Source: Myxococcaceae bacterium
GTDB taxonomy: Bacteria > Myxococcota > Myxococcia > Myxococcales > Myxococcaceae
Direction of reading: 5' to 3'
Assembly: GCA_016793095.1 (NCBI GenBank)
Contig: JAEUJQ010000039.1
Coordinates: forward strand, 1-64,000
Length of the DNA stretch: 64,000 nt
Part shown: piece by piece, positions 1 to 64,000 of the stretch
Numbering within the stretch: position 1 is the stretch's first letter
How the letters are laid out: each line of letters opens with the position of its first letter
Translations under genes and position numbers: made by a program
The notes under the pieces: generated by a model
Database searches by the model: none
Seen by the model: the letters and a program-made list of their open reading frames with translations, nothing else
Told to the model about the DNA's origin: nothing

Positions 1-360
1 CGACCCCCCCCTGACCCGACGCGCGCCGCTCCGGAGCCCGGACACGCGCCGCGCCCGACACGCACTGATCGAGCCACCGCCGCCGCGACACGCGCCGCGC
101 CGGAGACACGCGACGCGCCGGAGACACGCGACGCGCCGGAGACACGCGACGCGCCGGAGACACGCGACGTGGTCGGATACGCGACGCGTCCGACACGCGA
201 TGATCGAGCGCCCGACACGCAATGATCGAGCCACCGCCGCCGCGACACGCGCCGCGCCGGAGACACGCGACGGGCTCGGATACGCGACGCGTCCGACACG
301 CGATGATCGAGCCACCGCCGCCGCGACACGCGCCGCGCCGGAGACACGCGACGCGCCGGC
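1..360. repeat. GC-rich nested tandem repeat block downstream of the first gene
   Basis: This stretch has no convincing gene. It is built from short GC-rich motifs around GACACGCG. An 18-bp unit (GCCGGAGACACGCGACGC) is repeated about four times in tandem at roughly 100-170. A larger unit of about 60 bp, beginning CCGACACGC, recurs near 55, 212 and 293 with few changes. It lies just beyond the 3' end of the reverse-strand gene at 376-1116 and may continue outside the window. Open frames crossing it show only the periodicity of the DNA, with proteins made of Arg/Ala/Pro. The units are not separated by unique spacers, so this is not CRISPR-like. Role unknown. Confidence 0.75.
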
Positions 361-375
361 GGAGACCGCGAGGTT

Positions 376-1116
376 CTACCGACGCATCATCGCGTCCAGG
401 GACGACCTGAGCGGACTGTCGGGGAACTTCAGGCTGAACGCGTGGAGGCGGCGCGTGGCTTCGTCCTGCCGCCCGCCCGCCCACAGGATCTGCACCGCGA
501 GCGCCTCGCGCTCCTCGACCAGTTGCCCCGAAGGAAACTGGGACTCATGCGACTGCACCGCCGCCAATGCCCTGGCCGTGTCTCTCGACGCCAGCGACGA
601 GCGGGCGAGGTCGAGCAGCACCCGCTCGCGCCCAAGCGTGTCAGGCGAAGGCGCGGGTCTTCTTGGCGTCGGGCGAGCGACGGGCTGAGGCTTCTCCTCC
701 ACGGGCGCAGCGACAGGCACCTCGACGCGCTCGACCACGAGGCGCTCGGTCACCGCGGTCGGGCGCAACACCAACCGGTCCGTCGCGATGCCCAGGCCCA
801 CGCCCACGGTGAGGGTGAGCGCCGGCAGCACCTTGAGCAGCAGCGTCGCGCCGCCCTTCGCCGCCACCACGCCCCCTGCGCTGGTCGATGCCGCGGGCGC
901 GGCCGACGACGACACCCCCGTTGCGCTGGAGGAAGTCGTCCCGCTCGCTGACGAGGCGCCCGAGGCCGTCGCCGCGGCCCCACCGGCCAGGCCAGCCGAC
1001 ACCTGCACCTTCGCCAGCACGGCCTCGACGACGCCGGGGGGCAGCGGCGCGACGGGCGCCTGGGAGAGCGCCGAAAGCACGTCGTCGGGCAGGGGCTCGA
1101 GCTCGAGGTCATTCAT
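376..1116 (-). CDS. Membrane-anchored protein with TPR-like C-terminus, probable partner or anti-sigma of the adjacent ECF sigma factor
   Basis: 246 residues. The N-terminus (about 1-30) is acidic and leucine-rich, as in cytosolic parts of some anti-sigma proteins. An Ala/Ser/Thr/Gly-rich low-complexity stretch follows (about 40-85), then one clear transmembrane helix (about 90-112, LLLKVLPALTLTVGVGLGIA). After a Pro/Glu-rich linker, the last 80 residues look helical, resembling one or two tetratricopeptide-like repeats (ALAAVQSHESQFPSGQLVEE and a matching pair). The start codon overlaps the stop of the upstream sigma gene by four bases (ATGA), so the two are almost certainly co-translated. 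That coupling is the main reason for proposing an anti-sigma role. No zinc-binding HxxxCxxC motif is visible. A periplasmic scaffold protein is the alternative. Confidence 0.7.
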   Translation of the reverse strand: MNDLELEPLPDDVLSALSQAPVAPLPPGVVEAVLAKVQVSAGLAGGAAATASGASSASGTTSSSATGVSSSAAPAASTSAGGVVAAKGGATLLLKVLPALTLTVGVGLGIATDRLVLRPTAVTERLVVERVEVPVAAPVEEKPQPVARPTPRRPAPSPDTLGRERVLLDLARSSLASRDTARALAAVQSHESQFPSGQLVEEREALAVQILWAGGRQDEATRRLHAFSLKFPDSPLRSSLDAMMRR

Positions 1117-1640
1117 GCGGCGGCTCCAGAGGGCGGCGCCTGTCGGCGGCGGACGGCGGCAGTCAACTCGAGCCGCGCGGTGCGCAGGCGGGTGTAGGTG
1201 GTCGCGGGCGGCACGTTCATCACCTCGGAGATTTCATTCGGCGACAGGCCCTCGAAGTGGTGCATGACGAAAGCAGCGCGCTTGGGCTCGTCGAGCTCGA
1301 GCAGGGCTCGCTGCACGAGCGCGCCGGTCTTCCGGGCTTCGACGCGGGCCTCGAGGTCGCCCCCATCGCCCTGCTCAGGCAGCTCGTCACGGGACTCCTC
1401 GAAGCGACGGGCGCCCGTCTTCTTCCAGTCTCCGTAGACGTTGTACGCAATGCCGAACAGCCACGGGCGGACCGGGCGTGTGGGGTCGTACGAGGCCCAC
1501 CTGCGAAAGGCGGTGAGGAAGACGTCGTGGAGCAGGTCCGGCGCATCACCTGCCGGCGCGCCGAGGCGGGCCAGGAACGAATGCACCGCGCCCAGCTCGG
1601 CCTGGTACACCCGCTCGAGGGTCTGGGCGTCCATCGTCAT
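1113..1640 (-). CDS. RNA polymerase sigma factor, ECF subfamily
   Basis: 175 residues, the usual length for an ECF sigma factor. Region 2 is visible at about 10-75: LLHDVFLTAFRRW (core binding) and RPWLFGIAYNVYGDWKK (-10 recognition). Region 4 is at about 105-165, with LVQRALLELDEPKRAAFVMHH and a helix-turn-helix LSPNEISEVMNVPPATTYTR. It should direct core polymerase to a small regulon, probably including its own operon. The gene follows a putative outer-membrane protein gene by about 54 bases and overlaps the downstream membrane protein gene by four bases, a common sigma/anti-sigma arrangement. Translation could begin at either of two ATG codons two codons apart. Confidence 0.93.
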   Translation of the reverse strand: MTMDAQTLERVYQAELGAVHSFLARLGAPAGDAPDLLHDVFLTAFRRWASYDPTRPVRPWLFGIAYNVYGDWKKTGARRFEESRDELPEQGDGGDLEARVEARKTGALVQRALLELDEPKRAAFVMHHFEGLSPNEISEVMNVPPATTYTRLRTARLELTAAVRRRQAPPSGAAA

Positions 1641-1694
1641 CTCGAAAGGCTCTTGGAACGAGGGGCCGGGGTTTGTTGCGAACGGACGAAGAAC

Positions 1695-2546
1695 TCAAGT
1701 CCCCGGGGTCGCGGGCTGTCCGAACTCGTGCCGCACTGCGACGCCCGCCAGCCCCGCGATGGGCCACGTCGTCCAGACCGGTGTGGTCCCCGACAGCACG
1801 GTGACGCGCACGAAGCTGGCCTGCGCGCGCAGGAACGGCTCGAGGAACCACCGGTTCCCGAGCGCGATGACGACGCTGGCCTGAACGCCCCCGAGCGCCA
1901 GCACGCTGCTGCCTGCGGAGGCCCCGCTGACGAAGAGCCCGCCGAACGAGAACGGCGCGGAGAGCCTGACGGGCCCAACGGCGAGGCCCGGCGCCGCAGT
2001 CACGAGCACGGGGAACGACCTGAAGGTCGTTCCGTTCAGCGTGGTGGCTGCGGGCACGTCGAAGCGCACCTCGAGGTCGGCGACGAAGCGGTCCACACGC
2101 ACGCCCAGCGCCACGGCCGCTCCGGCGGTGAGGTGCGGTGACACGCCGCCGCTCGCGAAGAGGGCCGGGCTCACGCTGACGACGGCCGCGGGTGCTGGAG
2201 GGGGCGGCGCAGGCGGCTCCGCTGGAGGGGGCGGGGGCGTGGCGGCCTCGAGCACCAGCGCGATGGCGAGCGCGAGCGATTGGAGGAGCTCGCGGCAGTC
2301 AGCCGAGGTGCGCTTGCGGGGCGCGCCGCCATCGACCGAGAGGCTGCTCGAGAGCGTGCCAGCCTGCCGAGTGATGCTGGCGAGGAAGCGCGGCCCCGGC
2401 GTGCCGTCGCGGAAGGGGTCGCGGCCCAGCCGAACGGTGATGGCGTCGCGGACGGCGCGCTCGTCTCCGCACGAGCCGTCACCCGAGAACGACAGCACCG
2501 TCGGCAGTGGCGCAGCGAGCACCAGGCTGACGGCAAAGAGAAACAT
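1695..2546 (-). CDS. Putative outer-membrane or periplasmic protein, unknown function
   Basis: 283 residues from the ATG at 2546, chosen because it is followed directly by a signal peptide (MFLFAVSLVLAAPLPTVLS). An upstream ATG seven codons earlier is possible. The mature N-terminal part (to about 100) has two cysteines (GSCGDERAV and ADCRELL) and LGRDPF, and may be a small periplasmic domain. A Pro/Ala linker follows (about 103-125). The C-terminal half alternates hydrophobic residues with Gly/Ser in amphipathic beta-strands (for example VRLSAPFSFGGLFVSG), as in small beta-barrels. It precedes an ECF sigma factor on the same strand, so it may belong to that operon or be its target. The family is not recognised. 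Confidence 0.65.
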   Translation of the reverse strand: MFLFAVSLVLAAPLPTVLSFSGDGSCGDERAVRDAITVRLGRDPFRDGTPGPRFLASITRQAGTLSSSLSVDGGAPRKRTSADCRELLQSLALAIALVLEAATPPPPPAEPPAPPPPAPAAVVSVSPALFASGGVSPHLTAGAAVALGVRVDRFVADLEVRFDVPAATTLNGTTFRSFPVLVTAAPGLAVGPVRLSAPFSFGGLFVSGASAGSSVLALGGVQASVVIALGNRWFLEPFLRAQASFVRVTVLSGTTPVWTTWPIAGLAGVAVRHEFGQPATPGT

Positions 2547-2590
2547 GCGGGGCCCGTTCCAACACAACTCGTCACGTCAATGGAGGGTGC

Positions 2591-3409
2591 ATGTCGAGAT
2601 GGCCAGGAGCGCAGGGGGTGGGGGTGCTGGTGCTGGTGCTGGTGGCGTGCGGTGGCGCACCTGGAGAGGAGGGCCCGTGCACGCTCCCGACGTGCGGGGC
2701 GGTGCCGACGTGCGCCCCGTGCGGAGGCGGAGGAGGCGGTGGCTCGCCGGGTGGCCACGACGCGGGGCGCGCGATGGTGAGCGCCGGGCCCGACGCCTCG
2801 TCGCCTGTCCCGATGCTGGACGGCGGCGTCGATGCAGGGGTGCTCGACGCGGGCGCTCCAGATGCCGGGCGGGCGGACGGTGGCGCTCCGGACGCGGGCA
2901 TCGACGCGGGGCTGTGTGGGTCGTCGACGGTGGCTCCGCCCAACCTCGCGGCCGACGGTGACTTCGAGTGCGGGGCGGCCCCTCCGTTCCAGTCCTCCGG
3001 GGGCGGTGGGCAGGTGGACTTCGTTCCGGGGCGGAGCGGGCGGGCGCTGCGCTTCACCGTCGTCCCCGGGCTCCTCAACAACGAGTTCGTCTCGACGTGG
3101 CGGCTGCAGGTGCGGCGCGGGGGTGTCTACTGCGCCCGGGCCTTCGTTCGCGGCACGGCGTCGGCGGTGAGCCTGCGCTTCTACCTGGGGCCGCCGGGCT
3201 CTGCGGTGGGGCAGATGTTCGACATGCCGGGGCCGTGGGGGAGCTGGTCGAGGTTGCCGCCGACGCTGGCCGCCGTGCAGGTCAACGCGCAGGTGGGCGA
3301 CGAGGGCCTGCTCGTCTTTTCGGACACCAGCCACACCACCGGCGCCACCATCGAGGTCGACGACGTCGACGTGTGGCGCAGCGACGATGGCTCGTGTCGC
3401 GAGCGATAG
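2591..3409 (+). CDS. Lipoprotein with a carbohydrate-binding-like beta-sandwich domain
   Basis: 272 residues. The N-terminus is a lipoprotein signal (VLVLVLVACGG), predicting lipidation of Cys20. A glycine run and an Asp-Ala-Gly-rich linker follow (about 45-105), typical of surface lipoproteins in this window. The C-terminal domain (about 110-270) begins NLAADGDFECG and ends TTGATIEVDDVDVW. That start-and-end pattern is characteristic of jelly-roll carbohydrate-binding modules (CBM4/9/22-like), where NL..NGdFE opens the fold and I.vDDV closes it. I infer a glycan- or surface-binding role. No catalytic domain is attached. A separate gene starts about 70 bases downstream. Confidence 0.75.
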   Translation: MSRWPGAQGVGVLVLVLVACGGAPGEEGPCTLPTCGAVPTCAPCGGGGGGGSPGGHDAGRAMVSAGPDASSPVPMLDGGVDAGVLDAGAPDAGRADGGAPDAGIDAGLCGSSTVAPPNLAADGDFECGAAPPFQSSGGGGQVDFVPGRSGRALRFTVVPGLLNNEFVSTWRLQVRRGGVYCARAFVRGTASAVSLRFYLGPPGSAVGQMFDMPGPWGSWSRLPPTLAAVQVNAQVGDEGLLVFSDTSHTTGATIEVDDVDVWRSDDGSCRER

Positions 3410-3481
3410 CGTTTCGAGGGGCAGGGGTTGTCTCATTCCAGCAAGTGGACAGCGGCCAGTCGGCCGACGGAGGCTTCGACG

Positions 3482-5704
3482 ATGCGGGTGGTCATGGTGG
3501 TGACGGTCCTGGCGATGGCAGGCTGCAACGCGACGGTGCAGGCGGGCGGGTGTGGACCTGGGAACTGCACGGGTTGCTGTACGTCAGCGGGCCAGTGCGT
3601 GAGCGGCATCGAGCCGGGCTCCTGCGGCTCTGTCGGCGCGGCGTGCACCAACTGCACGTTGTCGGGCATGACGTGCCAGCTCGGCGCGTGCATCCAGTCG
3701 ACCTTCGGCGTGGGTGGCGGGTCGGCTGGGGTAGGCGGGGGCTCCGCGGGCGCGTGTGGGCGCGACACCTGTGCGGGCTGCTGCCTCGACGGTGTCTGCC
3801 AGTTGGGCGTCTTCGACTCCGAGTGCGGCACCGGTGGCGAGACGTGCCGTGGGTGCAACGAGGCGCGATGCTCGGCGCTGCCGAAGGGCTCCGACGGCGC
3901 GCCCCGGGGAGGACGGTGCCTTGGTGGGACGGGGGGCGGCTCGGCGTCGTGCTCGAGAGAGAACTGTCCGACGGGCTGCTGCGTCGAGGGCGTCTGCCAG
4001 TCGGGGACGGTGGACTTCGCGTGCGGCCGCGGTGGCGACGAGTGTGTGGTCTGTGAGCAAGGGGCGATGTGCGTGGCGGGGATGTGTCAGGGCTCAGCGG
4101 GTGGCGGGGCGGCTGGCGCCGGCGGTGGCGGAATCGCGACGGGCGGCGGCTTCGCGGGCGGAATCGCGACGGGCGGCGGCTTCGCGGGCGGGAGCACGAC
4201 GGGCGGCGGCTTCGCGGGTGGGAGCACGACGGGCGGCGGCTTCGCGGGTGGGAGCACGACGGGCGGCGGCTTCGCGGGTGGGAGCGCGACGGGCGGCGGC
4301 TTCGCGGGCGGGAGCACGACGGGCGGCGGCTTCGCGGGCGGGAGCACGACGGGCGGCGGCTTCGCAGGCGGGAGCGCTGGCGGCGTCGTCTCAGGAACAG
4401 GAGAGACGTGCGCGACGGCCGTGCTGCTCACCTCGCCGGGCTCGCGCTCGGGAACGCTGTCGGGCTTCGTCGACGACTACGGCGCGGGCAGCGGCTGCGT
4501 CGGCACCTCGGGGCCCGACCGCGTCTACCGTCTGCAGGTGGGCAGCGCCGCGCGCGTCTCGGTGACGGTGACGCCGTCTTCCTCGTGGGACGTCTCGGTG
4601 AGCGCGACGGTCGGGCAGGTCGCGCGCTGCGACGGCGCACCACGCCTCTGTGACGCCTCGGCGAATGCGCAGGCCGCGGGGGCTGCCGAGACCATCGACG
4701 TGGCGACCGCTTCAGGTGACGACGTCTTCGTGGTGGTGGACTCATCCAGCACCTCGGTCGGCGCCTTCACGTTGAGCTGGTCCATCCAGCCGCTCACCAT
4801 CGGCGACCGCTGTGAGGCCCCGTTCCCCCTGCAGTCAGGCGTCGCGCGCAACGACAGCACCTTCGGCTTCACCAACGACTACACCGCGGGCACCTCGTGC
4901 GCGTCACTCGGTCGCCTCGGCGCTGACGTCGTCTACGCGGTGCAGGTCGGGCCCGGCCAGGGCCTCGACGTCACCGTCACGCCCCAGGGTGCGATGCTCG
5001 ACACCAGCATCTCCATCGCCACCAGCGTCCCCTCGTGCGCGCGGCAGTGTGTCACGGGCGCCAACACCGGCGCGGCGGGAGCGCCCGATGTCGCCTTCTG
5101 GAACAACGTGTCGGGCAGCACCGTCACCGCGTACGTCATCGTGGACTCGTCTCAGGGCAGCTCGGCCGGGCCCTTCTCGATCGCCGCCACCGTCGGCGCG
5201 CAGGTGACGTGCAACCCGGCGCGCTGCCCCACCGGGTGTTGTCAGAGCAACCAGTGCGTCGTGGGCTCCGAGGACACGGCGTGCGGGCAGCAGGGCAACG
5301 CCTGCCAGGTGTGCGGGCAGTACCAGCAGTGTCAGAACGCCGTGTGCACCGACGCCCCGCGGCCGACGGGAGCGCCCTGCTCGATGAACTCCCAGTGCTA
5401 CGGCGGCACGCTCGCCTCGCCGGTGTGCCGCACCACCTGGCCCTCGGGCGGGTACTGCTCATCGACGTGCCTCTTTGACGGCTTCGACTGCGGCGGCCTG
5501 CCCATCATCGGGCCGGGCTGGTGCGTGTCGAACGTCTGCCTCGAGAAGTGCTCGTCACCGGGCGCGGGCCAGTCCACCTGCCGCTCCGGCTACGTCTGCG
5601 ACTTCTCCGCCGGCGCTGGCTCTCAGGGCGTGTGTCTGCCGCGGTGCCAGTCGCTCCCCTGTGGCACGGGCCAGACGTGCCAGCCGTCGGGCTACTGCCG
5701 CTGA
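3482..5704 (+). CDS. Large Cys-rich repeat lipoprotein with two PPC-like domains
   Basis: About 740 residues from the ATG at 3482, which is followed by a lipoprotein signal (VVMVVTVLAMAGCN). The in-frame start 18 codons upstream lacks a signal. The N-terminal third has repeated Cys knots of the type CGxxxCxGCCxxGxCxxG near mature residues 20-190. An eight-unit Gly/Phe/Ala repeat follows (TGGGFAGG, 10 residues each). Next are two related beta-rich domains (about 305-445 and 450-575) resembling bacterial pre-peptidase C-terminal (PPC) domains, each opening with C..A.pL or C..PFpL. The C-terminus returns to Cys-rich modules (NPARCPTGCCQSNQCVVGS, then CRSGYVCD). It is probably displayed on the cell surface; no enzymatic motif was found. 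Confidence 0.8.
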   Translation: MRVVMVVTVLAMAGCNATVQAGGCGPGNCTGCCTSAGQCVSGIEPGSCGSVGAACTNCTLSGMTCQLGACIQSTFGVGGGSAGVGGGSAGACGRDTCAGCCLDGVCQLGVFDSECGTGGETCRGCNEARCSALPKGSDGAPRGGRCLGGTGGGSASCSRENCPTGCCVEGVCQSGTVDFACGRGGDECVVCEQGAMCVAGMCQGSAGGGAAGAGGGGIATGGGFAGGIATGGGFAGGSTTGGGFAGGSTTGGGFAGGSTTGGGFAGGSATGGGFAGGSTTGGGFAGGSTTGGGFAGGSAGGVVSGTGETCATAVLLTSPGSRSGTLSGFVDDYGAGSGCVGTSGPDRVYRLQVGSAARVSVTVTPSSSWDVSVSATVGQVARCDGAPRLCDASANAQAAGAAETIDVATASGDDVFVVVDSSSTSVGAFTLSWSIQPLTIGDRCEAPFPLQSGVARNDSTFGFTNDYTAGTSCASLGRLGADVVYAVQVGPGQGLDVTVTPQGAMLDTSISIATSVPSCARQCVTGANTGAAGAPDVAFWNNVSGSTVTAYVIVDSSQGSSAGPFSIAATVGAQVTCNPARCPTGCCQSNQCVVGSEDTACGQQGNACQVCGQYQQCQNAVCTDAPRPTGAPCSMNSQCYGGTLASPVCRTTWPSGGYCSSTCLFDGFDCGGLPIIGPGWCVSNVCLEKCSSPGAGQSTCRSGYVCDFSAGAGSQGVCLPRCQSLPCGTGQTCQPSGYCR
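4130..4369 (+). repeat. Eight in-frame 30-bp tandem repeats
   Basis: Eight near-identical 30-bp units (core GACGGGCGGCGGCTTCGCGG) lie inside the Cys-rich lipoprotein gene, each encoding ten residues (TGGGFAGG plus two variable residues). Differences between units are mostly one or two bases in the variable codons. The unit length is a multiple of three, so copy-number change would alter linker length without a frameshift. Confidence 0.95.
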
Positions 5705-5744
5705 CGTCGTCACGAGTGAAGTGGGCCGTGACATCATCGGTCGC

Positions 5745-7085
5745 ATGAAGCTCACGTTCCCGCTCGTCGCCGTCGTCGCCGTCGCGCTCTCCTGTGGAGT
5801 GGCTCCCTCGTCGAACGACGGCGGGAGCGCAGGCGGCGTGGCTGGAGGGGCGGCCGGAGGAAGCTCGAGCGCAGGCGGCGCCCCGGCTGGAGGTTCCGCG
5901 GGTGGCGGCGCGGCCGGTGGAGGCTCGGCGGGCGGAGGCTCTGCGGGTGGAGGTGCTGCAGGCGGAGGTTCTGCAGGCGGAGGTGCTGCAGGCGGAGGTT
6001 CTGCGGGCGGAGGTTCTGCGGGCGGAGGTTCTGCGGGCGGAGGTTCTTCGGGTGGTTCTGGAGGTGGCACAGCCGGGCGTCTCCACGCGTATGTCGGCAG
6101 CGGGAACGGCTCCATCACCGCGTACTCGGTGAACGTGAGCACAGGCGGCCTCACGCTCCTCGGTTCGACGAGCGGCGGCACCAACCCGAGCTTCCTCGCG
6201 TTCGACGTCCCGCGGGGCCGGCTCTACGCCGTCAACGAGGGGAACCCCGGACAGGTGGCGGCCTTCGAGCTGCGCGCCGATGGAGGCCTCGCGCTCCTCA
6301 ACCGGGTGAGCTCGCAGGGGGCCGGGCCTGCTCACGTCTTTGTCCATCCCTCGGGGCGATGGGTGATGGCGGCGAACTACACCGGGGGCAACGTCGCGGT
6401 CCTTCCCGTGCGCGACGGTGACGGCGGCCTCGGCCCGGCGACGGACACCGAGGCCTCGGGGGGCCAGGCGCATCAGATCATCTCCGACCCGGCCGGCCGC
6501 TTCGTCTACGTGCCCTGCAAGGCCGCCAACTACGTCGCGCAGTATCGGTTCGACGGTGACGCCGGCGCGCTCACTCCCCTCACTCCCGCGACCGTCGCCA
6601 CCGCGGGAGGGGCAGGCCCACGACACCTCGCGCTGCACCCGAGTGGCCAGTGGGCGTTCCTCATCAACGAGCTCGACGACACGATGACGTCGCTCCGGAT
6701 CGGCGCCGATGGCCGGCTGACGCCGGTGGACACGAAGTCCACCCTGCCGGCGGGGTTCATGGGGACCAACACGTGCGCCGAGGTGCAGGTCCACCCGAAC
6801 GGCCGCTTCGTCTTCGGCTCGAACCGCGGCCACAACTCGATCGTGACCTTCTCCATCGATCTTCAGACCGGAGCGCTCACGCTGGTCGGTCACGCCCCGA
6901 CCGGCGGCAACACGCCGAGGCACTTCGACGTCGACCCGGGTGGAACGCTGCTCCTCGTCGGCAACCAGGGCTCGGGCACGGTGCACGCGCTGCGCATCGA
7001 CCCGGCGACCGGCGTGCTGACGCCGCTCGGTCAGCAGGCGATGGTGAGCTCGCCCGCCTTCGTCGGCATGACCGTGCTGCCGTAG
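5745..7085 (+). CDS. Lactonase-type beta-propeller lipoprotein (6-phosphogluconolactonase family, PF10282-like)
   Basis: 446 residues. The ATG at 5745 opens a lipoprotein signal (VAVVAVALSCGV). A long Gly/Ser/Ala linker (about 30-105) is followed by a seven-bladed-propeller domain (about 108-446) with the family's recurring blade motifs: YVGSGNGSITAYSVN, FLAFDVPRGRLYAVNE, HVFVHPSGRWVMAANY, PRHLALHPSGQWAFLINE and PRHFDVDPGGTLLLVGNQGS. These match the lactonase/YkgB/Pgl family, which includes 6-phosphogluconolactonases and carboxy-cis,cis-muconate cyclases. Because it is an exported lipoprotein, a role in the cytosolic pentose phosphate pathway is unlikely. A surface lactonase or binding propeller is the better inference. 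Its 3' end is tandemly duplicated just beyond the stop. Confidence 0.88.
   Translation: MKLTFPLVAVVAVALSCGVAPSSNDGGSAGGVAGGAAGGSSSAGGAPAGGSAGGGAAGGGSAGGGSAGGGAAGGGSAGGGAAGGGSAGGGSAGGGSAGGGSSGGSGGGTAGRLHAYVGSGNGSITAYSVNVSTGGLTLLGSTSGGTNPSFLAFDVPRGRLYAVNEGNPGQVAAFELRADGGLALLNRVSSQGAGPAHVFVHPSGRWVMAANYTGGNVAVLPVRDGDGGLGPATDTEASGGQAHQIISDPAGRFVYVPCKAANYVAQYRFDGDAGALTPLTPATVATAGGAGPRHLALHPSGQWAFLINELDDTMTSLRIGADGRLTPVDTKSTLPAGFMGTNTCAEVQVHPNGRFVFGSNRGHNSIVTFSIDLQTGALTLVGHAPTGGNTPRHFDVDPGGTLLLVGNQGSGTVHALRIDPATGVLTPLGQQAMVSSPAFVGMTVLP
5916..6050 (+). repeat. Nine in-frame 15-bp repeats encoding a GGGSA-type linker
   Basis: Nine tandem 15-bp units (type GGCGGAGGTTCTGCG) sit inside the lactonase lipoprotein gene, each encoding Gly-Gly-Gly-Ser-Ala or Gly-Gly-Gly-Ala-Ala. 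The three rightmost full units are nearly identical, suggesting recent expansion. The likely role is a flexible tether between the lipidated Cys and the propeller. Confidence 0.92.
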
Positions 7086-7240
7086 TCGACCTGCGACGTG
7101 CTGACGCCGGCCGGTCGGGTGGCGATGGTGAGCTCGCCCGCTTTCGTCGGCATGACCGTGCTGCCGAATCGACCTGCGACGTACTGACGCCGCCGCCGTG
7201 GCGAGCTCGCCCGCCTTCGTCGGCCTGACGGACAGCGGCC
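7017..7240 (+). repeat. Tandem duplication of the lactonase gene 3' end spanning its stop codon
   Basis: The last 69 bases of the lactonase gene plus 15 bases past the stop (7017-7100) recur at 7101-7183 and again, shortened, from 7184 to about 7240. Copy two still encodes the same protein tail (AMVSSPAFVGMTVLP) but with the original stop changed to AAT. Copy three has lost part of the front. The period is 84, then 83 bases. The region to 7261 holds no other feature. Confidence 0.9.
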
Positions 7241-7261
7241 CCGCGGGGCTGGCTCGACCGC

Positions 7262-8548
7262 TCAGCGAACGACGCGGGGCACGTCTTCGACGAGCGGGTT
7301 CGTCGTCAAGCGGTCGAGCAGGGCCTTCGTGTCGGCCACGAGCCGCTCCCAGTTCGCGAGGCTGTCCTTCGCGACGCGGACCTTCCCGGCGAGCAGGCGC
7401 GGCTGCTCGGCGACGGCGCGGCGAACGCCCTCGCGAAGCGACTCCACCTCGTTCCTGACGAGCTGCGCCTCGACGAGCGCGGTGCGCAGCGTCTCGTTCG
7501 TCGGCAGCGAGGGCCGCAACACCGGCTCGGCGCGGGCGAGCTGCTCGACGTCCACGCCCAGCAGCAACCGCTGCACCTCACGCGTCCCGCCGCGAACCTC
7601 GCGGTCGGCCGCTTCCCGCTTCGTCGAGACCAGGGCGAGGTCCCGCGCGATGCTGGCATCGCCGGGAGAGGCCGAGAGCCGCCGCTCGAGTTGCGCCTGG
7701 CGGTCGCCGAGGGCGATGGCCTCGTTGTTCGCCTTCGTCAGCGCCCGGCCGGCGCGCGCGACGTCACCGCTCAGGAGCGACGCGGCCACCGCGAGCACCG
7801 GCGCCTTCGAGGTGAGCACGGTCGCCCGCGCACCGCCGAGGCGGTAAGCGACGAGGGTCTGCGCGGCCTGCAGCTTCGGCTCGAGCGCGGCCAGCTCGCC
7901 CGCGCGCTCGATGGGCGGAGGGTTCGCCTGGAGCTGGAGCGCGATCGCGAGGTCCTTCTTCGCGTCGACGACGCAGGCCTCGTAGCGCGCGAGGTTCTTC
8001 GTGGCGTTCGCCACCTCGGCGGCGGTGACGTCGGCCTTGAGCGAGTGGGGCTTGAGCGTGAGCATCAGCGGCGGGCCCGCCTTCGTCCCGAGGAGCAGCG
8101 GCACGTCGGCCTGTCGCCACGGCCCCAGCCGCGCCGCCGGGACCTCGATGGTCACTGCGCCGCGAGAGCTCCCGACCTTCACCCGCTCGTCCGCGGAGAA
8201 CGGCGCTGGGCACGTGCCAACGCCGGTCAGCGCCCGGAGCTCCGCCGCGCTCAAGGCGCCTGCGGGCAGGGTGACGCGCGCGTGGCCGGTCTCGAGCGAG
8301 CCGTCCATCTTGAAGAACACCGGCGCCGATACGCGCGCGCGAGAGGCGGGCGTCGCGACGGTCACTGTGCCCACGAAGCTGTCCGGTGAGGGACGAGGGG
8401 CAGGCCGGGGCGGCCGTGCAGTGATGAGCGAGACTGGCGGGGGACGAACGGTGCGGGCGTCGATTCGCGTAGGCAAGGGAGGCTCCTCGTTGAAGTGGTG
8501 AGGCGTTTCTCCGTTCCAGAGCAACCGTGGTGCCAGCAGCAGCGTCAC
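7262..8548 (-). CDS. Hypothetical protein with helical coiled-coil C-terminal half
   Basis: Up to 428 residues. No family is recognised. About 55-170 is beta-rich with Pro-rich surroundings. About 175-428 is charged and Ala/Leu-rich, with heptad-like stretches (AEVANATKNLARYEACVV, ALGDRQAQLERRLSA, EVESLREGVRRAVAE), suggesting a long helical bundle. No export signal is evident at the first possible start (GTG at 8548). A TTG at 8476 with GAGGAG six bases upstream is a credible alternative that would remove 24 residues. It is transcribed away from the O-acylation operon. Coding is supported by length and sustained third-position GC bias. Confidence 0.6.
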   Translation of the reverse strand: MTLLLAPRLLWNGETPHHFNEEPPLPTRIDARTVRPPPVSLITARPPRPAPRPSPDSFVGTVTVATPASRARVSAPVFFKMDGSLETGHARVTLPAGALSAAELRALTGVGTCPAPFSADERVKVGSSRGAVTIEVPAARLGPWRQADVPLLLGTKAGPPLMLTLKPHSLKADVTAAEVANATKNLARYEACVVDAKKDLAIALQLQANPPPIERAGELAALEPKLQAAQTLVAYRLGGARATVLTSKAPVLAVAASLLSGDVARAGRALTKANNEAIALGDRQAQLERRLSASPGDASIARDLALVSTKREAADREVRGGTREVQRLLLGVDVEQLARAEPVLRPSLPTNETLRTALVEAQLVRNEVESLREGVRRAVAEQPRLLAGKVRVAKDSLANWERLVADTKALLDRLTTNPLVEDVPRVVR

Positions 8549-8729
8549 CGCCTCCCGCAGGAGGGCCGCTCTCGCGCGTCGAGAAAAGGGCTCACGCGCA
8601 CCACCGGGCCAGTACCTGCGGGTGGTTCAGCTGGTGGAGCGCGCACGCCCCTGTTGCCGCCGCCGCTACACGCCCGCGCCCCGCCGCCGAATGGACGGCC
8701 TGCGCAGGTCTGCTTGAACTGGGGCTCCA

Positions 8730-10130
8730 GTGGTCTTCGCGAGCCTCGTCTTCCTCTACGCGTTCCTGCCAGCGAACCTGGTGCTGTACTTCGCGTGGTC
8801 GAACCCCACCTGGCGCAACTGGCTGCTCATCGCCTTCTCGCTCTTCTTCTACGCGTGGGGCGAGCCGGTGTGGATCTCGCTGCTGCTCCTCACCACGACG
8901 GTGGACTACGGCATCGGCCTGCTGGTGGAGCGCTGGCGCGGCACCCCGCGCGCGAAGGCGGCGCTCGTCGCCTCGCTCTGCTCGAACCTCGGCCTGCTCG
9001 CGGTCTTCAAGTACAGCGGCTTCTTCGTCGAGACGGTGAACGCGGCGCTGGGCACGACGCTGGCGGCGCCCCCGTTCTCGCTGCCGGTCGGCATCTCGTT
9101 CTACACGTTCCAGTCCATCTCCTACGTGGTGGACGTGTACCGCGGCGAGGTGAAGGCGCAGCGCAGCTGGGCGAAGTTCCTGCTCTTCGTCAGCCTGTAC
9201 CACCAGCTCGTCGCGGGCCCCATCGTCCGCTACCAGACGATCGCGAATCAGATCGACGCGCGCCGCCACTCCATCGACCTGTTCGCCTCGGGCGTGCTGC
9301 GCTTCGCGCTCGGCCTCTTCAAGAAGGTCTGCGTCGCGAACGTCGCCGGCGAGCTGGTGAAGAAGACGCTCGGCGTCGAGGGCCTCGCCGGGCTGTCGGT
9401 GGCCGACGGCTGGTTCGGCCTCGCGATGTACACGCTGCAGATCTACTTCGACTTCTCGGGCTACTCCGACATGGCCATCGGCCTCGGCCGGATGATGGGC
9501 TTCCACTACCTCGAGAACTTCGACCACCCGTACGTCGCGCGCTCGGTGACGGAGTTCTGGCGCCGCTGGCACATCTCGCTGTCCACCTTCTTCCGCGACT
9601 ACGTCTACATCCCGCTCGGCGGGCGCGGGCACCGGCCGTACCGCAACCTCTTCATCGTCTGGTTCCTCACCGGCCTGTGGCACGGCGCGAGCTGGAACTT
9701 CGTGCTCTGGGGCCTGTACTACGGCGTGCACATCGCGCTCGAGCGGGCCTTCCTCGGCAAGGCGCTGCTCAAGCTGCCGCGGGTGGTGCAGCACCTCTGG
9801 CTGCTCTTCGTGGTGATGGTGGGGTGGGCGCTGTTCTTCTTCACCGACCTGAAGACGTTGGGCGGCTTCCTCGCGCTCGCGTTCGGAGCGACCGCCGCGC
9901 CGCTGGTGGGCGCCGACACCGCCCAGCTGGTGATGACGCACGGCTTCTGGCTCGCGTTCGCGGTGACGCTCTGCCTCCCACTCGAGCGCCTCGTCTTCCC
10001 CGACACGCAGCACGAGCGCCCGCCCCTGGTGCACCTCGGCCGCGGGCTCGCCACCGTCCTCTTCACGCTGCTCGCGACCGCGATGCTGGTGGGTAAGAGC
10101 TACAACCCGTTCCTCTATTACCGGTTCTGA
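8730..10130 (+). CDS. MBOAT family membrane O-acyltransferase (AlgI-like)
   Basis: 466 residues, close to AlgI. It is a polytopic membrane protein with about ten hydrophobic helices. The family signatures are present: GPIVRYQ, the FDFSGYSDMAIGLGRMMG stretch, FWRRWHISLSTFFRDYVYIPLGG, and the catalytic histidine in LTGLWHGASWNF (His318). AlgI-type MBOATs take an acyl group from a cytosolic donor and pass it across the inner membrane to partners that acylate an exported polysaccharide. The next gene encodes such a partner (DHHW protein) three bases downstream, then an SGNH hydrolase two bases further on. The start is a GTG, chosen because the first transmembrane helix follows at once. The polysaccharide substrate cannot be told from sequence. 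Confidence 0.93.
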   Translation: MVFASLVFLYAFLPANLVLYFAWSNPTWRNWLLIAFSLFFYAWGEPVWISLLLLTTTVDYGIGLLVERWRGTPRAKAALVASLCSNLGLLAVFKYSGFFVETVNAALGTTLAAPPFSLPVGISFYTFQSISYVVDVYRGEVKAQRSWAKFLLFVSLYHQLVAGPIVRYQTIANQIDARRHSIDLFASGVLRFALGLFKKVCVANVAGELVKKTLGVEGLAGLSVADGWFGLAMYTLQIYFDFSGYSDMAIGLGRMMGFHYLENFDHPYVARSVTEFWRRWHISLSTFFRDYVYIPLGGRGHRPYRNLFIVWFLTGLWHGASWNFVLWGLYYGVHIALERAFLGKALLKLPRVVQHLWLLFVVMVGWALFFFTDLKTLGGFLALAFGATAAPLVGADTAQLVMTHGFWLAFAVTLCLPLERLVFPDTQHERPPLVHLGRGLATVLFTLLATAMLVGKSYNPFLYYRF

Positions 10131-10133
10131 CCC

Positions 10134-11564
10134 GTGCGCCCCTCCATCTTCTTCAGCGCGGTGGCGGTGCCGGTGCTCCTGGTGGGCCTGGGCGCGTGGT
10201 TCTTCGTGGCGCCGACGCGCGCCGAGGTGTCCCAGGTCGAGGCGCGCGCGCTGGCGAAGCTGCCGGCGTTCACGTTCGAGGCGCTGCGCTCGGGCCGGTA
10301 CGCGAAGGACCTCGACCTCTACGTCGCCGACCACTTCCCGCTGCGCGAGCACTTCGTCTCGTTCACCTTCGCGCTGCGCGCGCGCTTCGGCGTGCGGCGC
10401 GAGTCCACCGTCTACAAGGCAAAGGGTGGGGCGCTGGGAGGCTTCGAGCAACAGGACTGGGCGCCGGTGGTCGAGGTCGCCGACGCGGCGGTCGAAGCCG
10501 ACCCGTTCGCCGACGAGGACGCGGGCACACCGGACGCAGGAGACGACGCCGGCGTGACGGTGGAAGCAGACGACGGTGGCGCGCTGGTCGCCGAGCTCGA
10601 AACGGACGACGCGGGCGTCGAGGAGCCCGTCGAGCCGCGCATGACCGAGATGGGTGGCGTCCTCATCCACAAGGGGCGCGGCATGATGCTGCTCGACGCC
10701 ACCGACGAGACGGCGACGAAGTTCGCGAAGGTGCTCGCGTCGTACGGCGCTGCCTTTCCGCGCTCGCGGGTCTACGCGGTGATGGTGCCTGGCGCTGGAG
10801 CTTTCTACCTGCCGCTCTCGCAGAAGCAGCGCAGCGCCGACGAGCTGCACAACCTCGCCGTCGTCCGCGACGCGTTGCCGCCGTCCGTGACGTGGGTGGA
10901 CGTCGCCGCCGCCCTCGCGCCGCACGCGAGCGAGCCCATCTATTACCGTACGGACCACCACTGGACGGGCCTGGGCGCGTACTACGCGTACCGCGCGATG
11001 CTGGAGGCCGCCGGGCTCGAGCCGCTGCCGCGCGCTTCCTTCGAGTGGAAGCGCCTGCGGACGCCGACGCTCGGCTCGCTCTTCCGCATGACGCAGGACC
11101 TGCAGCTCGAGCGCGCGCCCGACGTCACCGAGTACCCCGTGCCGCCGGTCGAGTACCAGTCGGTCAGCTACGTCGGTGCGAAGTACGACGTGCCCCAGCA
11201 GCGCCGGTTCCTCGACGAGAAGGGCGAGGGGTACCTCGTCTACATGGGCGGCGACGCGGCGCTGATGGCGGCGAAGGCGAAGGGCGTGAAGAACGGCCGG
11301 CGCGCGCTGTTGGTGAAGAACTCCTTCGGCAACCCGCTCGGGCCGCTGCTGTTGCCGCACTTCGAGCAGGTGGTGGTGGTGGACTACCGCATGTACTTCG
11401 GCACCGTCGCCTCGCTCGTGAAGCGCTTCCGCATCACCGACGTCTTCGTGCAGAACGCGACGCTGACGGCGAACGACCCGTACCACCGCGGCCGCCTCAA
11501 GCTCGCGCTCTTCACCACGGTGACGTTCACCGACGGCGGCGTGGTGTTCGGGAAGGACCGCTGA
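10134..11564 (+). CDS. DHHW-motif acetyltransferase-like protein (AlgJ/AlgX-like) with an acidic insertion
   Basis: 476 residues, GTG start three bases after the MBOAT stop. One N-terminal hydrophobic helix (about 4-24, FFSAVAVPVLLVGLGAWFFV) serves as signal or anchor, placing the rest in the periplasm. The family motif DHHW is at 274-277 in YYRTDHHWTGLGAYY, and a candidate catalytic serine lies in LVKNSFGNP (Ser397), as in AlgJ/AlgX SGNH-like folds. These proteins accept the acyl group from the MBOAT and modify the polysaccharide. Unusual is a low-complexity Asp/Glu/Ala/Gly insert at about 112-170 before the conserved core resumes at RGRGMMLLDATDE-like sequence. I infer a loop extension rather than a separate domain. 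Confidence 0.9.
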   Translation: MRPSIFFSAVAVPVLLVGLGAWFFVAPTRAEVSQVEARALAKLPAFTFEALRSGRYAKDLDLYVADHFPLREHFVSFTFALRARFGVRRESTVYKAKGGALGGFEQQDWAPVVEVADAAVEADPFADEDAGTPDAGDDAGVTVEADDGGALVAELETDDAGVEEPVEPRMTEMGGVLIHKGRGMMLLDATDETATKFAKVLASYGAAFPRSRVYAVMVPGAGAFYLPLSQKQRSADELHNLAVVRDALPPSVTWVDVAAALAPHASEPIYYRTDHHWTGLGAYYAYRAMLEAAGLEPLPRASFEWKRLRTPTLGSLFRMTQDLQLERAPDVTEYPVPPVEYQSVSYVGAKYDVPQQRRFLDEKGEGYLVYMGGDAALMAAKAKGVKNGRRALLVKNSFGNPLGPLLLPHFEQVVVVDYRMYFGTVASLVKRFRITDVFVQNATLTANDPYHRGRLKLALFTTVTFTDGGVVFGKDR

Positions 11565-11566
11565 GC

Positions 11567-12868
11567 ATGATGGGCGCTTCGATGACGTCCCTCGCCCTCG
11601 CGCTCGTGCTGGCCGGCGCTCCGCCAGAGCCGCTCTTTCGTGACGGCGACCGCGTCGTCTTCCTCGGCGACAGCATCACCGTGCTGCACACCTGGACGCG
11701 GCTGGTGGAGCTCTCGGTGAGGCTCCGTCACCCGCAGTGGACGATGACGTTCATCAACGCGGGCGTCGGCGGCAACACGGCGGAAGACGCCCTCGCGCGC
11801 CTCGACGTCGACGTGCTCTCGCAGAGGCCCGACGTCGTGTTCGTCAACTTCGGCATGAACGACGCCTCGTACCCCGAGGGGAGCAGCGGCGCGGCCTTCG
11901 AGAAGAACATGACGGCGCTGCTCGACCGACTGCAGGCGGCGAAGGTGCGGCGCGTCGTCTGGCTCGACACCACGCCCTACGACACTACCGTCGGCGCGGG
12001 GAACGCGTTCAACCGCCGCCGCGTCGCGCGCATCGCCGAGCTGCTCGAGTTCTCGAAGAAGACGGCCGCCGAGCGGGCGCTGCCCCTGGTGCCCGTGAAC
12101 GACGCCGTCACCCGCGCGCTCATGGGTTGGAAGACGGCGAAGCGCGCCGAGAACCTCATGCCCGACCGCATTCACCCGGGGCCGGCGCTGCACGGGGTGA
12201 TGGCCGCCGAGGTGCTCGCCACGACCGGCTTCGACGTCGGGCCCGCCAGGGTGAAGGTGACGGTGCGCGACGGCACGGCGGTGGTGAACGGCGGTGACGG
12301 CGGTGTTCCCTGGACGGGCGACGGCCCGCTGGTGCTCGACCTCTCGCGCGCACCGCCGCCGCTGCCCTTCGTGCTGCCGCTCGCCGACGCGAAGGCGCTC
12401 GACTCGAAGGCGCTGCTCTCGCTCGGGTCGCTGCAGCTCGCGGTCTCGGGGCTCGTTCCGAAGCAGCGCTACGTCGTGCGCGCAGGCACGCTCGAGGTGG
12501 GGCGCTTCTCGGGTGCCCAGCTGGCGGCGGGAGTGGACCTCATGCAGAGCGCGCCGGCCCGCGTCGCGCCGGGCCCCGAGCGCGCCGACCTGTCCAGCTG
12601 CGACGCCGTCGAGGGCAACCCGTGGGCGAACGACGTGTCGTGCCTCTTCAACCTGCTCTTCGGGAAGGACCAGCTGCGCATCACCATGCGGCACGAGAAG
12701 ACGCGCGGGCTGCCCGACTCGGTGCCCGGCTATCTCGAGCGGCTCTTCCTGCTGCAGCGGGAGTGGGTCGAGGCGGTGGACCGTGACGTCGAGCAGCGGG
12801 TCCGTGCGCTGGTGGCGCGGCCACACCTGGTGAGCATCGAGCCTGAGCCGGCTCGGGATGGAGGCTGA
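11567..12868 (+). CDS. SGNH/GDSL-type hydrolase, secreted
   Basis: 433 residues. A short signal peptide (SLALALVLAGAPP) precedes the SGNH core. Block I is FLGDSITVLHTW with catalytic Ser36, block II INAGVGGNTAED, block III VNFGMNDAS, and block V DRIHPGPALH, which supplies the Asp/His pair. The core ends near 225, followed by a beta-rich and then helical C-terminal extension of about 200 residues (two Cys in SSCDAVEGNPW and VSCLFNLL). Placed third in an MBOAT-DHHW operon, it is probably a periplasmic esterase or acyltransferase acting on the same polysaccharide. Setting the acetylation level is a reasonable guess. Confidence 0.9.
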   Translation: MMGASMTSLALALVLAGAPPEPLFRDGDRVVFLGDSITVLHTWTRLVELSVRLRHPQWTMTFINAGVGGNTAEDALARLDVDVLSQRPDVVFVNFGMNDASYPEGSSGAAFEKNMTALLDRLQAAKVRRVVWLDTTPYDTTVGAGNAFNRRRVARIAELLEFSKKTAAERALPLVPVNDAVTRALMGWKTAKRAENLMPDRIHPGPALHGVMAAEVLATTGFDVGPARVKVTVRDGTAVVNGGDGGVPWTGDGPLVLDLSRAPPPLPFVLPLADAKALDSKALLSLGSLQLAVSGLVPKQRYVVRAGTLEVGRFSGAQLAAGVDLMQSAPARVAPGPERADLSSCDAVEGNPWANDVSCLFNLLFGKDQLRITMRHEKTRGLPDSVPGYLERLFLLQREWVEAVDRDVEQRVRALVARPHLVSIEPEPARDGG

Positions 12869-13502
12869 GGTGACGCCAGTGCCCCCCGAGCTCGGGCCCA
12901 ACCCCATGGCGGCGCCTCCACCCGGAGGAGGGAAGAGCTACGGCGCCGTCATCGCCGTCGGAGCCGCAGCGGTCGCGGCCCTCTGCTGCATCGCCAGCGT
13001 CGTGGCCATCGCGCTCCCGAGCTACTCCCGCTTCGGCGCGCGCTCGAAGCAGTCCGAGGTGAAGTCGAACCTCAAGGCGGCGTACGTCGCCGAGCGCTCC
13101 TGGTTCGCCGAGCACGAGGCCTGGTCCACCGATGTCGACGCCGTCGGCTTCTCACCGGTCGGCGGGCGCTACCTGTACGCCTTCTCGGTCGAGGGCAAGC
13201 GACGGCCAGGCGGGTCCACCCGGACCGCCGGCGGCCCCTTCACCGGCGTCGAGGCGGCTCCGAACCATCTCCCCGTCTTCAGCAACGACGAGCTCGAAGA
13301 CGCGGTGGATGAGGCGCTCTGGCGGGAGGTCGGCCTGTCGGGCGAGTGCCCGAAGTGCGACCTCACCGTGCTGGGAGTGGGCGACCTCGACGGCGACCCG
13401 ACGGTGGACGTGTGGACCATCTCGACGAAGGAGCGCATCATCGACGGCGTCACGGTGCCCGCGGGCCAGCCGTACAACCACGTCGACGACACGAGGCTGT
13501 GA
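12858..13502 (+). CDS. Type IV pilin-like or pseudopilin-like membrane protein
   Basis: 214 residues; the start overlaps the SGNH gene by 11 bases, and an internal ATG at 12906 is an alternative. A Pro/Gly-rich N-terminus (1-25) leads to one hydrophobic helix (about 28-54), then LPSYSRFGARSKQSEVKSNLKAAYVAERSWF. That segment closely resembles the post-helix region of myxobacterial pilin-like proteins, where ARSKQSEAK-type sequence continues the pilin alpha helix. The globular domain contains CPKCDL and an Asp-rich GDLDGDPTVDVW near the end, as in pilin-like proteins that bind calcium. There is no prepilin peptidase site (G|FTLIE) before the helix, so assembly into a pilus is doubtful. Confidence 0.75.
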   Translation: MEAEVTPVPPELGPNPMAAPPPGGGKSYGAVIAVGAAAVAALCCIASVVAIALPSYSRFGARSKQSEVKSNLKAAYVAERSWFAEHEAWSTDVDAVGFSPVGGRYLYAFSVEGKRRPGGSTRTAGGPFTGVEAAPNHLPVFSNDELEDAVDEALWREVGLSGECPKCDLTVLGVGDLDGDPTVDVWTISTKERIIDGVTVPAGQPYNHVDDTRL

Positions 13503-13704
13503 CCCGCGGGCTCGCCGCCAGGCTCCTCGAGGCGCCCAGCCCTGCGTGCAGGCTGCCCCCGGGAGGGCTCCTCAGCGGCGCGTTCATGGACCGGCTCACG
13601 CCACCGTCCATCTGGTCGGCGACGACGTCACCGCAGCTCGTGCCCTCCCACCGGAGGCGGTCGACGACGAGCGACCTCCCCGGCGGGACGAGCCGGTGAG
13701 GCTG

Positions 13705-14841
13705 TCAGGGCGCCGCGGCCGGTTCAGGACAGCCCTTCATCTCGGACGGGCCCGCGACCTTCGGGCACTCGTCGGAGAGGTCCAGCACACCGTCTCCGTC
13801 GAGGTCGGTGTCGGGGCAGCCCTGCTTCGCGGCCAGCCCGCGCTTGTCGGGGCACACGTCGTTCGGGTCGGTCACCCCATCGCCGTCGCGGTCGGCGCCT
13901 GCGCCATCGCTCGCAGGGACTGCCTGCTTCGCGGCGAAAGACGGCGTGAAGGCCAGGCCGGCCAGCACCCGGAACGCGGGAGTGCCCGGCGCCCCTCCGA
14001 GCCCCGGGCCGGCGAGGGCGAAGACCTCGAGCTGCTCCTCGGCCAGGAAGGCCGCGCGCACGCCGGCCAGCACCTCGACCGCCGCGTTGGAGCGGGTGAA
14101 CGGCACCAGGGCGCGCACGCCCACCTCGCCGCGCACCACGTGGAGCTGCCGCGTCGTCGACGCCGTCAGCCCGAGGTCGAGCTGGCTGCCGACCTCGTCC
14201 GCGATGCTCGAGCTCGTCGGGCTCAGCACCGCCTGGCCGCGCACCGTCGCGCCCACCGCCGCGCCCACCCGAACGGGGCCGAAGGAGCGACCCGCCGACA
14301 CGCGCGGGACGAACGCCAGGCCGAGCCCGGGGTCCTTCGTCAGCGCCAGGGAGGACCCGAGCGGCAGCAGCACACCCAGCGTCAGCGCGAGGTCGAGCGG
14401 CTTGTCCCGGTCCTGGCGGAGGAACGCGACCCGCGCCTGCACCAGCGGCGCGCCCAGGGCGGTGGGCACGACCGGCGCCACGCCCAACGCCGTCAGGTCA
14501 TCTCCGCCCTGGTAGGCGACGACGGGCAGCTGCAGCCCCGCCTCGAGCCAGTCGAAGAGGCCGAACGCCGCCGCGAGGTGCAGCGTCACGCGGCTGCGCA
14601 CCAGCGCGCCAGAGCGGACGTCATCCACTTCGTAGACGAGCGGCTGGTGCGCATAGTGGCCCGCGAGCGCGACCTTCAGGCGCCGGGCGTCGAGCAGGTC
14701 GCCCGTGTCCACCGTCAGCGTCTCACGGGCGCCGGCGTTCAAGGTGAAGCGCTCGAGGTCGAAGCCGGCGACCGGCTGTGGCTGTGCGACGGCGCCTGTC
14801 GCGACGATGACGAGGCCGAGCGCGAGGCGGACGGAACCCAT
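13705..14841 (-). CDS. Outer-membrane beta-barrel protein with thrombospondin type 3 repeats, lacking an OmpA domain
   Basis: 378 residues from the ATG at 14841, which opens a signal peptide ([18 protein letters not shown]). Residues about 25-300 alternate like a beta-barrel ([38 protein letters not shown]). The last 65 residues hold two TSP3-type calcium-binding repeats ([19 protein letters not shown] and [19 protein letters not shown]). In related proteins, including the one at 23.9 kb, such repeats link the barrel to a peptidoglycan-binding OmpA domain. Here the protein stops after CPEPAAAP. The following 200 bases (13503-13704) contain no OmpA-like coding in any frame I could see, so the protein looks naturally short or anciently truncated. 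Confidence 0.8.
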
Positions 14842-14945
14842 GGACGGTCGCGTCTTACGAGGGAAGCGCGGCCCAGGCACCCACGAAGAGGGGTAGCCGG
14901 CGCAGACCATTCCATGCGATAGGCAATTGCCCGGCCGACCCTGGA

Positions 14946-16160
14946 GTGCGCATGCGTCGTCTCTTTCTCCTCGCCCTGCTGCCTGCCGTCTGGGCCGCCT
15001 GTCAGTGTGGTGGCTCCAGCAACCTGTGCGAGGGCACGCGCTGCGGGCCCGGTCTCACCTGCGACGCGAAGACCGGCGCGTGCGTGTTGGCCTCCACCGG
15101 GACGGGCGGAGGCCTCTCAGGTGTTGGTGGTGGCGCCTCGAGCACAGGGGGCGGCCTCGCGACAGGCGGGGGCAGCTCGACCGCTGGCGGCACGGCGGGC
15201 GGCGAGGTGGACGGCGGCAGCCTCGACTGTCCGGTGACGTGCGCGGGTAACGCGCCCATCTGCGACCGCTCGGTGGGTCGCTGCGTCGCGTGTACGGCCA
15301 CGCAGGGCTGCTCCGGCGCGACGCCTGTCTGCAACCGGCTGTGGCAGGGAGGGCTCGGCCGCTGCCAGGTCTGCACCGACGACAACCAGGGCTGCTCCGG
15401 CGCGACGCCCTTCTGCGACGTCACCATCGCTCCAGCGGCCGGCTGCATCGGCTGTCGCAACACCGCTGACTGCACGACGCCCGGCACCGTCTGCGACACC
15501 TTCGGCACGCGCAGCTGCGTGGTGGACGACGGTGGCTTCGGTGGTGGCGGGGCAGGCGGCGGCGGGGGCACGGTGAACTGGGGAGACGGAGGCGTCACGG
15601 CGCGGTGCCTGCCCGGCAGCCCGCCCACGCCGATGATGTGCACGACGGAGTGCCCGAAGGGCTACGTCTGCCAGGGCGGCCGCTGCGTTCTGCGTGGCTC
15701 CTCGGGGCCGCTGCAGGTGACGCTGCGCTTCCGCGACGCCGAGGACCTCGACCTCTACGTCGTCGAGCCGCTGCCCGACGGCGGCACCTGCGAGGTCTTC
15801 TACCAGCAGCCCAACGTCGACGCCGGGCCGCCGCCCATCCCGCTGCCGTTCCCGCTGCCGCCCCAGGTGCGCTGCGGCGCGAAGGGCTGGCTCGACCTCG
15901 ACTCCAACGCGGCCTGCCGCATCGACAACGTCAACGTCGAGAACATCATCTACTCGCCGGGGGTGACGCCGTGGAGCGGCCGGTACGTGGTGCGGGTGAA
16001 CTACTGGCAGAACTGCAGCGCCACCGGCTCGGTGCCCTATGAGGTCGAGGTGCGCGTCTTCGGGCAGACCCGCTACTACTGCGGCAGCTTCCAGCCGAAC
16101 CAGGCGAGCGGCGGAGGCCTCGGCGCCGGGCGCTTCGTGGCCGACTTCGTCATCCCCTGA
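14946..16160 (+). CDS. Cys-rich lipoprotein with DUF2135-like C-terminal domain
   Basis: 404 residues from GTG 14946, or 402 from ATG 14952. The lipoprotein signal is [17 protein letters not shown] Gly/Thr/Ser linker (about 50-90) is followed by Cys-pair modules with two near-identical copies of [10 protein letters not shown] (about 118-160). A second glycine stretch lies near 195-212. The C-terminal domain (about 250-404) contains [20 protein letters not shown], which resembles the D.DLdLyV.EP..G motif of DUF2135/YfaP-like beta-sandwich domains, and ends in regular beta strands. It is probably a surface-exposed protein without an enzyme domain. It is divergent from the TSP3 protein, about 100 bases away. 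Confidence 0.8.
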
Positions 16161-16335
16161 CCGCTCACCGCTGAGGTCTCCCTGCACCCGCAGGGCGCTC
16201 GGCGAGACGGGTGCGCGAACCGCTTCATCGACGACTCCGGACGACGGGCCGCTCTGACAGGGGCGGCACGCAGGGAGCTCAACCCGTGGGGCGACGAAGT
16301 TCACTGCCGCTGAGAGTGGGCTAGCCTCCCCGGTG

Positions 16336-18390
16336 ATGGCGGGCAGCGAACTCAGCCTCGCGGTCTTCGCCGTCCTCGTCGACGCGCTCCGCCTCGTCAT
16401 CTTCGTCAGCCTCTACCGCGCCGAGCGCGCTCCACACCTGCGCTGGTGGACGTGGGCCTTCGCGCTCCAGGGACTCGCCCAGACGCTCGTCCTTCCGTCG
16501 CTGTTCGAGGTGCCCGGGACGGCGGCGGTGCGGCCGCTGGCCTTCATCCTCATCGTCGCGGCGGTGCTGCTCATGCTCCGCGGCACCTTCGCGCTCGTCG
16601 GCCGGCCGTGGCAGCGGGGGTGGGTCGCCTTCGCGGCGCTCGCGTTCGTGACCGGCGGCGTGCTGGCGCTCCTCGACGTGCCGCTGGTGGTCGCCTCTCT
16701 CGGGCCCATGTTCTTCCTCGCGGCTGGCTACCTCGCCGTGGCCGCTTCGGTGTGGGGGCTGCCCCGACGTCCCGATGGGCTCGGCGCGCGCCTGACCGTC
16801 TTCGCGGCGGTGCTGACGGCCGTTCACTACGCGGACTTTCCCTTCCTGGGTGACGTGCGCGTCGTCGCATCGTGGGGCCTCGCCTTGTCCGTCTTCAACG
16901 AGGTGGCGTTGTCGCTGGGCTTCCTGCTGCTCCACACCGAGCAGAGCCGGGCTGCGCGCGACGACGCGGAGGCGAGCGTGCGCGACCTCGCTGACGCCAT
17001 CGGCGTCGGGCTGCTCGAGACGACGCTCGAAGGGAAGTTCGTGTCGGTCAACGACGGCTTCGTGCGCATGCTCGGCTACGCGACGCAGGCCGAGGTGCTG
17101 GCGCTCGACATTCCGCGCGACCTGTACGTGAACGCCGCTGACCGGCCGGCGCTGCTCGACCGCTCGAGGCGCGAAGGGAAGCTGGTGGGCGTCGACCTGA
17201 AGTGGAGGCGCAAGGACGGCGCCACGCTCGACCTGCAGGAGTACTCCCGGCCGGTCCTCGACGCGAAGGGGAACGTCATCGGGGTGCGTGGCTTCGTCGT
17301 CGACCGCACGGCCGCGAACCAGCTCGCCGAGCGCGTGCGGCACGCGCAGAAGCTCGACGCCATCGGCCAGCTCGCCGGCGGCGTCGCGCACGACTTCAAC
17401 AACCTGCTCACCGTCATCCAGACGGCCCACGCGTTGCTCGAGCAGGCGCAGCTCGATGAAGACGAGCGCGCGGTGCTGCGCGACGCCGACGAGGCCGCGA
17501 CGCAGGCCGCGCACCTGACGCGCCGGCTGCTCGCCTTCGGCCGCAAGCAGCCGACGCACGCCGAGGTGTTCGACGCTGGCGCGGTGGTGAAGCGCACGAC
17601 GCAGATGGTGTCGCGCACCCTCACGGCGAAGCACCGCCTCGACGTCTCGGGCGTCGCGGGGCCGCACCACGTCCGCATGGACCCGGGGCACCTCGAGCAG
17701 GTGGTGGTGAACCTCGTGCTGAACGCGCGCGACGCGATGGACGAGGGCGTCATCACCATCGGCATGCGTGACGCACGCCGGGCCGAGGCCGCCGGGGTCG
17801 AGGTGTGGGTGGCCGACACCGGGCGCGGCATGAGCGCCGAGGAGCGTCGCCGGCTCTTCGAGCCCTTCTTCACCACCAAGGAGCCTGGCCGCGGCACGGG
17901 GCTCGGGCTGTCCACCGTCCACGGCATCGTCGAGCAGGCGGGCGGCGCCATCGACGTGGAGAGCGAGCCGGGCAGGGGCAGCCGCTTCACCGTCTGGTTG
18001 CCGTCGGTGCCCGGGAAGCAGCCGGAGCCCCGCGCGGCCGGGAAGCGCCGCGTGCTGGTGGTCGATGACGAGCCGGCCATTCGCCGCGCAGCCTGTCGCA
18101 TCCTCGAGGCCGCGGGGTGCGAGACGGTCGAGGCGGTTGACGGAGCCGACGCGGTCGCCCGCTTCAAGGGCGGCGGTTTCGACGTGCTCCTGTCCGACGT
18201 TCGCATGCCGGGGCTCACGGGCCACGAGGTCGCGAAGGCCGTGCGCGAGCTGGCGCCGGCCACCCGCATCGTCCTGATGAGCGGCTACACCGAAGAGGCC
18301 CCGTCGCCGCTGGCCGACGCCTTCCTGCCCAAGCCCTTCACGCCGGACGACCTCGTCACCGTGGTGCAGGCGACGTCCGCCGCCAGATGA
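16336..18390 (+). CDS. Hybrid sensor histidine kinase with membrane sensor, PAS, kinase core and receiver
   Basis: 684 residues; GTG 16333 immediately precedes the ATG. Six to seven hydrophobic helices (about 5-195) form a membrane sensor. A PAS domain follows (about 215-330, [20 protein letters not shown]). The HisKA box is [17 protein letters not shown] with the phospho-accepting His352. The ATPase domain has the N box ([13 protein letters not shown]), D-box (VADTGRGMS), F box ([14 protein letters not shown]) and G box ([11 protein letters not shown]). A receiver domain (about 570-684, [11 protein letters not shown]) carries the acceptor in [10 protein letters not shown] (Asp621) and KPF near the end. 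The AHDFNN-type box with a C-terminal receiver is a class common in this phylum. The signal and output partner are unknown. The 3' end overlaps the convergent next gene by 35 bases. Confidence 0.95.
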
Positions 18391-18772
18391 GGAACGCCCC
18401 CACCGCGAGCAGCGGGTCGAGCACGGCGAAGGGCAGGGCGAGCTGGGGCGCCACGGCCCCCGTCACCGCGAGCGGCACGAGGAAGGCGGGCACCAGCAGG
18501 CGGTCGACGACGGTGGCGAGGCCGAAGGAGTCGGCGCCGGTGCGCGCGCCCATGACGTAGAACCAGCCGACGACGGCCAGCACCACGCCCAGCATGCGCA
18601 CGAGGCCGGCTTCGGAGCCGACGAAGGCAGGCGCGAAGAAGAGCGTCTGGGCCGCCTGGGGCCACGCGTAGAGCAGCAGGCCCATGCCGAGGTAGAGCGC
18701 GCCGTTCCACTCCGTGTAGCGGGACAGCGGCGTCGACGGACCGCGGGCGAGCAGGGTGGGGAGGAAGCGCAT
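18356..18772 (-). CDS. Small four-helix integral membrane protein (DUF4345-like)
   Basis: 138 residues from the ATG at 18772. Four hydrophobic segments are clear: ALYLGMGLLLYAWPQAA, MLGVVLAVVGWFYVMGA, LLVPAFLVPLAVTGAVA and [16 protein letters not shown]. The order and spacing, with a GxGLLLY-like first helix and a charged tail (RRTSPAPR), resemble small four-helix proteins of the DUF4345 type. No function is established. It converges on the histidine kinase gene and the two coding ends overlap by 35 bases. Other open frames across this region extend further upstream but have no coherent protein there. Confidence 0.7.
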   Translation of the reverse strand: MRFLPTLLARGPSTPLSRYTEWNGALYLGMGLLLYAWPQAAQTLFFAPAFVGSEAGLVRMLGVVLAVVGWFYVMGARTGADSFGLATVVDRLLVPAFLVPLAVTGAVAPQLALPFAVLDPLLAVGAFLIWRRTSPAPR

Positions 18773-18874
18773 GGCGACACCATCGCATAGTCGAGGGGCC
18801 AGGCTGCGCGGGTCACGCGACGCCACCGCCGACTCCATCGACGCGGCGGTGCAGTGCGATAGGAGGTGGCCTGC

Positions 18875-19363
18875 ATGGACTCGTTGACCGCCCGGGTGGG
18901 AGCGCTGCGCCGCCGTTCGAGGGCGCTCGAGGCCGAGGTGCAGCGGCTCGAAGGCCAGGTCGCGAACCTCGAGAAGCTGCTCGAGACCCGTGACGACGCT
19001 GCGCTCGCCAGTCGGCTCGAGGGGCTGCAGGTCGAGCTCGAGGCGGCGCAGCGCGAGCGGGAACGCGTGGCCGACGAGCTCGAGGGCGCCGAGCACGAGG
19101 TGCGCGAGCAGGCCGAGTCCATCGACGAGCTGGAGCGGCTCGTCGACTCGTTCGCCGCCGTCGCGCAGAAGGCGCCCGAGCTCGCGACGGTGCTGGGCTC
19201 GATGCGGCTGATGGTGGGTGCGCTCGCGACCGCCCGGCGGCTCCAGCGCGCGCAGCCGCAGTTGACCGAGCCGGCTGAGCTCGTCGCGTCGTTGACGAAG
19301 GCGCTGTTGTTGCTGGCCGAGACGCTGTCGAGGGTGAGCGCGCACGAGAGGCTGAAGGAGTGA
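18875..19363 (+). CDS. Coiled-coil protein of unknown function
   Basis: 162 residues. The ATG at 18875 has a perfect AGGAGG eight bases upstream, so it is preferred over the in-frame GTG at 18866. Residues about 5-100 are one long heptad-rich coiled coil (SRALEAEVQRLEGQVANLEK, QRERERVADELEGAEHEV). After a break, two more hydrophobic helices follow (about 105-155). There is no signal peptide. It is the kind of short Leu/Glu/Arg helical protein often found alone in these genomes, and structural or polar scaffolding is only a guess. Its stop lies directly in front of a coding remnant. Confidence 0.75.
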   Translation: MDSLTARVGALRRRSRALEAEVQRLEGQVANLEKLLETRDDAALASRLEGLQVELEAAQRERERVADELEGAEHEVREQAESIDELERLVDSFAAVAQKAPELATVLGSMRLMVGALATARRLQRAQPQLTEPAELVASLTKALLLLAETLSRVSAHERLKE

Positions 19364-19366
19364 TGA

Positions 19367-19675
19367 GGCGCGGGGCTCGACTTCGAGTGGGGCCGCAGTC
19401 GCTTCGGCGCGAAGGCTGACTTCGTCGAGCAGTGGCTCAACCGCGGAGACGGCGTGCCCGGCACCGAGGTGGCGGTGAACGCGGCGCACGTGTTCGACGT
19501 GACGGAGCCGGCGACGAAGCCGGCGCTCTCCGGGAGCCAGCCGCACTGGTGGCCCATCGACGCGTACCTGACGCTCGAGCCGGGCTTCTCGACGTCGCTC
19601 GAGGTGACCGGCAGCTTCGACGCGGCGGCGCTGCGCGAGCGGTTTCCCGCGGGCCAGCGCCAGGCGGTCGAGTAG
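19367..19675 (+). pseudogene. C-terminal remnant of an unidentified gene without a start
   Basis: Immediately after the preceding stop (TGATGA), a frame stays open for 102 codons and ends at TAG. It has no ATG; the only possible start is an internal GTG at 19454 that would discard coherent upstream sequence. The translation is protein-like rather than repetitive: DFEWGRSRFGAKADFVEQWL, then PHWWPIDAYLTLEPGF and a tail SFDAAALRERFPAG. Third-position GC is high, as in neighbouring genes. I read it as the surviving 3' part of a gene whose 5' end was deleted at the junction. The family is not recognised. A functional short protein starting at 19454 (73 residues) cannot be excluded. Confidence 0.45.
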
Positions 19676-19678
19676 CTC

Positions 19679-20479
19679 CTACTTCACGGTGTCTGCCGCG
19701 GCGTCCACGTCGGGGCACGGCGGCAGCGCGTTCAAGACGCTGACGAGCTGGTCGCGGACGGCGGGAACGCTCGCGTTCCGCGACGTCGTGGCCATCACGC
19801 CGGACAACCACAACCCGGTGGAGGCTGTCCCGATGGGTGACGGGTCGCGGAAGACAGGTGAGCCGCTGTCGCCGACCGCGACGTTCATGCCGGGGTGAGA
19901 CCGCGTCTGGTACGGGCTGGTTCCGGTGCCCACCAGCGTCACGGGCGCGAAGTGCACCCGCGGGCCGGCCCGGTCCGGGTCCACGTGCTGGTAGCCGACG
20001 TACCTCCAACGCGAGGGGCTCTCCGCCTGGAGCTGGTCGAACTGCGTCGCCGAGAGCAGCCGCGCGGGGACGAGCTGATTGTAGCAGCGGTCGAGCTGCA
20101 CGATGCCGAGGTCGGGCGCGAACTTCCAGCCGCCGACCTGCTTCGCCTCGACGATGTACGTCTCTGGATATCGAACGTCGTCGCCGAAGCGGATGGTGAT
20201 GAGCGGGAAGCCAGACGGGTCGTCCGTGACGCAGTGCCCGGCGCTGAGGACCGCGTTCCGAGCGACCGCCACCACGACACAGCCCCGTCGCACGGTTGGC
20301 CAGTACGACGTGTACAGCCAGCCGACGGTGTTTCGGTACGCCTTGTCTCGCAGGACGTTTCCGGTGGTGGCCTGCTCGACCTGCGCTGCGTCGTCGCCTG
20401 GCAGGTCGATCGTCACCGCGTCAGGCGTGCCGCAGCCGAGCAGTGTCACGACTCCGATGACCGCGAACGTTCGTTTCAT
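19679..20479 (-). CDS. Trypsin-like serine endopeptidase, lipoprotein
   Basis: 266 residues. A lipoprotein signal (FAVIGVVTLLGCGT) predicts Cys16 lipidation. The chymotrypsin fold triad is complete: His82 in AVLSAGHCVT, Asp123 in APDLGIVQLD, and Ser205 in AVGDSGSPVF. The region between follows the S1 family pattern, including GTSPYQTRSHPG before the serine loop. It should be an exported, membrane-tethered protease. A Cys pair (RRGCVV and GHC) matches the usual disulfide around the His loop. It ends three bases from the remnant on the other strand. Confidence 0.93.
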   Translation of the reverse strand: MKRTFAVIGVVTLLGCGTPDAVTIDLPGDDAAQVEQATTGNVLRDKAYRNTVGWLYTSYWPTVRRGCVVVAVARNAVLSAGHCVTDDPSGFPLITIRFGDDVRYPETYIVEAKQVGGWKFAPDLGIVQLDRCYNQLVPARLLSATQFDQLQAESPSRWRYVGYQHVDPDRAGPRVHFAPVTLVGTGTSPYQTRSHPGMNVAVGDSGSPVFRDPSPIGTASTGLWLSGVMATTSRNASVPAVRDQLVSVLNALPPCPDVDAAADTVK

Positions 20480-20677
20480 GCGCCTCTCCTCGTGTTGCCT
20501 GCCTCGCAGGCGTGCGCCGGACTCGCTTCACGAACGGTGCCAGCCGCAGCCCGCTCAAGCGCTCGAACGGTGGAAGGCGCTGTCGCCGCGGGAGCGACAG
20601 GGTGAGCAGGTCGACGCCCCGAAACGTCGCCCCGGAGGCGACACGTGCCGCCATCGCGCTGAGCGGCTCCCCTCGTC

Positions 20678-22825
<2,148 letters not shown>

Positions 22826-22837
22826 TCAACGCTCCCG

Positions 22838-23509
22838 TCACTTTCGCCTCATTCCCTTGTCGAGAGCCCTCCGCGCGACTTCAAGCACCTCCCGCCCTGC
22901 CGGCGCCGCGTTCCCCAGAGCCTCATCGATTGCGGTCTTTGCTTCGACACCCAGCGCAGCCAACACGCGCAAGGCCTCTCGCGCAGGACGCTCCTGCTTC
23001 CAGGGTGGCCGGCCTTGCCATGCTGCAATCGCCCGAACAGCCCTGCGCGCGGCTTCCCCACGATCGGCAGCGAGATCCAGGAACGACCAGCCGTCGTAGC
23101 GCTGCGCCACCATCCTCCCCCACATCGCCGGCTCCACCTCGACCCACTCGGGCAGCGGCAGCGCGAACAGGGTCCGGTCGCGCCGATCACCCGGCCATGC
23201 CGCGACGACTTCTCGCACGAGCCTGGTCAACGGTGCCCGCACCTCGCACGCCACCTGAAGCCTCGCATCCAGGCGCTCCGGTGGCTGCTCACCTCGGCTC
23301 TCGTGCCACCGGTAGAGTGCCAGCACGAACGTGACCTCGGTCCAGAAGTTGGGCTCCGCTTTCAGGCGACGCTCCAACAGGTCGAGCGCCTCTCGCCGGT
23401 TCGCGAGCACCTCGACCCCCAACGGGACGGCATGGTCCCAGGTGAAGGAGGTGACTGTGAAGGGGAGTGTAGGGCCTGCGCGAAGCTCACGTCTCGGACC
23501 GGGAGCCAT
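22838..23509 (-). CDS. Hypothetical helical protein
   Basis: 223 residues if started at the ATG at 23509; an ATG 25 codons upstream is possible. No known family was recognised. The body consists of short amphipathic helices: REALDLLERRLKAEPNFWTE, FVLALYRWHESRG, then RPAREALRVLAALGVEAK and NAAPAGREVLEVARRALDKG. Their spacing resembles weak HEAT- or TPR-like units. There is no signal or membrane helix. The gene lies upstream of fadH on the same strand, 135 bases away, so co-transcription is possible but unproven. Coding bias supports it being real. Confidence 0.6.
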   Translation of the reverse strand: MAPGPRRELRAGPTLPFTVTSFTWDHAVPLGVEVLANRREALDLLERRLKAEPNFWTEVTFVLALYRWHESRGEQPPERLDARLQVACEVRAPLTRLVREVVAAWPGDRRDRTLFALPLPEWVEVEPAMWGRMVAQRYDGWSFLDLAADRGEAARRAVRAIAAWQGRPPWKQERPAREALRVLAALGVEAKTAIDEALGNAAPAGREVLEVARRALDKGMRRK

Positions 23510-23906
23510 CGTCGGCGGTCGGACCGAGACGCAGTCGCGGCTGAGCCGCGCGCCTCCTGCTGGCCGCACACCTGTACCCTCCACGGCTGCCCGGCGCTTG
23601 CTCCTGCCACGTGACGTCTATGGCCTGCTCGAGCACCACGACTCGTGGTTGGGCGGCGACGCACGAGGGTGCGTTGAGCGACGTCGCGCCACTGGGCGGG
23701 CGATGCGCGTGGTCGCCGTCAGGTCCTGCGTGCCGAGCGCGTGGTGCAGGTCGACCACCCGCCTGACCCTCACGCTCAAGGGTGAATCCTCTCCATCGTC
23801 GTCGCTGTCGGATCGTCCTCCTCGACGACGCAGACGGCCGGCATGGTCCTGGAACGCGTGCTGAACCCGGGCGCCCTCGACGCCCACCGAGACGATCCGC
23901 TCCGCG
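23510..23906. other. About 400 bases without a convincing gene
   Basis: Frames here are open on both strands, but their translations are Arg/Ser/Pro-rich and show no start, signal or domain. A reverse-strand frame of about 90 codons (23618-23887) ends close to the next gene and has a few protein-like words but no credible ribosome site. I see no hairpin strong enough to call a terminator. Confidence 0.5.
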
Positions 23907-25460
23907 TCACTCTCCGACGATCTTGAACTCGACCCGGCGGTTCTTCTCTCTGCCGGCCGGCGTGTCGTTGGGCACCGCGGGCCGCGCCGCCCCGTAGCCG
24001 ATGGGCTCGAGGCGCGAGGGGTCGACCTTCTTCGTCGAGAGGTACTTCACCACGGCCTCGGCGCGGCGCTGGCTGAGCTTCTGGTTCTTCTCCGCGGCGC
24101 CGACGTTGTCGGTGTGCCCTTCGACCTGCACCTTCTTGATCTCCGGGTGGGCCGTGAGGATCGACACGATCTGATCGAGCAGGCGCCACGACCGCTTCTG
24201 CACCGTCGCGCCGTTGGTGTCGAAGTACACCTTGTCGAGGATCTCGAGCTTCTCCTTCGTGATGACGACGAGCTGCTTGTTCTCCTTCGGGCAGCCCTGG
24301 TTGTCCGCCGGCCCCTTCACCGCGGGGCAGTTGTCCGACGGGTCGGCCACGCCATCGCCGTCGGTGTCGGGCGGAGGCGCCACGCGCGGATCGGTCTCGC
24401 CCTCGTCCACGACACCGTTCTTGTTCTTGTCCTCGTCACCGTCGGAGACGCCGTCGCCGTCGGTGTCGGACTTGAGGGCATCGGTGCGCCCCGCGACCTC
24501 GACGCCGTCCGGCAGACCATCGCCGTCGGTGTCCGCCTTGAGCGGGTCGGTCTGGCCCGTCACCTCAGCGCCGTCCGCCAGGGTGTCCTTGTCGGTGTCG
24601 GGCTCGAGCGCGTCGGTGCCCTTCGCGTGCTCGTCACCATCCGAAAGCCCGTCGCGGTCGGTGTCGGGCTGGAGCGGGTTGGTGCGCCTGGTGAGCTCGA
24701 CGCCATCGGGCACGCCGTCGCCGTCGGTATCAGCCTTGAGCGGGTCGGTCTTGCCGGAGACCTCGGCGTCGTCGCGCAGCCCGTCGCTGTCGGTATCGGC
24801 CTTCTTCAAATCGGTCCCCAGCTGCTGCTCGACGTCGTTCGTCAGCCCGTCGCCGTCGTCATCGGCCGGCGGCGGAGGGGTGGGATCGACGGGCAGGAGA
24901 TCGAACGAGCCTGCGGCGCCGAGCGTGACGAGCACGGTGGCTCCGCGCCTCGACGTCGCAGACGGCGCGAGGACGAGCGCACGCGCGAACGGCCCCAGGC
25001 CGAAGCGCCGCGTCAGGCTGAAGAGGTAGCCACCGCCGCCATCGACCGCGAGCTGCGCGCCTTCGAAGGCGCGAAACCCCACGTGCAGCGAGGTCCACAG
25101 ATGTCCCGCGTCGCTGTCGAGCAGCCGCAGCCGCGCTCCGAGCCCGGCGCCCGCGAGCACGACGGTCGAAGGAACCTGCTCGAGGTTGCGCACGGCCAGC
25201 CACGACGGGATGAGCTGCACGCCGACCTCGCCGATGAGCTCGAGCGCGAGCGGCGGGAGCACCTGGTAGTCGAGGCCGAGCGTGAGGTGCGGGCCGAACG
25301 ACTGCGCCGCGTACCGCGTCTCGATCGCCGTTCCAAAGCGGCCACTCAGCGGCGCGCCGAGCCCCAGGTCGGCGTTCAGGTGCAGCCTGCCGCCCTGCGC
25401 AGCCGCGAGCGGCGCCCAGCAGCACACGAAAAGCGCCAGGCCAAGCCAGCGCCGCCGCAT
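23907..25460 (-). CDS. OmpA-family outer-membrane protein with TSP3 calcium repeats
   Basis: 517 residues. A signal peptide (LGLALFVCCWAPLAAAQG) is followed by a beta-barrel (about 22-170). Then come eight to nine thrombospondin type 3-like repeats with the DTDGDGxxDGxE pattern (about 190-380), each supplying Asp ligands for calcium. The C-terminal OmpA domain (about 395-517) contains VYFDTNGATVQ, VQVEGHTDNVGAAEKNQKLS and QRRAEAVVKYL, with the Asp and Arg used to bind peptidoglycan, and ends RRVEFKIVGE. It should anchor the outer membrane to the wall with a rigid, calcium-stiffened stalk. It is the last of five reverse-strand genes starting at 36507 and lies 73 bases after the previous one, so it could anchor the products encoded upstream. 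Confidence 0.93.
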   Translation of the reverse strand: MRRRWLGLALFVCCWAPLAAAQGGRLHLNADLGLGAPLSGRFGTAIETRYAAQSFGPHLTLGLDYQVLPPLALELIGEVGVQLIPSWLAVRNLEQVPSTVVLAGAGLGARLRLLDSDAGHLWTSLHVGFRAFEGAQLAVDGGGGYLFSLTRRFGLGPFARALVLAPSATSRRGATVLVTLGAAGSFDLLPVDPTPPPPADDDGDGLTNDVEQQLGTDLKKADTDSDGLRDDAEVSGKTDPLKADTDGDGVPDGVELTRRTNPLQPDTDRDGLSDGDEHAKGTDALEPDTDKDTLADGAEVTGQTDPLKADTDGDGLPDGVEVAGRTDALKSDTDGDGVSDGDEDKNKNGVVDEGETDPRVAPPPDTDGDGVADPSDNCPAVKGPADNQGCPKENKQLVVITKEKLEILDKVYFDTNGATVQKRSWRLLDQIVSILTAHPEIKKVQVEGHTDNVGAAEKNQKLSQRRAEAVVKYLSTKKVDPSRLEPIGYGAARPAVPNDTPAGREKNRRVEFKIVGE

Positions 25461-25533
25461 TCGGGGTCGGGTGAGAAAGCCGGTCACGAGGAGCCCCTCT
25501 GAGTTGCAGTTCGATGACGGTGCCCGCACGGCG

Positions 25534-26097
25534 TCAGCCCCCATCCGGCGGCTCGCTGCCCGCGTCGAACGGGACCGAGACCGGGCCTGCGTCGACGACG
25601 GTGGTGTCTCCGTGTGGCCGCGTGTCGAGGTCCGCGCAGCTGCCGGCGTCGGTGCCCTCGAACTCGTTGAGCAGCCCGTACTGCCGCGACGCGAGCGTGG
25701 GCGCGTTCGGGTTGTGGGTGACGACCTCGAAGAAGCCAGCGTCGGGGTCGACGTCGGGCGTGAGGAAGAGGCGGTAGGCGTACTGCACCCGCGCGCGCGG
25801 CATGCAGACGAGGGTCTCCCAGACGCCGCCGTCACGAACGAGGGGAATGGCCGGAACGAACGGGCCGCTGAAGCCGAACAGCTCGGCCGCCGCCTCGCTC
25901 GACGCCGCGTGCGCGAACCGCACCGGGCAACAGCCGGAGTCGGGGAGCTCGAGGCTCCCGGCGTCGGCGTCGTACTTCGGCAGCGTGCGCCGTGGCGGAT
26001 CACCCTGGCCAGGCAGCTCACGCCCGAGCACGTCTGGCTCGGAGAAGGGCTGGGAGCAGGAGGCCACCACCATGCCGATCACGAGGGCGCGTCTCAC
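25534..26097 (-). CDS. Lipoprotein with a possible glycogen-binding-type (CBM48-like) E-set domain
   Basis: 187 residues. The lipoprotein signal is short (ALVIGMVVASCSQ). Residues about 60-150 contain FGFSGPFVPAIPLVRDGGVW and PRARVQYAYRLFLTPDVDPD. The order of F.G.F..a.pL...g.gvW and then v.Y.f..d resembles the N-terminal E-set of isoamylase/AMPK glycogen-binding domains, though this is a visual match only. The C-terminus is Asp/Ala/Gly-rich and ends at EPPDGG. The ATG overlaps the stop of the HEAT-like gene by four bases, so it is translationally coupled. A small surface accessory lipoprotein of the cluster is the likely role. Confidence 0.75.
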   Translation of the reverse strand: MRRALVIGMVVASCSQPFSEPDVLGRELPGQGDPPRRTLPKYDADAGSLELPDSGCCPVRFAHAASSEAAAELFGFSGPFVPAIPLVRDGGVWETLVCMPRARVQYAYRLFLTPDVDPDAGFFEVVTHNPNAPTLASRQYGLLNEFEGTDAGSCADLDTRPHGDTTVVDAGPVSVPFDAGSEPPDGG

Positions 26098-27986
26098 GGG
26101 GCCACCTCGCGGATCTCGTCGGGGCTCAACAGCTCGAGCGCCACGCTCGCCAGCCCGTCCCGGCGCGCGAGCGCCCGCTTCGCCTGCGCCTTCAGCAGCG
26201 CCCGCACGTCCGGCGCCTGCGCGACGACGGAGCCGCCGACGAGCCTCAAGAGGGCCTTCCTCGCGATGACGCCGTGCTCCTCGCTCCGCAGCTCCTCGAC
26301 GAGCACGCGCGCCAACCGCTCGCCCGCCGCCGCCTTCGCGTCGAAGTGCTGGGCCTCGATGGTGACGAAGAGGTCCTTCTTCACGAACAACGAGCGCTCG
26401 TTGAGCAGGAAGGCGACGCTGAACGCCTCGGTGTCGGTGGGGGGCATGCGGCGAACGACCTTCGCGGCGGCGCGACGCACGTCCTCCTCGGGAGACGTCG
26501 TGAAGGGCACGGCCTCACCCAGCAGCGCCGGGTCGCCCAGGTTCGCCAGCGCCTTCAACGCGGTGCCCTGCGTGCGGCGATCGGCGGACGCGCTCAGGTG
26601 ATCTCGCACGGCCGCGAGCGCCTCTGCGCGAACGTCAGGGTCCTCGTTGCGCCCGGCCATGGTGGAGACCGCGAGCAACGACTCGGTCGCGACGAAGCGG
26701 GGGGCGCCGGTCGGGTCGCCCTCGAGCGCCTGGGAGGAGGTGCGGAACTCCGACGCGAGCTCCTTGCCCACGTCGGCGCGATCGACCAACGAGAACATCG
26801 CCCGCGCCCGAACCGTCGGGGGCGCGACCGGATCCCGCATCAGGCCGAGCAGCGCGTCGCGGGCCTCGGGCGTGCGCGCGTTGCCCATCGCGATGAAGAA
26901 CGGGTTGAGCCCGTCCTCGGTCACCTTGCCCCGCTTGAGCTCGGCCACGACCTCGCCCGTCTTCTCGGGCCGCGCTTCGAGGAAGGCGCGCAGCGGAGGC
27001 CAGGACGCCGCGAGGTTCTGGTCCCGCGTGGACGCGGCCTGCGTGAGCGCCACCGCCTCGGCGGCGGACTTGTCGGCCATCTGCGTGCGCAGGGCCCGAT
27101 CGGTGGCGGTGACGGGCATGGCCTGTCGACGCGCGACGGCCTTCGAGAGCAGGTCGACGAAGACGTAGTGGCGCTGGTCGTGATCGAGGTGCGAGAGCGC
27201 CTGGCTGCCCGCCGTCGCCGACGCGCGGACCCGCGTGCGGGTGGTGCCGGTCGTCGCCTCGAGCGTCTCGTCCGTCTCCAGGGTGTCGAACCACCGCCCC
27301 TGCCCCCGTCGCACCGACGAGAAGCCGGTGACGTGGGTCGCCTCGCCGCCGAACCACAGCTGGCCGTACGACTGCACGCGCCGCTGCGCCAGCAGGGCGC
27401 CGTCGACCTTCGCCGTCGTCGCGCCCGCTGTGTACGCGCCCCGGGCGTTGTGGCGCGTGAGCGACTCCTGCCCCTTCGTCCACCGCCAGCCGAGCTCCCA
27501 GAGGGCGGCCTGCTGCAGGCGGGCCTCGGGCGGCTGGGTCGTCTCGTGGCGCGCGAAGCGCACGACCTCGCAGGCCTCGTCGAGCTCGAGCAGGAAGGCG
27601 CCGGCGTAGGCGCTCGCCGGCACGTGCCCCGTGACCGAGACGTCGGTGAGCTCACCCACCGCGAGCGCCCGCGTCGCGTCGGCCGCCAGCACCTCGAGCC
27701 GCGCCGTCGCCTCGAGCGACTCCGCCAGCACCGCGCGCGCCCCCGAGGGGACGGGCGTGTTCGAGAGGTCCACCGAGCTCTGCACCGACAGCCTCACGTC
27801 GACCCGGTCGCCGGTCTCGAAGGCGCAGCCCGTCGTCTCGAGCGGCCGCGTCGAGGCGATCGCCCGGACGAGGGAGGCCGGCCCCGAGGGGGCCTCGGAC
27901 GGCTGCGCTCCGTCACCGCTCCACAGGGCGACGGCCGTCACGAGCGCGACCGCGGCCACCACCAGGACGACACGAAGGGGCCTCAT
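26094..27986 (-). CDS. Exported or membrane-anchored HEAT-repeat-like protein
   Basis: 630 residues. One N-terminal hydrophobic helix (VVLVVAAVALVTAVALWSG) acts as signal or anchor; no lipobox Cys follows directly. About 50-280 is beta-rich (VDVRLSVQSSVDLS, ARLEVLAADATRALAVGELT, then a segment rich in WRWTKGQ and RQxxxYGQLWFGGE). About 330-630 is alpha-helical with regular paired helices typical of HEAT repeats (PEARDALLGLMRDPVAPP, PDVRAEALAAVRDHLSAS, TQGTALKALANLGDPALLGE, EEDVRRAAAKVVRRMPP). A beta domain followed by a helical superhelix is the layout of vitellogenin-type lipid transfer proteins, but I cannot test that. Both ends overlap neighbours by four bases. Confidence 0.82.
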   Translation of the reverse strand: MRPLRVVLVVAAVALVTAVALWSGDGAQPSEAPSGPASLVRAIASTRPLETTGCAFETGDRVDVRLSVQSSVDLSNTPVPSGARAVLAESLEATARLEVLAADATRALAVGELTDVSVTGHVPASAYAGAFLLELDEACEVVRFARHETTQPPEARLQQAALWELGWRWTKGQESLTRHNARGAYTAGATTAKVDGALLAQRRVQSYGQLWFGGEATHVTGFSSVRRGQGRWFDTLETDETLEATTGTTRTRVRASATAGSQALSHLDHDQRHYVFVDLLSKAVARRQAMPVTATDRALRTQMADKSAAEAVALTQAASTRDQNLAASWPPLRAFLEARPEKTGEVVAELKRGKVTEDGLNPFFIAMGNARTPEARDALLGLMRDPVAPPTVRARAMFSLVDRADVGKELASEFRTSSQALEGDPTGAPRFVATESLLAVSTMAGRNEDPDVRAEALAAVRDHLSASADRRTQGTALKALANLGDPALLGEAVPFTTSPEEDVRRAAAKVVRRMPPTDTEAFSVAFLLNERSLFVKKDLFVTIEAQHFDAKAAAGERLARVLVEELRSEEHGVIARKALLRLVGGSVVAQAPDVRALLKAQAKRALARRDGLASVALELLSPDEIREVAP

Positions 27987-30900
27987 CGGAAGCGCTCCAT
28001 CGACGGGAAGTTGAAGTCGTACAGCTTGCCCCCGGTGAGCTTGAAGCCGCTGAACTCGAGGAGCGTGAACGAGAACTCGAAGATCAACGCCTTCACCTTG
28101 ACCTCCACCGCGCCCTCGAGGAGCGTGATGCCCCACTCGGCGAAGAGGTTGGTGTTGTCGCGGCGCGCCCGGCGGTCCGTGTAGTCGGTCAGGTGGTGCA
28201 TCGTCGTCTCGACGGTCGGCGCCACCTTCATCGCGACGAAGTTGAGCGTTCCCGCGAGGCAGATGCCGACCTCGTCGGTCGGGTAGCACCACTCGATGCC
28301 CATGCCCGCCGCGACGCCGAGCTCGACCGCCGCCGAGAGCGTGATGGGGACGTCGCTGCGCGCCGCGTCGTAGAGGCAGGCGTAGGGCCGCGCCGTGGTG
28401 ATCGCCGACGACGAGGCCGCGCCGGTGCGGTCGATGGTCATCGCGGCCCGGCTGGGGGCTCGGGGGAGCAGGCTTCCGCGCACGCCACCGGTGAAGAAGA
28501 CGCGCGAGGCGTCCACCGTCGTCGCGCCTGAGCCCGTGCCCGAGGCGAACGTCTCGTCGTTCGACAGCCAGCGGTAGCCGGTCTTGTGCCGCGCCCTGCA
28601 CTGCGACTCCACCCAGGTGAAGGCGCAGCTCGACGGGTTGAACTCGTCGAACTGCTGGGCGCCGACCCACATCGCCTCGGCCGGCGCGCCCGCACCCGAC
28701 AGCAGCGTCTGCACCACGGCGGCCTCGTCGATGCTGCTGAGCTCGGCGAGCCGCGCCCCGCGTATGCCGCAGTCCTTGACCGCCTCCTTGAAGTCGCGCG
28801 CCTCGTTGCCAAGCTGCACGCACGGCTTCGGCGTCGACCCGTCGGTCGGCGCGGGCACGATGCACTGGTAGGCCCCGTCGGGCTCCGTGGAGTGCGAGAC
28901 GCTGGTGACGAGCGCGAGCGAGAAGCCCACCGACACCGTGAAGGTGACGAGCCCGAAGTTCCCGACCGGCTGTTTGTAGCCCCAGCCCACGCCGAGCCCC
29001 ATGAGGCCCGCGTACCGGCCGACCTCCCACTCGGGGTTCGTGTTGCCCTCGTTCGCGCGCTTGATGGCGGCCCAGATCGCGTCCCACGGCGGGGTGATCG
29101 TCAGGGTGAGCTTCCGCTTCCGGTTGACGGGATCGGCCTGCCACTGCTCGGTGTCGTCGTCGGACGCGGGGTCGAGCACCTGGTAGCCGAGCACCTCGGC
29201 GCCACCGGACGACGCGGAGTCGTCGTCGGGCATGCCGTTCGTCATGCGGAAGCTGCCCGGCGAGTACACGCTCGACGTCGAGGTCGAGTAGTAGCTGTTG
29301 CCGTAGTCGCCCTGCCCGCGCTGCCCACCGAGGCTGCCCTGCTCGCAGCGCTGCCTGCCGTTCGCCATCGCCTGGCACGTGCGGTCGGAGTCGTTGTCGT
29401 TCGACTGCTTCACCGAGGAGTTGCCGCCGGACTGGTTGTTGGCCTGGCCCTGCCAGAGCGTGTCCGCGATGGGCTCGACGGCGCCGATCGACTTGTCGAT
29501 GGTGACGACGAGCGGCACCTTCGACCACCGGCACGCGCGGCCGGGGCTCGGGAAGCCGCGGGGCAGGAACGCGCGCGCGGTGTCGGCGGCGTTGCCCGCG
29601 GTGATGCCACCGGCGCCGAAGTCGTAGTTGACGTCGGTGCGCCAGTACTCGGGCGTGATCCAGTAGTCACCAGCGCGCGCCTCGAAGCAGCCCAGCACCT
29701 CGAAGGTGCGCTGCCCCGTCTCGACGTAGATCGGCGACGTCGGCGAGAGGAACTTCTGCTTCAGCGCCGCGTCGACGATGAACCGGCCGTTCACCGTCAC
29801 GCCCAGCGGCCCGACGCCCGGCCGCCCGTCGCCTCCCGTGCCCGGCAGGTCGATGGCGCCGATGGTGGGGAAGCCCTCGACCGGGTCCGGCGCGGCGTAG
29901 TTGCCGCTCGTGTCGCGCGGCACCAGGTACACGCGGAGCTTCGCCGTGAAGCTCTGGGAGATCACCTGGCCGAGGGCGATGTACCAGTCTCCGCCGACCG
30001 AGATGGTCTGGGTCGCCGCCGAGTTCACGCGAATGGTGACCTCGGGGCGCTCGACGCGGACGTCGGTGAAGCCCATCTCGAGTCGATTCCCCGGGTACAG
30101 CGTGCTGTCCCAGCGACCGTCGAAGTAGCCGTGGTAGGTGCTGCGCACGACGGGATCGAGGCCGGGTCTGGGGGCCTCGCGGAAGAGGTCGGTCGGCGCC
30201 ACCTCCCGCTGCCGGTAGTACGAGAGGTAGTCGTACGTGTCCTTGGCGCGGACGTAGAAGAACTCGAGCGGGTCGGCGCCGCACGCCTCGGCCTGGGTCT
30301 TCCCCCTCGGCACGTAGTGCGTCGTGTCTTCGAGATCGAACGAGAGGTGGAACCGCAGCTCGCTCACCTTCGCGCGCGGGTACACCAGCGTCGTGAGGGG
30401 AATGTACGGATACTGTTGCTGGTAGGCGATCGCCTCGTTGAAGCAGTCGGAAGGGATCACCACGTCACCGGCGAACGTCGCGGTGTTCAGGCCCGCGGCG
30501 ACCGCGCCGCCGTCCGCGGTCCGCACGCCGACGTCGAAGGTCTTCACCAGGCAGCGGAACGACTCGGTCGGAGCACGCGAGACGCCGCGGGTGCCGCCGT
30601 CGATGCCGTCCGCGTGCACCTCGCTCAGCCACAGCGCAGCGCGCGCGTGCGACGGAGGCGCCACCCCGACGTACTGGAGGCCGCCGGAGATCGTGTAGAG
30701 CTGATCCTGGTCGAGGCGGCGGTCGAGCGCCGCGCTGTCGACGGGCCGCCCGGTCGACGCGTGCACCTCGGCGCTGCCAGCTGACCTCGTCTCGAACGGC
30801 ATGAAGCGCGGGGTGATCGACAGCGGGAGCAGCCGCAGCTGCTGCTCGCGAATGACCGGGCGCGTGAGATCCGGCACGCAGTTCATGTTCTCGTCCCGGC

Positions 30901-31480
30901 GCATCGACCCGTTGCACACGCGCGGCACGCAGGCCGTGCGGGCGGTCTGCGAGGGGGCCGGCGGCGCCGGCTGCGGGCAGCCCATGACGGCGAGGTCCTT
31001 GCGATCGTCCGAACGGTACGCCCGGCCGTCCGAGCACTCCCACCAGAGGCTCGTCCCGATCTGCGCGGCCTGCCGCTGCGCGTAGAGCGTGGGGTTGAGC
31101 TGCCGGATGGACTCGCTGATGCAGTTCGTCGGCAGAACGCAGCTCGTGAGGTCGCGGCAGGAGCTGTTCGCGGTCGTGGCCTGGTTGGCCCCGTTCTCGA
31201 TCGCCGTGATCAAGCCGCCAGGCCCGCGCGTCGCGAACCGGCACACCACCTCGTTGACCCTCGTGACGACGTTGCGGCGAACGACGGCGGGGCCCGCGTC
31301 GGCGGCGCCCTGGCTGCGCGCGTTGTTGGGGCCGGGCGCGGTCGAGTCGAACGTCCACAGCACCTGATCGGCCGGGCACGTCTCCCCGAGCCGCTGACGA
31401 GAGGCTGACGCGGCGTCGTCACCGCACGCCATCGCGAACACGCCGGCGCTCGCCGCCGCGAAGAAGAAGGTCGACCTCAT
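27983..31480 (-). CDS. Very large lipoprotein containing a C-type-lectin-like stretch
   Basis: 1,165 residues. The ATG at 31480 overlaps the stop of the upstream giant gene by four bases and opens a lipoprotein signal (AAASAGVFAMACGDD). Most of the protein is beta-rich without a recognised family. A spread-out set of Cys pairs suggests an extracytoplasmic fold. About 885-1035 resembles a C-type lectin-like domain: DFKEAVKDCGIRGARLAELS, then AEAMWVGAQQFDE, CAFTWVESQC, and a closing YACLYD, with the expected four-Cys order. An Asn/Ser/Gln/Asp-rich stretch (about 675-760) interrupts the middle. The C-terminal 130 residues are regular beta strands ending in FNFPSMERFR. It probably binds a ligand or partner at the cell surface. 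The function is unknown. Confidence 0.85.
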   Translation of the reverse strand: MRSTFFFAAASAGVFAMACGDDAASASRQRLGETCPADQVLWTFDSTAPGPNNARSQGAADAGPAVVRRNVVTRVNEVVCRFATRGPGGLITAIENGANQATTANSSCRDLTSCVLPTNCISESIRQLNPTLYAQRQAAQIGTSLWWECSDGRAYRSDDRKDLAVMGCPQPAPPAPSQTARTACVPRVCNGSMRRDENMNCVPDLTRPVIREQQLRLLPLSITPRFMPFETRSAGSAEVHASTGRPVDSAALDRRLDQDQLYTISGGLQYVGVAPPSHARAALWLSEVHADGIDGGTRGVSRAPTESFRCLVKTFDVGVRTADGGAVAAGLNTATFAGDVVIPSDCFNEAIAYQQQYPYIPLTTLVYPRAKVSELRFHLSFDLEDTTHYVPRGKTQAEACGADPLEFFYVRAKDTYDYLSYYRQREVAPTDLFREAPRPGLDPVVRSTYHGYFDGRWDSTLYPGNRLEMGFTDVRVERPEVTIRVNSAATQTISVGGDWYIALGQVISQSFTAKLRVYLVPRDTSGNYAAPDPVEGFPTIGAIDLPGTGGDGRPGVGPLGVTVNGRFIVDAALKQKFLSPTSPIYVETGQRTFEVLGCFEARAGDYWITPEYWRTDVNYDFGAGGITAGNAADTARAFLPRGFPSPGRACRWSKVPLVVTIDKSIGAVEPIADTLWQGQANNQSGGNSSVKQSNDNDSDRTCQAMANGRQRCEQGSLGGQRGQGDYGNSYYSTSTSSVYSPGSFRMTNGMPDDDSASSGGAEVLGYQVLDPASDDDTEQWQADPVNRKRKLTLTITPPWDAIWAAIKRANEGNTNPEWEVGRYAGLMGLGVGWGYKQPVGNFGLVTFTVSVGFSLALVTSVSHSTEPDGAYQCIVPAPTDGSTPKPCVQLGNEARDFKEAVKDCGIRGARLAELSSIDEAAVVQTLLSGAGAPAEAMWVGAQQFDEFNPSSCAFTWVESQCRARHKTGYRWLSNDETFASGTGSGATTVDASRVFFTGGVRGSLLPRAPSRAAMTIDRTGAASSSAITTARPYACLYDAARSDVPITLSAAVELGVAAGMGIEWCYPTDEVGICLAGTLNFVAMKVAPTVETTMHHLTDYTDRRARRDNTNLFAEWGITLLEGAVEVKVKALIFEFSFTLLEFSGFKLTGGKLYDFNFPSMERFR

Positions 31481-34400
31481 GGTGCACACCTCACGACGAC
31501 ACAGCCGTTGCCGCCCCGCCCTGCGCCGGTCCCCGAGGGACAGAGCGCGTAGTTCTGCGTCGCGGTCTGGGCCGGGTTCGACGCCATGCCCGGAATCGGG
31601 TTCACCGTGCCGTTCTCGGAGGTGAGGCCCGACGGCAGGGTGCCGTACGCGCCCGGGTCTCCCGCGCCCTGGAAGGTGCTCGCGCCGTTGCCGCCGTTCT
31701 GGCCAGCGCCGCCGCCGCCGCCCTCGGTGCCCGTCTGCGCGTTGCCGCCCGAGAGCGTCGACGCCGAGCCGGCGCCCATTCCGCCCGCGGGCTGGGCCGC
31801 CGCAGCGAGGCCGGCGCCACCACCTGCCGGAACGACGAAGCTGCGCGTGACGCTGCCCGTCTGGCGAACGCTGGTGAGCCCGCCACCTCCGCCGGCCGTG
31901 GTGCCCACCTCGACACCGCCGCCGTTCGCCGCGGTGCCGAAGGCCGAGCCCGCGCCCTCGTCGCCCATGATGCCCGAGGAGTTCTGCCCGCCGCGCCCCA
32001 CCCAGGCCGTGATGACGTCGCCGGGCGCGACGCTCAACAGCCCTGAGACGTAGCCGCCGGCGCCGCCCGAGTTGCGCGTGACGCCGGGGAACATCTCCTC
32101 GGCTTCGCCGCCTCCGGAGCCCCAGGCCGCGATGAACACCTGCGTGCAGGCGGCGGGGACGGTGAAGGTGCCCGAGACCGTCGTCCCGGTCGTCGGCATG
32201 CTGATGACCGCGCGGCCCGGCGCGCACTGCCCCGCGCCCGCGCAGTTGCCGGAGTTGCCCGCGCAGTAGCAGTTGTTCGAGGGACACTGAGAGTCCGTCG
32301 AGCACGGCGTCGGCCCTGCGTCCGGGGTGCCCGAGTCCGTCGGGCCGGCGTCGGCTGGCCCTGCGTCTGGCGGTCCGGCGTCTGGCGCTCCCGCGTCCGG
32401 TGGACCTGCGTCGGGTGGACCGGCGTCGGGTGGGCCCGCGTCAGGTGGGCCTGCGTCGGGTGGACCCGCGTCGGGCGGACCCGCATCGGGCCGGCCGGCG
32501 TCGACGGCTCCAGCGTCGGCCACGCCTCCATCGACGCCACCGTCGGGAGCGAAGATGCGCGCGAACACCTCGTAGCGGATGCCCGCAGGGAGCGGATCGA
32601 CCGCGTCGAGCACGACGTAGACGGCCTGCGTCGCCGCCGAGGCGTTCGTGTAGCGAAGCTCCTGGGCGTAGTCCGTGTAGCCCTGCCGCGCCTGGGCGCT
32701 CGCGCTGCAGGTGAGCCCCACCGTGCCCGCGTCGACGAAGTTCGAGCCGTTCACGCCACACGCCGCCTCGCCCGCGACCGCCCGGAGGAAGAACGTCGGC
32801 GGCTGCTGGTACGGCCGGTAGGCCTCGGCGGTGATGGCCAGCTCGTGGTTCGGGAGCAGCTCGTAGCCGATCGCCGTGTCCGGGCCGGAGGGTGACGGGG
32901 TGGCGCCGTTGAGGCTCGTCGTCACGCACGTCGACGAGCTGGGCACGTAGAAGTCGTTGCGCTGGGTGAAGATCTCGTCGCGGTACGACGCGGCCCCGCT
33001 GCGCACCTGCGTCAGCTGGCACGGGTTGCCGTCGACCGCAGGGCCCGCCACCGTCTGGTACTGGGTCAGCTGCACCGCCCGCGTCGTCGCGGTGAACGCG
33101 AAGGTCGCGCCGGTCGTCACGTCGCCGGACTCGACGACGAGGTAGGCGGTCTCGGTCGCGGTGGTGCGGTTCTGGTACGTCAGCGTGTACGCGCACTGGT
33201 ACGGGTTGCTCGCGGCCGTGCAGCTGATGCCGGTGGTGCCGGAGGCCGACGCGCCCGGGCCGTTCATGCCGCACGCGGTGCCCTTCACGAAGTTGGTGAC
33301 GACCTCACACGCGCCGCGCGTGAAGTTGAGATCGACGCGGGTCAACGGCGGCACGTCGAACCGGTAGGCTACGTCACGCGCGGACAGGTTCGGCGGCCCC
33401 GACGCGGCGCAGCCGGTGCTGTCCGCGGCGAAGGCGAAGTTGTTGGTGAGCCCGATGGAGCCCGACACGAAGGCATAGCCGCCGTCGAGGGAGACGGGGG
33501 TCGCCGCCGAGCAGGGGCTGCCCGTCACCGTCGTCGAGTGCGGCAGCATGGTGAGGACGAGGTCGTACGGGCCCTGGCTGCCGCGCGTGCGGCCATCGAC
33601 GACGACGTAGACGTCCTGCGCGCCGGGCCCCGGGTTGTAGTGCTTGAGGCCGAACCCGGCGTAGCTGCGCGCCGAGCAAGTGGCGCCGACGGTGCCGGTC
33701 GTCGCCGAGGTGGAGCTGTTGGTGCCGCAGGCGGCGAGGCTCGGGAGGACCGAGAGGTCGAACGTGTTGCTGGTGCGGGCGGTGAGATCGGCGCCGGCGG
33801 GCACGGTCACCCGGTACACCTGGTCGCTGCCGCTCTGCGTGAGGTCGGCGTTCCCCGCGCACCCCGCGTCGGGGAGGAACACGAAGTCGTTCTTGCTGTT
33901 CTCGGCCGTGTTGCCCTGCAGCTGACGGCCCGTGCCGACGCTGAGGGAGACGCTCTGCGCGTTCGTACACGGGTTGCCCGCGGTGGTCGGCCCGCGGAAG
34001 TCGCCCGACATGCAGGTGCAGTCGTACGTCGCCTCGGCCCACGTCCGGTTCCCGGCGCTGGTGAACAGCTGGGAGTACTCGGGGCAGGACTGGCGAACCG
34101 CGACGCCCCCGGGCCCCGTGCCGTACCTCACCGACCCGCGGTAGACCCCGAGCACCGTCGCGTCGGTCCGGTAGGTGCCCAGGTCCACCGTCGCGACGCC
34201 GTTGATGTCGGCGCCGCTGCCGCTGAGCTGCGGGTCGAACGAGCGGCTGGCGGAGTCGAGCCGCGCGGTGAACGGAACGCCGAGGCCCGCGCACCCTCTC
34301 AGCCTCGCGACCAGCGACGTGCGCTGGCGCGAACACACCAGCGAGGGCTGACCTCCGTCTCCGTAGCCGCCCTGCCGCAGCAGCTCGGGCTCGTTCGTGG

Positions 34401-36507
34401 GGTTCACCAGCTGGCAGTTCAGGTTGCTCTGGTAGGGCGCGGGGAGATCGGCCCCCGCCCGGAACGTGTAGCGGTGCGAGACGAAGGGCACGGACACCGA
34501 GCTCGTCGCGTTGCCGGTGACGCGCCAGTCCGCGTACGAGACGCCGTCGATGCTGGTGCCGTTGAGGTTGAACTGCGAGTCCGCGCCGAGCCCCGTCACC
34601 AGCAGCGTCCGGCGCTCGGTCTGACGGCACCGGGTGACGCCGCCATCGGGGTCGGGCACGCACGCGGGGCCCGCGCCCAGGGTGCCGCCGCAGTCCAATA
34701 CCGAGCGGCACATCTGGCCGACGCGACAGCTCTGGAAGCATGAGCCGCCGCAGTCAGGCTCGAGCTCGGTGCCGTTCCTGACGTTGTCGAAGCAGCTGGG
34801 TCGCTGGCAGACGTTCGCGGCGCACACGCCCGACTGGCAGTCCGCGCCGACGAGGCACCGCTTGCGCTCGCCGCAGCCGGGGCACAGGCCGCCGCAGTCG
34901 ACGTCGGTCTCCGCGCCCAGCGTGCCGCCGTCCGCGACGGTCCGGTCGAGGCGCCCGTTGTCGCAGGCGGTGCCGGGCGCGGGTCTGACGGTCGCGCCGA
35001 CGCCCGGTTGGACGGAAGCCGTCGAGGTGCTCCCCTGCTTCGCCTCGATCGCGGCGGTGGTCGTCTTCTTCTGCCCGTTGGAGGCGGTGTTGGTGACGGT
35101 GACGGTGCCCGACACCGCCTCGCCGAGCTGGTTGCGCACGGTGACGGTGACGTTGTTCGGGTCGCTCGCGTCGATGGTGACGGTGCCCAGCGGGCTGCTG
35201 CTCAGGCTGACGGTGACGGTGGTGCTGCTGCCGTTCGGTCCGGCCACGGTGACGGTGACGGTGGTCGGCGTCGAGCTCTGCGCCGAGGAGTACGTGACGG
35301 TCTGGCCCTGCACCTCGAGGAGCGCGCCCGACGTCTCGGTGCGCACGCCGGTCATCCGCACCGAGAGCCCGGCGCCGGTGACGTTGACGGTCCCGCCGTC
35401 GGCCGAGTTGTTGCCGAAGTTCTCGAGCGAGATGGTCTGCCGGCCGCCCATGCCCGCGTCGGGGCTGAGCGTGTAGTTCACGGTCTCGGCCGGCGCGGGG
35501 CAGAGCACGCAGGGCGACTGCGCGAACGCGGGTCGCACCGCGCCGCCCTTCTCGGTGACCTGGCCGCTCGTGGTGACGCCGACCTCCGCGCCGCCCTCGT
35601 CCTTCAGCGTCACGCCCGAGCCCGAGGCCGCGACGACCAGCGTTCGCGCGTCGGCGGCGAACGGCGCGGTGAACGGCCCCTCGTGCGCCGACAGCGGAGA
35701 GAAGTAGAGGAGGTTCCCGTTGGTCGCGTCGCCCGAGTACGAGCGCGGCGAGGCGGCGTTCTCCGAGCCCGCGTACGTCCAGGTGTTCGCGCGGGTGTCG
35801 ACGAAGAGGCGCTTCTCCTGGCCCGGCCAGTTGCTGTCGTAGACGCGAATGACGAACTGCCCGGCCTGCGCCCCGCGGAAGAAGCCGAACGGGACGAGCG
35901 AGTGCCCAGCGCGGAACCCCGCCTCGTCCTTGATCACCACCGCGAGGCGCCACTGCTCGGCGCGGTCGGGCATCAGGGCGGTCGTGAGAAACGGCATCAC
36001 GTCCTTCGCCTGGAACGACCGGTCGCGCGCGAGCGCCGCGGGGATCTTCTGCGTCGCAGCCCGTCGCGCGATCGCGCGCATGAGCGCGGGGTTCGTCAGG
36101 CTCAGCTCGGCCACCGACCCGGCGCCGAAGTCTGAGGGCGAGAGCGTGCCCGCCTCGAACGCGAGGGTGGTGAGCGCGATGCCCTCGGAGTGGCCGTGCT
36201 TCAACGTCTCGTTCACGTCGTCAATCCACGCCTGCGCGAGCTCGGTGACGACGCACGGTGACGATTCCGGAACACAGACGGCCTCCGCGCCGAAGAGCGC
36301 GACCGCGTCATCGACATCGAGCGCCCAGCCGGTGAGCTCGTCGGCGTAGTTCGGGAACGTCGGCGTCTCGCGGACGAAGTCGAGCCCCGAGAGCATCGAG
36401 TCGGGGACCGGCTCGCCACACTGGCACCCGAACGTCACCGCCACGCACACCGAAGCCACCAGCAGCCTGCGCCCCGGACCCGAGGGCAACTCCAACGCGG
36501 AACGCAT
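31477..36507 (-). CDS. Giant mosaic lipoprotein: papain-like region, Ig-like, Cys-rich, PPC-like and glycine-rich domains
   Basis: 1,676 residues. The ATG at 36507 has GAGGAGAGG about eight bases upstream, so it is preferred over an ATG 19 codons earlier; a lipoprotein signal follows (LLVASVCVAVTFGCQCG). In order: a papain-like region (about 30-270) with GHSEGIALTTLAF (Ser107 where a catalytic Cys is expected), His202 in GHSLVPFGFF and Asp224 in VYDSNWPGQE; Thr/Val-rich Ig-like strands (about 290-510); Cys-rich ETDVDCGGLCPGC modules (about 515-610); three related PPC-like domains (about 843-1315), each opening GNPC or GSPC; an Asp-Ala-Gly-Pro-Pro repeat; and a glycine-rich domain (about 1425-1676) opening with GTFTVPAACTQVFIAAWGSG, resembling the ALK/LTK-type glycine-rich domain. 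It heads a four-base-overlap operon. Probably a surface adhesin or toxin-like scaffold. Confidence 0.88.
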   Translation of the reverse strand: MRSALELPSGPGRRLLVASVCVAVTFGCQCGEPVPDSMLSGLDFVRETPTFPNYADELTGWALDVDDAVALFGAEAVCVPESSPCVVTELAQAWIDDVNETLKHGHSEGIALTTLAFEAGTLSPSDFGAGSVAELSLTNPALMRAIARRAATQKIPAALARDRSFQAKDVMPFLTTALMPDRAEQWRLAVVIKDEAGFRAGHSLVPFGFFRGAQAGQFVIRVYDSNWPGQEKRLFVDTRANTWTYAGSENAASPRSYSGDATNGNLLYFSPLSAHEGPFTAPFAADARTLVVAASGSGVTLKDEGGAEVGVTTSGQVTEKGGAVRPAFAQSPCVLCPAPAETVNYTLSPDAGMGGRQTISLENFGNNSADGGTVNVTGAGLSVRMTGVRTETSGALLEVQGQTVTYSSAQSSTPTTVTVTVAGPNGSSTTVTVSLSSSPLGTVTIDASDPNNVTVTVRNQLGEAVSGTVTVTNTASNGQKKTTTAAIEAKQGSTSTASVQPGVGATVRPAPGTACDNGRLDRTVADGGTLGAETDVDCGGLCPGCGERKRCLVGADCQSGVCAANVCQRPSCFDNVRNGTELEPDCGGSCFQSCRVGQMCRSVLDCGGTLGAGPACVPDPDGGVTRCRQTERRTLLVTGLGADSQFNLNGTSIDGVSYADWRVTGNATSSVSVPFVSHRYTFRAGADLPAPYQSNLNCQLVNPTNEPELLRQGGYGDGGQPSLVCSRQRTSLVARLRGCAGLGVPFTARLDSASRSFDPQLSGSGADINGVATVDLGTYRTDATVLGVYRGSVRYGTGPGGVAVRQSCPEYSQLFTSAGNRTWAEATYDCTCMSGDFRGPTTAGNPCTNAQSVSLSVGTGRQLQGNTAENSKNDFVFLPDAGCAGNADLTQSGSDQVYRVTVPAGADLTARTSNTFDLSVLPSLAACGTNSSTSATTGTVGATCSARSYAGFGLKHYNPGPGAQDVYVVVDGRTRGSQGPYDLVLTMLPHSTTVTGSPCSAATPVSLDGGYAFVSGSIGLTNNFAFAADSTGCAASGPPNLSARDVAYRFDVPPLTRVDLNFTRGACEVVTNFVKGTACGMNGPGASASGTTGISCTAASNPYQCAYTLTYQNRTTATETAYLVVESGDVTTGATFAFTATTRAVQLTQYQTVAGPAVDGNPCQLTQVRSGAASYRDEIFTQRNDFYVPSSSTCVTTSLNGATPSPSGPDTAIGYELLPNHELAITAEAYRPYQQPPTFFLRAVAGEAACGVNGSNFVDAGTVGLTCSASAQARQGYTDYAQELRYTNASAATQAVYVVLDAVDPLPAGIRYEVFARIFAPDGGVDGGVADAGAVDAGRPDAGPPDAGPPDAGPPDAGPPDAGPPDAGPPDAGAPDAGPPDAGPADAGPTDSGTPDAGPTPCSTDSQCPSNNCYCAGNSGNCAGAGQCAPGRAVISMPTTGTTVSGTFTVPAACTQVFIAAWGSGGGEAEEMFPGVTRNSGGAGGYVSGLLSVAPGDVITAWVGRGGQNSSGIMGDEGAGSAFGTAANGGGVEVGTTAGGGGGLTSVRQTGSVTRSFVVPAGGGAGLAAAAQPAGGMGAGSASTLSGGNAQTGTEGGGGGAGQNGGNGASTFQGAGDPGAYGTLPSGLTSENGTVNPIPGMASNPAQTATQNYALCPSGTGAGRGGNGCVVVRCAP
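32335..32515 (-). repeat. In-frame 15-bp repeats encoding an Asp-Ala-Gly-Pro-Pro linker
   Basis: About a dozen tandem 15-bp units inside the giant lipoprotein gene encode D-A-G-P-P with occasional A or T substitutions. The pentapeptide would form an extended, proline-stiffened spacer between the PPC-like domains and the terminal glycine-rich domain. Base differences between units are mostly synonymous, so the amino-acid pattern is maintained by more than recent copying. Confidence 0.93.
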
Positions 36508-36610
36508 TCGCTGAACCTCTCCTCGGAATCGATCGGCGGAACCGGGGAGCATGACATCGGTCAAGGAAGCGTTGGTACGGTTTTTTTCCAGTGGGACCTG
36601 AGCGCATGTG
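36508..36610 (-). promoter_or_regulatory. Probable promoter and ribosome-binding region of the giant lipoprotein operon
   Basis: Read on the reverse strand, this 5' region contains a conspicuous AT-rich run (GGAAAAAAACC) in otherwise very GC-rich DNA, then TTGACC, which fits a -35 element, and finally GAGGAGAGG eight bases before the ATG at 36507. No convincing -10 hexamer or sigma54 -24/-12 pair was found, so only the ribosome site is well supported. Confidence 0.35.
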
Positions 36611-36790
36611 GGCCACCGTGGGGCGCGCGCCGCGGTTTCGGCAGGCCCGCTTCGTGCTCGTCACTCAGGCCGGGGCGCGTCGAGGTCGAACCTGGACGAG
36701 GTGCGGGTAGGGACGGCGACCTGCCCGAGGTCGTCGAGGCGCGCGCGTCGTGGTTGCCGGAGTCATCGTGCGGCAGCTTGCCGGGTCACC

Positions 36791-37037
36791 ATGACGCTCT
36801 CCGATGACGCCGGCCGCTTGTCGAAGCGCCTCCTTGCCCTGCAGCTCACGCAGCCGGAGATGGGTGAGGACCTGTTCGCCGGCGTCCGCCCCTTCGAACT
36901 CATGGAGGCTGGAGGTCGAAGAGGACGTCGAGCGGGTCGTCGCCGTCACCGAAGCGGGTGAGTGGTTGGTGGTCTTCGAGACGCCAGCAGCGTTCGTCAT
37001 CTGGTCTGCCGAGCGGCTCCTCCCGCGGCAGAGGTAA
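36791..37037 (+). pseudogene. Short hypothetical gene split by a one-base frameshift
   Basis: From the ATG at 36791, frame one reads MTLSDDAGRLSKRLLALQLT and continues to RPFELMEAG, then becomes Arg/Gly nonsense. Exactly there (about 36905) the next frame takes over with LEVEEDVERVVAVTEAG, WLVVFETPAAFVIWSAERLL and a stop at 37037. Joined, the two halves give a normal acidic protein of about 80 residues. Either the gene carries one extra base (or lacks two) near 36900-36910, or the assembly has an error. The family is not recognised. It lies between the divergent giant operon and recX. Confidence 0.5.
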
Positions 37038-37111
37038 CGCTCACCCTTCGACGGCAAGTCAGCAACGCTGTCCTCGTGCACGGATGTCAGAGTGCTGTGG
37101 CAGAAGGGCTC

Positions 37112-37630
37112 ATGGCGCGGAAGGTGACGGAGCAGCGGCTGATGAACGTGGCGTTGTTCCACCTGCGGCGCTTCTCGGCGTCGGTGGAGGGCCTCACCCG
37201 CGTCCTGAAGCGGCGCGTGCACCGCTGGGGGCGCGACGGCGCCGAGGTCGAGGGCGACGCAGAGAAGCTCATCGCCATCGTCATCACGCGCCTGCGGCTG
37301 TCGGGCTACCTCGACGACGAGCGGCTCGCGACCTCGAAGGTGGCCAGCCTGCGCCGCGGCGGCACGAGCGCGCGGTCCATCGCGCTCAAGCTGCGCCGCG
37401 CGGGCCTCGGGGCCGACCTCGTGAAGCAGGCCACCGCGAGCCAGCCCACGACGGACGCCGACGCCGTGTGGACCTGGGCCAGGCGCAAGAAGCTGGGCGT
37501 CTTCCGCGTGCGGCAGCGTGAGGAGCGCCGCCAGAAGGACCTCGCCGCCCTCGTGCGCGCGGGCTTCTCGTTCCGCGAGGCGAAGCAGGTCGTCAACGCG
37601 AAGGAAGCCCCCTGCGAGGCCGCGCCATGA
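37112..37630 (+). CDS. recX: Regulatory protein RecX
   Basis: 172 residues, within the usual range. The ATG at 37112 is chosen because GAAGGG lies just upstream and the conserved helical repeats begin soon after; longer in-frame starts run into unrelated sequence. The protein is built of three-helix tandem units typical of RecX: NVALFHLRRFSASVEGLTR, LIAIVITRLRLSGYLDDERL, ASLRRGGTSARSIALKLRR, and a closing VRAGFSFREAKQVVN. RecX binds RecA filaments and limits their growth during recombination and SOS. recA is not in the window, which is common outside gamma-proteobacteria. Confidence 0.88.
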   Translation: MARKVTEQRLMNVALFHLRRFSASVEGLTRVLKRRVHRWGRDGAEVEGDAEKLIAIVITRLRLSGYLDDERLATSKVASLRRGGTSARSIALKLRRAGLGADLVKQATASQPTTDADAVWTWARRKKLGVFRVRQREERRQKDLAALVRAGFSFREAKQVVNAKEAPCEAAP

Positions 37631-37751
37631 ACCTGGCGCGCTCCGTCGCGCCGCCGCCTCGAGAGCCCGACGGTGGAGTTCAAGCTCGAGCGCTGAGCCG
37701 CTGGTCGAGCCTGTGGGGTCAGCCCGTGAACAGGAATAGCGTCTGCTCCGC

Positions 37752-38273
37752 ATGAGAATCGACCTCGACGGACTCTCGCTGCGCGCTCCCCACGCGGACG
37801 ACGCGCAGGCCCTCGCCGCGCTCGCCAACGACCGTGGCGTCTGGCGGAACATGCGCGACCTGTTCCCGCACCCGTACACCCTGCAGCACGCGAACCAGTT
37901 CATCGCCAGGCAGGCGCAGCCCTCGCCGAACCGCATCTTCCTCATCGACGTCGCCGGGGCGGTCGCGGGGGCCTGCGGCGTTCACCCCCTCTCAGACGTG
38001 TACGCGCGCGGCGCCGAGGTGAGCTACTGGCTCGGCGCGCCCTTCGCTGGCCGTGGCATCGCGACGAAGGCGGTCGCAGCGCTCACCCGCTTCGGCTTCG
38101 AGCAGCTCGGCCTCGCGCGCCTGCAGGCCGGCGTCTTCGAGTGGAACCAGGCGTCGGCCCGCGTGCTCGAGAAGAACGGCTACGTGCGCGAGGCGGTGCT
38201 CCGGAAGTCGGTCTTCAAGGACGGGCAGCTCATCGACTCGTTCCTCTACGCGAAGGTGAACCCGGCGCTCTGA
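37752..38273 (+). CDS. GNAT family N-acetyltransferase (RimJ/RimL-like)
   Basis: 173 residues. The GNAT fold is clear: an N-terminal strand LRAPHADDAQALAALAND, the mid strands RIFLIDVAGAVAGACGVH and EVSYWLGAPFAGRGIATKAV (the acetyl-CoA pyrophosphate loop, as Q/RxxGxA/G), and ARLQAGVFEWNQASARVLEK before GYVREAVLRKS. The last two motifs (N..S..vleK.Gf..eg) mark the RimJ/RimL-type subgroup that acetylates protein N-termini or small amines. The substrate is unknown. Just past its stop lies a degenerate copy of its own 3' end. Confidence 0.92.
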   Translation: MRIDLDGLSLRAPHADDAQALAALANDRGVWRNMRDLFPHPYTLQHANQFIARQAQPSPNRIFLIDVAGAVAGACGVHPLSDVYARGAEVSYWLGAPFAGRGIATKAVAALTRFGFEQLGLARLQAGVFEWNQASARVLEKNGYVREAVLRKSVFKDGQLIDSFLYAKVNPAL

Positions 38274-38297
38274 CACTCCCCGGGCCCGGCTCCGTCA

Positions 38298-38385
38298 GTG
38301 CTCCGGACGTCGGTCCTCAAGGACGGGCAGCTCCTCGACTCGTTCCTCGACGCCAGGGTGAACCCCGCGCGCTGAGGCTCCCCGG
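38298..38385 (+). repeat. Degenerate copy of the acetyltransferase gene 3' end
   Basis: This 88-bp stretch repeats 38196-38283, which spans the end of the GNAT gene and its stop, at an offset of 102 bases. It still reads in frame as VLRTSVLKDGQLLDSFLDAR and then a stop, against VLRKSVFKDGQLIDSFLYAK in the gene. It has no start of its own, so it is a relic of a tandem duplication. Confidence 0.88.
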
Positions 38386-38400
38386 CCGGTCTTCAGCCCG

Positions 38401-38787
38401 TCAGTGCTTCAGCATGGCGTGCTGGCCGCCCGTGCCCTCCATGCTGTGCGACAGCACGAAGTGGTACAGGGGGTAGCTCTCCTCTCGCGGCCCGCCGATG
38501 CAGTCGAAGATGAAGTAGCCGCGGCCCGGGTCCTCGACGTCGGGCTGCACCTGCACGAAGAGCACGTCGCTGCGCTCGATGACGAGCTCGCCGACGAGGC
38601 CCTTGCCGACGATGAGCTGCACCACGGCGCGGTTGTCGGGCTCCTCGAAGAACTCCCAGTGCGCGAGCTCGTGGTCGAACAGCACGGTGTCGCCTGCGCC
38701 CGCCCGCACGACGCAGTTGCGGTGGTCGGCGAGCCAGCGCCAGAACACGTCGAACGTCAGCGGAGCGGTCTGCGTCGTCGAGGACAT
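38401..38787 (-). CDS. Conserved-looking hypothetical protein
   Basis: 128 residues with a well-formed ATG and no signal peptide. The protein is a compact mix of helix and strand: LTFDVFWRWLADHRNCVVRA, then DTVLFDHELAHWEFFEEPD, VVQLIVGKGLVGELVIERSD and a C-terminal GRGYFIFDCIGGP. The H/D/E-rich stretch DHELAHWEF could bind metal but does not match a known motif. It converges with the GNAT gene and its duplicated tail. Function unknown. Confidence 0.7.
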   Translation of the reverse strand: MSSTTQTAPLTFDVFWRWLADHRNCVVRAGAGDTVLFDHELAHWEFFEEPDNRAVVQLIVGKGLVGELVIERSDVLFVQVQPDVEDPGRGYFIFDCIGGPREESYPLYHFVLSHSMEGTGGQHAMLKH

Positions 38788-38856
38788 GAGCCGCGCATTA
38801 TCCCGCCGCGCGGGTGATGGCAGCGATTTCCAGCGCCGGGCGAAGCGCTGCGTCAG

Positions 38857-39418
38857 TCAGAAGAACGTCACGCCGGCCTCGCGCAAGAGCCGCACCACCC
38901 GCTGCATCGGCAGGCCCTGAATCGATGCGCGAGAAGAGCGCCTGGCCCCTGCCCTCCACCCGATAGCCGCCGGCACAGCCTCTCCACTCGCCGGTGGCGA
39001 CGTAGCCGCGCACCTCGTCGTCGGACAGCGGCCGCACGTGCAGGCGCGCGACGTCCACCTCGGTGACGAGGTAGCCGGGGCCCACGACGCACACCCCCGT
39101 GAGGATCTCGTGCGAGCGGCCGGTGAAGGCCTTGAGCTGCGAGAAGGCCGCTGCCTCGTCCGGCGGTTTGCCGATGGCGGCGCCGTCGAGCGAGACGAGC
39201 TGGTCGGCGCCGATGACGAGGCAGCGCGGAAAGCGGATGGCCACCGCCCGCGCCTTGCGCTCGGCGAGCTGCGCGACGGCCTGCACCACCGGCGTGCCCT
39301 CGGCGACCGTCTCGTCCACCTCGGGCGGCACGACGCGGTACGGCAGGCCGAGGCCGTCCAGCAACGCGCGACGCGCCGGGGAGGTCGAGGCGAGGAGCAG
39401 CTCGGAGTACAGGCCCAC
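38857..39418 (-). pseudogene. maf: Maf-family nucleotide pyrophosphatase, frameshifted near the C-terminus
   Basis: From a GTG at 39418, the protein follows the Maf family closely: LLLASTSPARRALLDGLGL, VDETVAEGTP, the signature RCLVIGADQLVSLDG, KAFTGRSHEILTGVCVV, and WRGCAGGYRVEGRGQALF. The frame then turns into Asp/Ala/Gly nonsense. The expected C-terminus appears in another frame (SIQGLPMQRVVRLLREAGVT, stop at 38857). The shift lies near 38925-38940. Maf enzymes hydrolyse non-canonical or modified nucleoside triphosphates. Either the gene is inactivated at its last 25 residues, including the conserved GLP, or the assembly contains an indel. The in-frame ATG starts upstream precede unrelated residues. 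Confidence 0.72.
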
Positions 39419-39522
39419 CTGGAACACGCCGCCTCTCTGGCACAGCCGTTGCCACGAGGGAATCGAGGCATCATGGGCAGCTCCCACCGAACCTTCTTGC
39501 CCGCCCGCGCATTGGGGGAGAC

Positions 39523-41598
39523 ATGCGTCTGAGCCTCGGTCTCCTTCTCCTCGCTTCATGCGCCCCGCCGTTGCCGGTCGACGGCGCTGCCTGTCCCTGC
39601 GCCGAGGGGTGGGTCTGCTGTGAGGGCTCGAACGTCTGCGTGACGGAGGTCGGCCGGTGCCCCCTCGTGCCCGGCCCCGAGGTGCGCCCGCTCTCGGTCG
39701 AGCTGGGCGTCGAGCGCCGGTTCCGCTTCACCACCACGAGTGAAGACGTCAGCTGGTCGGTGGAAGAAGGCCAGGGTGGAGGCAGCTTCGAAGCGCCGGG
39801 CGTCTATGCGGCGCCGACCCAGCCCGGGACCTACCACGTCGTCGCGCGAGCGCGGGGCGGCGTGACGCGAGCCACCGTGGTGGTGCGCCCCTTGCGGCTG
39901 TCCCAGCTCGCGGGAGACCCCGGCGGGCCTTCGTCTCGCCCCATCGACGGCGTCGGGCCACTGGCGCGGGTGGTTGACCCGATAGACGGTGTCGTCGTCG
40001 GCGACGCGTACTACTTCCTCGACAGGGCGTCCCCCATGGCCCTCCGTCGCGTGCTGTTGGCGTCGGGCGCCGTCGAGACCCTCTTCCGCGGCGTGCGTCC
40101 GGGCGACACGCCCCGCATGACGGACGGCCCGCGAGAGACCGCCCAGTTCGCGTTCCCTTCGCTCCTCGCCTCGTCGCCTGCCGGTGAGGTGCTGGTGGAA
40201 GACCAGGGCTGCGTTCGGGCCCTCAGCCCCGCCGAGCTCTCGGTGCGCACGCTGGTGTGCCCCCGGTCTGGCGTGTACGGCCTCGCGGCCACGGCGACGC
40301 ACGTCTACTGGAGCAACCTCACCGAGGTGCGCCGGTGGGACCGCAGCTCTCAAGTCACCGAGGTCTTCATCGACGCGGCCACCCTGTCGAAGCCCGGTCG
40401 CCTCGCGGTCGCCGGTGAGCTGCTCTTCCTGGTCGACCAGGACGGGGCGGCCGTGAAGGCCGTCGAGCTGACGACCCGCGCCGTGTCCACCCGGCTCCCG
40501 CCGGTGGCGGGCCGGCGCTTCATCGACGTCGACGCGTGGGTCGCCGCGCCGGGCGAGGCCCCCGAGTTCGTCGCGCTCCGGGCTGACGGTCGCATCGAGG
40601 GCACCTCCGGGTCCCAGACAGCCATCGACGCCCGCTCCCTCACCCGCGACCCCGCTGGTCCGGACGACCTGCTCTTCCCCGCCCCGGACTCGATTCGTCG
40701 GCTCCGGCGCCTCTTCCTGCAGGAGGTCGTCGCTGGCCGGCCGTCACCGGGTGCGCCCATTCAGCTCGACGGCGCCCAGGCCTCGGCCCGCTTCGTCTTC
40801 GCGGTCCCGTCGCCCGAGGGCGTCGTCCTGGCCGCGCAGAGAGACGTCGTGTGGGTCTCCGAGCCGCTCGCGGGCACCATCCGCACCATCGACCGCCGCG
40901 GCGTCGTGACGACCCGCTTCACGGGTGTCATCGCGACGTCCATGGCCGTCGACGAGACGTTCGTCTACGTCATCACGCGGAGCGCGACGGAGCCGCCGCG
41001 CCTGCGACGCGCCCCGCGGTTCGGCGGGGCCTGGGAGACGCTCCCGGTCGTCCTCTCGGAGACGCCCTTCAGGCTGCTCGGCGCGCTCGACGATGGCCGC
41101 ATCGCCTGGTTCGAGGGCTCGGCCGTGCGCTTCCTCGATGGGCAGAGCGGCGCGCCGCTTCCCCAGCGCATCGCCGTGCCCCCGCCCTGGCCGTCAGACC
41201 CCATCACTCCCGAGGCCGGCTATGCGCTCGACCCCGCCGGGGCGCTGTGGGCGACCCTCACCGGGGCGGCCCGGGGAACGAAGCGAATCGACCTCACCAC
41301 CGGCGTCGTCGAGCACAAGGCCAGCGCGCTCGGCTCCACCCACGCCCTCACGTTCTCTCGAGGCCGCCTCAGCGGCGCCGTCACCAGCCCGACGGCTCAC
41401 CAGGAGAGCGTCCTGCACACGCTGGCGCCCGGCGCCACTGCCTTCACGCCGTATGTCGGCCTCCACGACGTGCCCATGGTGTTGCCGGGGCCACTGGACG
41501 CGGCGAGGCTGCACGCGGTGGGCGCGGTCGTCTCGCTCTGGAACGGCGACCTCGTCATCGCGGACGCGGCGGAGAACGTGGTGCTCGTCATCGAATGA
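39523..41598 (+). CDS. Beta-propeller lipoprotein with N-terminal Ig-like domain
   Basis: 691 residues. The lipoprotein signal is very short (LGLLLLASCAPP). A small Cys-rich module (CPCAEGWVCC, about 24-45) leads to an Ig/Big_2-like domain (about 55-125: VRPLSVELGVERRFRF and TYHVVARARGG). The remaining 560 residues show propeller-like repeats of the type VYGLAATATHVYWSNLTEVR, GRLAVAGELLFLVDQDG and TIRTIDRRGVVTTRFTG. It is probably a surface binding protein. It is the first of eight closely spaced forward genes; its stop overlaps the ATG of the sigma gene by four bases (ATGA), so it is translated together with it. Confidence 0.82.
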   Translation: MRLSLGLLLLASCAPPLPVDGAACPCAEGWVCCEGSNVCVTEVGRCPLVPGPEVRPLSVELGVERRFRFTTTSEDVSWSVEEGQGGGSFEAPGVYAAPTQPGTYHVVARARGGVTRATVVVRPLRLSQLAGDPGGPSSRPIDGVGPLARVVDPIDGVVVGDAYYFLDRASPMALRRVLLASGAVETLFRGVRPGDTPRMTDGPRETAQFAFPSLLASSPAGEVLVEDQGCVRALSPAELSVRTLVCPRSGVYGLAATATHVYWSNLTEVRRWDRSSQVTEVFIDAATLSKPGRLAVAGELLFLVDQDGAAVKAVELTTRAVSTRLPPVAGRRFIDVDAWVAAPGEAPEFVALRADGRIEGTSGSQTAIDARSLTRDPAGPDDLLFPAPDSIRRLRRLFLQEVVAGRPSPGAPIQLDGAQASARFVFAVPSPEGVVLAAQRDVVWVSEPLAGTIRTIDRRGVVTTRFTGVIATSMAVDETFVYVITRSATEPPRLRRAPRFGGAWETLPVVLSETPFRLLGALDDGRIAWFEGSAVRFLDGQSGAPLPQRIAVPPPWPSDPITPEAGYALDPAGALWATLTGAARGTKRIDLTTGVVEHKASALGSTHALTFSRGRLSGAVTSPTAHQESVLHTLAPGATAFTPYVGLHDVPMVLPGPLDAARLHAVGAVVSLWNGDLVIADAAENVVLVIE

Positions 41599-42179
41599 AC
41601 CCGTCACCCTCCACCTCGAAGGTGGTGCCGCTCTTCGCGCTCGAGGGTCGCGATGATGACGCCTTGATGGCGCTCTCCCGGACCCGCCGGGAGGCCTTCG
41701 ACGTGCTGGTGGGGCGGCACCAGCAGGCGCTGCTGCGCATCGCGGCGAAGTACCTGGGTGACGTCGCGACGGCGCGTGACGCCTGCCAGGCCACGTTCCT
41801 CGAGGTGTACCGGGCCCGTCACGCGTACCGGCCACTGGGGCGGTTCCCCTTCTTCCTGCGTCGCGTCCTGCTCAACCAGTGCCACCTGGTCGCTCGCCGG
41901 GGCGGCGCCGACGCCAGGCTCGCGGCGCTCGACGTCGCGCCCGACGCGCCCCCGCCGCCCGACGCCCTCATCCTCGCGGAGGAGCGCCGGCAGCTCGTCG
42001 AAGCCGAGGTGTCGAAGCTCAGCGAGAAGCTTCGCGCGGTCATCGTGCTCCGGTACGCCGGAGGCCACACCCTCGAGGACATCGCCGAGGTGCTCGACGT
42101 GCCGGTGGGAACGGTGAAGAGCCGGCTCTTCGCTGCCATGCAGGCGCTGGCCAGCGCGCTGCCAGGGGAGGCGCCATGA
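41595..42179 (+). CDS. RNA polymerase sigma factor, ECF subfamily
   Basis: 194 residues. Region 2 lies at about 30-100: RREAFDVLVGRHQQALLRIA, RDACQATFLEVYRARHAY and FFLRRVLLNQCHLVARR. Region 4 is at about 130-185, with KLRAVIVLRYAGGHTLEDIA and a helix-turn-helix ending in VPVGTVKSRLFAAM. It starts on the ATGA shared with the lipoprotein gene and ends on the ATGA of the next gene, so it is the regulatory core of the cluster. The target promoters are not recognisable here. It resembles many myxobacterial ECF factors of uncharacterised signal. Confidence 0.93.
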   Translation: MNPSPSTSKVVPLFALEGRDDDALMALSRTRREAFDVLVGRHQQALLRIAAKYLGDVATARDACQATFLEVYRARHAYRPLGRFPFFLRRVLLNQCHLVARRGGADARLAALDVAPDAPPPPDALILAEERRQLVEAEVSKLSEKLRAVIVLRYAGGHTLEDIAEVLDVPVGTVKSRLFAAMQALASALPGEAP

Positions 42180-42919
42180 CCGACACCCGGTTCGACGAGC
42201 TGGTGAAGCTGTCGGAAGGGGAAGTGACGGCCCGTCGCGCCGAGGCCTTGCGGGCCGAGCTCGCCACCTCGCCGACGCTCCGGGCCGAGCAGGCGCGCCT
42301 CGAGGCGCTGGTGGCCGCGCTCGAGGCGCCTGCGCCGCGGCTCGAGGGCCTCGACCTGCGGGACGGGTTCTGGGCGATGGCTGACGCCGCGCCCGCGCCG
42401 GTCCGGTCCGGGCCGGGCCTTCGGGTGGCGGCTGCCCTCGCGGTGGCCGCCGGGCTCGCGCTCGTCACCGCCACCGCCGTCATGCTGCGCGACGATGGCG
42501 TGCGCGAGAAGGGCGCGTCTGGCGCCGAGCTGACGGGCTTCGAGGCGTGGGTGTTGCGCGACGGGCAGGTGACGCGGCTGGGCCCGACGATGCATCGGGA
42601 CGACGCGCTGGGCTTCTCGTACCGCAACCTGCCGGGCAGCTCGGCGCGCGCCATCATGGTGTACGCCGAAGACGCCGCTGGTCGCGTCTTCTGGTTCTAC
42701 CCGGCGTGGACGGACCCCGGTGCGCGACCGTCGGCCGTTCCCATCGGGGTGTCGAACGCTCCGGTGCGGCTCGATGAGGCTGTTCGCCATGAGCTCTCGC
42801 CGGGCCTCCTCACCATCCACGCGCTCTTCCTCGACACGCCGGTGTCCGTGGTGGACGTCGAGGCCGGCCGGGTGCGAGCGCCGCGCGCGGCGTCGGTGAC
42901 GGTGGAGGTGCTGCCGTGA
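42176..42919 (+). CDS. Transmembrane anti-sigma-like protein with DUF4384-like domain
   Basis: 247 residues. The N-terminal 60 residues are a charged helical segment (FDELVKLSEGEVTARRAEAL), matching sigma-binding tails of anti-sigma factors, though without zinc ligands. A single transmembrane helix follows (about 80-102, VAAALAVAAGLALVTATAVM). The extracytoplasmic part (about 115-247) resembles DUF4384: GFSYRNLPGSSARAIMVYAED, VFWFYPAW, then VRLDEAVRHELSPGLLTIHA. DUF4384 domains are often found with caspase-like peptidases, and one is encoded directly downstream. I infer a sensor holding the sigma factor until the periplasmic domain is engaged. It overlaps both neighbours by four bases. Confidence 0.82.
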   Translation: MTDTRFDELVKLSEGEVTARRAEALRAELATSPTLRAEQARLEALVAALEAPAPRLEGLDLRDGFWAMADAAPAPVRSGPGLRVAAALAVAAGLALVTATAVMLRDDGVREKGASGAELTGFEAWVLRDGQVTRLGPTMHRDDALGFSYRNLPGSSARAIMVYAEDAAGRVFWFYPAWTDPGARPSAVPIGVSNAPVRLDEAVRHELSPGLLTIHALFLDTPVSVVDVEAGRVRAPRAASVTVEVLP

Positions 42920-44397
42920 CGACCGCGCTGCTCCTGGTGCTGGCGGCCGCGCCCGTGCATCGCTTCGCGCTCGTCGTCGGGAGCAACACGGGGGAGGGCG
43001 TGCGCGCGGCCCCGCTGCGCTTCGCGGACGACGACGCCGTCGCGATGCACGAGCTGCTCCTCGAGGCGGGCGTCGAGTCGGTGCTGCTCGCCTCACCCGA
43101 CGCCGACACGCGGAGGCTCCACCCACGCACCGCGCCCCTCGCCCCGCCCACCCTCGACGCCCTCAAGGGCGCCTTCGCGGCCCAGCGCGCCTCGATGGAG
43201 CGCGCGCACTCGAACGGTGAGCGCGTCGAGTGGCTCTTCGTCTTCTCGGGGCACGGCGATGTCGAGGACGGCGTCGGCTTCCTCGGGCTCGAGGTCGGCC
43301 GCCTCACCCGCGCGGTGCTGCATGACGAGCTGGTGGCGCGGGCCCCGGCTGCGGTGGCCCACGTCGTCATCGACGCCTGCCGCTCGGGCGCGCTCGTCGC
43401 GAGCAAGGGGCCTGGCGGGCTGCGGCTGCCCATGCCCGCCGTCTTCGCGCCAGAGCCGTCGTGGCCGCCTTCGGTTGGCTTCGTGTTGTCGGCGTCGTCA
43501 GCGAAGGACTCGCACGAGTGGGAGAAGTGGCAGGCCGGCGTCTTCAGCTACGAGGTGCGCTCGGCGTTGCGTGGCGCCGCTGATGCCGACCGCGACGGGG
43601 CCGTCTCGTACGCCGAGCTGGGCGCTTTCCTCGAGACGGCCAACGCCGCCATCGAGAACCCGCGCCTCCGCCCCGATTTCCTCTCGCTACCCCCGGGCGG
43701 CAAGCCGGGACTGGGCACCGCGGTGCTGGCCTGGAGCCTGCCTGGGGTGCTGGGGCCGGTGGCCGAGCCGGTGTACCTCGAGCGCGCCAACGGAGAGCGG
43801 CTGCTCGACGTCAACTCCGCGCCCGGCCACGTCACGCGCCTGCAGCTGCCCCCCGAGCGACCGCTCTACGTCCGCTCGAAGGATGAGCGGCGCGAGCTCG
43901 TCCTGGCCTCGGCTGAGGTGCAGCTCGCCGCGTTGGGCGTGGGACCGTCTGCGCCCGCCGCGCGGGGCTCCGTCGATCGCGCGCTCGATCGGCTCTTCCT
44001 CACGCCCTTCGACGAGGGGCAGGTGAGCCGCTACGCGGAGGCCTGGGCGCCACCCGAGCTCGCCTCGTTCGCCGTCGCGGGCCCGCCGCGGGCCGCGATG
44101 GTGGCGCGGAGCATCGCAGCCATCTCCACCCTCGCTGGCGTCGCGATGGGCGTCACCGGGTTCTCCCTGGGGTGGAGTCAACAGGGCGCCAGCGAGCAGC
44201 TCGACCAGCGCGCCCGGCTCGAGCGCAATCGGCTCGTGGGGGTCGGCAACGCCATCGGGGTGGCGGGGCTCGTCGTCGCGGCCGTCTCGGCGGCGACCTG
44301 GCTGGTGCTCGGCGCCGTCTGGGAGCTGCCCGTCTTCGGCGTCCTTCCGGCCGCGGAAGGCCCGGTCGCCGCGGTGTCGTGGACGGTGTCGTTCTGA
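42916..44397 (+). CDS. Caspase-like peptidase (C14 family) with C-terminal membrane helices
   Basis: 493 residues. A short signal-like start (TTALLLVLAAAPVHR) leads to the caspase fold: FALVVGSNTG, LRFADDDAVAMHELLLEAGV, the His motif WLFVFSGHGDV (His113) and the Cys motif HVVIDACRSGAL (Cys155). A calcium-type EF-hand-like loop (DADRDGAVSYAEL) occurs at about 218-230. The C-terminal quarter carries two hydrophobic helices (about 400-420 and 440-470). The cytosol or periplasm as site of action depends on whether the N-terminus is cleaved; the AAP end suggests export. Translationally coupled to the sigma and anti-sigma genes. Its substrate is unknown; regulated proteolysis of a partner in the cluster is plausible. 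Confidence 0.9.
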   Translation: MTTALLLVLAAAPVHRFALVVGSNTGEGVRAAPLRFADDDAVAMHELLLEAGVESVLLASPDADTRRLHPRTAPLAPPTLDALKGAFAAQRASMERAHSNGERVEWLFVFSGHGDVEDGVGFLGLEVGRLTRAVLHDELVARAPAAVAHVVIDACRSGALVASKGPGGLRLPMPAVFAPEPSWPPSVGFVLSASSAKDSHEWEKWQAGVFSYEVRSALRGAADADRDGAVSYAELGAFLETANAAIENPRLRPDFLSLPPGGKPGLGTAVLAWSLPGVLGPVAEPVYLERANGERLLDVNSAPGHVTRLQLPPERPLYVRSKDERRELVLASAEVQLAALGVGPSAPAARGSVDRALDRLFLTPFDEGQVSRYAEAWAPPELASFAVAGPPRAAMVARSIAAISTLAGVAMGVTGFSLGWSQQGASEQLDQRARLERNRLVGVGNAIGVAGLVVAAVSAATWLVLGAVWELPVFGVLPAAEGPVAAVSWTVSF

Positions 44398-44420
44398 CGA
44401 AGACTCGAAGGGAGCTGCGC

Positions 44421-45515
44421 ATGACACGAGGAGCGCTGACGGTGCTGGTGGGGTGCCTGGTGGCCTGTGGTCGTCCGGCGGTGGTGGGCGGAGACGGGGC
44501 GGCGAGCGCTGGCGGCCAGGGGGCGAACGCAGGCGGGACAGCCGCAGGGAGCGCTGCTGCCGGTGGGTCCACCGGGGCCGCGGGGGGGAGCCCGGCCGGA
44601 GGAGGCGCTGCGACCTGCGCGCCCGAGCCGCTCGGGCCGGACGACCGCCTCAAGCTCGTCTTCGTCGTCGATCAAGGCGACCTCATGTGCGTGGCAGATC
44701 CACCAGGCACCGGCGACCTGCCCAACGGTTGCGACGCCGTCGTCGTGCCGCAAGGGGTCTTCCAGCCGGCGAGGACCCGGGCGCTGCTCGCCGCGCTCGA
44801 TGAGGCCGCGCTGCTTCGCGACGCCGAGGTCGCGCTCGTCGCCTTCGGCACGACCACGGTGGCGACGACCTTCCGACGCCCGACGGAGCCGTTGCTCCGG
44901 TCGCGCGTCACCAGCCTGCAGAGCGAGCTGGCGGGCCGCTCGAACCTGCAGCGGGCGTTGCGCGCAGCGACGCAGCTCATCACGACCGACGCGCAGCGCC
45001 TCGGCGCCGAGGCCCGCGCGCGGACGCGCTACGCCGTGCTGCTGGTCAGCGCAGGCCTCCCGACGCCGCGGTGCTCCAGCGTTGACGTGGCGGCTCCCAT
45101 GCCGCCGGCCCTGCCAGGTGAGCGCTGGCCCGATACGCCGGGCGCGGGCACGTGGTGCAACGACCCCCTCGCCGACACCCTCCCCGGGGAGCGTGAGGGC
45201 TTCGTGCCCGGTGGTGACCTCAACCAGCAGTGGCAGCTCGGTGAGGCCGTCGATGACCTGCTGGCGGTGGCGGGTCAGCATGGGCTCGCGGAGGTGCGGC
45301 TGCACACCTGGCAGGTCTTTCACGACGCGACGGCACAGCGCTGCGGAGCCGCGTGCGACGGCTTCTTCGGCATGCGCACGGCCGACGCCCGCGCGACAGG
45401 GGCGTTCGTCCTCGACGACCTCGCGCGTCGAGGGCGGGGCAGCTTCGTCGGGAACGGCGAGCTGAGCGCCTCGTTCGCCCGGGTGCCCCTCTTCCTGCGG
45501 GCCTGCCCCCGCTGA
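44421..45515 (+). CDS. VWA-like lipoprotein with degenerate metal site
   Basis: 364 residues. The ATG at 44421 follows AAGGGAG by six bases. A lipoprotein signal (LTVLVGCLVACGRP) and a Gly/Ala/Ser linker (about 25-65) lead to a domain with the outline of von Willebrand factor A: KLVFVVDQGDLMCVADPPG opens it, then AEVALVAFGTTTVATTFRR and ARTRYAVLLVSAGLPTPRC. The usual metal-binding DxSxS is changed to DQGDL, so the classical site is broken. C-terminal Cys pairs (RCGAACDGF, LFLRACPR) suggest disulfides. It is likely an outer-surface partner of the sigma-caspase genes immediately upstream. Confidence 0.78.
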   Translation: MTRGALTVLVGCLVACGRPAVVGGDGAASAGGQGANAGGTAAGSAAAGGSTGAAGGSPAGGGAATCAPEPLGPDDRLKLVFVVDQGDLMCVADPPGTGDLPNGCDAVVVPQGVFQPARTRALLAALDEAALLRDAEVALVAFGTTTVATTFRRPTEPLLRSRVTSLQSELAGRSNLQRALRAATQLITTDAQRLGAEARARTRYAVLLVSAGLPTPRCSSVDVAAPMPPALPGERWPDTPGAGTWCNDPLADTLPGEREGFVPGGDLNQQWQLGEAVDDLLAVAGQHGLAEVRLHTWQVFHDATAQRCGAACDGFFGMRTADARATGAFVLDDLARRGRGSFVGNGELSASFARVPLFLRACPR

Positions 45516-45578
45516 CGCGTCGCGCCCGGCAGAGTCGAGCCGCTCGCGTCGGCCGCGCCGCTCCGCCATGCTCGGCCC

Positions 45579-46199
45579 ATGACGTCGCTGGTGCTGAGCC
45601 TCGTTCTCGCCGCCGACCCATCGGCCGCGCGGCTGCTCGACTCGCACGTCGCGGCGGGCGTCGGGGTGCTCGGCTCGGCGTACACCGTCACCGGCGCGCG
45701 GCTCGGTGAAGCGGCGCTCATGCCCACGCTCTCGGCGCGCGGGGTGCTGGCCGGCTTCGTCGTCGAGGGCGGCGCGTTCGTCTCGTCGTCCCTCGTGCGC
45801 GGCGGAACCGTGTTCTCGCTCACCGGCGCTGCGCGCGTCGGCTATTCAGGCCAGCGCTGGGCCGTGGTGGCGGGCGTCATCACACAGGTGGCCCCCGAGG
45901 CGCAGCCGTCGGTGCAGGTGTTGCCGTCGGTGCGTGCGTCGGTGTCGTTCGGCGCGGCGGGCCTCACGCTCGGCGTCTTCGACCACCTCGGCCTCGTCCC
46001 TGCGCACCTGTCCGTCGACCTCCGCGTGCCGAACGGGCGCTTCTCGCTGGGCTGGGTGGCGCCGCTCGGCCTGCTGGCCTCTGCCGACGTCGACCTCGTG
46101 CAGGGCTTCGGGCTGCGCGTCACGGCCTTCGGCTTCCGCCTCGGCAACGTCGAGTCGGCGCTGCTCCTCGTCTCGGGCACGTGGGGAGGTGCGCGATGA
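45579..46199 (+). CDS. Putative outer-membrane beta-barrel protein
   Basis: 206 residues. It has a short hydrophobic start (SLVLSLVLAADPS) and then repeated amphipathic strands with Gly/Ser/Ala turns (AGVGVLGSAYTVTGAR, VEGGAFVSSSLVRGG, VRASVSFGAAGLTLGVFD, LVQGFGLRVTAFGFRLGN). The last residues, VSGTWGGAR, lack a terminal aromatic residue. It could be a small barrel or a secreted beta-rich protein. Its stop overlaps the start of the beta-glucosidase gene by four bases, which argues for joint translation. Confidence 0.62.
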   Translation: MTSLVLSLVLAADPSAARLLDSHVAAGVGVLGSAYTVTGARLGEAALMPTLSARGVLAGFVVEGGAFVSSSLVRGGTVFSLTGAARVGYSGQRWAVVAGVITQVAPEAQPSVQVLPSVRASVSFGAAGLTLGVFDHLGLVPAHLSVDLRVPNGRFSLGWVAPLGLLASADVDLVQGFGLRVTAFGFRLGNVESALLLVSGTWGGAR

Positions 46200-47584
46200 A
46201 GCGCGTCGTGCTCCTCGCCCTCGCCGTCACGGCCTGCCAGCCCCGCGCGGGCCTCGACGACGTGAGCGCTGACCCCGGTCTCCTCGGGAGCGCGTTGCCG
46301 CGCGGCTTCCTCTGGGGCACCGCCACCGCCGCGCACCAGATTGAAGGCGGGCTCGACAACGACTGGAGCGTCTTCGAGGCCGGCAGCTTCCCCGACGGCA
46401 CGCCGCACATCCGCAACCGGGACCGCGCCACCGTCGCCACCGACAGCTGGAACCGCTTCGACGACGACCTCGCCGCCATGAAGGCGCTCGGCTCCACCAC
46501 CTACCGGTTCTCGGTCGAGTGGAGCCGCCTCGAGCCGAGGAAGGGCGAGTGGAACGACGCGGCGATGCAGCGCTACCGCGACTGGTGCGTGAAGCTGCGC
46601 GCGAACGGCATCACCCCGATGGTGACGCTGCAGCACTTCACCCTGCCGCGCTGGGTGGCCGACGCGGGCGGCTTCGAGGGCGAGGCGATTCGCGGCGACC
46701 TCGAGCGCTTCACCCGCCGCGTCGCCGGCAACCTGAAGGACCAGGTGGACTGGTGGGTGACGCTCAACGAGCCCAACGTCTACGCGGTGCAGGGCTGGCT
46801 GCGTGGCGTCTTCCCGCCCGGGAAGAAGGACGACACCGTCACCCAGACGAAGGTCATCGCGATGATGCTGAAGACGCACGCGCGCATGGCCCAGGCGCTG
46901 CGCGAGGTGGACGACGTGGACGCCGACGGTGACGGCTTCGCCACCCGCATCGCCGTCGCGCACCACGTGCGGTACTTCCAGCCGGCCACCACGAGCCCGC
47001 TCGACGTCGCCATCGCCGCGCTCACCGACGACTACTCGAACGAGGCGATTCCCCGCGCGCTCAAGACGGGCCGCGTGCTCCTCGACGTGCCCGGCGCCAT
47101 CACCATCGACGAGGTCGTGCCGGGGCTCGCGGGCAGCATCGACGTGCTCGGCCTCAACTACTACACGCGCGACCTGGTGCGGACCGACCTCGGCTCGCCC
47201 TCGTTCTCGACGCTGACGTACCGCAAGGGCCGCGCGACGAGCGACCTCGGGTGGGACCTGTACCCCGACGGGCTGCACAGCTTCCTCGTCCGCTTCGCCG
47301 CGTACGGCTGGCCCCTCGTCGTCACCGAGAACGGGCTGGCGGACCGCTCGGGGACGCTGCGCACGCCCTTCCTCGTGCAGCACGTGCACGCCCTGGAGCG
47401 CGCGCTCCGCGACGGCGCCGACGTGCGCGGCTACGCCCACTGGAGCCTCATGGACAACTTCGAGTGGGCCGAGGGCTACGACGCCCAGTTCGGCCTCTTC
47501 ACCATCGAGCCCGGCACGCTGCGCCGCGTGCCCACCGCGTCCGTCGAGCCTTTCCGCGCCATCGGCGCCAACATTCCGAGGTGA
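46196..47584 (+). CDS. Glycoside hydrolase family 1 (beta-glucosidase-like), lipoprotein
   Basis: 462 residues, the normal length for GH1. The signal VVLLALAVTACQP predicts lipidation, which is unusual for GH1, normally cytosolic. The GH1 N-terminal signature is present (RGFLWGTATAAHQIEGG). The general acid/base is Glu192 in WWVTLNEPNVY and the nucleophile is Glu378 in PLVVTENGLAD. The substrate pocket motifs YRFSVEWSRLEP and GLNYYTRDLVRT and the C-terminal HWSLMDNFEWAEGYDAQFGL complete the family pattern. It should cleave beta-glucosides or related sugars on the cell exterior. Starts on the ATGA of the preceding gene. Confidence 0.95.
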   Translation: MKRVVLLALAVTACQPRAGLDDVSADPGLLGSALPRGFLWGTATAAHQIEGGLDNDWSVFEAGSFPDGTPHIRNRDRATVATDSWNRFDDDLAAMKALGSTTYRFSVEWSRLEPRKGEWNDAAMQRYRDWCVKLRANGITPMVTLQHFTLPRWVADAGGFEGEAIRGDLERFTRRVAGNLKDQVDWWVTLNEPNVYAVQGWLRGVFPPGKKDDTVTQTKVIAMMLKTHARMAQALREVDDVDADGDGFATRIAVAHHVRYFQPATTSPLDVAIAALTDDYSNEAIPRALKTGRVLLDVPGAITIDEVVPGLAGSIDVLGLNYYTRDLVRTDLGSPSFSTLTYRKGRATSDLGWDLYPDGLHSFLVRFAAYGWPLVVTENGLADRSGTLRTPFLVQHVHALERALRDGADVRGYAHWSLMDNFEWAEGYDAQFGLFTIEPGTLRRVPTASVEPFRAIGANIPR

Positions 47585-47587
47585 CGC

Positions 47588-48043
47588 ATGAAGCAGGTGC
47601 TCGCGGCCGTGGTGCTCCTCCTGGGTGGTGGCGCGCTCGCGTGCAAGTGCGCGACCGACAGCCCGTTCCTCACCAACGCGATGAGCGGGCCCGTGGTGCT
47701 GGTGAAGGTGACGGCGCCCGGAGAGCAGCGCGTGAAGGTGCAGGTCGAGCAGCAGCTCGCCGGCGCGAACCTGGCGGGCGTGGTGACGGTCGAAGGCGCC
47801 GACGGCGGCAACTGCAACGCCTCGGTGGCGGGCCTCAAGAAGGGCGACCGGCTCGTGCTGGCGCTGTCCCAGAAGCAGGGCGGCCGGCTCGACCTCAGCG
47901 GCTGCGGCGTGCACGCCCTCACGGTGGAAGGTGACGTCGCGAAGGGCGCAGTGGACGAGGGCGTGACGTCGATGCGCCTCGACGCGCTGGCGAAGAAGGT
48001 CGTCGAGGCGCAGCGCGCGTACGAGCAGTTCAAGGCCCGGTGA
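47588..48043 (+). CDS. Secreted TIMP/NTR-like protein
   Basis: 151 residues; the ATG is three bases after the GH1 stop. The signal peptide VLAAVVLLLGGGALA ends in an Ala-Leu-Ala site, so the mature protein would begin CKCATDSPF. A free N-terminal Cys-x-Cys is the hallmark of TIMPs, where it clamps the zinc of metalloproteases. The rest has an NTR/OB-fold outline: VVLVKVTAP, VKVQVEQQLAGAN, VVTVEGADGGNC, GDRLVLALSQKQ and GCGVHAL. The Cys pattern (two at the start, then GNCNAS and SGCGVH) fits the NTR domain. A lipoprotein reading is less likely (Ala at -3, Leu at -2). The assignment is by visual pattern only. Confidence 0.62.
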   Translation: MKQVLAAVVLLLGGGALACKCATDSPFLTNAMSGPVVLVKVTAPGEQRVKVQVEQQLAGANLAGVVTVEGADGGNCNASVAGLKKGDRLVLALSQKQGGRLDLSGCGVHALTVEGDVAKGAVDEGVTSMRLDALAKKVVEAQRAYEQFKAR

Positions 48044-49301
48044 GCTGCTCGACGAGCACCCGGTTCCGGTAGACGCCGGGCGCGTGCAGCACCGTGTCGA
48101 GGCCCGCGCCAATGCCGGTCGCCGCGAGGGAGACGATGACGAGCACCGTCGCCTCGTCCTGCGCCGGCCGGCCGAACTGCACCACGTTCACAGGTACGCC
48201 CTCTCCCGCGGTGGGAGACAGCGACACGTCGGCCTGCGCGGCGAAGTCGAGCCAGGTCACCCGGCACTGGGGCGTGTCGCCGTCGAAGAGCGTGAAGGCG
48301 AGCGGAGCGGCGCGCGCGAGCGGCCCCCGCGCGAGCTCGGTGAAGGGCCCCTTCTCAGCGTCGGCGGCGCGCCAGATGACGAAGTCACCCGAAGCGGTGA
48401 GCGCGCCGAAGTGGGCTGGGCGGCCCTTCGGGTAGTCGAAGGGCAGCACGGGCAGCCGCGTGGGGCCGGTGGCGGCGAAGGCGGCGCTCGGCTGGACGAG
48501 GCCGGTGACGGTGAAGTCGGTGAAGCGGCTCAGGTGTGAGGCGGTTGCCTTCGGCACCAGCGTGGCGGCGTCCACGAGAACGCCTCCGTCCAGCATCGAG
48601 ACGGCGAGCGCCGCGCGGCGGAGCGGCCCCTCGAGCAGCGGGCGCTCGGTGGCCTTCTGCGTCGTCGGCGTGCGCGCGAGCGGCCAGAAGCCGTCGTCCG
48701 ACGCGTCCTGGAAGACGAGGAGCGGCGACAGCGTGAGGGCGCCGGCTCCACAGGCGAGCCGCAGCGCGCCGTCGGGCGAGACGGTGACGCCCGGTGGAGG
48801 AGCAGGCTGTGAGGCCGGTGGCAGGTCCGTGAGCAGCGGCCGCGTGCCGGCCGGCGCAGGCACCCGCGCGCGCACCTGCACCACGCCCAGCGGCGCGACC
48901 CCGAGCGCCACCGCGAGGAGCACCCCCCGCCGGCTCGGCGGCAGGGCCCGGTAGGCGCGCCACGTCGTCACCACCCACGCGACGCCCACGACGAAGGGGA
49001 CGCCGAAGAGGCTGCCGTTCGTCGCCGTGAAGGAGAAGCGGCCGGTCAGCGCGCCCACCATCAGCAGCACGCCGGGCGCGAGCCCCGCGACGAAGGCGAG
49101 CGCCTCGCGCCTGGCAACCGCGCCCGCGAGCGCCACCGCGACGAAGAGCCACGCCGCCAGCACCGTGCCCGTCGTCGCCCAGAAGAGCGGGTGGGTGAGC
49201 GGGAAGACCGACGGCCGGCGCCAGAGCGTCATGCTCGCGCCCAGCGCACAGAGCGTGAGCGACGTCACCGACATCCACGAGGCGAAGCGCACCCCGCGCA
49301 T
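48030..49301 (-). CDS. Integral membrane protein with large extracytoplasmic domain, unknown function
   Basis: 423 residues. The first 165 residues contain about five hydrophobic helices (VTSLTLCALGASMTL, LFWATTGTVLAAWLFVAVAL, ALAFVAGLAPGVLLMVGAL, PFVVGVAWVVTTW and GVLLAVALGVAPLGVVQV). The remaining 260 residues are soluble, Pro-rich near 190 and then beta-rich with many Leu/Ala, containing CGAGALTLSPLLVF and CRVTWLDF. No known family is evident. Its 3' end overlaps the TIMP-like gene by 14 bases in convergent orientation, and it is divergent from the next gene. Confidence 0.7.
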   Translation of the reverse strand: MRGVRFASWMSVTSLTLCALGASMTLWRRPSVFPLTHPLFWATTGTVLAAWLFVAVALAGAVARREALAFVAGLAPGVLLMVGALTGRFSFTATNGSLFGVPFVVGVAWVVTTWRAYRALPPSRRGVLLAVALGVAPLGVVQVRARVPAPAGTRPLLTDLPPASQPAPPPGVTVSPDGALRLACGAGALTLSPLLVFQDASDDGFWPLARTPTTQKATERPLLEGPLRRAALAVSMLDGGVLVDAATLVPKATASHLSRFTDFTVTGLVQPSAAFAATGPTRLPVLPFDYPKGRPAHFGALTASGDFVIWRAADAEKGPFTELARGPLARAAPLAFTLFDGDTPQCRVTWLDFAAQADVSLSPTAGEGVPVNVVQFGRPAQDEATVLVIVSLAATGIGAGLDTVLHAPGVYRNRVLVEQLTGP

Positions 49302-49417
49302 TGTCGCTCACCCGTGCGCCGCGCGCTTGCCAGACCGCCCGGCGCCCACCTCGCGGCCGCGAGCTGAGCTTCGACACGGAGCCGCGGCACGCTGGCCCGG
49401 CCCTGCCCCAGTGGGCT

Positions 49418-51577
49418 ATGGCCAGCACACCCATGCGCCTCGTCGCCGCGCTCCTCCTCTGCCTCGGGCTCCTCGAGGCAGGCTGCACGCCACCCCCACC
49501 GGTGCGGAAGGAGATCTGCGGCAACGGCATGGACGACAACGGCGACGGCAAGACCGACTGCCTCGACCCGACGTGTTTCAGCGAGGCCATCTGCTCGGTG
49601 CCGCTCGAGAACTGCACCAACGGCGTGGACGACGACCGCAACGGCTTCACCGACTGCCGCGACCCGGCCTGTCAGGTGGACATCAACTGCCTGCGCATCG
49701 AGAACTGCGACAACGGCATCGACGACACCGGCGACGGCACGGTGGACTGCGCGGACCCGGACTGCCAGGGGAAGCCCGGCTGCGGTGACGGCGGAGCCGA
49801 GGCGCCGCTCGGCTGCTTCGACGCCATCGACAACGACAACAACGGCAAGAAGGACTGCAGGGACCCGGCGTGCGTCAACCAGTCGTGCGGCGTGGGCTGC
49901 GCATGCACCGACGGCGGCGTTCGGGGCGAGGTGGACTGCGGCAACATGATGGACGACGACGGCGACTCGCGCGCCGACTGCACCGACTCCGACTGCGAGG
50001 GCGTCACCTGCGGCGCGGGCTGCGCGTGCGTCGGCGGCAACCGCGGCGAGGGCGAGTGCGGCGACTCCGTGGACAACGACTCGGACGGCCAGCGCGACTG
50101 CGCCGACTCCGACTGCGCGATGCGGGCGTGTGGCATGGGCTGCACCTGCCGCGCGCTGATGAGGGCCGAGACCGCCTGCACCGACATGATGGACAACGAC
50201 GGCGATGGCTCGATGGACTGCGCCGACCCCGACTGCGCCAACGTCGCCTGCGGCGCCGGCTGCACCTGCCAGATGGGCCGCAAGGTCGAGACCGCCTGCA
50301 CCGACATGATGGACAACGACGGCGACGGCAACGCGGACTGCCTCGACTCTCCCGACTGTGACAACACCTCCTGCGGCATGGGCTGCACCTGCGGCATGGG
50401 CCGGCGGCGGGAGACCGCGTGCAACGACAAGGCGGACAACGACGGCGACGGGCAGCGCGACTGCGCCGACACCATGGACTGCGTCGGCACACCGACCTGC
50501 TCGTCGAACCCGATGCCCGAGAACACCGCGTGCAACGACGGCATCGACAACGACAACAACGGCTTCATCGACTGCGAGGACACCGGCTGCAACCTGGTGA
50601 CGTGCGGCGCAGGCTGTGTGTGCCGCATGAGCGCGAAGGCCGAGACGAACTGCACCGACAGCCTCGATAACGACGGTGACACGCGCACCGACTGCGCCGA
50701 CATGGACTGCGTCGGCATGGGCACCGAGAACGACGCGACGGCCTGCGCCGACACGCGCGACAACGACTGCGACGGCGTGGCCGACTGCGCGGACATGGAC
50801 TGCGTCTCGCAGCCGAGCTGCAGCAACCGCGCGGTCGGCGACCCGTGCTTCTTCGGCAGCCAGTGCACCTCGGGCGCCTGCCGCGCGGAGGACACCACGG
50901 GCTGGCCTGGCGGCTCGTGCATCGCGGGCCTCAACACCTGCTCCCGCAGCGACGCGGGCGTGACGAGCGGCTGTCCCGGGAACTCCGTGTGCCTCGGCGA
51001 CCAGTTCGGCGCCTTCTGCCGGCAGCGGTGCAGCGGCAGCTCGGGCTGTCGCGCCGGGTATGCCTGCCATGACGACGATGACGACAGCGCGTCTCCCAAC
51101 TGGTGCACGCCGATGTGCGCCCAGGACTCCGACTGCCGGCCGCTCGGCGGCATGTACGGCTGCAACCCGTGGAGCAAGCTGTGCGAGCTCAAGGACAAGG
51201 GGCGCCCGAAGTACGGCGGCGCGTGCTCGGGGAACGCAGACTGCGAGTCGGGCCTGTGCCTGCGCGCGAGCAGCAACGGCGGGTACTGCTACGGCTGGTG
51301 CGCGAGGTCCGGCGGGTCGTGTGGTGGTGACGGCGTGTGCGAGCCCGGGCCCAGCGGTGACGGCACTGGCCGCTGCCTCGACGGCTGCACGATGGCGGGC
51401 AGCAACGCCGAGTGCCGCGCCGGCTCGCCCCAGACGTGCGGCCCCGCGCCCAGCTCCAGCACCAACGTGTGCTACTGCCGCGTCGAGGGGGAGAGCTGCT
51501 CGGCGACGGCGCCGTGCTGCGCGGGGAGCAACCGCTGCGTCGTCTTCCCCATCATCGGCGGCGTCTGCGTCTTCTGA
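49418..51577 (+). CDS. Lipoprotein with twelve Cys/Asp-rich calcium-binding-like repeats
   Basis: 719 residues from the ATG at 49418 (or 714 from 49433); both precede the signal LVAALLLCLGLLEAGCTPP. Twelve tandem repeats of about 28-38 residues follow (about 33-460). Each has the form C.DG.DND.DG..DC.D.DC, in which spaced Asp residues resemble calcium loops and Cys residues pair. From the fifth to the tenth, most repeats are separated by a CGxGCxC spacer. The C-terminal 240 residues are Cys-rich modules such as GDPCFFGSQCTSGACR, SGCRAGYACHDDDDD and SCSATAPCCAGSNRC. It is probably a rigid surface protein. The 116-base divergent gap upstream should hold its promoter, though no clear hexamers are visible. 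Confidence 0.85.
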   Translation: MASTPMRLVAALLLCLGLLEAGCTPPPPVRKEICGNGMDDNGDGKTDCLDPTCFSEAICSVPLENCTNGVDDDRNGFTDCRDPACQVDINCLRIENCDNGIDDTGDGTVDCADPDCQGKPGCGDGGAEAPLGCFDAIDNDNNGKKDCRDPACVNQSCGVGCACTDGGVRGEVDCGNMMDDDGDSRADCTDSDCEGVTCGAGCACVGGNRGEGECGDSVDNDSDGQRDCADSDCAMRACGMGCTCRALMRAETACTDMMDNDGDGSMDCADPDCANVACGAGCTCQMGRKVETACTDMMDNDGDGNADCLDSPDCDNTSCGMGCTCGMGRRRETACNDKADNDGDGQRDCADTMDCVGTPTCSSNPMPENTACNDGIDNDNNGFIDCEDTGCNLVTCGAGCVCRMSAKAETNCTDSLDNDGDTRTDCADMDCVGMGTENDATACADTRDNDCDGVADCADMDCVSQPSCSNRAVGDPCFFGSQCTSGACRAEDTTGWPGGSCIAGLNTCSRSDAGVTSGCPGNSVCLGDQFGAFCRQRCSGSSGCRAGYACHDDDDDSASPNWCTPMCAQDSDCRPLGGMYGCNPWSKLCELKDKGRPKYGGACSGNADCESGLCLRASSNGGYCYGWCARSGGSCGGDGVCEPGPSGDGTGRCLDGCTMAGSNAECRAGSPQTCGPAPSSSTNVCYCRVEGESCSATAPCCAGSNRCVVFPIIGGVCVF
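49517..50805 (+). repeat. Twelve-unit coding repeat, Cys/Asp-rich
   Basis: The DNA underlying the repeats shows twelve copies of a diverged unit built on GACAACGACGGCGACGGC. The units differ in length and codon use, so the array is old and selected at the protein level. The one exception is two adjacent units near 50180-50350 that are almost identical. Confidence 0.85.
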
Positions 51578-52398
51578 TGAGGCTGCACCACGAGACGCTC
51601 CAGGCGCCGGGCTCGTCACCGACGAAGGCGCTCGTGCTGCTCCATGGAATCCTCGGGCAGGGCACCAACCTGCGCACCCTCGCGCGGCGCTTCGTCGAGG
51701 CCCGTCCGCAGTGGCTGGCGGTGCTCGTGGACCTGCGCGCGCATGGACGGTCGCAGGGCGTCGAGGGCGAGGACTCGCTCGTCACCGCGGCCGATGACGT
51801 CGCGTTGACGGCCGCGGAGCTGCCGGTGCCCGTGCACGCCGTGCTGGGCCATTCCTTCGGCGGGAAGGTCGCGATGCTGCTCGCCGAGCGCCTCGCCAGC
51901 CTCGCGCACCTCGTCATCCTCGACAGCGCCCCCGGCCCGCGCCGTGACTTCCGCGGCAGTGAGCTGACGATGAAGGTGCTGGCGACGCTCGACGACGCGC
52001 CGGTGACGTTCGCGTCCCGAGACGCCTTCGTCGCGCACCTGGGCGGGGCGGGCCTCGACCGCGGCATCGCCCAGTGGCTGGGCATGAGCCTCGTGCGGAG
52101 CGAGGCCGGCTTTCGCCTCGGCTTGTCGGTCAGCCGCATTCGCGCGCTCCTCTCGTCGTACTTCGACACGGACTGCTGGCCCGTGCTCGAGCGCCTTGCG
52201 GCGGGTGACGGCCCGGCGCTTCACCTCGTCATCGGGGAGCGCTCCCGCGTCTTCGACGAGGCGGACCGGGAACGCGCCGCGACGCTGGCGCGCCACCCGT
52301 CGGGGCGATGCACGGTGGACGTGCTGCCGGCCGGCCACTGGGTGCACGTCGATGACTTCGAGGGCACGGTGCGGGTGCTGCTCGACCGCGTGAAGTGA
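51577..52398 (+). CDS. Alpha/beta hydrolase (YbfF-type esterase)
   Basis: 273 residues; the ATG overlaps the previous stop by one base (TGATG). The fold is clear: KALVLLHGILGQGTNLRTLA, then VLVDLRAHGRS, the nucleophile elbow VLGHSFGGKVAML (Ser93), LVILDSAPG (Asp116) and the histidine motif VLPAGHWVHVDD (His254). The Ser, Asp and His spacing matches the YbfF/abhydrolase esterase group, which acts on acyl esters or acyl-CoA-like substrates. There is no signal, so it is cytosolic. Coupling to a surface lipoprotein gene is unexplained. Confidence 0.92.
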   Translation: MRLHHETLQAPGSSPTKALVLLHGILGQGTNLRTLARRFVEARPQWLAVLVDLRAHGRSQGVEGEDSLVTAADDVALTAAELPVPVHAVLGHSFGGKVAMLLAERLASLAHLVILDSAPGPRRDFRGSELTMKVLATLDDAPVTFASRDAFVAHLGGAGLDRGIAQWLGMSLVRSEAGFRLGLSVSRIRALLSSYFDTDCWPVLERLAAGDGPALHLVIGERSRVFDEADRERAATLARHPSGRCTVDVLPAGHWVHVDDFEGTVRVLLDRVK

Positions 52399-52420
52399 GC
52401 GCGGTCAGCGCCCGGCGGTG

Positions 52421-52584
52421 CGCTTCACGATGGGGCGTTGGTCGGCAGTGTGGGGACGCCCATCGCCTGGGTGAACCACGCGTCGGGAATCGCGACCACC
52501 GGGTCGAGGTCGCACTCGACGGCGTTTCACGTTCGCCCGAGCTTCACGATGGGGGCGTTGGTCGGCAGTGTGGGGACGTCCATC
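52421..52584. repeat. Tandem repeat containing a decayed copy of the next gene's 3' end
   Basis: A block of about 40 bp (GCGTTGGTCGGCAGTGTGGG core) occurs at 52423-52464 and again at 52543-52584. Between them, 52460-52549 is a diverged copy of 52629-52722, the C-terminal coding end of the reverse-strand gene that follows. Read on that strand, the copy still gives VVAIPDAWFTQAM but has an internal stop and indels. Together with the gene tail this is a degenerate tandem array of about 120-bp period. Confidence 0.85.
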
Positions 52585-52611
52585 ACCGGAGCATCCTCCG
52601 AGGCGGCGTCC

Positions 52612-53667
52612 TCAGCGCCGTGACTCGATGAGGGGCATCGCCTGCGTGAACCACGCGTCGGGAATCGTCGCGACCACCGAGTCGAGGTCGCCCTCGACGG
52701 ACTTCCACGTGCGCCCGAGCTTCACGAGCAATGCGTAGCCGCCCGACTCGAGCTGCGCGAGCCAGAGCCGGGTCGAAGCGTCTCCGCCCCGGTAGACGCA
52801 GCGCGCGATGGGGCTCGAGGTCGCCTGCCCTCTGCGCTCCCAGGCAGTGCGCGCATCTCCGCGCATCACCTGCTCGTCCACCTGCGTGAGCCACCAGGCC
52901 GGGTCGCCCAGCTCGAGGCCCGCGGGCGCGCCGCTCTTGATGGAGGTGCCGCGGCCGCTGACGTGGTCGGTCGTCCACGCCTCCTTCACCGCCGCGCGGG
53001 CGAGCGTGAAGGCAGGGCCCTTCGACGACGAGGGCTTCGGGACTTCCCGGTCGGCCGCGCTCGCCGTCTTCTCCCGGCCCGCGCGCACCAGGGCGAGCAC
53101 CCGCACCGCGCGGGCGATGAGGGCGTCACACTCGGCGCTCGGCCGCTTCGAGGTCGCGAGGCGCGCCAGGGCGATGGCGAGCTCGACCGTCTCGTACACG
53201 CTGAGCTCTGGCATCGGGCCGCCGAGGTGCGGCGGGCTCGTTGGCTGGGCGCCGGCTGGCGTCTTCCGTACGACCGCCACGTAGATGCCGTGCGCGTGCG
53301 CGAGCGAGACACCCTGCCCGAGCCCGAGGATGGCCTGTCGCGCGGCGTCCACTCCATCTGGCGCGGCGGTCAGCAGCGCCTCGACCGCGGCCTCGAGCTT
53401 CGAGGGCTTCACCGTGCGCCCGCCGGCCACCGTGACGAGGTGCTTCTGGAGCGACGTGGACAGGCGGCCGTGCTTGTCCCGCGGCTGGTAGCGGTACTGC
53501 AACGAGCGCCAGAAGCCGACCGCCTCGGGTTGGCCGGTGTCGAGCGCGAAGACCAGCACCTGCCGGGCTGCCTCGCCCGCGACCTCCAGCATTCGCCGGG
53601 AGCCGTCGCGGGTGAGCTTCGGCACCCACGTGGCCGCCTCGAGGCGCGCGAGGAGCTCGTCGCTCAT
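52612..53667 (-). CDS. Hypothetical protein, possibly nucleic-acid- or phage-resistance-related by context only
   Basis: 351 residues from the ATG at 53667, which overlaps the stop of the Nudix-like gene by four bases. No family is recognised. The N-terminal half is helical (LLARLEAATWVPKLTRDG, VLVFALDTGQPEAVGFWRS, SLQKHLVTVAGGRTVKPSKL, EAAVEALLTAAPDGVDAA). The middle repeats short helices rich in Ala/Arg, and the C-terminus contains ARTAWERRGQATSSPIARC and LVKLGRTWKSVEGDLDSVV. There is no membrane or export signal, so it is cytosolic. Coupling to a Nudix-like protein hints at shared regulation, nothing more. Confidence 0.65.
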   Translation of the reverse strand: MSDELLARLEAATWVPKLTRDGSRRMLEVAGEAARQVLVFALDTGQPEAVGFWRSLQYRYQPRDKHGRLSTSLQKHLVTVAGGRTVKPSKLEAAVEALLTAAPDGVDAARQAILGLGQGVSLAHAHGIYVAVVRKTPAGAQPTSPPHLGGPMPELSVYETVELAIALARLATSKRPSAECDALIARAVRVLALVRAGREKTASAADREVPKPSSSKGPAFTLARAAVKEAWTTDHVSGRGTSIKSGAPAGLELGDPAWWLTQVDEQVMRGDARTAWERRGQATSSPIARCVYRGGDASTRLWLAQLESGGYALLVKLGRTWKSVEGDLDSVVATIPDAWFTQAMPLIESRR

Positions 53668-54113
53668 CCCTTCTCCCAGGTGAGGAGGCTGAGCGGGTAG
53701 ACGGGCCCGTCGAGCGCGAGGTCGACGAACTGCTTCACCTCGCCGCTCTTGAGCGACAACGTGGCCAGCTGCTCGCGGGTGAACCACTGGGCGGTGAGCG
53801 AGTGCTCGTCGGCCACCGTCTTCAGCGCGCGGTCATCGGCTGGCCGGGCGACGACGCAGATGCGCAGCCGTGACTCCCCGCCGTCCACCAGCGTGTGCTG
53901 CACCCGCAAGAGCCCCTCGAGCTCGACCGGCATGCCCGTCTCGTTGGCGGCATAGCGGCGCGCGGCCGAGAGCAGCTCTTCGCCAGCCTCGACGCGACCA
54001 CCGGGCAGGGACCAGGCGACGCCGTCCTTCCGGTCGCGCACGAGCGCCACCTTGCGGCCCGCCTTCACCACCACGAGCGCGAACGTGTACGTGGGAATCG
54101 GAGCGCGCGACAT
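53664..54113 (-). CDS. Nudix-fold protein with a degenerate Nudix box
   Basis: 149 residues from the ATG at 54113; a GTG four codons upstream is possible. The fold is recognisable: TYTFALVVVKAGRKVALVRD, then WSLPGGRVEAGEELLSAARR, and the C-terminal AQWFTREQLATLSL. The Nudix box reads GGRVEAGEELLSAARRYAAN followed by ETGM. Compared with the consensus REUxEExGU, the Arg and one Glu are kept, but the first catalytic Glu is Tyr and another is Asn. Metal-dependent diphosphate hydrolysis may therefore be weak or lost, and a binding role is possible. It sits 15 bases after dcd. Confidence 0.85.
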   Translation of the reverse strand: MSRAPIPTYTFALVVVKAGRKVALVRDRKDGVAWSLPGGRVEAGEELLSAARRYAANETGMPVELEGLLRVQHTLVDGGESRLRICVVARPADDRALKTVADEHSLTAQWFTREQLATLSLKSGEVKQFVDLALDGPVYPLSLLTWEKG

Positions 54114-54128
54114 GGGCTCACCCACCCC

Positions 54129-54695
54129 TCACGTCTTCGGCAGCGTGACGCCCGTCTGGCCCTGGTACTTGCCGCCGCGGTCGCGGTAGCTCGTCTCGCA
54201 GACCTCGTCGCTGCCGAAGAAGAGCATCTGCGCGACGCCCTCGTTGGCGTAGATGCGCGCGGGCAGCGGCGTGGTGTTCGAGAACTCGAGCGTCACGTGG
54301 CCTTCCCACTCGGGCTCGAGGGGCGTCACGTTCACGATGATGCCGCAGCGCGCGTAGGTGGACTTGCCGAGGCACACCACCAGCACCTCACGCGGAATGC
54401 GGAAGTACTCGACGGTGCGCGCGAGCGCGAAGGAGTTGGGCGGGATGATGCACTCGGGGCCCTTGATGTCGACGAAGCTGCGCGGGTCGAACGTCTTGGG
54501 GTCGACGATGGTGCTGTTGATGTTGGTGAAGACCTTGAACTCGTCGGCGCAGCGCACGTCGTAGCCGTAGCTCGAGGTGCCGTAGGAGACGATCTTGCGG
54601 CCCTCGGCCTCGCGCACCATGCGGGGCTCGAAGGGCTCGATCATCTTCCGCTCCAGCGCCATGCGGCGAATCCACTTGTCGGCCTTGATGGTCAT
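54129..54695 (-). CDS. dcd: dCTP deaminase
   Basis: 188 residues, the usual length. The family blocks are present in order: [92 protein letters not shown] and QMLFFGSDE, with the C-terminal [13 protein letters not shown]. The glutamate in the [15 protein letters not shown] region is the catalytic base that deaminates dCTP to dUTP for thymidylate synthesis. A trimer or hexamer is expected. It is divergent from mog across a 98-base gap and is followed closely by the Nudix-like gene. Confidence 0.97.
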
Positions 54696-54793
54696 CGAAC
54701 GCGCCTTGTCGTGAGAGTGGGGCGAAGCGGCGCGGCACCATGACAGAGGGGAGATCGCCCGTCACGGCCGGCAGTGGGGTAGAGGGCCGTCCA
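54696..54793. promoter_or_regulatory. Divergent intergenic region between dcd and mog
   Basis: This 98-base gap must contain the promoters of both dcd (leftward) and mog (rightward). It is GC-rich, like the surroundings. No clear -35/-10 pair or operator palindrome could be picked out by eye, so only the divergent arrangement supports the call. Confidence 0.35.
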
Positions 54794-55330
54794 ATGAGCG
54801 CTCCTGCACGCATCGGCATCGTCACCATGTCGGACCGCGCCTCGGCCGGCGTCTACGAGGACCTCTCGGGCAAGGCCATCGAGGCGACGCTGACGGAGTG
54901 GCTCGCGACGAGCTGGGAGAAGGTCTACCGCCTCATCCCGGACGACCGCGCCACCATCGAGCAGACGCTGGTCGACCTGGTGGACGTCGAGCGCTGCAGC
55001 CTGGTGGTGACGACGGGAGGCACCGGCCCCGCGCTGCGCGACGTGACCCCCGAGGCGACCGAGGCGGTGTGCGAGAAGCTGATGCCGGGCTTCGGCGAGC
55101 TGATGCGGCAGGTGTCGCTCAAGAGCGTGCCCACGGCGATTCTGTCGCGGCAGACCGCCGGCATCCGCAAGCAGGCGCTCATCATCAACCTGCCGGGGAA
55201 GCCGGCGGCGATTCGCGAGTGCCTCGAGGCCGTGTTCCCGGCGATTCCGTACTGCATCGACCTCATCGGCGGGGCGTTCCTCGAGGGGACGTCGGCGGCG
55301 CCGAAGGTGTTCCGCCCGAAGGCGAAGTAG
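54794..55330 (+). CDS. mog: Molybdopterin adenylyltransferase Mog
   Basis: 178 residues. The ATG at 54794 starts the conserved strand ARIGIVTMSDRASAGVYED; 18 upstream codons add unrelated residues. Further signatures are YRLIPDDRATIEQTLVDL, VVTTGGTGPALRDVTPEATE (the molybdopterin-binding TTGGTG loop) and the C-terminal AIPYCIDLIGG. Mog/MogA adenylates molybdopterin before molybdate insertion, in the molybdenum cofactor pathway. No other moa or moe gene is in the window. Confidence 0.95.
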   Translation: MSAPARIGIVTMSDRASAGVYEDLSGKAIEATLTEWLATSWEKVYRLIPDDRATIEQTLVDLVDVERCSLVVTTGGTGPALRDVTPEATEAVCEKLMPGFGELMRQVSLKSVPTAILSRQTAGIRKQALIINLPGKPAAIRECLEAVFPAIPYCIDLIGGAFLEGTSAAPKVFRPKAK

Positions 55331-55366
55331 GGCGTCGCTCCGTCGCTGGCGCTGCCGGCGCGGCCG

Positions 55367-55530
55367 TCACTGACAGCAGCGGAACCCGATGGCGTACGCG
55401 CCCTGACGGGAACGAGGGACCACGCTGGCGTCAGGTCTCTCGCCTGGTCCGAGGCGCGGCTCGACTTCGCTCGGCGGCTCGAAGGCGTGGTCGTGGTACC
55501 CACGGCCCATGCAACGATCGCTGACTCTCG
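55367..55530 (-). pseudogene. C-terminal remnant, resembling the end of a formylglycine-generating-enzyme-like protein
   Basis: Read on the reverse strand to a TGA at 55367, the frame gives RCMGRGYHDHAFEPPSEVEP and, near its end, RQGAYAIGFRCCQ. The final IGFRCC is the typical closing strand of sulfatase-modifying (FGE/SUMF1-type) domains, and RGYHDHAFEPP resembles the loop before it. Upstream the frame stays open but becomes Ser/Arg/Leu-rich without a start or domain. I read it as a relic of a lost gene. The rest of 55331-55662 holds nothing recognisable. Confidence 0.4.
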
Positions 55531-55662
55531 GCTCAGTCGGCTTCGCCTCGGCGTGTCTGCTCGAAGAGAGAGAGGGTGTCGTCAGCCGGCGAGGGTGAGC
55601 GAAGGCTGGGCTCGGACAACGACACCCCTCGAGGCTCTCATCTTTCCGAAAGCCGCGGCTCG

Positions 55663-57057
55663 TCAGGGGAGCACGAGGGGACCGTAGAGCTCAGTGAATG
55701 AGGCGCCGCCGCCGACCCCCTCGAGCACCTCGTCGAGGCGGCGGCGCCCGTTCTTCCGAATCCACGCCTCAACCTCGGCTCTCGCCTGGCAATAGGTCGG
55801 TTCGAACTTCCCGCGGAGATCGGTGTACCGGAAGAAGACGCCGCTGGTCTGGAGCCGAAGCAGCGTGTCCACACCCCGCGGCGTGCCCGGGGGGCAGTGC
55901 GGAGAATCACCGACGCTCGCCGCGAGGCCTTCGTCGAACCACGCTGGCAGGCGCTTGCCCCTCGTTTTTCCCGTCACGGCAGCGTGTGAGAACTCGTGCG
56001 CGAGGTCGAAGATCATGGCGCGCCAGATGCCGGTGAGCACGATGGTCGTCCCACCTTCCCAGCGGTAGGTCGCGCCGCGCGGCTGGCTGCCCGGGTCGAG
56101 CGTGAGCGATCGCCTCGTGTCGCCGACGAAGTGGCGCGCGCACTCGTCGGAAACGCAGAAGACGGTCCGCAGCGGCATCGTGCGAAGGTTCGGGAAGACC
56201 TCGCCGGCGTAGCGGAGCGCCTCTGCGTAGGCAGTCGTCGCGGTATTGAGCTGCTCGGTCGTCGCGCGTGGATCAACCCAGAGCCCGCTGCACACCGGGC
56301 GAACGGTCTCTGGACCAATGGGCAGCGCCTCGCCGCCATCGACCGCTTCGCAGAGGCCCACGGGCATGTCTGCTCGCTCGTCCTCGGCGAGGGCGCGAGC
56401 CACCGCGCGCTGCAGATCGGAGAGCTGCCGCACGGGACCCAGGTCGCCGCCATTGACGAACACCCAGGGTACGTCCCGGACTCCGAGCTGATCGGCGAGC
56501 GCCGCCTCGCGCTCGATTGCCTCGCTCACCTGAGTCGAGGCAAGCGCGGCTCGAAAGCGCGGCAGATCGACGCCGGCCTGTTGCGCGACGCGCTCGAGCT
56601 CTTCGGCCGTCGGCGTGTGATCGCCCCACGTGAGGGAAATGTTCAGGTTCAGCAGCTCATGCATGGGCCAGAACCTTCCCTGCTCGTGCGCGGCACGGGC
56701 GGCGAGCGCGACCGGGCGCTGATTGCCCGTCACTCCGAAGCGGCTCTCCTTCCACACCACCCGCACGTCACCCTTGAACTCGTTCGCGACCTCGTTGAGC
56801 AGGGAGTCGATGGTCGAGGTGAAGGTCGAGGCGTGGTCGCCGAAGATGACGAGGGTCACGCGTGCGTCGGCTGGGCCACGAACAGGAGAGTCACCAGCGG
56901 GCACCGTGAACGTCCTGAGCCGAAGTGGCGCGAGTCCGCTCGGGGCGGCGGGGGTGGCTGGCGTTCCGATGAGTGCCTGGCGTTGAGGGTGAAGACACGC
57001 CAATGCGGAGAGCGACGAGAGCAGCCACGGCAGCGCAGGGCGGATGTGGAAACGCAT
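55663..57057 (-). CDS. Lipoprotein fusing a Cys-less thioredoxin-fold domain to a zinc-metallopeptidase-like domain
   Basis: 464 residues from the ATG at 57057. The signal WLLSSLSALACLHP predicts a lipoprotein. About 50-230 resembles DsbA/thioredoxin-like folds: VTLVIFGDHASTFTSTIDSL, FWPMHELLNLNISLTWGD, QAGVDLPRFRAALAST and VPWVFVNGGDLG. The CxxC redox site is replaced by ASTF, so it cannot be an oxidase. About 260-464 has a metallopeptidase pattern: IFDLAHEFSHAAVTG, then LPAWFDEGLAASVGD. The HEFSH plus downstream Glu fits the gluzincin (peptidase MA-like) zinc site. I infer a periplasmic or surface protease with an inactive thioredoxin-fold docking domain. Confidence 0.88.
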   Translation of the reverse strand: MRFHIRPALPWLLSSLSALACLHPQRQALIGTPATPAAPSGLAPLRLRTFTVPAGDSPVRGPADARVTLVIFGDHASTFTSTIDSLLNEVANEFKGDVRVVWKESRFGVTGNQRPVALAARAAHEQGRFWPMHELLNLNISLTWGDHTPTAEELERVAQQAGVDLPRFRAALASTQVSEAIEREAALADQLGVRDVPWVFVNGGDLGPVRQLSDLQRAVARALAEDERADMPVGLCEAVDGGEALPIGPETVRPVCSGLWVDPRATTEQLNTATTAYAEALRYAGEVFPNLRTMPLRTVFCVSDECARHFVGDTRRSLTLDPGSQPRGATYRWEGGTTIVLTGIWRAMIFDLAHEFSHAAVTGKTRGKRLPAWFDEGLAASVGDSPHCPPGTPRGVDTLLRLQTSGVFFRYTDLRGKFEPTYCQARAEVEAWIRKNGRRRLDEVLEGVGGGASFTELYGPLVLP

Positions 57058-57164
57058 CGACGCGCAAGAAAGCAAGAAGAGGACGCCGGAGAACGGAAGA
57101 AAGAAACGAACTACGGAAGGGCCTCACTCAGGACCTGCCGGATCTGCTCCCACCCAGGTCGGTT

Positions 57165-57341
57165 CTTCCTGCATCCTCATCCTTCACGGGCGCGGCACAC
57201 GTCAACGTCGGAGGCCGCTTCTTCATCACGCCGCGGGTCGGCCTCGTCGTCCAGGCCTTCTGGCCGCTGTACGAGATGCTGCCCGACCTCTCCGACAACA
57301 ACACCACGCTGCTGTCCCTCGGTGTCACCTGGGTCATCTGA
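57165..57341 (+). pseudogene. C-terminal fragment of an outer-membrane beta-barrel protein
   Basis: The last 59 codons before the stop at 57341 read as a clean beta-barrel ending: AAHVNVGGRFFITPRVGLVV, then QAFWPLYEMLPDLSDNN and a terminal LLSLGVTWVI. The end in alternating hydrophobics with a nearby Trp matches the closing strand of many barrels. Upstream, the frame becomes Arg/Lys-rich and overlaps the opposite gene's 5' end, with no start or signal. It is most likely the relic of a truncated gene. Confidence 0.5.
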
Positions 57342-57427
57342 GCCGGGCGTCCCTCGAGCAAGAGAGACCGCCCCTTGCGGAATGATTGTAGGCAGGTGTA
57401 GGTGCGCCCCTCTCCGGGAGCATCTGC

Positions 57428-58699
57428 ATGCGCGTGTTCAGCTCAGTGGTGGTGGCGGTCCTGGTCTCGGCCTGCGGGCCCGACTCGGTCGCGGTGTGGA
57501 CCGACGCGGCGGAGGACGAGGGCGTCGAGCTGGTGGAGGCCGAGCTGACGGCGTCGGCCATCTTCGCCTTCTTGAACGGGCCTGACGCCACCGTCGAGCT
57601 GCTCGACGGAGAGGTCGGCCTCGACGGCCGCGCTGCGCGGAACATCGTGGCGCACGTGCGCGGGCCCGACGGCGCGCTGGGCACCGGCGACGACGACCTG
57701 CTGCAGTCCATCGCCGAGCTCGACGCGATCGCGTGGGTGGGCGCCTCGGCCATCGCCGCCATCGACCGCTACGCGACGCCGCGCTACGGCCTGCAAGACG
57801 TCGTGGTGGAAGGCGTGCGCTTCTCGGGCGCCGAGGCCGCCGAGGTGGTGGCCGTCTGCAATGACGACGCGCGGCTGCTCCTGAACGACGTGGGCCTCAC
57901 CGGGCTGCAGCGCCAGAAGCTGCAGCTGGCGCGGCCGCACACCTCCATCGCCACCGTCGCGGCGACGTACGGCATCGGCAGCGCCGCCCTGACGAAGCTG
58001 CGCGACTTCGCGGCCCGCGCGCTGGGCAGCACCCCCACGCCGCCGCCCGCGCCGGCGACGTGCCAGGAAGCAGCCGGCAAGCGCGACGGCGTCTTCTTCA
58101 CCGCGGCAGACGCCTGCAAGGCCGTCACCTTCCTCAACACCGCGCGCACCAGCGACATGTGGCGGCTGCCGCGCACGGCCCTCGACTTCGTCTACTTCGG
58201 CGGCCCCAACCGGCCCCTGGGCGTCGGGCTGCGCAGCCGCTGGAGCGCCCTCAACGAGTACACCGACGCCGCGGGCGTGGGCACCGGCGCCGTCACCGGC
58301 CTCTTCCAGTCCCTCGCGGCCTGGACCCCCGGAGGCCCGACGAGTGACACGGTGGCCGACGCGTGGGCCCGCCGCGCCGAGCTGGTGGACCGCCCCGTGC
58401 GCTTCGACCGCGCCTTCGTCTCCCGCGTCTTCCCCGTCTCGGTCGACCCCAACCGGCCGTGGATCGCGTACGCGTGCGGCGAGCTGCGCGACGCGCCAGG
58501 CGCCGCGACGTACGTGCAGGCCTGCTTCACGATGGTGGGTGCCGACAGCGCGGGCGGCTGCCAGGCCGAGAACTGCTACGCCAACCGGCTGAACACGTGG
58601 GTCCAGGCCCGCGGCGAGCTCGCCCGCTCGACCGTCAGCGGCAGCGGCGGCTTCGTCATCTGGCTGAGCAACTCGGGCTTCGGCACCCCGGCGCCCTGA
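57428..58699 (+). CDS. Lipoprotein with helix-hairpin-helix-like N-terminal domain
   Basis: 423 residues. The signal VVVAVLVSACGPD gives a lipoprotein. About 35-115 has FLNGPDATVELLDGEVGLDG, then DDDLLQSIAELDAIAWVGAS and AIAAIDRYA. A second copy lies at about 125-195, ending YGIGSAALTKLRDFAARALG. GVGLDGxAA and WVGASAIAAI look like helix-hairpin-helix turns of the ComEA type, here outside the cytoplasm. The C-terminal 220 residues (about 210-423) are beta-rich with CKAVTFLNTARTS, RPWIAYACGEL and a Cys trio (CFTMVG, GCQAENCY). It might bind DNA or another polymer at the cell surface; this is inference. Confidence 0.75.
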   Translation: MRVFSSVVVAVLVSACGPDSVAVWTDAAEDEGVELVEAELTASAIFAFLNGPDATVELLDGEVGLDGRAARNIVAHVRGPDGALGTGDDDLLQSIAELDAIAWVGASAIAAIDRYATPRYGLQDVVVEGVRFSGAEAAEVVAVCNDDARLLLNDVGLTGLQRQKLQLARPHTSIATVAATYGIGSAALTKLRDFAARALGSTPTPPPAPATCQEAAGKRDGVFFTAADACKAVTFLNTARTSDMWRLPRTALDFVYFGGPNRPLGVGLRSRWSALNEYTDAAGVGTGAVTGLFQSLAAWTPGGPTSDTVADAWARRAELVDRPVRFDRAFVSRVFPVSVDPNRPWIAYACGELRDAPGAATYVQACFTMVGADSAGGCQAENCYANRLNTWVQARGELARSTVSGSGGFVIWLSNSGFGTPAP

Positions 58700-58734
58700 C
58701 GGCTGCTTCGGCGGAAGTCGAGTAGGCTGTGGTG

Positions 58735-59304
58735 ATGGCTTCCGCAGTCACGCAGCCCCGGATGTCGTGGAAGGACTTCGTCGCCTTCGAGCGAGCGGCC
58801 TCGGAGAAGCACGAGTTTCTCCGGGGAGAGGTCTGGGCGATGGCAGGGGGCACGCCTGAACACGGCCGCCTCGCCGCGAACGTGATGCGAGCCCTCGGGA
58901 ACACGCTCCAGGGCCGCCCCTGTGTCGTGATGAGCTCGGACGTCCGGGTTCGGGTTCGCGACACCGATCGGTCGACCTACCCCGACGCGTTCGTCGTCTG
59001 CGGACGCCTCGAGCACGACCCGGACGACGAGAACACCATCACCAATCCACTCATCATCGTCGAGGTCCTCTCAGCCAGCACCGAGGCCAGCGACCGCGGC
59101 GAGAAGTTCGCGCACTACCAGCACCTCACGTCGCTCCGCGACTATGTGCTCATTTCGCAGACGGAGAGGCGAATCGAGGTCTTCTCTCGCGGCGCCGGAG
59201 CCTCGTGGTTGATGACGCCCTATGGCCCCGGTCAGCGCGTGCCGCTCCCCTCGGTGAACGTCGAGCTCGACCTCGACGCGCTCTACTTCAACCCGCTCGC
59301 GTGA
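58735..59304 (+). CDS. Uma2 family (DUF820) endonuclease-like protein
   Basis: 189 residues from the ATG at 58735; two GTG codons precede it. The family pattern is clear: KHEFLRGEVWAMAGGTPEHG, LGNTLQGRPCVVMSSDVRVR, YPDAFVVCGRLEHD (metal Asp), NPLIIVEVLSASTEASDRG (EVLS with the catalytic Glu), FAHYQHLTSLRDYVLISQTE and the final RVPLPSVNVELDLDALYF. This is a PD-(D/E)xK nuclease fold (DUF820). Most Uma2 proteins have no known substrate. It is cytosolic. It stands alone, 35 bases after the lipoprotein gene. Confidence 0.95.
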   Translation: MASAVTQPRMSWKDFVAFERAASEKHEFLRGEVWAMAGGTPEHGRLAANVMRALGNTLQGRPCVVMSSDVRVRVRDTDRSTYPDAFVVCGRLEHDPDDENTITNPLIIVEVLSASTEASDRGEKFAHYQHLTSLRDYVLISQTERRIEVFSRGAGASWLMTPYGPGQRVPLPSVNVELDLDALYFNPLA

Positions 59305-59359
59305 CTCGCCTGACCGTGGACAGCCGTCAGGGGTCCACCCGCGGCGTGGTCAGCCAGCG

Positions 59360-59911
59360 CTACTGCACCGTGCGCGCGACCCGCAGCACCGCCACGCTGA
59401 AGGTCGCGCCCACCGCGCGGGCCGTCGTGACGTTCACCATCGGCTGCGGCTTGCCGTTCGTCGCCACCACGCCGACGAGGGCCCCGGCGCTCACGTCGGC
59501 CGCGGTCAGCGCGAGCGAGTACCGGCCCTGGCGCTTCGCGGCCTCGAGCGCGGCCTTCACGTCTTCGGGCGAGAGCGCGCTCGAGAGCAGGACCGCGTCG
59601 GCCGTGTCGCCGCCGCCCGCGTCGTCGCCGCCCGCCCCTGTCACCCGGTAGACGAGCGCGCGCTTCTTGATGCGCTTCACCTCGAGCCCCTGGAGGCTCG
59701 CGACGAGCGCAGCGGCCTCGGCCTCACGCCCCTTCGACGCGGGCACTGACACGACGAAGTCACCCTGGCCGCGGCGCTCGAAGCCTTCGTCGTAGGTGAG
59801 CACCTTGAGCATCACCAGCATCGCCTGCGACACCGGCACCTCGGCCGACGCGCCCTGACCGGCCGCGGCCGTCGCGATGAGCAGTGAAGCGCTGGCGGCG
59901 AGCCACCTCAC
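59360..59911 (-). CDS. YfiR-like (DUF4154) periplasmic protein
   Basis: 183 residues. The GTG at 59911 overlaps the stop of the TonB-receptor gene by four bases (GTGA) and opens a signal peptide (WLAASASLLIATAAAGQG). The domain has the YfiR outline: SQAMLVMLKVLTYDEGFERR, then FVVSVPASKGREAEAAALVA, KKRALVYRVTGAG, ADAVLLSSALSPEDVKAALE, YSLALTAADVSAGALVGVV and a final MVNVTTARAVGATFSVAVLR. YfiR proteins repress membrane diguanylate cyclases in some species. DUF4154 proteins next to TonB receptors are common and their role there is unclear. Confidence 0.8.
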   Translation of the reverse strand: MRWLAASASLLIATAAAGQGASAEVPVSQAMLVMLKVLTYDEGFERRGQGDFVVSVPASKGREAEAAALVASLQGLEVKRIKKRALVYRVTGAGGDDAGGGDTADAVLLSSALSPEDVKAALEAAKRQGRYSLALTAADVSAGALVGVVATNGKPQPMVNVTTARAVGATFSVAVLRVARTVQ

Positions 59912-61884
59912 TTCGCGGGAGCTCCGAACGCGTAGCTCGCGCGCACGAAGAACTCGCGCCCGCGCCCGGGGATGGGCGCCGTCCCTCCGGCGTAGGGCTG
60001 GGCGAAGGCGACGTTCGCGTCGAGCAGGTTCCCGACGCCCACCTGCGCCGAGAGCCCTTCGAGGCCCAGGTTGTCGGCGCCCAGCCAGAGCGCCAGCAGC
60101 AGCGCCGGCGCGAGCTGCCCCACCACGCCGTTGCCATCGAAGACGTCGGTCGGCGTCACCAGCGCCTGCCTGCCGGAGAAGAAGACGGCGCTGCCGCCGA
60201 GCGAGAAGCGCTGCGTCAGCCGGAGCCGGCCGAAGGCGGTGGCCTTCACCAGCGGCATCGCGAGCAGCGTCGGCGTCGGCGCCCCGGGGACCAACCAGGT
60301 GTCGATGTCCTCTGCGATGACTGGCGCCGCCAGCGCCGCGGTCGCGGTGAGCGAGCCGTGCCGGCCCCGCAGCCGCACCAGCGCCTCGGCGCCCGCGGTC
60401 GAGACGACCCCACCGTTGCGGTACGACTCCTCGCCGGTCTCGGCATCGACGCCGTAGACGATGGGCGCGTTGAGCGAGGTGTAGAAGCCGTTCACCGAGA
60501 GGTACGTGAAGTCGCCGACCGTCACGCCCACCTCGGCCTCCGCGACGTGGGTGCGCTCGGACTTGAGCGTCGGGTTGCCGTTCAGGTTCTCGATGGAGGG
60601 GTTGCGGAACGCGCCGCCGTAGAGGGCCTTGAGGTTCACCGGGCCAAGCTGCTTCGTCAGCGCGACCCGGGGCGCCACGTTGGCCCCCACGGCCGAGTGC
60701 CACTCGAAGCGGCCTCCCGCGGTGACGTTGACGACGGGCGTGTCCCACTGCCCCTGGAGCCAGGTCGCGACGCTGCCGTAGCTGACGGTCGAGCGGCCGT
60801 CGAAGCGGCTCTGCACACCCAGCTCGCGCTCGTTGTTGAGCCACGCGTGGTCCCAGAAGCCATCGACGCCGCCCGACAGCGTGAGCGACTCGAGCGGCCG
60901 CCAGAAGGCCGTCAACCCGACGAGCAGGCGCGAGGCCGACTTGTCGTAGAAGAAGGGCGAGCGCTCGTCGGCGGTCCGCCACGGCACCTGCAGGCGGGCG
61001 GTCGCGCGAGGGCGGAGCGTGAGGGTCGCGCCCACGGGCAGGTCGGCCTGCACGTCGCCCAGCATCGTACGGAACGTCGAGACTTCGTTGGGCCCGGGCA
61101 GCTCTCCGTAGCCGACCCGCTGGCCCAGCACCTGGTCGTCCACCAGCACGCGGGCGCGAAGGCGCTTCCAGGCCAGGCTCGCCGTCAGCATCATCGGGTC
61201 GAGCGGCTGGTCGCCGAGCGGGGCCGAGTTGCCCTGGTAGTCCGTCCAGGTTCGACGGGTGAAGCGGCCCTCGCCGCGGGCCGCGTGCACGCTCCACTCG
61301 ACGTCTTCGGCGTCGTGCCGGGCGCCTGCCGAGCCCGCGAGGGACCAGTCGTGAAAGCCCTGCAGCCCGGCGGCGAAGCGCCCGGCCAGCTCGCCACCCT
61401 GCAGCGTGCGTCCCTGCCGCGTCACCACGTTGATGACGGCGAGCTCGGCGCTGCCCCCGTACAGGGCCGAGCCGGGACCGCGAATGACCTCGAGCCGCTC
61501 GATGGTGTGCGCGAGGATGTGGTGACCGAACTGCGTGACCGCGTACAGGAGCTCGTTCAGCTCCTAGCCATCGAGCAGGACCAGCACCTTGCCCTCGTGG
61601 CCCCACAGGCCGCGGAACGCCACGCCGACCACGCCGGTGACGTCGTGGTGGAAGGTGAAGCCCGGCAGCAGCTGAAGCACCTCGAGCAGGTCCCTGGCGC
61701 CCGAGGCCACGATCTCCTCGCGCGTGACCAGCAGCACGACGTTGGGCGCCTCGCGCGTCGTCCTGGCGTCTCGCGTGGCGACCTCGCCGGGCGCGTCGAG
61801 CAGCGCTTCGAGGGAGAACTCGTCGATGTCGGCGCCATCACCGGGTGCGCCTGACAGCAGCGCCAATACGAGGCTGAACGTCAT
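59908..61884 (-). pseudogene. TonB-dependent receptor with an in-frame amber codon
   Basis: From the ATG at 61884, an export signal (MTFSLVLALLSGAPG) leads to a plug domain: APNVVLLVTREEIVASGARD, LLEVLQLLPGFTFHHDVTG, then VLVLLDG. A single TAG (61564-61566) replaces the expected codon before ELNELLYAVTQFG, and the frame continues unbroken with IERLEVIRGPGSALYGGS, AVINVVTRQGR and a 22-strand-type barrel to a terminal FVRASYAFGAPAK. In all, 658 codons, normal for a small receptor. CAG to TAG is the simplest cause. Ligand unknown. It may be a pseudogene, a sequencing error, or read through. The downstream YfiR-like gene still overlaps its stop. Confidence 0.85.
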
Positions 61885-61929
61885 GGGCGGCCAGATACCA
61901 CTTTCGCGGGCGGGTACAGGGGTGTCGGC

Positions 61930-63699
61930 TCACTTCGCTCCAGCAGGCCCACGGGAGAGCTCGAGCCCCAGGCGCCGGGCCCGGCGCGCGAAGGTGACCG
62001 GGTCGACGCCCAGCTCGAGCGCCGCGCGCCGGGCGATGCCGTGGTGCCGCGCGAGCGCCTCGGCGATGGCCTCGCGCTCGGCCCGGGCGACCTGGTCTCT
62101 GAGCGTGACGCCGGCGGGCGGGCGGGCCCCGAACGCGCGGGGCAGGTGCGATGGCTCGATGAGGGCGCCCGTCGGGCAGACCAGCACCGCGCGCTCCACC
62201 ACGTTGCGCAGCTCGCGCACGTTGCCCGGGAACGGGGCCGCGAGCAGCGCCCGCTCGGCCGCGGTGGACAGCCCCATCACCCCCTTGCCGTGCTGGTGGT
62301 TGAAGAGGTCGACGAACCAGCGCGCCAGCGGCACCACGTCTTCCCGCCGCTCGCGCAGCGGCGCCACGTCGATGGTGAAGGTGTTGAGGCGGAAGTAGAG
62401 GTCGCCGCGGAACCGGCCGGCGGCCACGTCGCTCGAGAGGTCCCGGTTGCTCGCGGCCACCAGCCGCACGTCGGTGCGGCGCGTCTGCGTGCCGCCCACT
62501 GGCCGCAGCTCGCCGGTCTCGAGCACGCGGAGCAGCTTCGCCTGCAGCGCCGGGGTGGTGTTCTCGATCTCATCGAGGAAGACGGTGCCGCCGTCGCCCA
62601 GCACGAACAGCCCGGGGTGGTCGCTCACCGCGCCGGTGAAGGCGCCGCGCACGTGGCCGAAGAGCTCGCTCTCGAGCAGCGTCTCGCTCAGCACGCCGCA
62701 GTCCTGCACCACGAAGGGCCGATCGCGCCGCTCGGACATGCGGTGCACGATGCGCGCGAGCACCTCCTTGCCGGTGCCCGTCTCGCCCTGCAGCAGCACG
62801 GCCACCTTGTACGGCGCCGCCAGGCGCACCTGCTCGAGCACGCCCTGCATGGCCGCGCTCTGGAAGCCCGGGCCCGCCTCGATGGGCCTGGGCGCCGGCC
62901 CCGCGCGCAGCGCCTTCTCACGCTGCAGGTTGCGCTCGAGCTCCTGGGCCATGCGCTCCTGCTCGAGGCGCAGGGCGTGCTCGGCGCAGGCGTCCATCAC
63001 CGCGGCCCGCAGGCTCTCCACCGCCAACGGGGGCACGAGCCGCCGTGAGATCTTCTTCTGGTCGAAGAGCGTCGCGAGGTGGTCGGGCGCGGCCATCGCG
63101 CAGAACACGACCCGGGCGGCGAGATCGCGCGGGCGGCCCTCGAACGTCAGGTTGTCTTCGGTGACGGCGGCGGCGAGCTCGGCCAGCAGCAGCGCGCGCA
63201 CCTCGTCGTCGCCACAGATGAGCAGGGCCGACACGTCGCCCCGCGCGAGAATGGCCTCGACCTCGGGGTTCTCGGCGCCGAACTCGAGCTGCACCACGTC
63301 GCCCAGCGCGGCCTCGATGAGCTGCCGCGTGGCCGCGTCGGCGTAGGCCACCGCCACCCGCACCGGCGGCCCCGCGAGGTACCGGGCCAGCCGCAGGGCG
63401 CCGTCCTCCTCGAACCCCGTGAACACCACCCCGAACGCCGTCGAGGCCTGCTCGCGGTTCGGCGCGTCGTGCCGCCAGCGCACCTCGCCCCGGATGAGCA
63501 GCGGCACCTCGTCGTTCGGGAGCCGCAGCTCGAGCTCGACCGTCTCTCCTTCCACCGGCCCCACCCCTCCCGGTGGGCTCCCGATGAGGCCGATGCCGGT
63601 CTGGCTGATGTTGACGCTCCAACATCGCGGAATGGGCGGCTCCGTCACCACCCGCACCTGCAGCGGCCGACGATGACTTCGCTCGAGAAACTGGTGCAT
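61930..63699 (-). CDS. PilZ and AAA+ sigma54-dependent transcriptional activator
   Basis: 589 residues from the ATG at 63699 (GTG at 63702 possible). A PilZ-like domain (about 1-110) opens with RSHRRPLQVRVVTE and continues with SVNISQTGIGL, fitting c-di-GMP binding, where Arg residues and (D/N)xSxxG are key. About 112-240 resembles a receiver fold but lacks an obvious phospho-acceptor. The AAA+ domain has GETGTGKEVLARIVH (Walker A), GHVRGAFTGAVSD (sigma54 contact), GTVFLDEIEN (Walker B) and NVRELRNVVERAV. The C-terminal FIS-type helix-turn-helix is at about 545-585. It should activate sigma54 promoters in response to c-di-GMP. Its targets are not known; the TonB/YfiR pair lies downstream on the same strand. 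Confidence 0.93.
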   Translation of the reverse strand: MHQFLERSHRRPLQVRVVTEPPIPRCWSVNISQTGIGLIGSPPGGVGPVEGETVELELRLPNDEVPLLIRGEVRWRHDAPNREQASTAFGVVFTGFEEDGALRLARYLAGPPVRVAVAYADAATRQLIEAALGDVVQLEFGAENPEVEAILARGDVSALLICGDDEVRALLLAELAAAVTEDNLTFEGRPRDLAARVVFCAMAAPDHLATLFDQKKISRRLVPPLAVESLRAAVMDACAEHALRLEQERMAQELERNLQREKALRAGPAPRPIEAGPGFQSAAMQGVLEQVRLAAPYKVAVLLQGETGTGKEVLARIVHRMSERRDRPFVVQDCGVLSETLLESELFGHVRGAFTGAVSDHPGLFVLGDGGTVFLDEIENTTPALQAKLLRVLETGELRPVGGTQTRRTDVRLVAASNRDLSSDVAAGRFRGDLYFRLNTFTIDVAPLRERREDVVPLARWFVDLFNHQHGKGVMGLSTAAERALLAAPFPGNVRELRNVVERAVLVCPTGALIEPSHLPRAFGARPPAGVTLRDQVARAEREAIAEALARHHGIARRAALELGVDPVTFARRARRLGLELSRGPAGAK

Positions 63700-63705
63700 C
63701 ACAAT

Positions 63706-63748
63706 TGAAGCATCGCATCTCCCTCGAAAAGCGGCGACCGGTGCTTCA
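63706..63748. promoter_or_regulatory. Inverted repeat upstream of the sigma54 activator
   Basis: TGAAGCATCG (63706-63715) is mirrored by CGGTGCTTCA (63739-63748), so TGAAGCA and TGCTTCA form a 43-bp inverted pair with a 23-bp centre. It lies just upstream of the activator's start and upstream of the divergent ketosynthase gene, where an autoregulatory operator would be expected. It is too widely spaced to be a terminator. Confidence 0.35.
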
Positions 63749-63838
63749 GAAATGAGGTTTTGAGGTCACCGGAACTCAGGAGAATTAAAGGGTTGGGCGT
63801 GGCCCGGGAGGTGCTCAGCGAGGAGCCGGAGGCAGCGA

Positions 63839-64000
63839 ATGATGCGGGCACGAATCACCGGCGCGGGACACTTCGTGCCACGGCGGGCGGTGAGCAACGA
63901 GCGGATCGCGCGGGCGGTTCCGGGCTGGACCGCCGAGCGAATCGCCGAGAAGACGGGCATTCTGGAGCGCCGCTTCCTCTGGGACTTCGACGACGAGACG
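63839..64000 (+). CDS. FabH-like 3-oxoacyl-ACP synthase III, partial at window end
   Basis: The first 54 codons are visible and the gene continues beyond the window. The start is an ATG-ATG pair after a purine-rich GGAGCCGGAGG. The sequence ITGAGHFVPRRAVSNERIAR and AEKTGILERRFLWDFDDET follow the N-terminus of ketoacyl-ACP synthase III proteins (YxPxxxxtN.dl and RtGI.eRr). Which subtype it is, FabH proper or a secondary-metabolism homologue, cannot be judged because the catalytic Cys lies downstream. Confidence 0.82.
   Translation, partial: MMRARITGAGHFVPRRAVSNERIARAVPGWTAERIAEKTGILERRFLWDFDDET

Follow-up and report, generated by a model that had tools for sequence, protein, structure and literature searches.

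Five consecutive genes in a 64-kb stretch of myxobacterial DNA, hereafter the window, on balance appear to constitute a self-contained trans-envelope signaling cassette, in which a caspase-like protease would cut the linker of a membrane anti-sigma factor to free its ECF sigma factor. These genes (genes 1–5) open a run of eight co-directional genes (Table 1), which the first-pass annotation had interpreted as a single unit. Its description of the layout is accurate: all eight genes lie on the + strand, the widest gap is 63 bases, and four-base overlaps occur at 41595, 42176, and 42916; a further four-base overlap is present at 46196, between genes 6 and 7. The single unit itself is contradicted by synteny.

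Table 1. Coordinates of the genes and features discussed (positions in the window)
Feature	Position	Strand	Basis
Inserted cassette, genes 1–5 + promoter	about 39416..45538	.	flank homology with G132
Promoter-like element CGAACCTT-N13-GCATTGG, 7 bases before gene 1	39488..39515	+	alignment with two congeners
Gene 1, surface lipoprotein	39523..41598	+	head alignment, Pfam
Gene 1 constant head, lipobox Cys13 to Cys46, C-x10-CPC-x5-CC-x5-C-x6-C	39559..39660	+	31-protein alignment
Gene 2, ECF sigma factor (sigma2 + sigma4)	41595..42179	+	Pfam/NCBIfam
Gene 3, predicted one-TM anti-sigma factor	42176..42919	+	profile match, AlphaFold model, hydropathy
Gene 3 cytoplasmic anti-sigma domain (predicted)	42176-42385	+	family profile, AlphaFold model
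Gene 3 TM	about 42413-42487	+	hydropathy
Gene 3 Lys112-Gly113, candidate caspase cleavage site in periplasmic linker	42509..42514	+	conservation, low pLDDT
Gene 3 periplasmic beta domain, DUF4384-like	about 42527-42916	+	family DUF4384, AlphaFold model
Gene 4, caspase-like (C14) protease	42916..44397	+	PF00656, hydropathy
Gene 4 Asp40, proposed S1 pocket for basic P1	43033..43035	+	invariant 103/103
Gene 4 His113, catalytic dyad	43252-43254	+	alignment
Gene 4 Asp153, proposed S1 pocket for basic P1	43372-43374	+	invariant 104/104
Gene 4 Cys155, catalytic dyad	43378-43380	+	alignment
Gene 4 EF-hand-like loop DADRDGAVSYAE, directly 3' of p20 core	43582..43617	+	alignment, profile
Gene 5, lipoprotein; last cassette gene	44421..45515	+	NF047639 similarity, below cut-off
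Gene 6, membrane protein	45579..46199	+	
Gene 7, GH1	46196..47584	+	PF00232
Gene 8, 'TIMP-like' at first pass	47588..48043	+	

Extent and composition of the cassette

In G132, a genome of the same genus, flank homology stops near 39415 and restarts near 45539; 47 bases stand where the cassette sits, and the shared flanks include genes 6 and 7. Genes 6–8 occur together, far from any cassette, in G136 and G133, and G135 possesses genes 1–5 without genes 6–8. These arrangements rule out a conserved eight-gene unit and indicate that the run consists of two units, namely genes 1–5 as an inserted cassette and genes 6–8 as chromosomal backbone, the latter being unrelated neighbors. Genes 1–5 probably act as a mobile, self-regulating signaling cassette that occurs across myxobacteria. 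The conservation of gene order suggested as a check at first pass was thus found in part: the sigma/anti-sigma/caspase order is kept across Myxococcota, while genes 6–8 are separable from genes 1–5.

Gene 2 (194 residues) is an ECF sigma factor, as had been proposed: it matches PF08281 (1e-15, at 133-185) and PF04542 (3e-11, at 38-97), scores above the cut-off of TIGR02937 (NCBIfam), and combines sigma2 and sigma4 regions with no sigma3 at a length of about 200 residues. Gene 5 shows similarity to MtsD in the N-terminal portion of that protein (NF047639, E 6e-36), far under the family cut-off, and is kept behind the caspase gene in G135 too. In the backbone unit, the lipidated GH1 glycosidase of the earlier account was recovered in gene 7 (PF00232, 2e-81), with a lipobox recognized by reading the sequence. 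The TIMP-like inhibitor assigned to gene 8 was ruled out: TIMP/NTR was absent from its Pfam and NCBIfam matches, and PDB sequences searched to E 10 yielded none. The identity of the run as a known defense system was also dropped, the sole PADLOC match being an HTH on the sigma factor at 4e-4.

The caspase, the anti-sigma factor, and a candidate cleavage site

The sigma and anti-sigma genes both lie directly upstream of the caspase gene in 55 of 72 named Myxococcota loci, a count that describes this caspase clade and not all bacterial caspases because the search profile that fetched the loci was built from triad members. An ECF sigma gene is upstream of the caspase gene in 60 of the 72; nine sigma factors of triad loci served to seed the ECF model. 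Sigma was found in the upstream interval at 43/53 loci, compared with 0/53 in the mirror interval downstream. The conserved neighborhood of sigma factor, membrane anti-sigma factor, and caspase envisaged at first pass is thus borne out Myxococcota-wide.

Gene 3 had been described as a DUF4384-like anti-sigma factor. Gene 3 itself has no meaningful Pfam match. Among solved structures, its family profile matches RsiW (6e-7, positions 1-77, the best PDB match), DdvA (1.5e-3), and 3hug (5.5e-3), and zf-HC2 is found in 15/26 homologs, which upholds the anti-sigma assignment; DUF4384 (PF14326) is matched by 2/26 homologs (best 7e-6) and not by the window protein. The AlphaFold model has helices at 4-13, 19-31, 33-50, and 62-69, and a fold search with it returned weak beta-sandwich matches and nothing at or under 0.001. 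Having an N-terminal helical domain and a gene that adjoins its sigma gene, gene 3 is predicted to be a Class I anti-sigma factor (ASD/ZAS) and to inhibit gene 2. The H-x3-C-x2-C zinc ligands (ZAS) are lost in gene 3 and two congeners, while most relatives keep them (His 63/83, Cys 65/82 and 64/82).

Hydropathy places a single strong TM segment of the anti-sigma factors close to their N-terminal third. The top-conserved column of the anti-sigma factor, above the zinc ligands, is column 112, which is R/K in 92/92 homologs and falls within a linker (residues 101-116) that is disordered in the AlphaFold model (pLDDT <50). For an action of the caspase on the anti-sigma factor, as raised by the first-pass annotation, an invariant R/K in the predicted periplasmic linker thereby emerges as an unexpected candidate site.

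Gene 4, called a caspase-like peptidase from the outset, matches PF00656 above the cut-off (5e-8; 33 bits versus 21.4) and has the p20 fold and His113-Cys155 dyad of peptidase C14; in Pfam it matches C14, not CHAT, and the EACC1-type caspase model gives just 16 bits versus a cut-off of 140. The dyad is retained in homologs from very diverse loci (His 104/105, Cys 104/104). We infer from their positions that Asp40 and Asp153 are equivalent to Asp95 and Asp211 of TbMCA2, and the presence of two S1 Asp residues suggests R/K specificity; S1 Asp residues of metacaspases bind Arg/Lys substrates (PMC4357240, PMC6426788). The EF-hand-like motif is present in 28/28 aligned caspases, its region has a profile match to EF-hand CaBPs in the PDB (1e-8), and the loop points to a possible role for calcium. 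Hydropathy indicates a signal-peptide-like N-terminus in 25/25 caspases, and gene 4, with its N-terminal signal peptide and C-terminal TM segments, is periplasmic by prediction. Given these signal peptides and the single TM of the anti-sigma factor, the protease and the linker would share a compartment.

The head lipoprotein and the promoter-like elements

The lipoproteins related to gene 1 combine constant heads with variable tails. In 31 head sequences, Cys13, 24, 26, 32, 33, and 39 and Pro25 are invariant, and Cys46 is conserved in >90%. The tail of gene 1 contains an Ig-like part and a probable beta-propeller, with weak NHL/PKD matches; its model is all-beta and of low confidence (mean pLDDT 54), so that the resemblance to the tandem propellers of LRP6 and BT4663 is only suggestive. 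The head profile alone detected 45 copies at E <1e-10 in 195 genomes, and the genome of the window has one, in this cassette. Across the phylum, 38/44 examined head genes adjoin a triad caspase or anti-sigma gene, and the surface lipoprotein accordingly belongs to the neighborhood, as the earlier account held. The head is not universal, because 17/61 of the closest caspase loci have no head within 6 kb and some heads lie without a triad nearby.

The window-type element, with at most one mismatch, has a single site in the genome of the window, and across the three genomes aligned, exact matches occur only before this operon. No second copy with <3 mismatches was found in the 64-kb window, and none near genes 6–8. 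A one-base-shorter version has exactly two sites in G051, before the sigma gene and before the head-lipoprotein gene. The three loci that the pattern CGAACCTT-N13-GCAYTSG detects are those on which it was built, and its informative part is the absence elsewhere and the recurrence before the G051 head gene. A second pattern, TTCGTCCA-N16-CGTTG, built on the regions upstream of 9 sigma genes, has two sites in each of eight Myxococcus-type genomes, one before the sigma gene and one, independently, before the head gene, with none elsewhere; three further genomes have one site, at the same locus. In Myxococcus and Archangium genomes, the sigma-promoter-like element is found only before the sigma and/or head gene. 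In deep-branching loci, mostly no element shared by sigma and head was detected (match in 17/41 versus 7 expected). The sigma factor may use the promoter-like element.

Proposed mechanism, alternatives, and related systems

The composition, order, conservation, predicted topology, catalytic residues, invariant linker residue, restricted promoter-like element, and boundaries of the cassette are readings from sequence. In the mechanism that we propose, the cytoplasmic domain of the anti-sigma factor would hold the ECF sigma factor at rest, and the caspase-like protease would reach the periplasm by export and be held there by an inner-membrane anchor. Upon a cue registered by the surface lipoprotein or the DUF4384-like periplasmic domain, the caspase would cut the anti-sigma factor after the invariant Arg/Lys of the periplasmic juxtamembrane linker, general intramembrane and cytoplasmic proteases would remove the stump, and the free sigma factor would transcribe hardly anything beyond its own operon and the gene of the head lipoprotein. 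With such a regulon, activation would yield a sudden supply of lipoprotein, protease, and newly made inhibitor at the envelope. Cleavage at the linker R/K thus probably switches on the cassette's own genes, and the lipoprotein may be a sensor as well as a product. As counterpoints, another protease might use the invariant R/K, or this residue might position the DUF4384-like domain, and the window anti-sigma factor is without the zinc ligands of its relatives.

The caspase might instead be an output, induced to act on envelope or extracellular proteins, e.g., in developmental lysis or neighbor killing, after another site-1 protease has freed the sigma factor. Operon structure places the caspase within the small regulon, and developmental cell death is suggested for M. 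xanthus sigma-metacaspase operons in PMC3501461. This explanation is nevertheless unlikely, as it accounts neither for the fact that caspase and anti-sigma factor are almost always adjacent nor for the top-conserved anti-sigma residue, the lone basic one in the disordered periplasmic linker. Processing of the head lipoprotein by the caspase, for maturation or surface release of the tail, with sigma and anti-sigma merely setting the dose of the display system, would suit the constant heads and variable tails, the adjacency of head and caspase, and the head gene's own copy of the promoter-like element. However, the 31-protein head alignment shows no obvious conserved basic motif for cleavage, and wider-family caspases with sigma and anti-sigma but without the head exist; we regard this option as quite improbable.

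ECF/anti-sigma pairs are common in myxobacteria, and the locus could be a plain ECF stress-response operon with the caspase as a catalytically idle or structural passenger. Retention of the dyad and both S1-type Asp residues over very diverse loci makes such a passenger very improbable. The predation operon of the first-pass annotation, in which GH1 and a protease inhibitor would be the effectors, is scarcely credible: it draws on the single strand and the short gaps, but genes 1–5 and 6–8 are separable in the four genomes described above, gene 8 has no TIMP match, and the predation story falls because the GH1 and 'TIMP' genes are backbone apart from the cassette and without its promoter-like element.

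The association of sigma factors with caspases has been known since 2012, when sigma-70/metacaspase operons were reported in Myxococcus, Anaeromyxobacter, Haliangium, and Sorangium, with four of five M. xanthus metacaspases in a predicted operon with a sigma factor (Asplund-Samuelsson et al. 2012, PMC3501461). The present loci, including an M. xanthus strain locus (L089), very probably belong to this group, sharing a sigma factor and a caspase homolog in one predicted operon; unlike the present description, the accessible part of that paper makes no mention of an anti-sigma factor, a linker site, periplasmic placement of both partners, a head lipoprotein, a promoter element, or cassette insertion. 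No account of the head lipoprotein, the linker site, or the tiny regulon was found in the searchable literature. In Craspase/CASP-sigma (type III-E CRISPR; Csx29, Csx30), a caspase-superfamily protease cuts an ECF sigma inhibitor, Csx29 being a TPR-CHAT protease activated when guide RNA recognizes target RNA (PMC10028731). The pairing of such a protease with an ECF sigma inhibitor is alike, with cleavage proposed here, whereas the cassette encodes a C14 protease that carries an export signal, together with a membrane-protein inhibitor that bears an anti-sigma domain; Pfam and NCBIfam revealed no CRISPR component, including TPR-CHAT with Cas7-11, among the eight genes. As in RseA/DegS and the regulated intramembrane proteolysis of RsiW, a one-TM anti-sigma factor would lose its extracytoplasmic part first, but the site-1 protease would here be a same-operon caspase with a defined R/K site. 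FecI-FecR-FecA (PMC9249621, PMC11637429) and the present cassette both have an anti-sigma factor between a sigma factor and a sigma-controlled surface protein that may feed the signal back; in contrast, no TonB-dependent outer-membrane receptor or transducer was found among the eight proteins (Pfam, NCBIfam), and here a lipoprotein whose tails are exchangeable is the surface partner. EACC1/EACC2-caspase systems (PMC8195603) and ECF54 with CHAT proteins (PMC8999054) likewise join a constant caspase to variable partner domains, some with an ECF sigma factor nearby, but rely on effector-associated adaptor domains.

We tentatively raise the possibility that a periplasmic calcium-binding caspase serves Myxococcota as the dedicated site-1 protease for an ECF anti-sigma factor, coupled to surface lipoproteins whose docking head is constant and whose recognition tails are interchangeable, and that this represents a new modular class of surface signaling whose regulon is the module itself. 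The targets of bacterial caspase homologs and the purpose of their cutting have long been open; for one large myxobacterial clade, a substrate is now proposed, one cleavage site is predicted, and transcription offers a read-out. The CPC...CC head provides a marker by which lipoproteins of this family, whose tails are exchangeable, can be recognized, and the nearly genome-unique promoter-like element is usable as a reporter.

Gene content and boundaries of the cassette

The eight genes are co-oriented on one strand at the positions reported in the first-pass annotation. They comprise genes 1–5 (a head lipoprotein, an ECF sigma factor, a one-TM anti-sigma factor, a caspase-like protease and an MtsD-like lipoprotein) and genes 6–8 (a membrane protein, a GH1 protein and a gene earlier called TIMP-like). 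Intergenic gaps of 63 bases or less were reproduced, as were three four-base overlaps, to which we add the overlap at 46196; the earlier ECF sigma, caspase and GH1 identities are backed by both Pfam and NCBIfam. The genome containing the window, G000 (8.8 Mb, 93 contigs), has Myxococcaceae/Archangiaceae MAGs as its closest named relatives.

The proposal that all eight genes form one unit, however, is contradicted by the gene content of relatives. In G132, of the same genus, the flanking genes are kept, as are genes 6 and 7 with their right-hand neighbours, and genes 1–5 are absent, with about 47 bases between the points at which flank homology ends and restarts. Genes 6–8 lie together, away from any cassette, in G136, where the anti-sigma has no match, and in G133, where the cassette is located on another contig. 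G135 possesses genes 1–5, with a GH1 that is only 40% identical and no gene 8. Given the content of these four genomes, sequence comparison indicates that genes 1–5 are a gain/loss cassette of about 6.1 kb and that genes 6–8 are backbone, and the predation argument built on the GH1 and "TIMP" genes is therefore removed.

Several other features of the region are listed in the table. Content at the maf–gene 6 junction seems to vary, and the first of the G136 genes there resembles, by eye, a zinc-ribbon protein kinase. The repeat-rich gene at the right is kept beside genes 6–8 in relatives. The von Willebrand A-type metal site of gene 5 is likely degenerate, judging from its motif.

Coordinates of features in the window and in loci fetched from relatives or G000
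Sequence	Positions	Strand	Feature
Window	31477–36564	minus	Very long reading frame with a P-D-A-G repeat run and Cys-rich segments
Window	near 39415		Flank homology to G132 ends
Window	41595, 42176, 42916, 46196		Four-base overlaps between neighbouring genes
Window	42176–42385		Anti-sigma, zinc ligands absent
Window	44421–45515		Gene 5, DQGDL at the von Willebrand A DxSxS position
Window	near 45539		Flank homology to G132 restarts
Window	49301–51577		Protein with many calcium-site-like D-N-D-x-D-G-x-x-D-C repeats
L041	9434–10327		DQGDL at the von Willebrand A DxSxS position
L275 (G136)	1337–8695		Other genes, about 7 kb in all, at the maf–gene 6 site that corresponds to the window junction
L080	3559–7426		Three tandem, different head-lipoprotein genes behind a single triad

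Conservation of the sigma, anti-sigma and caspase triad

Of 147 genomes of the class searched with the anti-sigma, 52 had a match, and in the loci fetched a caspase almost always lies downstream. The preceding sigma differs in kind: some loci have the window kind, and those of Myxococcus and Archangium a divergent one. A caspase-profile scan of named genomes yielded 80 loci, 72 of them with enough upstream sequence. Since the profile was derived from the triad, the fractions describe that caspase clade: upstream there is an ECF sigma in 60/72, an anti-sigma homologue in 57/72 and both in 55/72, which bears out the gene order of the first-pass cluster for these three genes; a sigma is upstream in 43/53 and in the equivalent downstream window in 0/53; and both partners are present in 76 of 104 loci after removal of duplicates. 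By eye, a sigma and a TM protein apparently also precede four of the six other caspases of G000 (L062, L063, L064 and L065). These sigmas are of other types, and the L062 linker also contains VKG.

For gene 3, earlier described as a DUF4384-like anti-sigma factor, the family profile matches solved anti-sigma factors (RsiW, 6e-7; DdvA, 1.5e-3; 3hug, 5.5e-3), and 15 of 26 homologues have zf-HC2 and two of 26 DUF4384, but the window protein itself has no meaningful match in Pfam or NCBIfam. Zinc ligands, present in most relatives, are absent from it and its two congeners, which retain the helical domain despite this loss. Its AlphaFold model comprises a helical N-terminal domain, a TM helix (80–104), a low-confidence stretch (101–116) and, starting at 120, a beta domain modelled with confidence.

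Candidate cleavage site in the anti-sigma linker

Because a signal-peptide-like N-terminus is present in each of the 25 aligned caspases and one strong TM segment in the anti-sigmas, the protease and the linker are predicted to share a compartment, the periplasm; most complete caspases also have C-terminal hydrophobic segments. At Lys112, a linker position, every one of 92 aligned homologues has a basic residue (Arg in 73, Lys in 19), and this column is the most conserved of the anti-sigma, zinc ligands included; the next residue is mostly Gly (74) or Ser (11). In an alignment-free count, 66 of 91 linkers contained [RK]G, versus 29 expected from shuffling. Positive charges are seldom conserved on the periplasmic side of a TM segment, which gives more weight to Lys112 as a candidate cleavage site.

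In the caspase, Asp40, Asp153 and Cys155 are invariant and His113 is nearly so. Metacaspases and orthocaspases cleave after Arg/Lys, with two Asp residues forming the pocket (PMC4357240, PMC6426788), and we equate Asp40 and Asp153 with these by position. In 28/28 aligned caspases the p20 core is followed by an EF-hand-like loop; this loop has matches to PDB EF-hand proteins and is consistent with the calcium need of many metacaspases.

Head lipoprotein, promoter-like elements and proposed sigma release

Most close loci have the head lipoprotein gene immediately after the caspase; in the window's genus it stands ahead of the sigma. From the lipobox on, the window head reads C-x10-CPC-x5-CC-x5-C-x6-C, and six cysteines and one proline are invariant in 31 head proteins. 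The tails that follow include FG-GAP, fibronectin III, LRR, RCC1, SBBP propellers and others, and lack detectable similarity in 75 of 83 locus pairs with caspases at least 50% identical; the tail in gene 1 probably combines an Ig-like part with a beta-propeller, at low confidence. With the head as sole query, most head-bearing genomes of the class have one strong copy, and G000 has exactly one, gene 1. Across the phylum, comparison with anti-sigma positions and fetched regions places 38 of the 44 strong copies next to a triad. Strong-scoring heads at L216, L217, L218, L226 and L231 have no caspase, anti-sigma or sigma nearby and appear to be orphans or remnants; TTCGTCCA-N16-CGTTG is also absent from the three Myxococcus-type genomes among them. 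The L080 triplet looks as if it were duplicated sensors or displays.

The element TTCGTCCA-N16-CGTTG is common to the sigma upstream regions of nine Myxococcus-type loci, and its exact matches in fourteen genomes are confined to these loci. In each of eight genomes there are two sites and no more, before the sigma and before the head gene, the latter independent of the derivation from sigma-side sites; three Archangium-group genomes have one each, and the element is absent from three genomes that have no triad-linked head. The reversed control gave 0–1 matches per genome. In the window genus, CGAACCTT-N13-GCAYTSG precedes gene 1, as a unique exact match in each of three genomes. G051, which has a window-type sigma and a head behind the caspase, has two and only two copies of the CGAACCTT-type element, with the spacer reduced by one base: one precedes the sigma and the other the head. 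No element common to sigma and head was detected in most deeper-branching loci.

The sigma–caspase operon is already known: a 2012 study (PMC3501461) places four of five M. xanthus metacaspases in operons with sigma-70 factors and extends the arrangement to Anaeromyxobacter, Haliangium, Sorangium and beyond. A type III-E CRISPR system provides an established case of a caspase-superfamily protease that acts on the inhibitor of an ECF sigma factor (PMC10028731). For the head lipoprotein and the linker site, we found no description in the open-access literature searched.

Our preferred overall reading is caspase-triggered sigma release, for which the analysis shows the composition, predicted placement, conserved residues and promoter-like element, and in which we infer all biochemical events. 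A cue would be registered by the lipoprotein or the DUF4384-like domain, the caspase would cut the anti-sigma after Lys112, general proteases would clear the stump, and the released sigma would transcribe the cassette. Given the restricted sites of the promoter-like elements, the simplest reading is a tiny regulon, in which the sigma would transcribe its own operon, the head lipoprotein and little else.

Follow-up and report, generated by a model that had tools for sequence, protein, structure and literature searches.

We find that a TonB-dependent outer-membrane receptor gene in a soil-type Myxococcaceae bacterium is interrupted by a single in-frame TAG codon within its plug domain, and consider it probable, at about 70%, that the gene is a young nonsense null allele, or incipient pseudogene, of a receptor coupled to a YfiR-like gene. 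The stop lies in a frame that relatives keep open, the sequence after it has changed no more than that of an intact congener, and the genome carries no visible means of reading UAG as an amino acid. The features referred to below are located in the window, the whole stretch of 64,000 nucleotides that was analysed:

59908 to 61884, minus strand: TonB-dependent receptor gene with an in-frame TAG (translation; Pfam Plug at residues 43-146; full-length homology, 66% to the copy in genome G004)
61567 to 61884, minus strand: part before the TAG, 106 residues under the standard code, covering the N terminus and the start of the plug (listed ORF 61564-61884)
61564 to 61566, minus strand: codon 107, the TAG that interrupts the plug; one of the window's two CTAG words arises here
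59911 to 61563, minus strand: part after the TAG, 551 codons with the remainder of the plug and the C-terminal region; not more changed than in the congener
59360 to 59911, minus strand: YfiR/HmsC-like (DUF4154) gene, 183 residues (Pfam PF13689, E 9.1e-6)
61930 to 63702, minus strand: PilZ and sigma-54 activator gene, 45 bases upstream of the receptor (Pfam)

Results

A receptor frame interrupted within the plug

The frame runs from an ATG over 658 codons to a TGA, and translation confirms the first-pass annotation in that its one internal stop is the TAG at 61564-61566, between the residues LLDG and ELNELL. That the stop interrupts plug sequence holds as well: in a Pfam run on the translation with TAG read as Q, the Plug profile PF07715 covers residues 43-146 and spans codon 107 (57.1 bits against a cut-off of 23.9, E 2.9e-15). 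Homology to other receptors, at identities of 66-36%, is full-length on both sides of the TAG, and GC content by codon position is coding-like before it (0.76/0.43/0.92) and after it (0.71/0.51/0.95). Because the Plug profile and the alignment to an intact congener (66%, full length) both cross the stop, the interrupted frame is, on sequence grounds, not a chance open frame. The gene resembles TonB-dependent receptors (PF07715) in its Plug domain, its length and its full-length relatives, and differs from them in the premature TAG and in having no named equivalog above cut-off in NCBIfam, the best match, TonB_dep_TOL0244, falling far below its own. Pfam, in which Plug was the sole domain found, gave no profile for the 22-strand C-terminal barrel. 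A long ORF on the plus strand (59884-61854) was discarded as a probable shadow of the receptor's high-GC third positions. Phase variation by repeats or inversion was likewise rejected, a repeat search of 59300-62000 yielding weak chance-like matches only.

The stop is private to this genome

Across 96 genomes of the family, an internal stop occurs in one of 58 homologous places (E <= 1e-60), that of the receptor studied here. Wider relatives were found with an alignment-based scan of genome contigs, a single-protein scan having given none; the best 80 of 167 named relatives all cover the site and none has an internal stop. Stops flagged in L209 and L210 proved to be those genes' own terminal stops. 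Comparison with close relatives, one of the checks proposed in the first-pass annotation, therefore gave the same stop in none of the other 57 places and in none of these 80 relatives. At codon 107 the best 80 carry Q in 63 cases, H, K and M in 3 each, I, V and L in 2 each, and E and F once each. A second set of 36 relatives, which we take to include many Corallococcus- and Myxococcus-like genomes, shows K 25, Q 6, V 2, H 2 and I 1, and the split between a Q-rich and a K-rich set reflects their differing make-up. All four closest relatives have glutamine at the site, encoded by CAA in G001 and G004 and by CAG in L113 and L114. An origin by a single change from CAG to TAG had been proposed; the ancestral glutamine it implies is well borne out, by 63 of the best 80 relatives and by the four closest, whereas the CAG itself is less secure, since the two closest use CAA.

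The intact copy in G004, a Myxococcaceae MAG (JALOQF010000016.1), is 66% identical to the interrupted receptor, and the copies in two Archangium MAGs (L139 and L140) are 63% and 59% identical. Further full-length relatives come from Myxococcota, Bacteroidota and Elusimicrobia. The receptor family as a whole has relatives in Myxococcota, Bacteroidota, Elusimicrobia and Acidobacteria (L002, L113 and L114 among others).

The sequence after the stop shows no excess change

In an NG86 comparison with G004, the part before the stop has a dN/dS of 0.19/0.59 and the part after it one of 0.28/0.62. These values are rough under the strong codon bias, and their ratios are high yet below 1; the difference in dN simply means that conservation is stronger in the plug than elsewhere in the gene. 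Downstream of the stop, the amino-acid changes assigned to each branch number 49 in the interrupted gene against 58 in G004 with L113 as outgroup, and 50 against 54 with L114. Near-invariant columns after the stop are changed in 6 of 75 cases in the interrupted gene, 5 of 73 in G004, 5 of 74 in L003, 2 of 71 in L114 and 0 of 69 in L113. The claim that there is no decay downstream of the TAG is thus upheld by the branch counts, and no second lesion or relaxed constraint is visible after it. Since the gene has not changed more than the congener's copy beyond the stop, the TAG would appear to have arisen late, or not to be real, and the gene could be a pseudogene of at most very young age. As neither a second lesion nor relaxed constraint is seen, selection may have acted on the gene until very lately, or may act still.

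The letters around the stop are suggestive in the same direction. The receptor TAG is preceded by C and so forms CTAG at 61564-61567, a word that occurs once more in the window (16321-16324), two occurrences against a shuffle mean of 58. An 804 kb sample of the same genome, made up of the window and 37 stretches of 20 kb, holds 44 copies against about 402 expected, a depletion of ~9-fold, and C precedes 3 of 40 terminal TAGs in it, compared with 181 of 373 terminal TGA and TAA codons. An avoided word fits a young mutation or an error, and less an old, kept signal.

Damage and absence in the genus

The closest homologue, in G001, is 78-83% identical in protein over the aligned pieces and has Q at the site. 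This copy is frameshifted by a loss of 7 bases near codon 174, counted by eye, and its receptor homology stops at codon 200 (L073:6156), where unrelated coding sequence follows; the assembly is in 450 contigs, and a misassembly at the junction is possible, so that the truncation could in part be an artefact of assembly. The remnant occupies L073:5573-6156, the next ORF looks methyltransferase-like by eye, and the 12 kb stretch searched contains no YfiR match. The receptor is found in three of seven members of the genus at E <= 1e-60 and is intact in one of the three. No match at that threshold was obtained in G002, G003, G005 or G006, two of which are incomplete (G003 87%, G005 85%). Given the four members without a copy and the truncated, frameshifted remnant in G001, the receptor looks dispensable in the genus, as far as these assemblies go.

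UAG looks like an ordinary stop in this genome

ARAGORN assigned an anticodon to all 56 tRNA genes found with RF00005, and none of them is CUA; the assembly is 98.65% complete, and a tRNA may lie in the missing part. A tRNA-Leu whose anticodon letters are 'tag' was dismissed as an amber suppressor, as it reads CUA leucine codons. An odd tRNA-Gln with a 4-pair anticodon stem, an idea taken from the part of PMC13092985 available, was also discarded, both tRNA-Gln genes folding with 5 pairs. RF1 (prfA, TIGR00019) is intact, with 471.6 bits, above the curated cut-off, and GGQ in frame. PylS is represented by a single match of 23.3 bits, far under its cut-off of 178.15.

Among 413 coding-like ORFs in the 804 kb, TGA is the terminal stop of 359, TAG of 40 (~10%, a number that may count the receptor's own TAG) and TAA of 14. 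Internal stops are absent from all 74 ABC domains and from the 17 other plug domains, the 18th being the interrupted receptor; among kinase domains (151 matches, at least one of them unlisted) none of those listed has a stop. At 19 stops in the 804 kb (14 TGA, 4 TAG, 1 TAA), coding-like sequence continues in the same frame on either side. Ten of the 18 besides the receptor's were run through Pfam, the remaining 8 all being TGA, and no domain reached across any of these ten stops. The ten are apparently cases of adjacent genes that by chance lie in one frame, and the receptor is the sole demonstrated split gene among the flanked stops tested. Two of the checks first suggested for this site, for a suppressor tRNA and for other in-frame TAGs, have accordingly come back empty over the 56 tRNA genes and over the ABC, other plug and listed kinase domains.

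Two further observations concern other parts of the genome. On contig C39 (L055:143-956, L056:9167-9331), 8 tRNA genes, mostly low-scoring, lie within 1 kb, and a further tRNA pair is found 53 kb away; the arrangement is unlike the rest of the genome, the GC content is host-like (0.70-0.71), and the cluster may be a tRNA array carried by a mobile element or prophage. Within the window, at 8718-11561 on the plus strand, MBOAT acyltransferase and DHHW/AlgX-like genes share one frame with a TGA between them and probably form an acetylation operon.

The YfiR-like gene downstream

The YfiR-like gene, the genome's only DUF4154 match, passes PF13689 marginally (26.3 bits against a cut-off of 24.9). 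Its GTG start (59911-59909) overlaps the receptor's TGA (59910-59908), and a Shine-Dalgarno-like GGAG lies 10 bases before the GTG. The first-pass annotation had warned that the stop would cost this gene its translational coupling. The overlap is real and the worry reasonable; the statement is too strong in that, with a GGAG of its own, the gene need not depend wholly on coupling. The junction in G004 has the same overlap, and in G010 a YfiR match follows directly after the receptor (tblastn), the receptor family thus being coupled to a YfiR-like gene in three genomes. Compared with G004 the YfiR-like gene is open and less constrained (49% identity, dN 0.46, dS 0.67). The PilZ and sigma-54 activator gene on the other side of the receptor gave no tblastn match in the searched stretches of G001, G004 and G010.

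Discussion

The allele combines a disabling lesion with intact orthologues, 57 of the 58 homologous places being free of a stop and the G004 copy intact. Signs that selection has relaxed beyond the stop, or additional lesions there, as an established pseudogene would have, were not found. Ribosomes would terminate at codon 107 by way of RF1 and release a fragment of 106 residues without a barrel, and no working receptor would be made. The YfiR-like gene is intact, and its translation would probably be reduced by the loss of coupling, with polarity as a possible further cause, though not abolished given its own GGAG and GTG start. Loss of the receptor probably followed the end of a need for its substrate.

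The annotation had left three options, a recent mutation, an error or tolerance by readthrough, and it is the recent mutation that the lack of excess change, the broken sister copy and the avoided CTAG favour most. That the consensus is wrong here through sequencing, assembly or a mixture of strains, and that the organism's own gene is intact, is unlikely but not negligible: the lesion is a single base with no other beside it and no excess change after it, the CTAG it creates is a word depleted ~9-fold, and the genome, in 93 contigs, may be a metagenome assembly. Among the ABC, plug and kinase domains listed, however, no other stop occurs, so base errors that create stops are uncommon here, and the sister copy in G001 is broken too.

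Low-level readthrough of the TAG by near-cognate tRNAs, yielding a little full-length receptor, strikes us as improbable. It would account for the purifying selection still visible in dN/dS after the stop, yet a pairwise dN/dS mostly reflects the time preceding the TAG. The available text of a large-scale survey of bacterial in-frame stops with constraint after them (Belinky et al. 2021, PMC7918605) argues for readthrough at many such stops, where dN/dS stays under 1 and expression may be lowered, and also describes in-frame stops as mostly short-lived. The receptor TAG resembles the stops of that text, whose worked example (Figure 1) is a TAG/CAG site, in aligning with glutamine codons and in the constraint visible after it; unlike theirs, which is common to several genomes, it occurs in one genome and is shared with none of the other 57 places or the best 80 of 167 relatives. 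RF1 and the ordinary 5-pair anticodon stems of both tRNA-Gln genes also speak against readthrough, and with no CUA anticodon and other family domains free of stops, the readthrough option of the annotation finds no support here. Still less do we favour a TAG that serves as a translational attenuator, near-cognate decoding keeping the receptor very low and setting the level of the YfiR-like protein through the overlap. Reassignment or recoding of UAG by a suppressor tRNA or pyrrolysine is barely conceivable: an incomplete assembly could omit a tRNA, and no tRNA-Ala(TGC), for example, was seen among the 56, but no CUA anticodon occurs in these 56, RF1 is present, the PylS-like match reaches 23.3 of 178.15 bits and TAG ends 40 of 413 coding-like ORFs. 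Suppressor tRNA, pyrrolysine and loss of RF1 were rejected on these counts.

A young null allele of the receptor is thus an ordinary case that serves mostly as calibration, a clean amber codon within a frame of high GC content being explained here without any recoding. Should the TAG be real and peptides be found to span it, the gene would become a test case for in-frame stops that lower expression and do not kill genes. The downstream gene belongs to the same Pfam family as YfiR (DUF4154) of the YfiBNR system of Pseudomonas aeruginosa, as far as the available part of PMC4655355 describes it, and differs from that system in that its partner is a TonB-dependent receptor; the papers listed by a literature search revealed, in their titles and the opening lines of their abstracts, no operon of YfiR/DUF4154 with such a receptor. 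The independent damage to the copy in a sister species suggests that the genus is in the course of losing this YfiR-coupled receptor.
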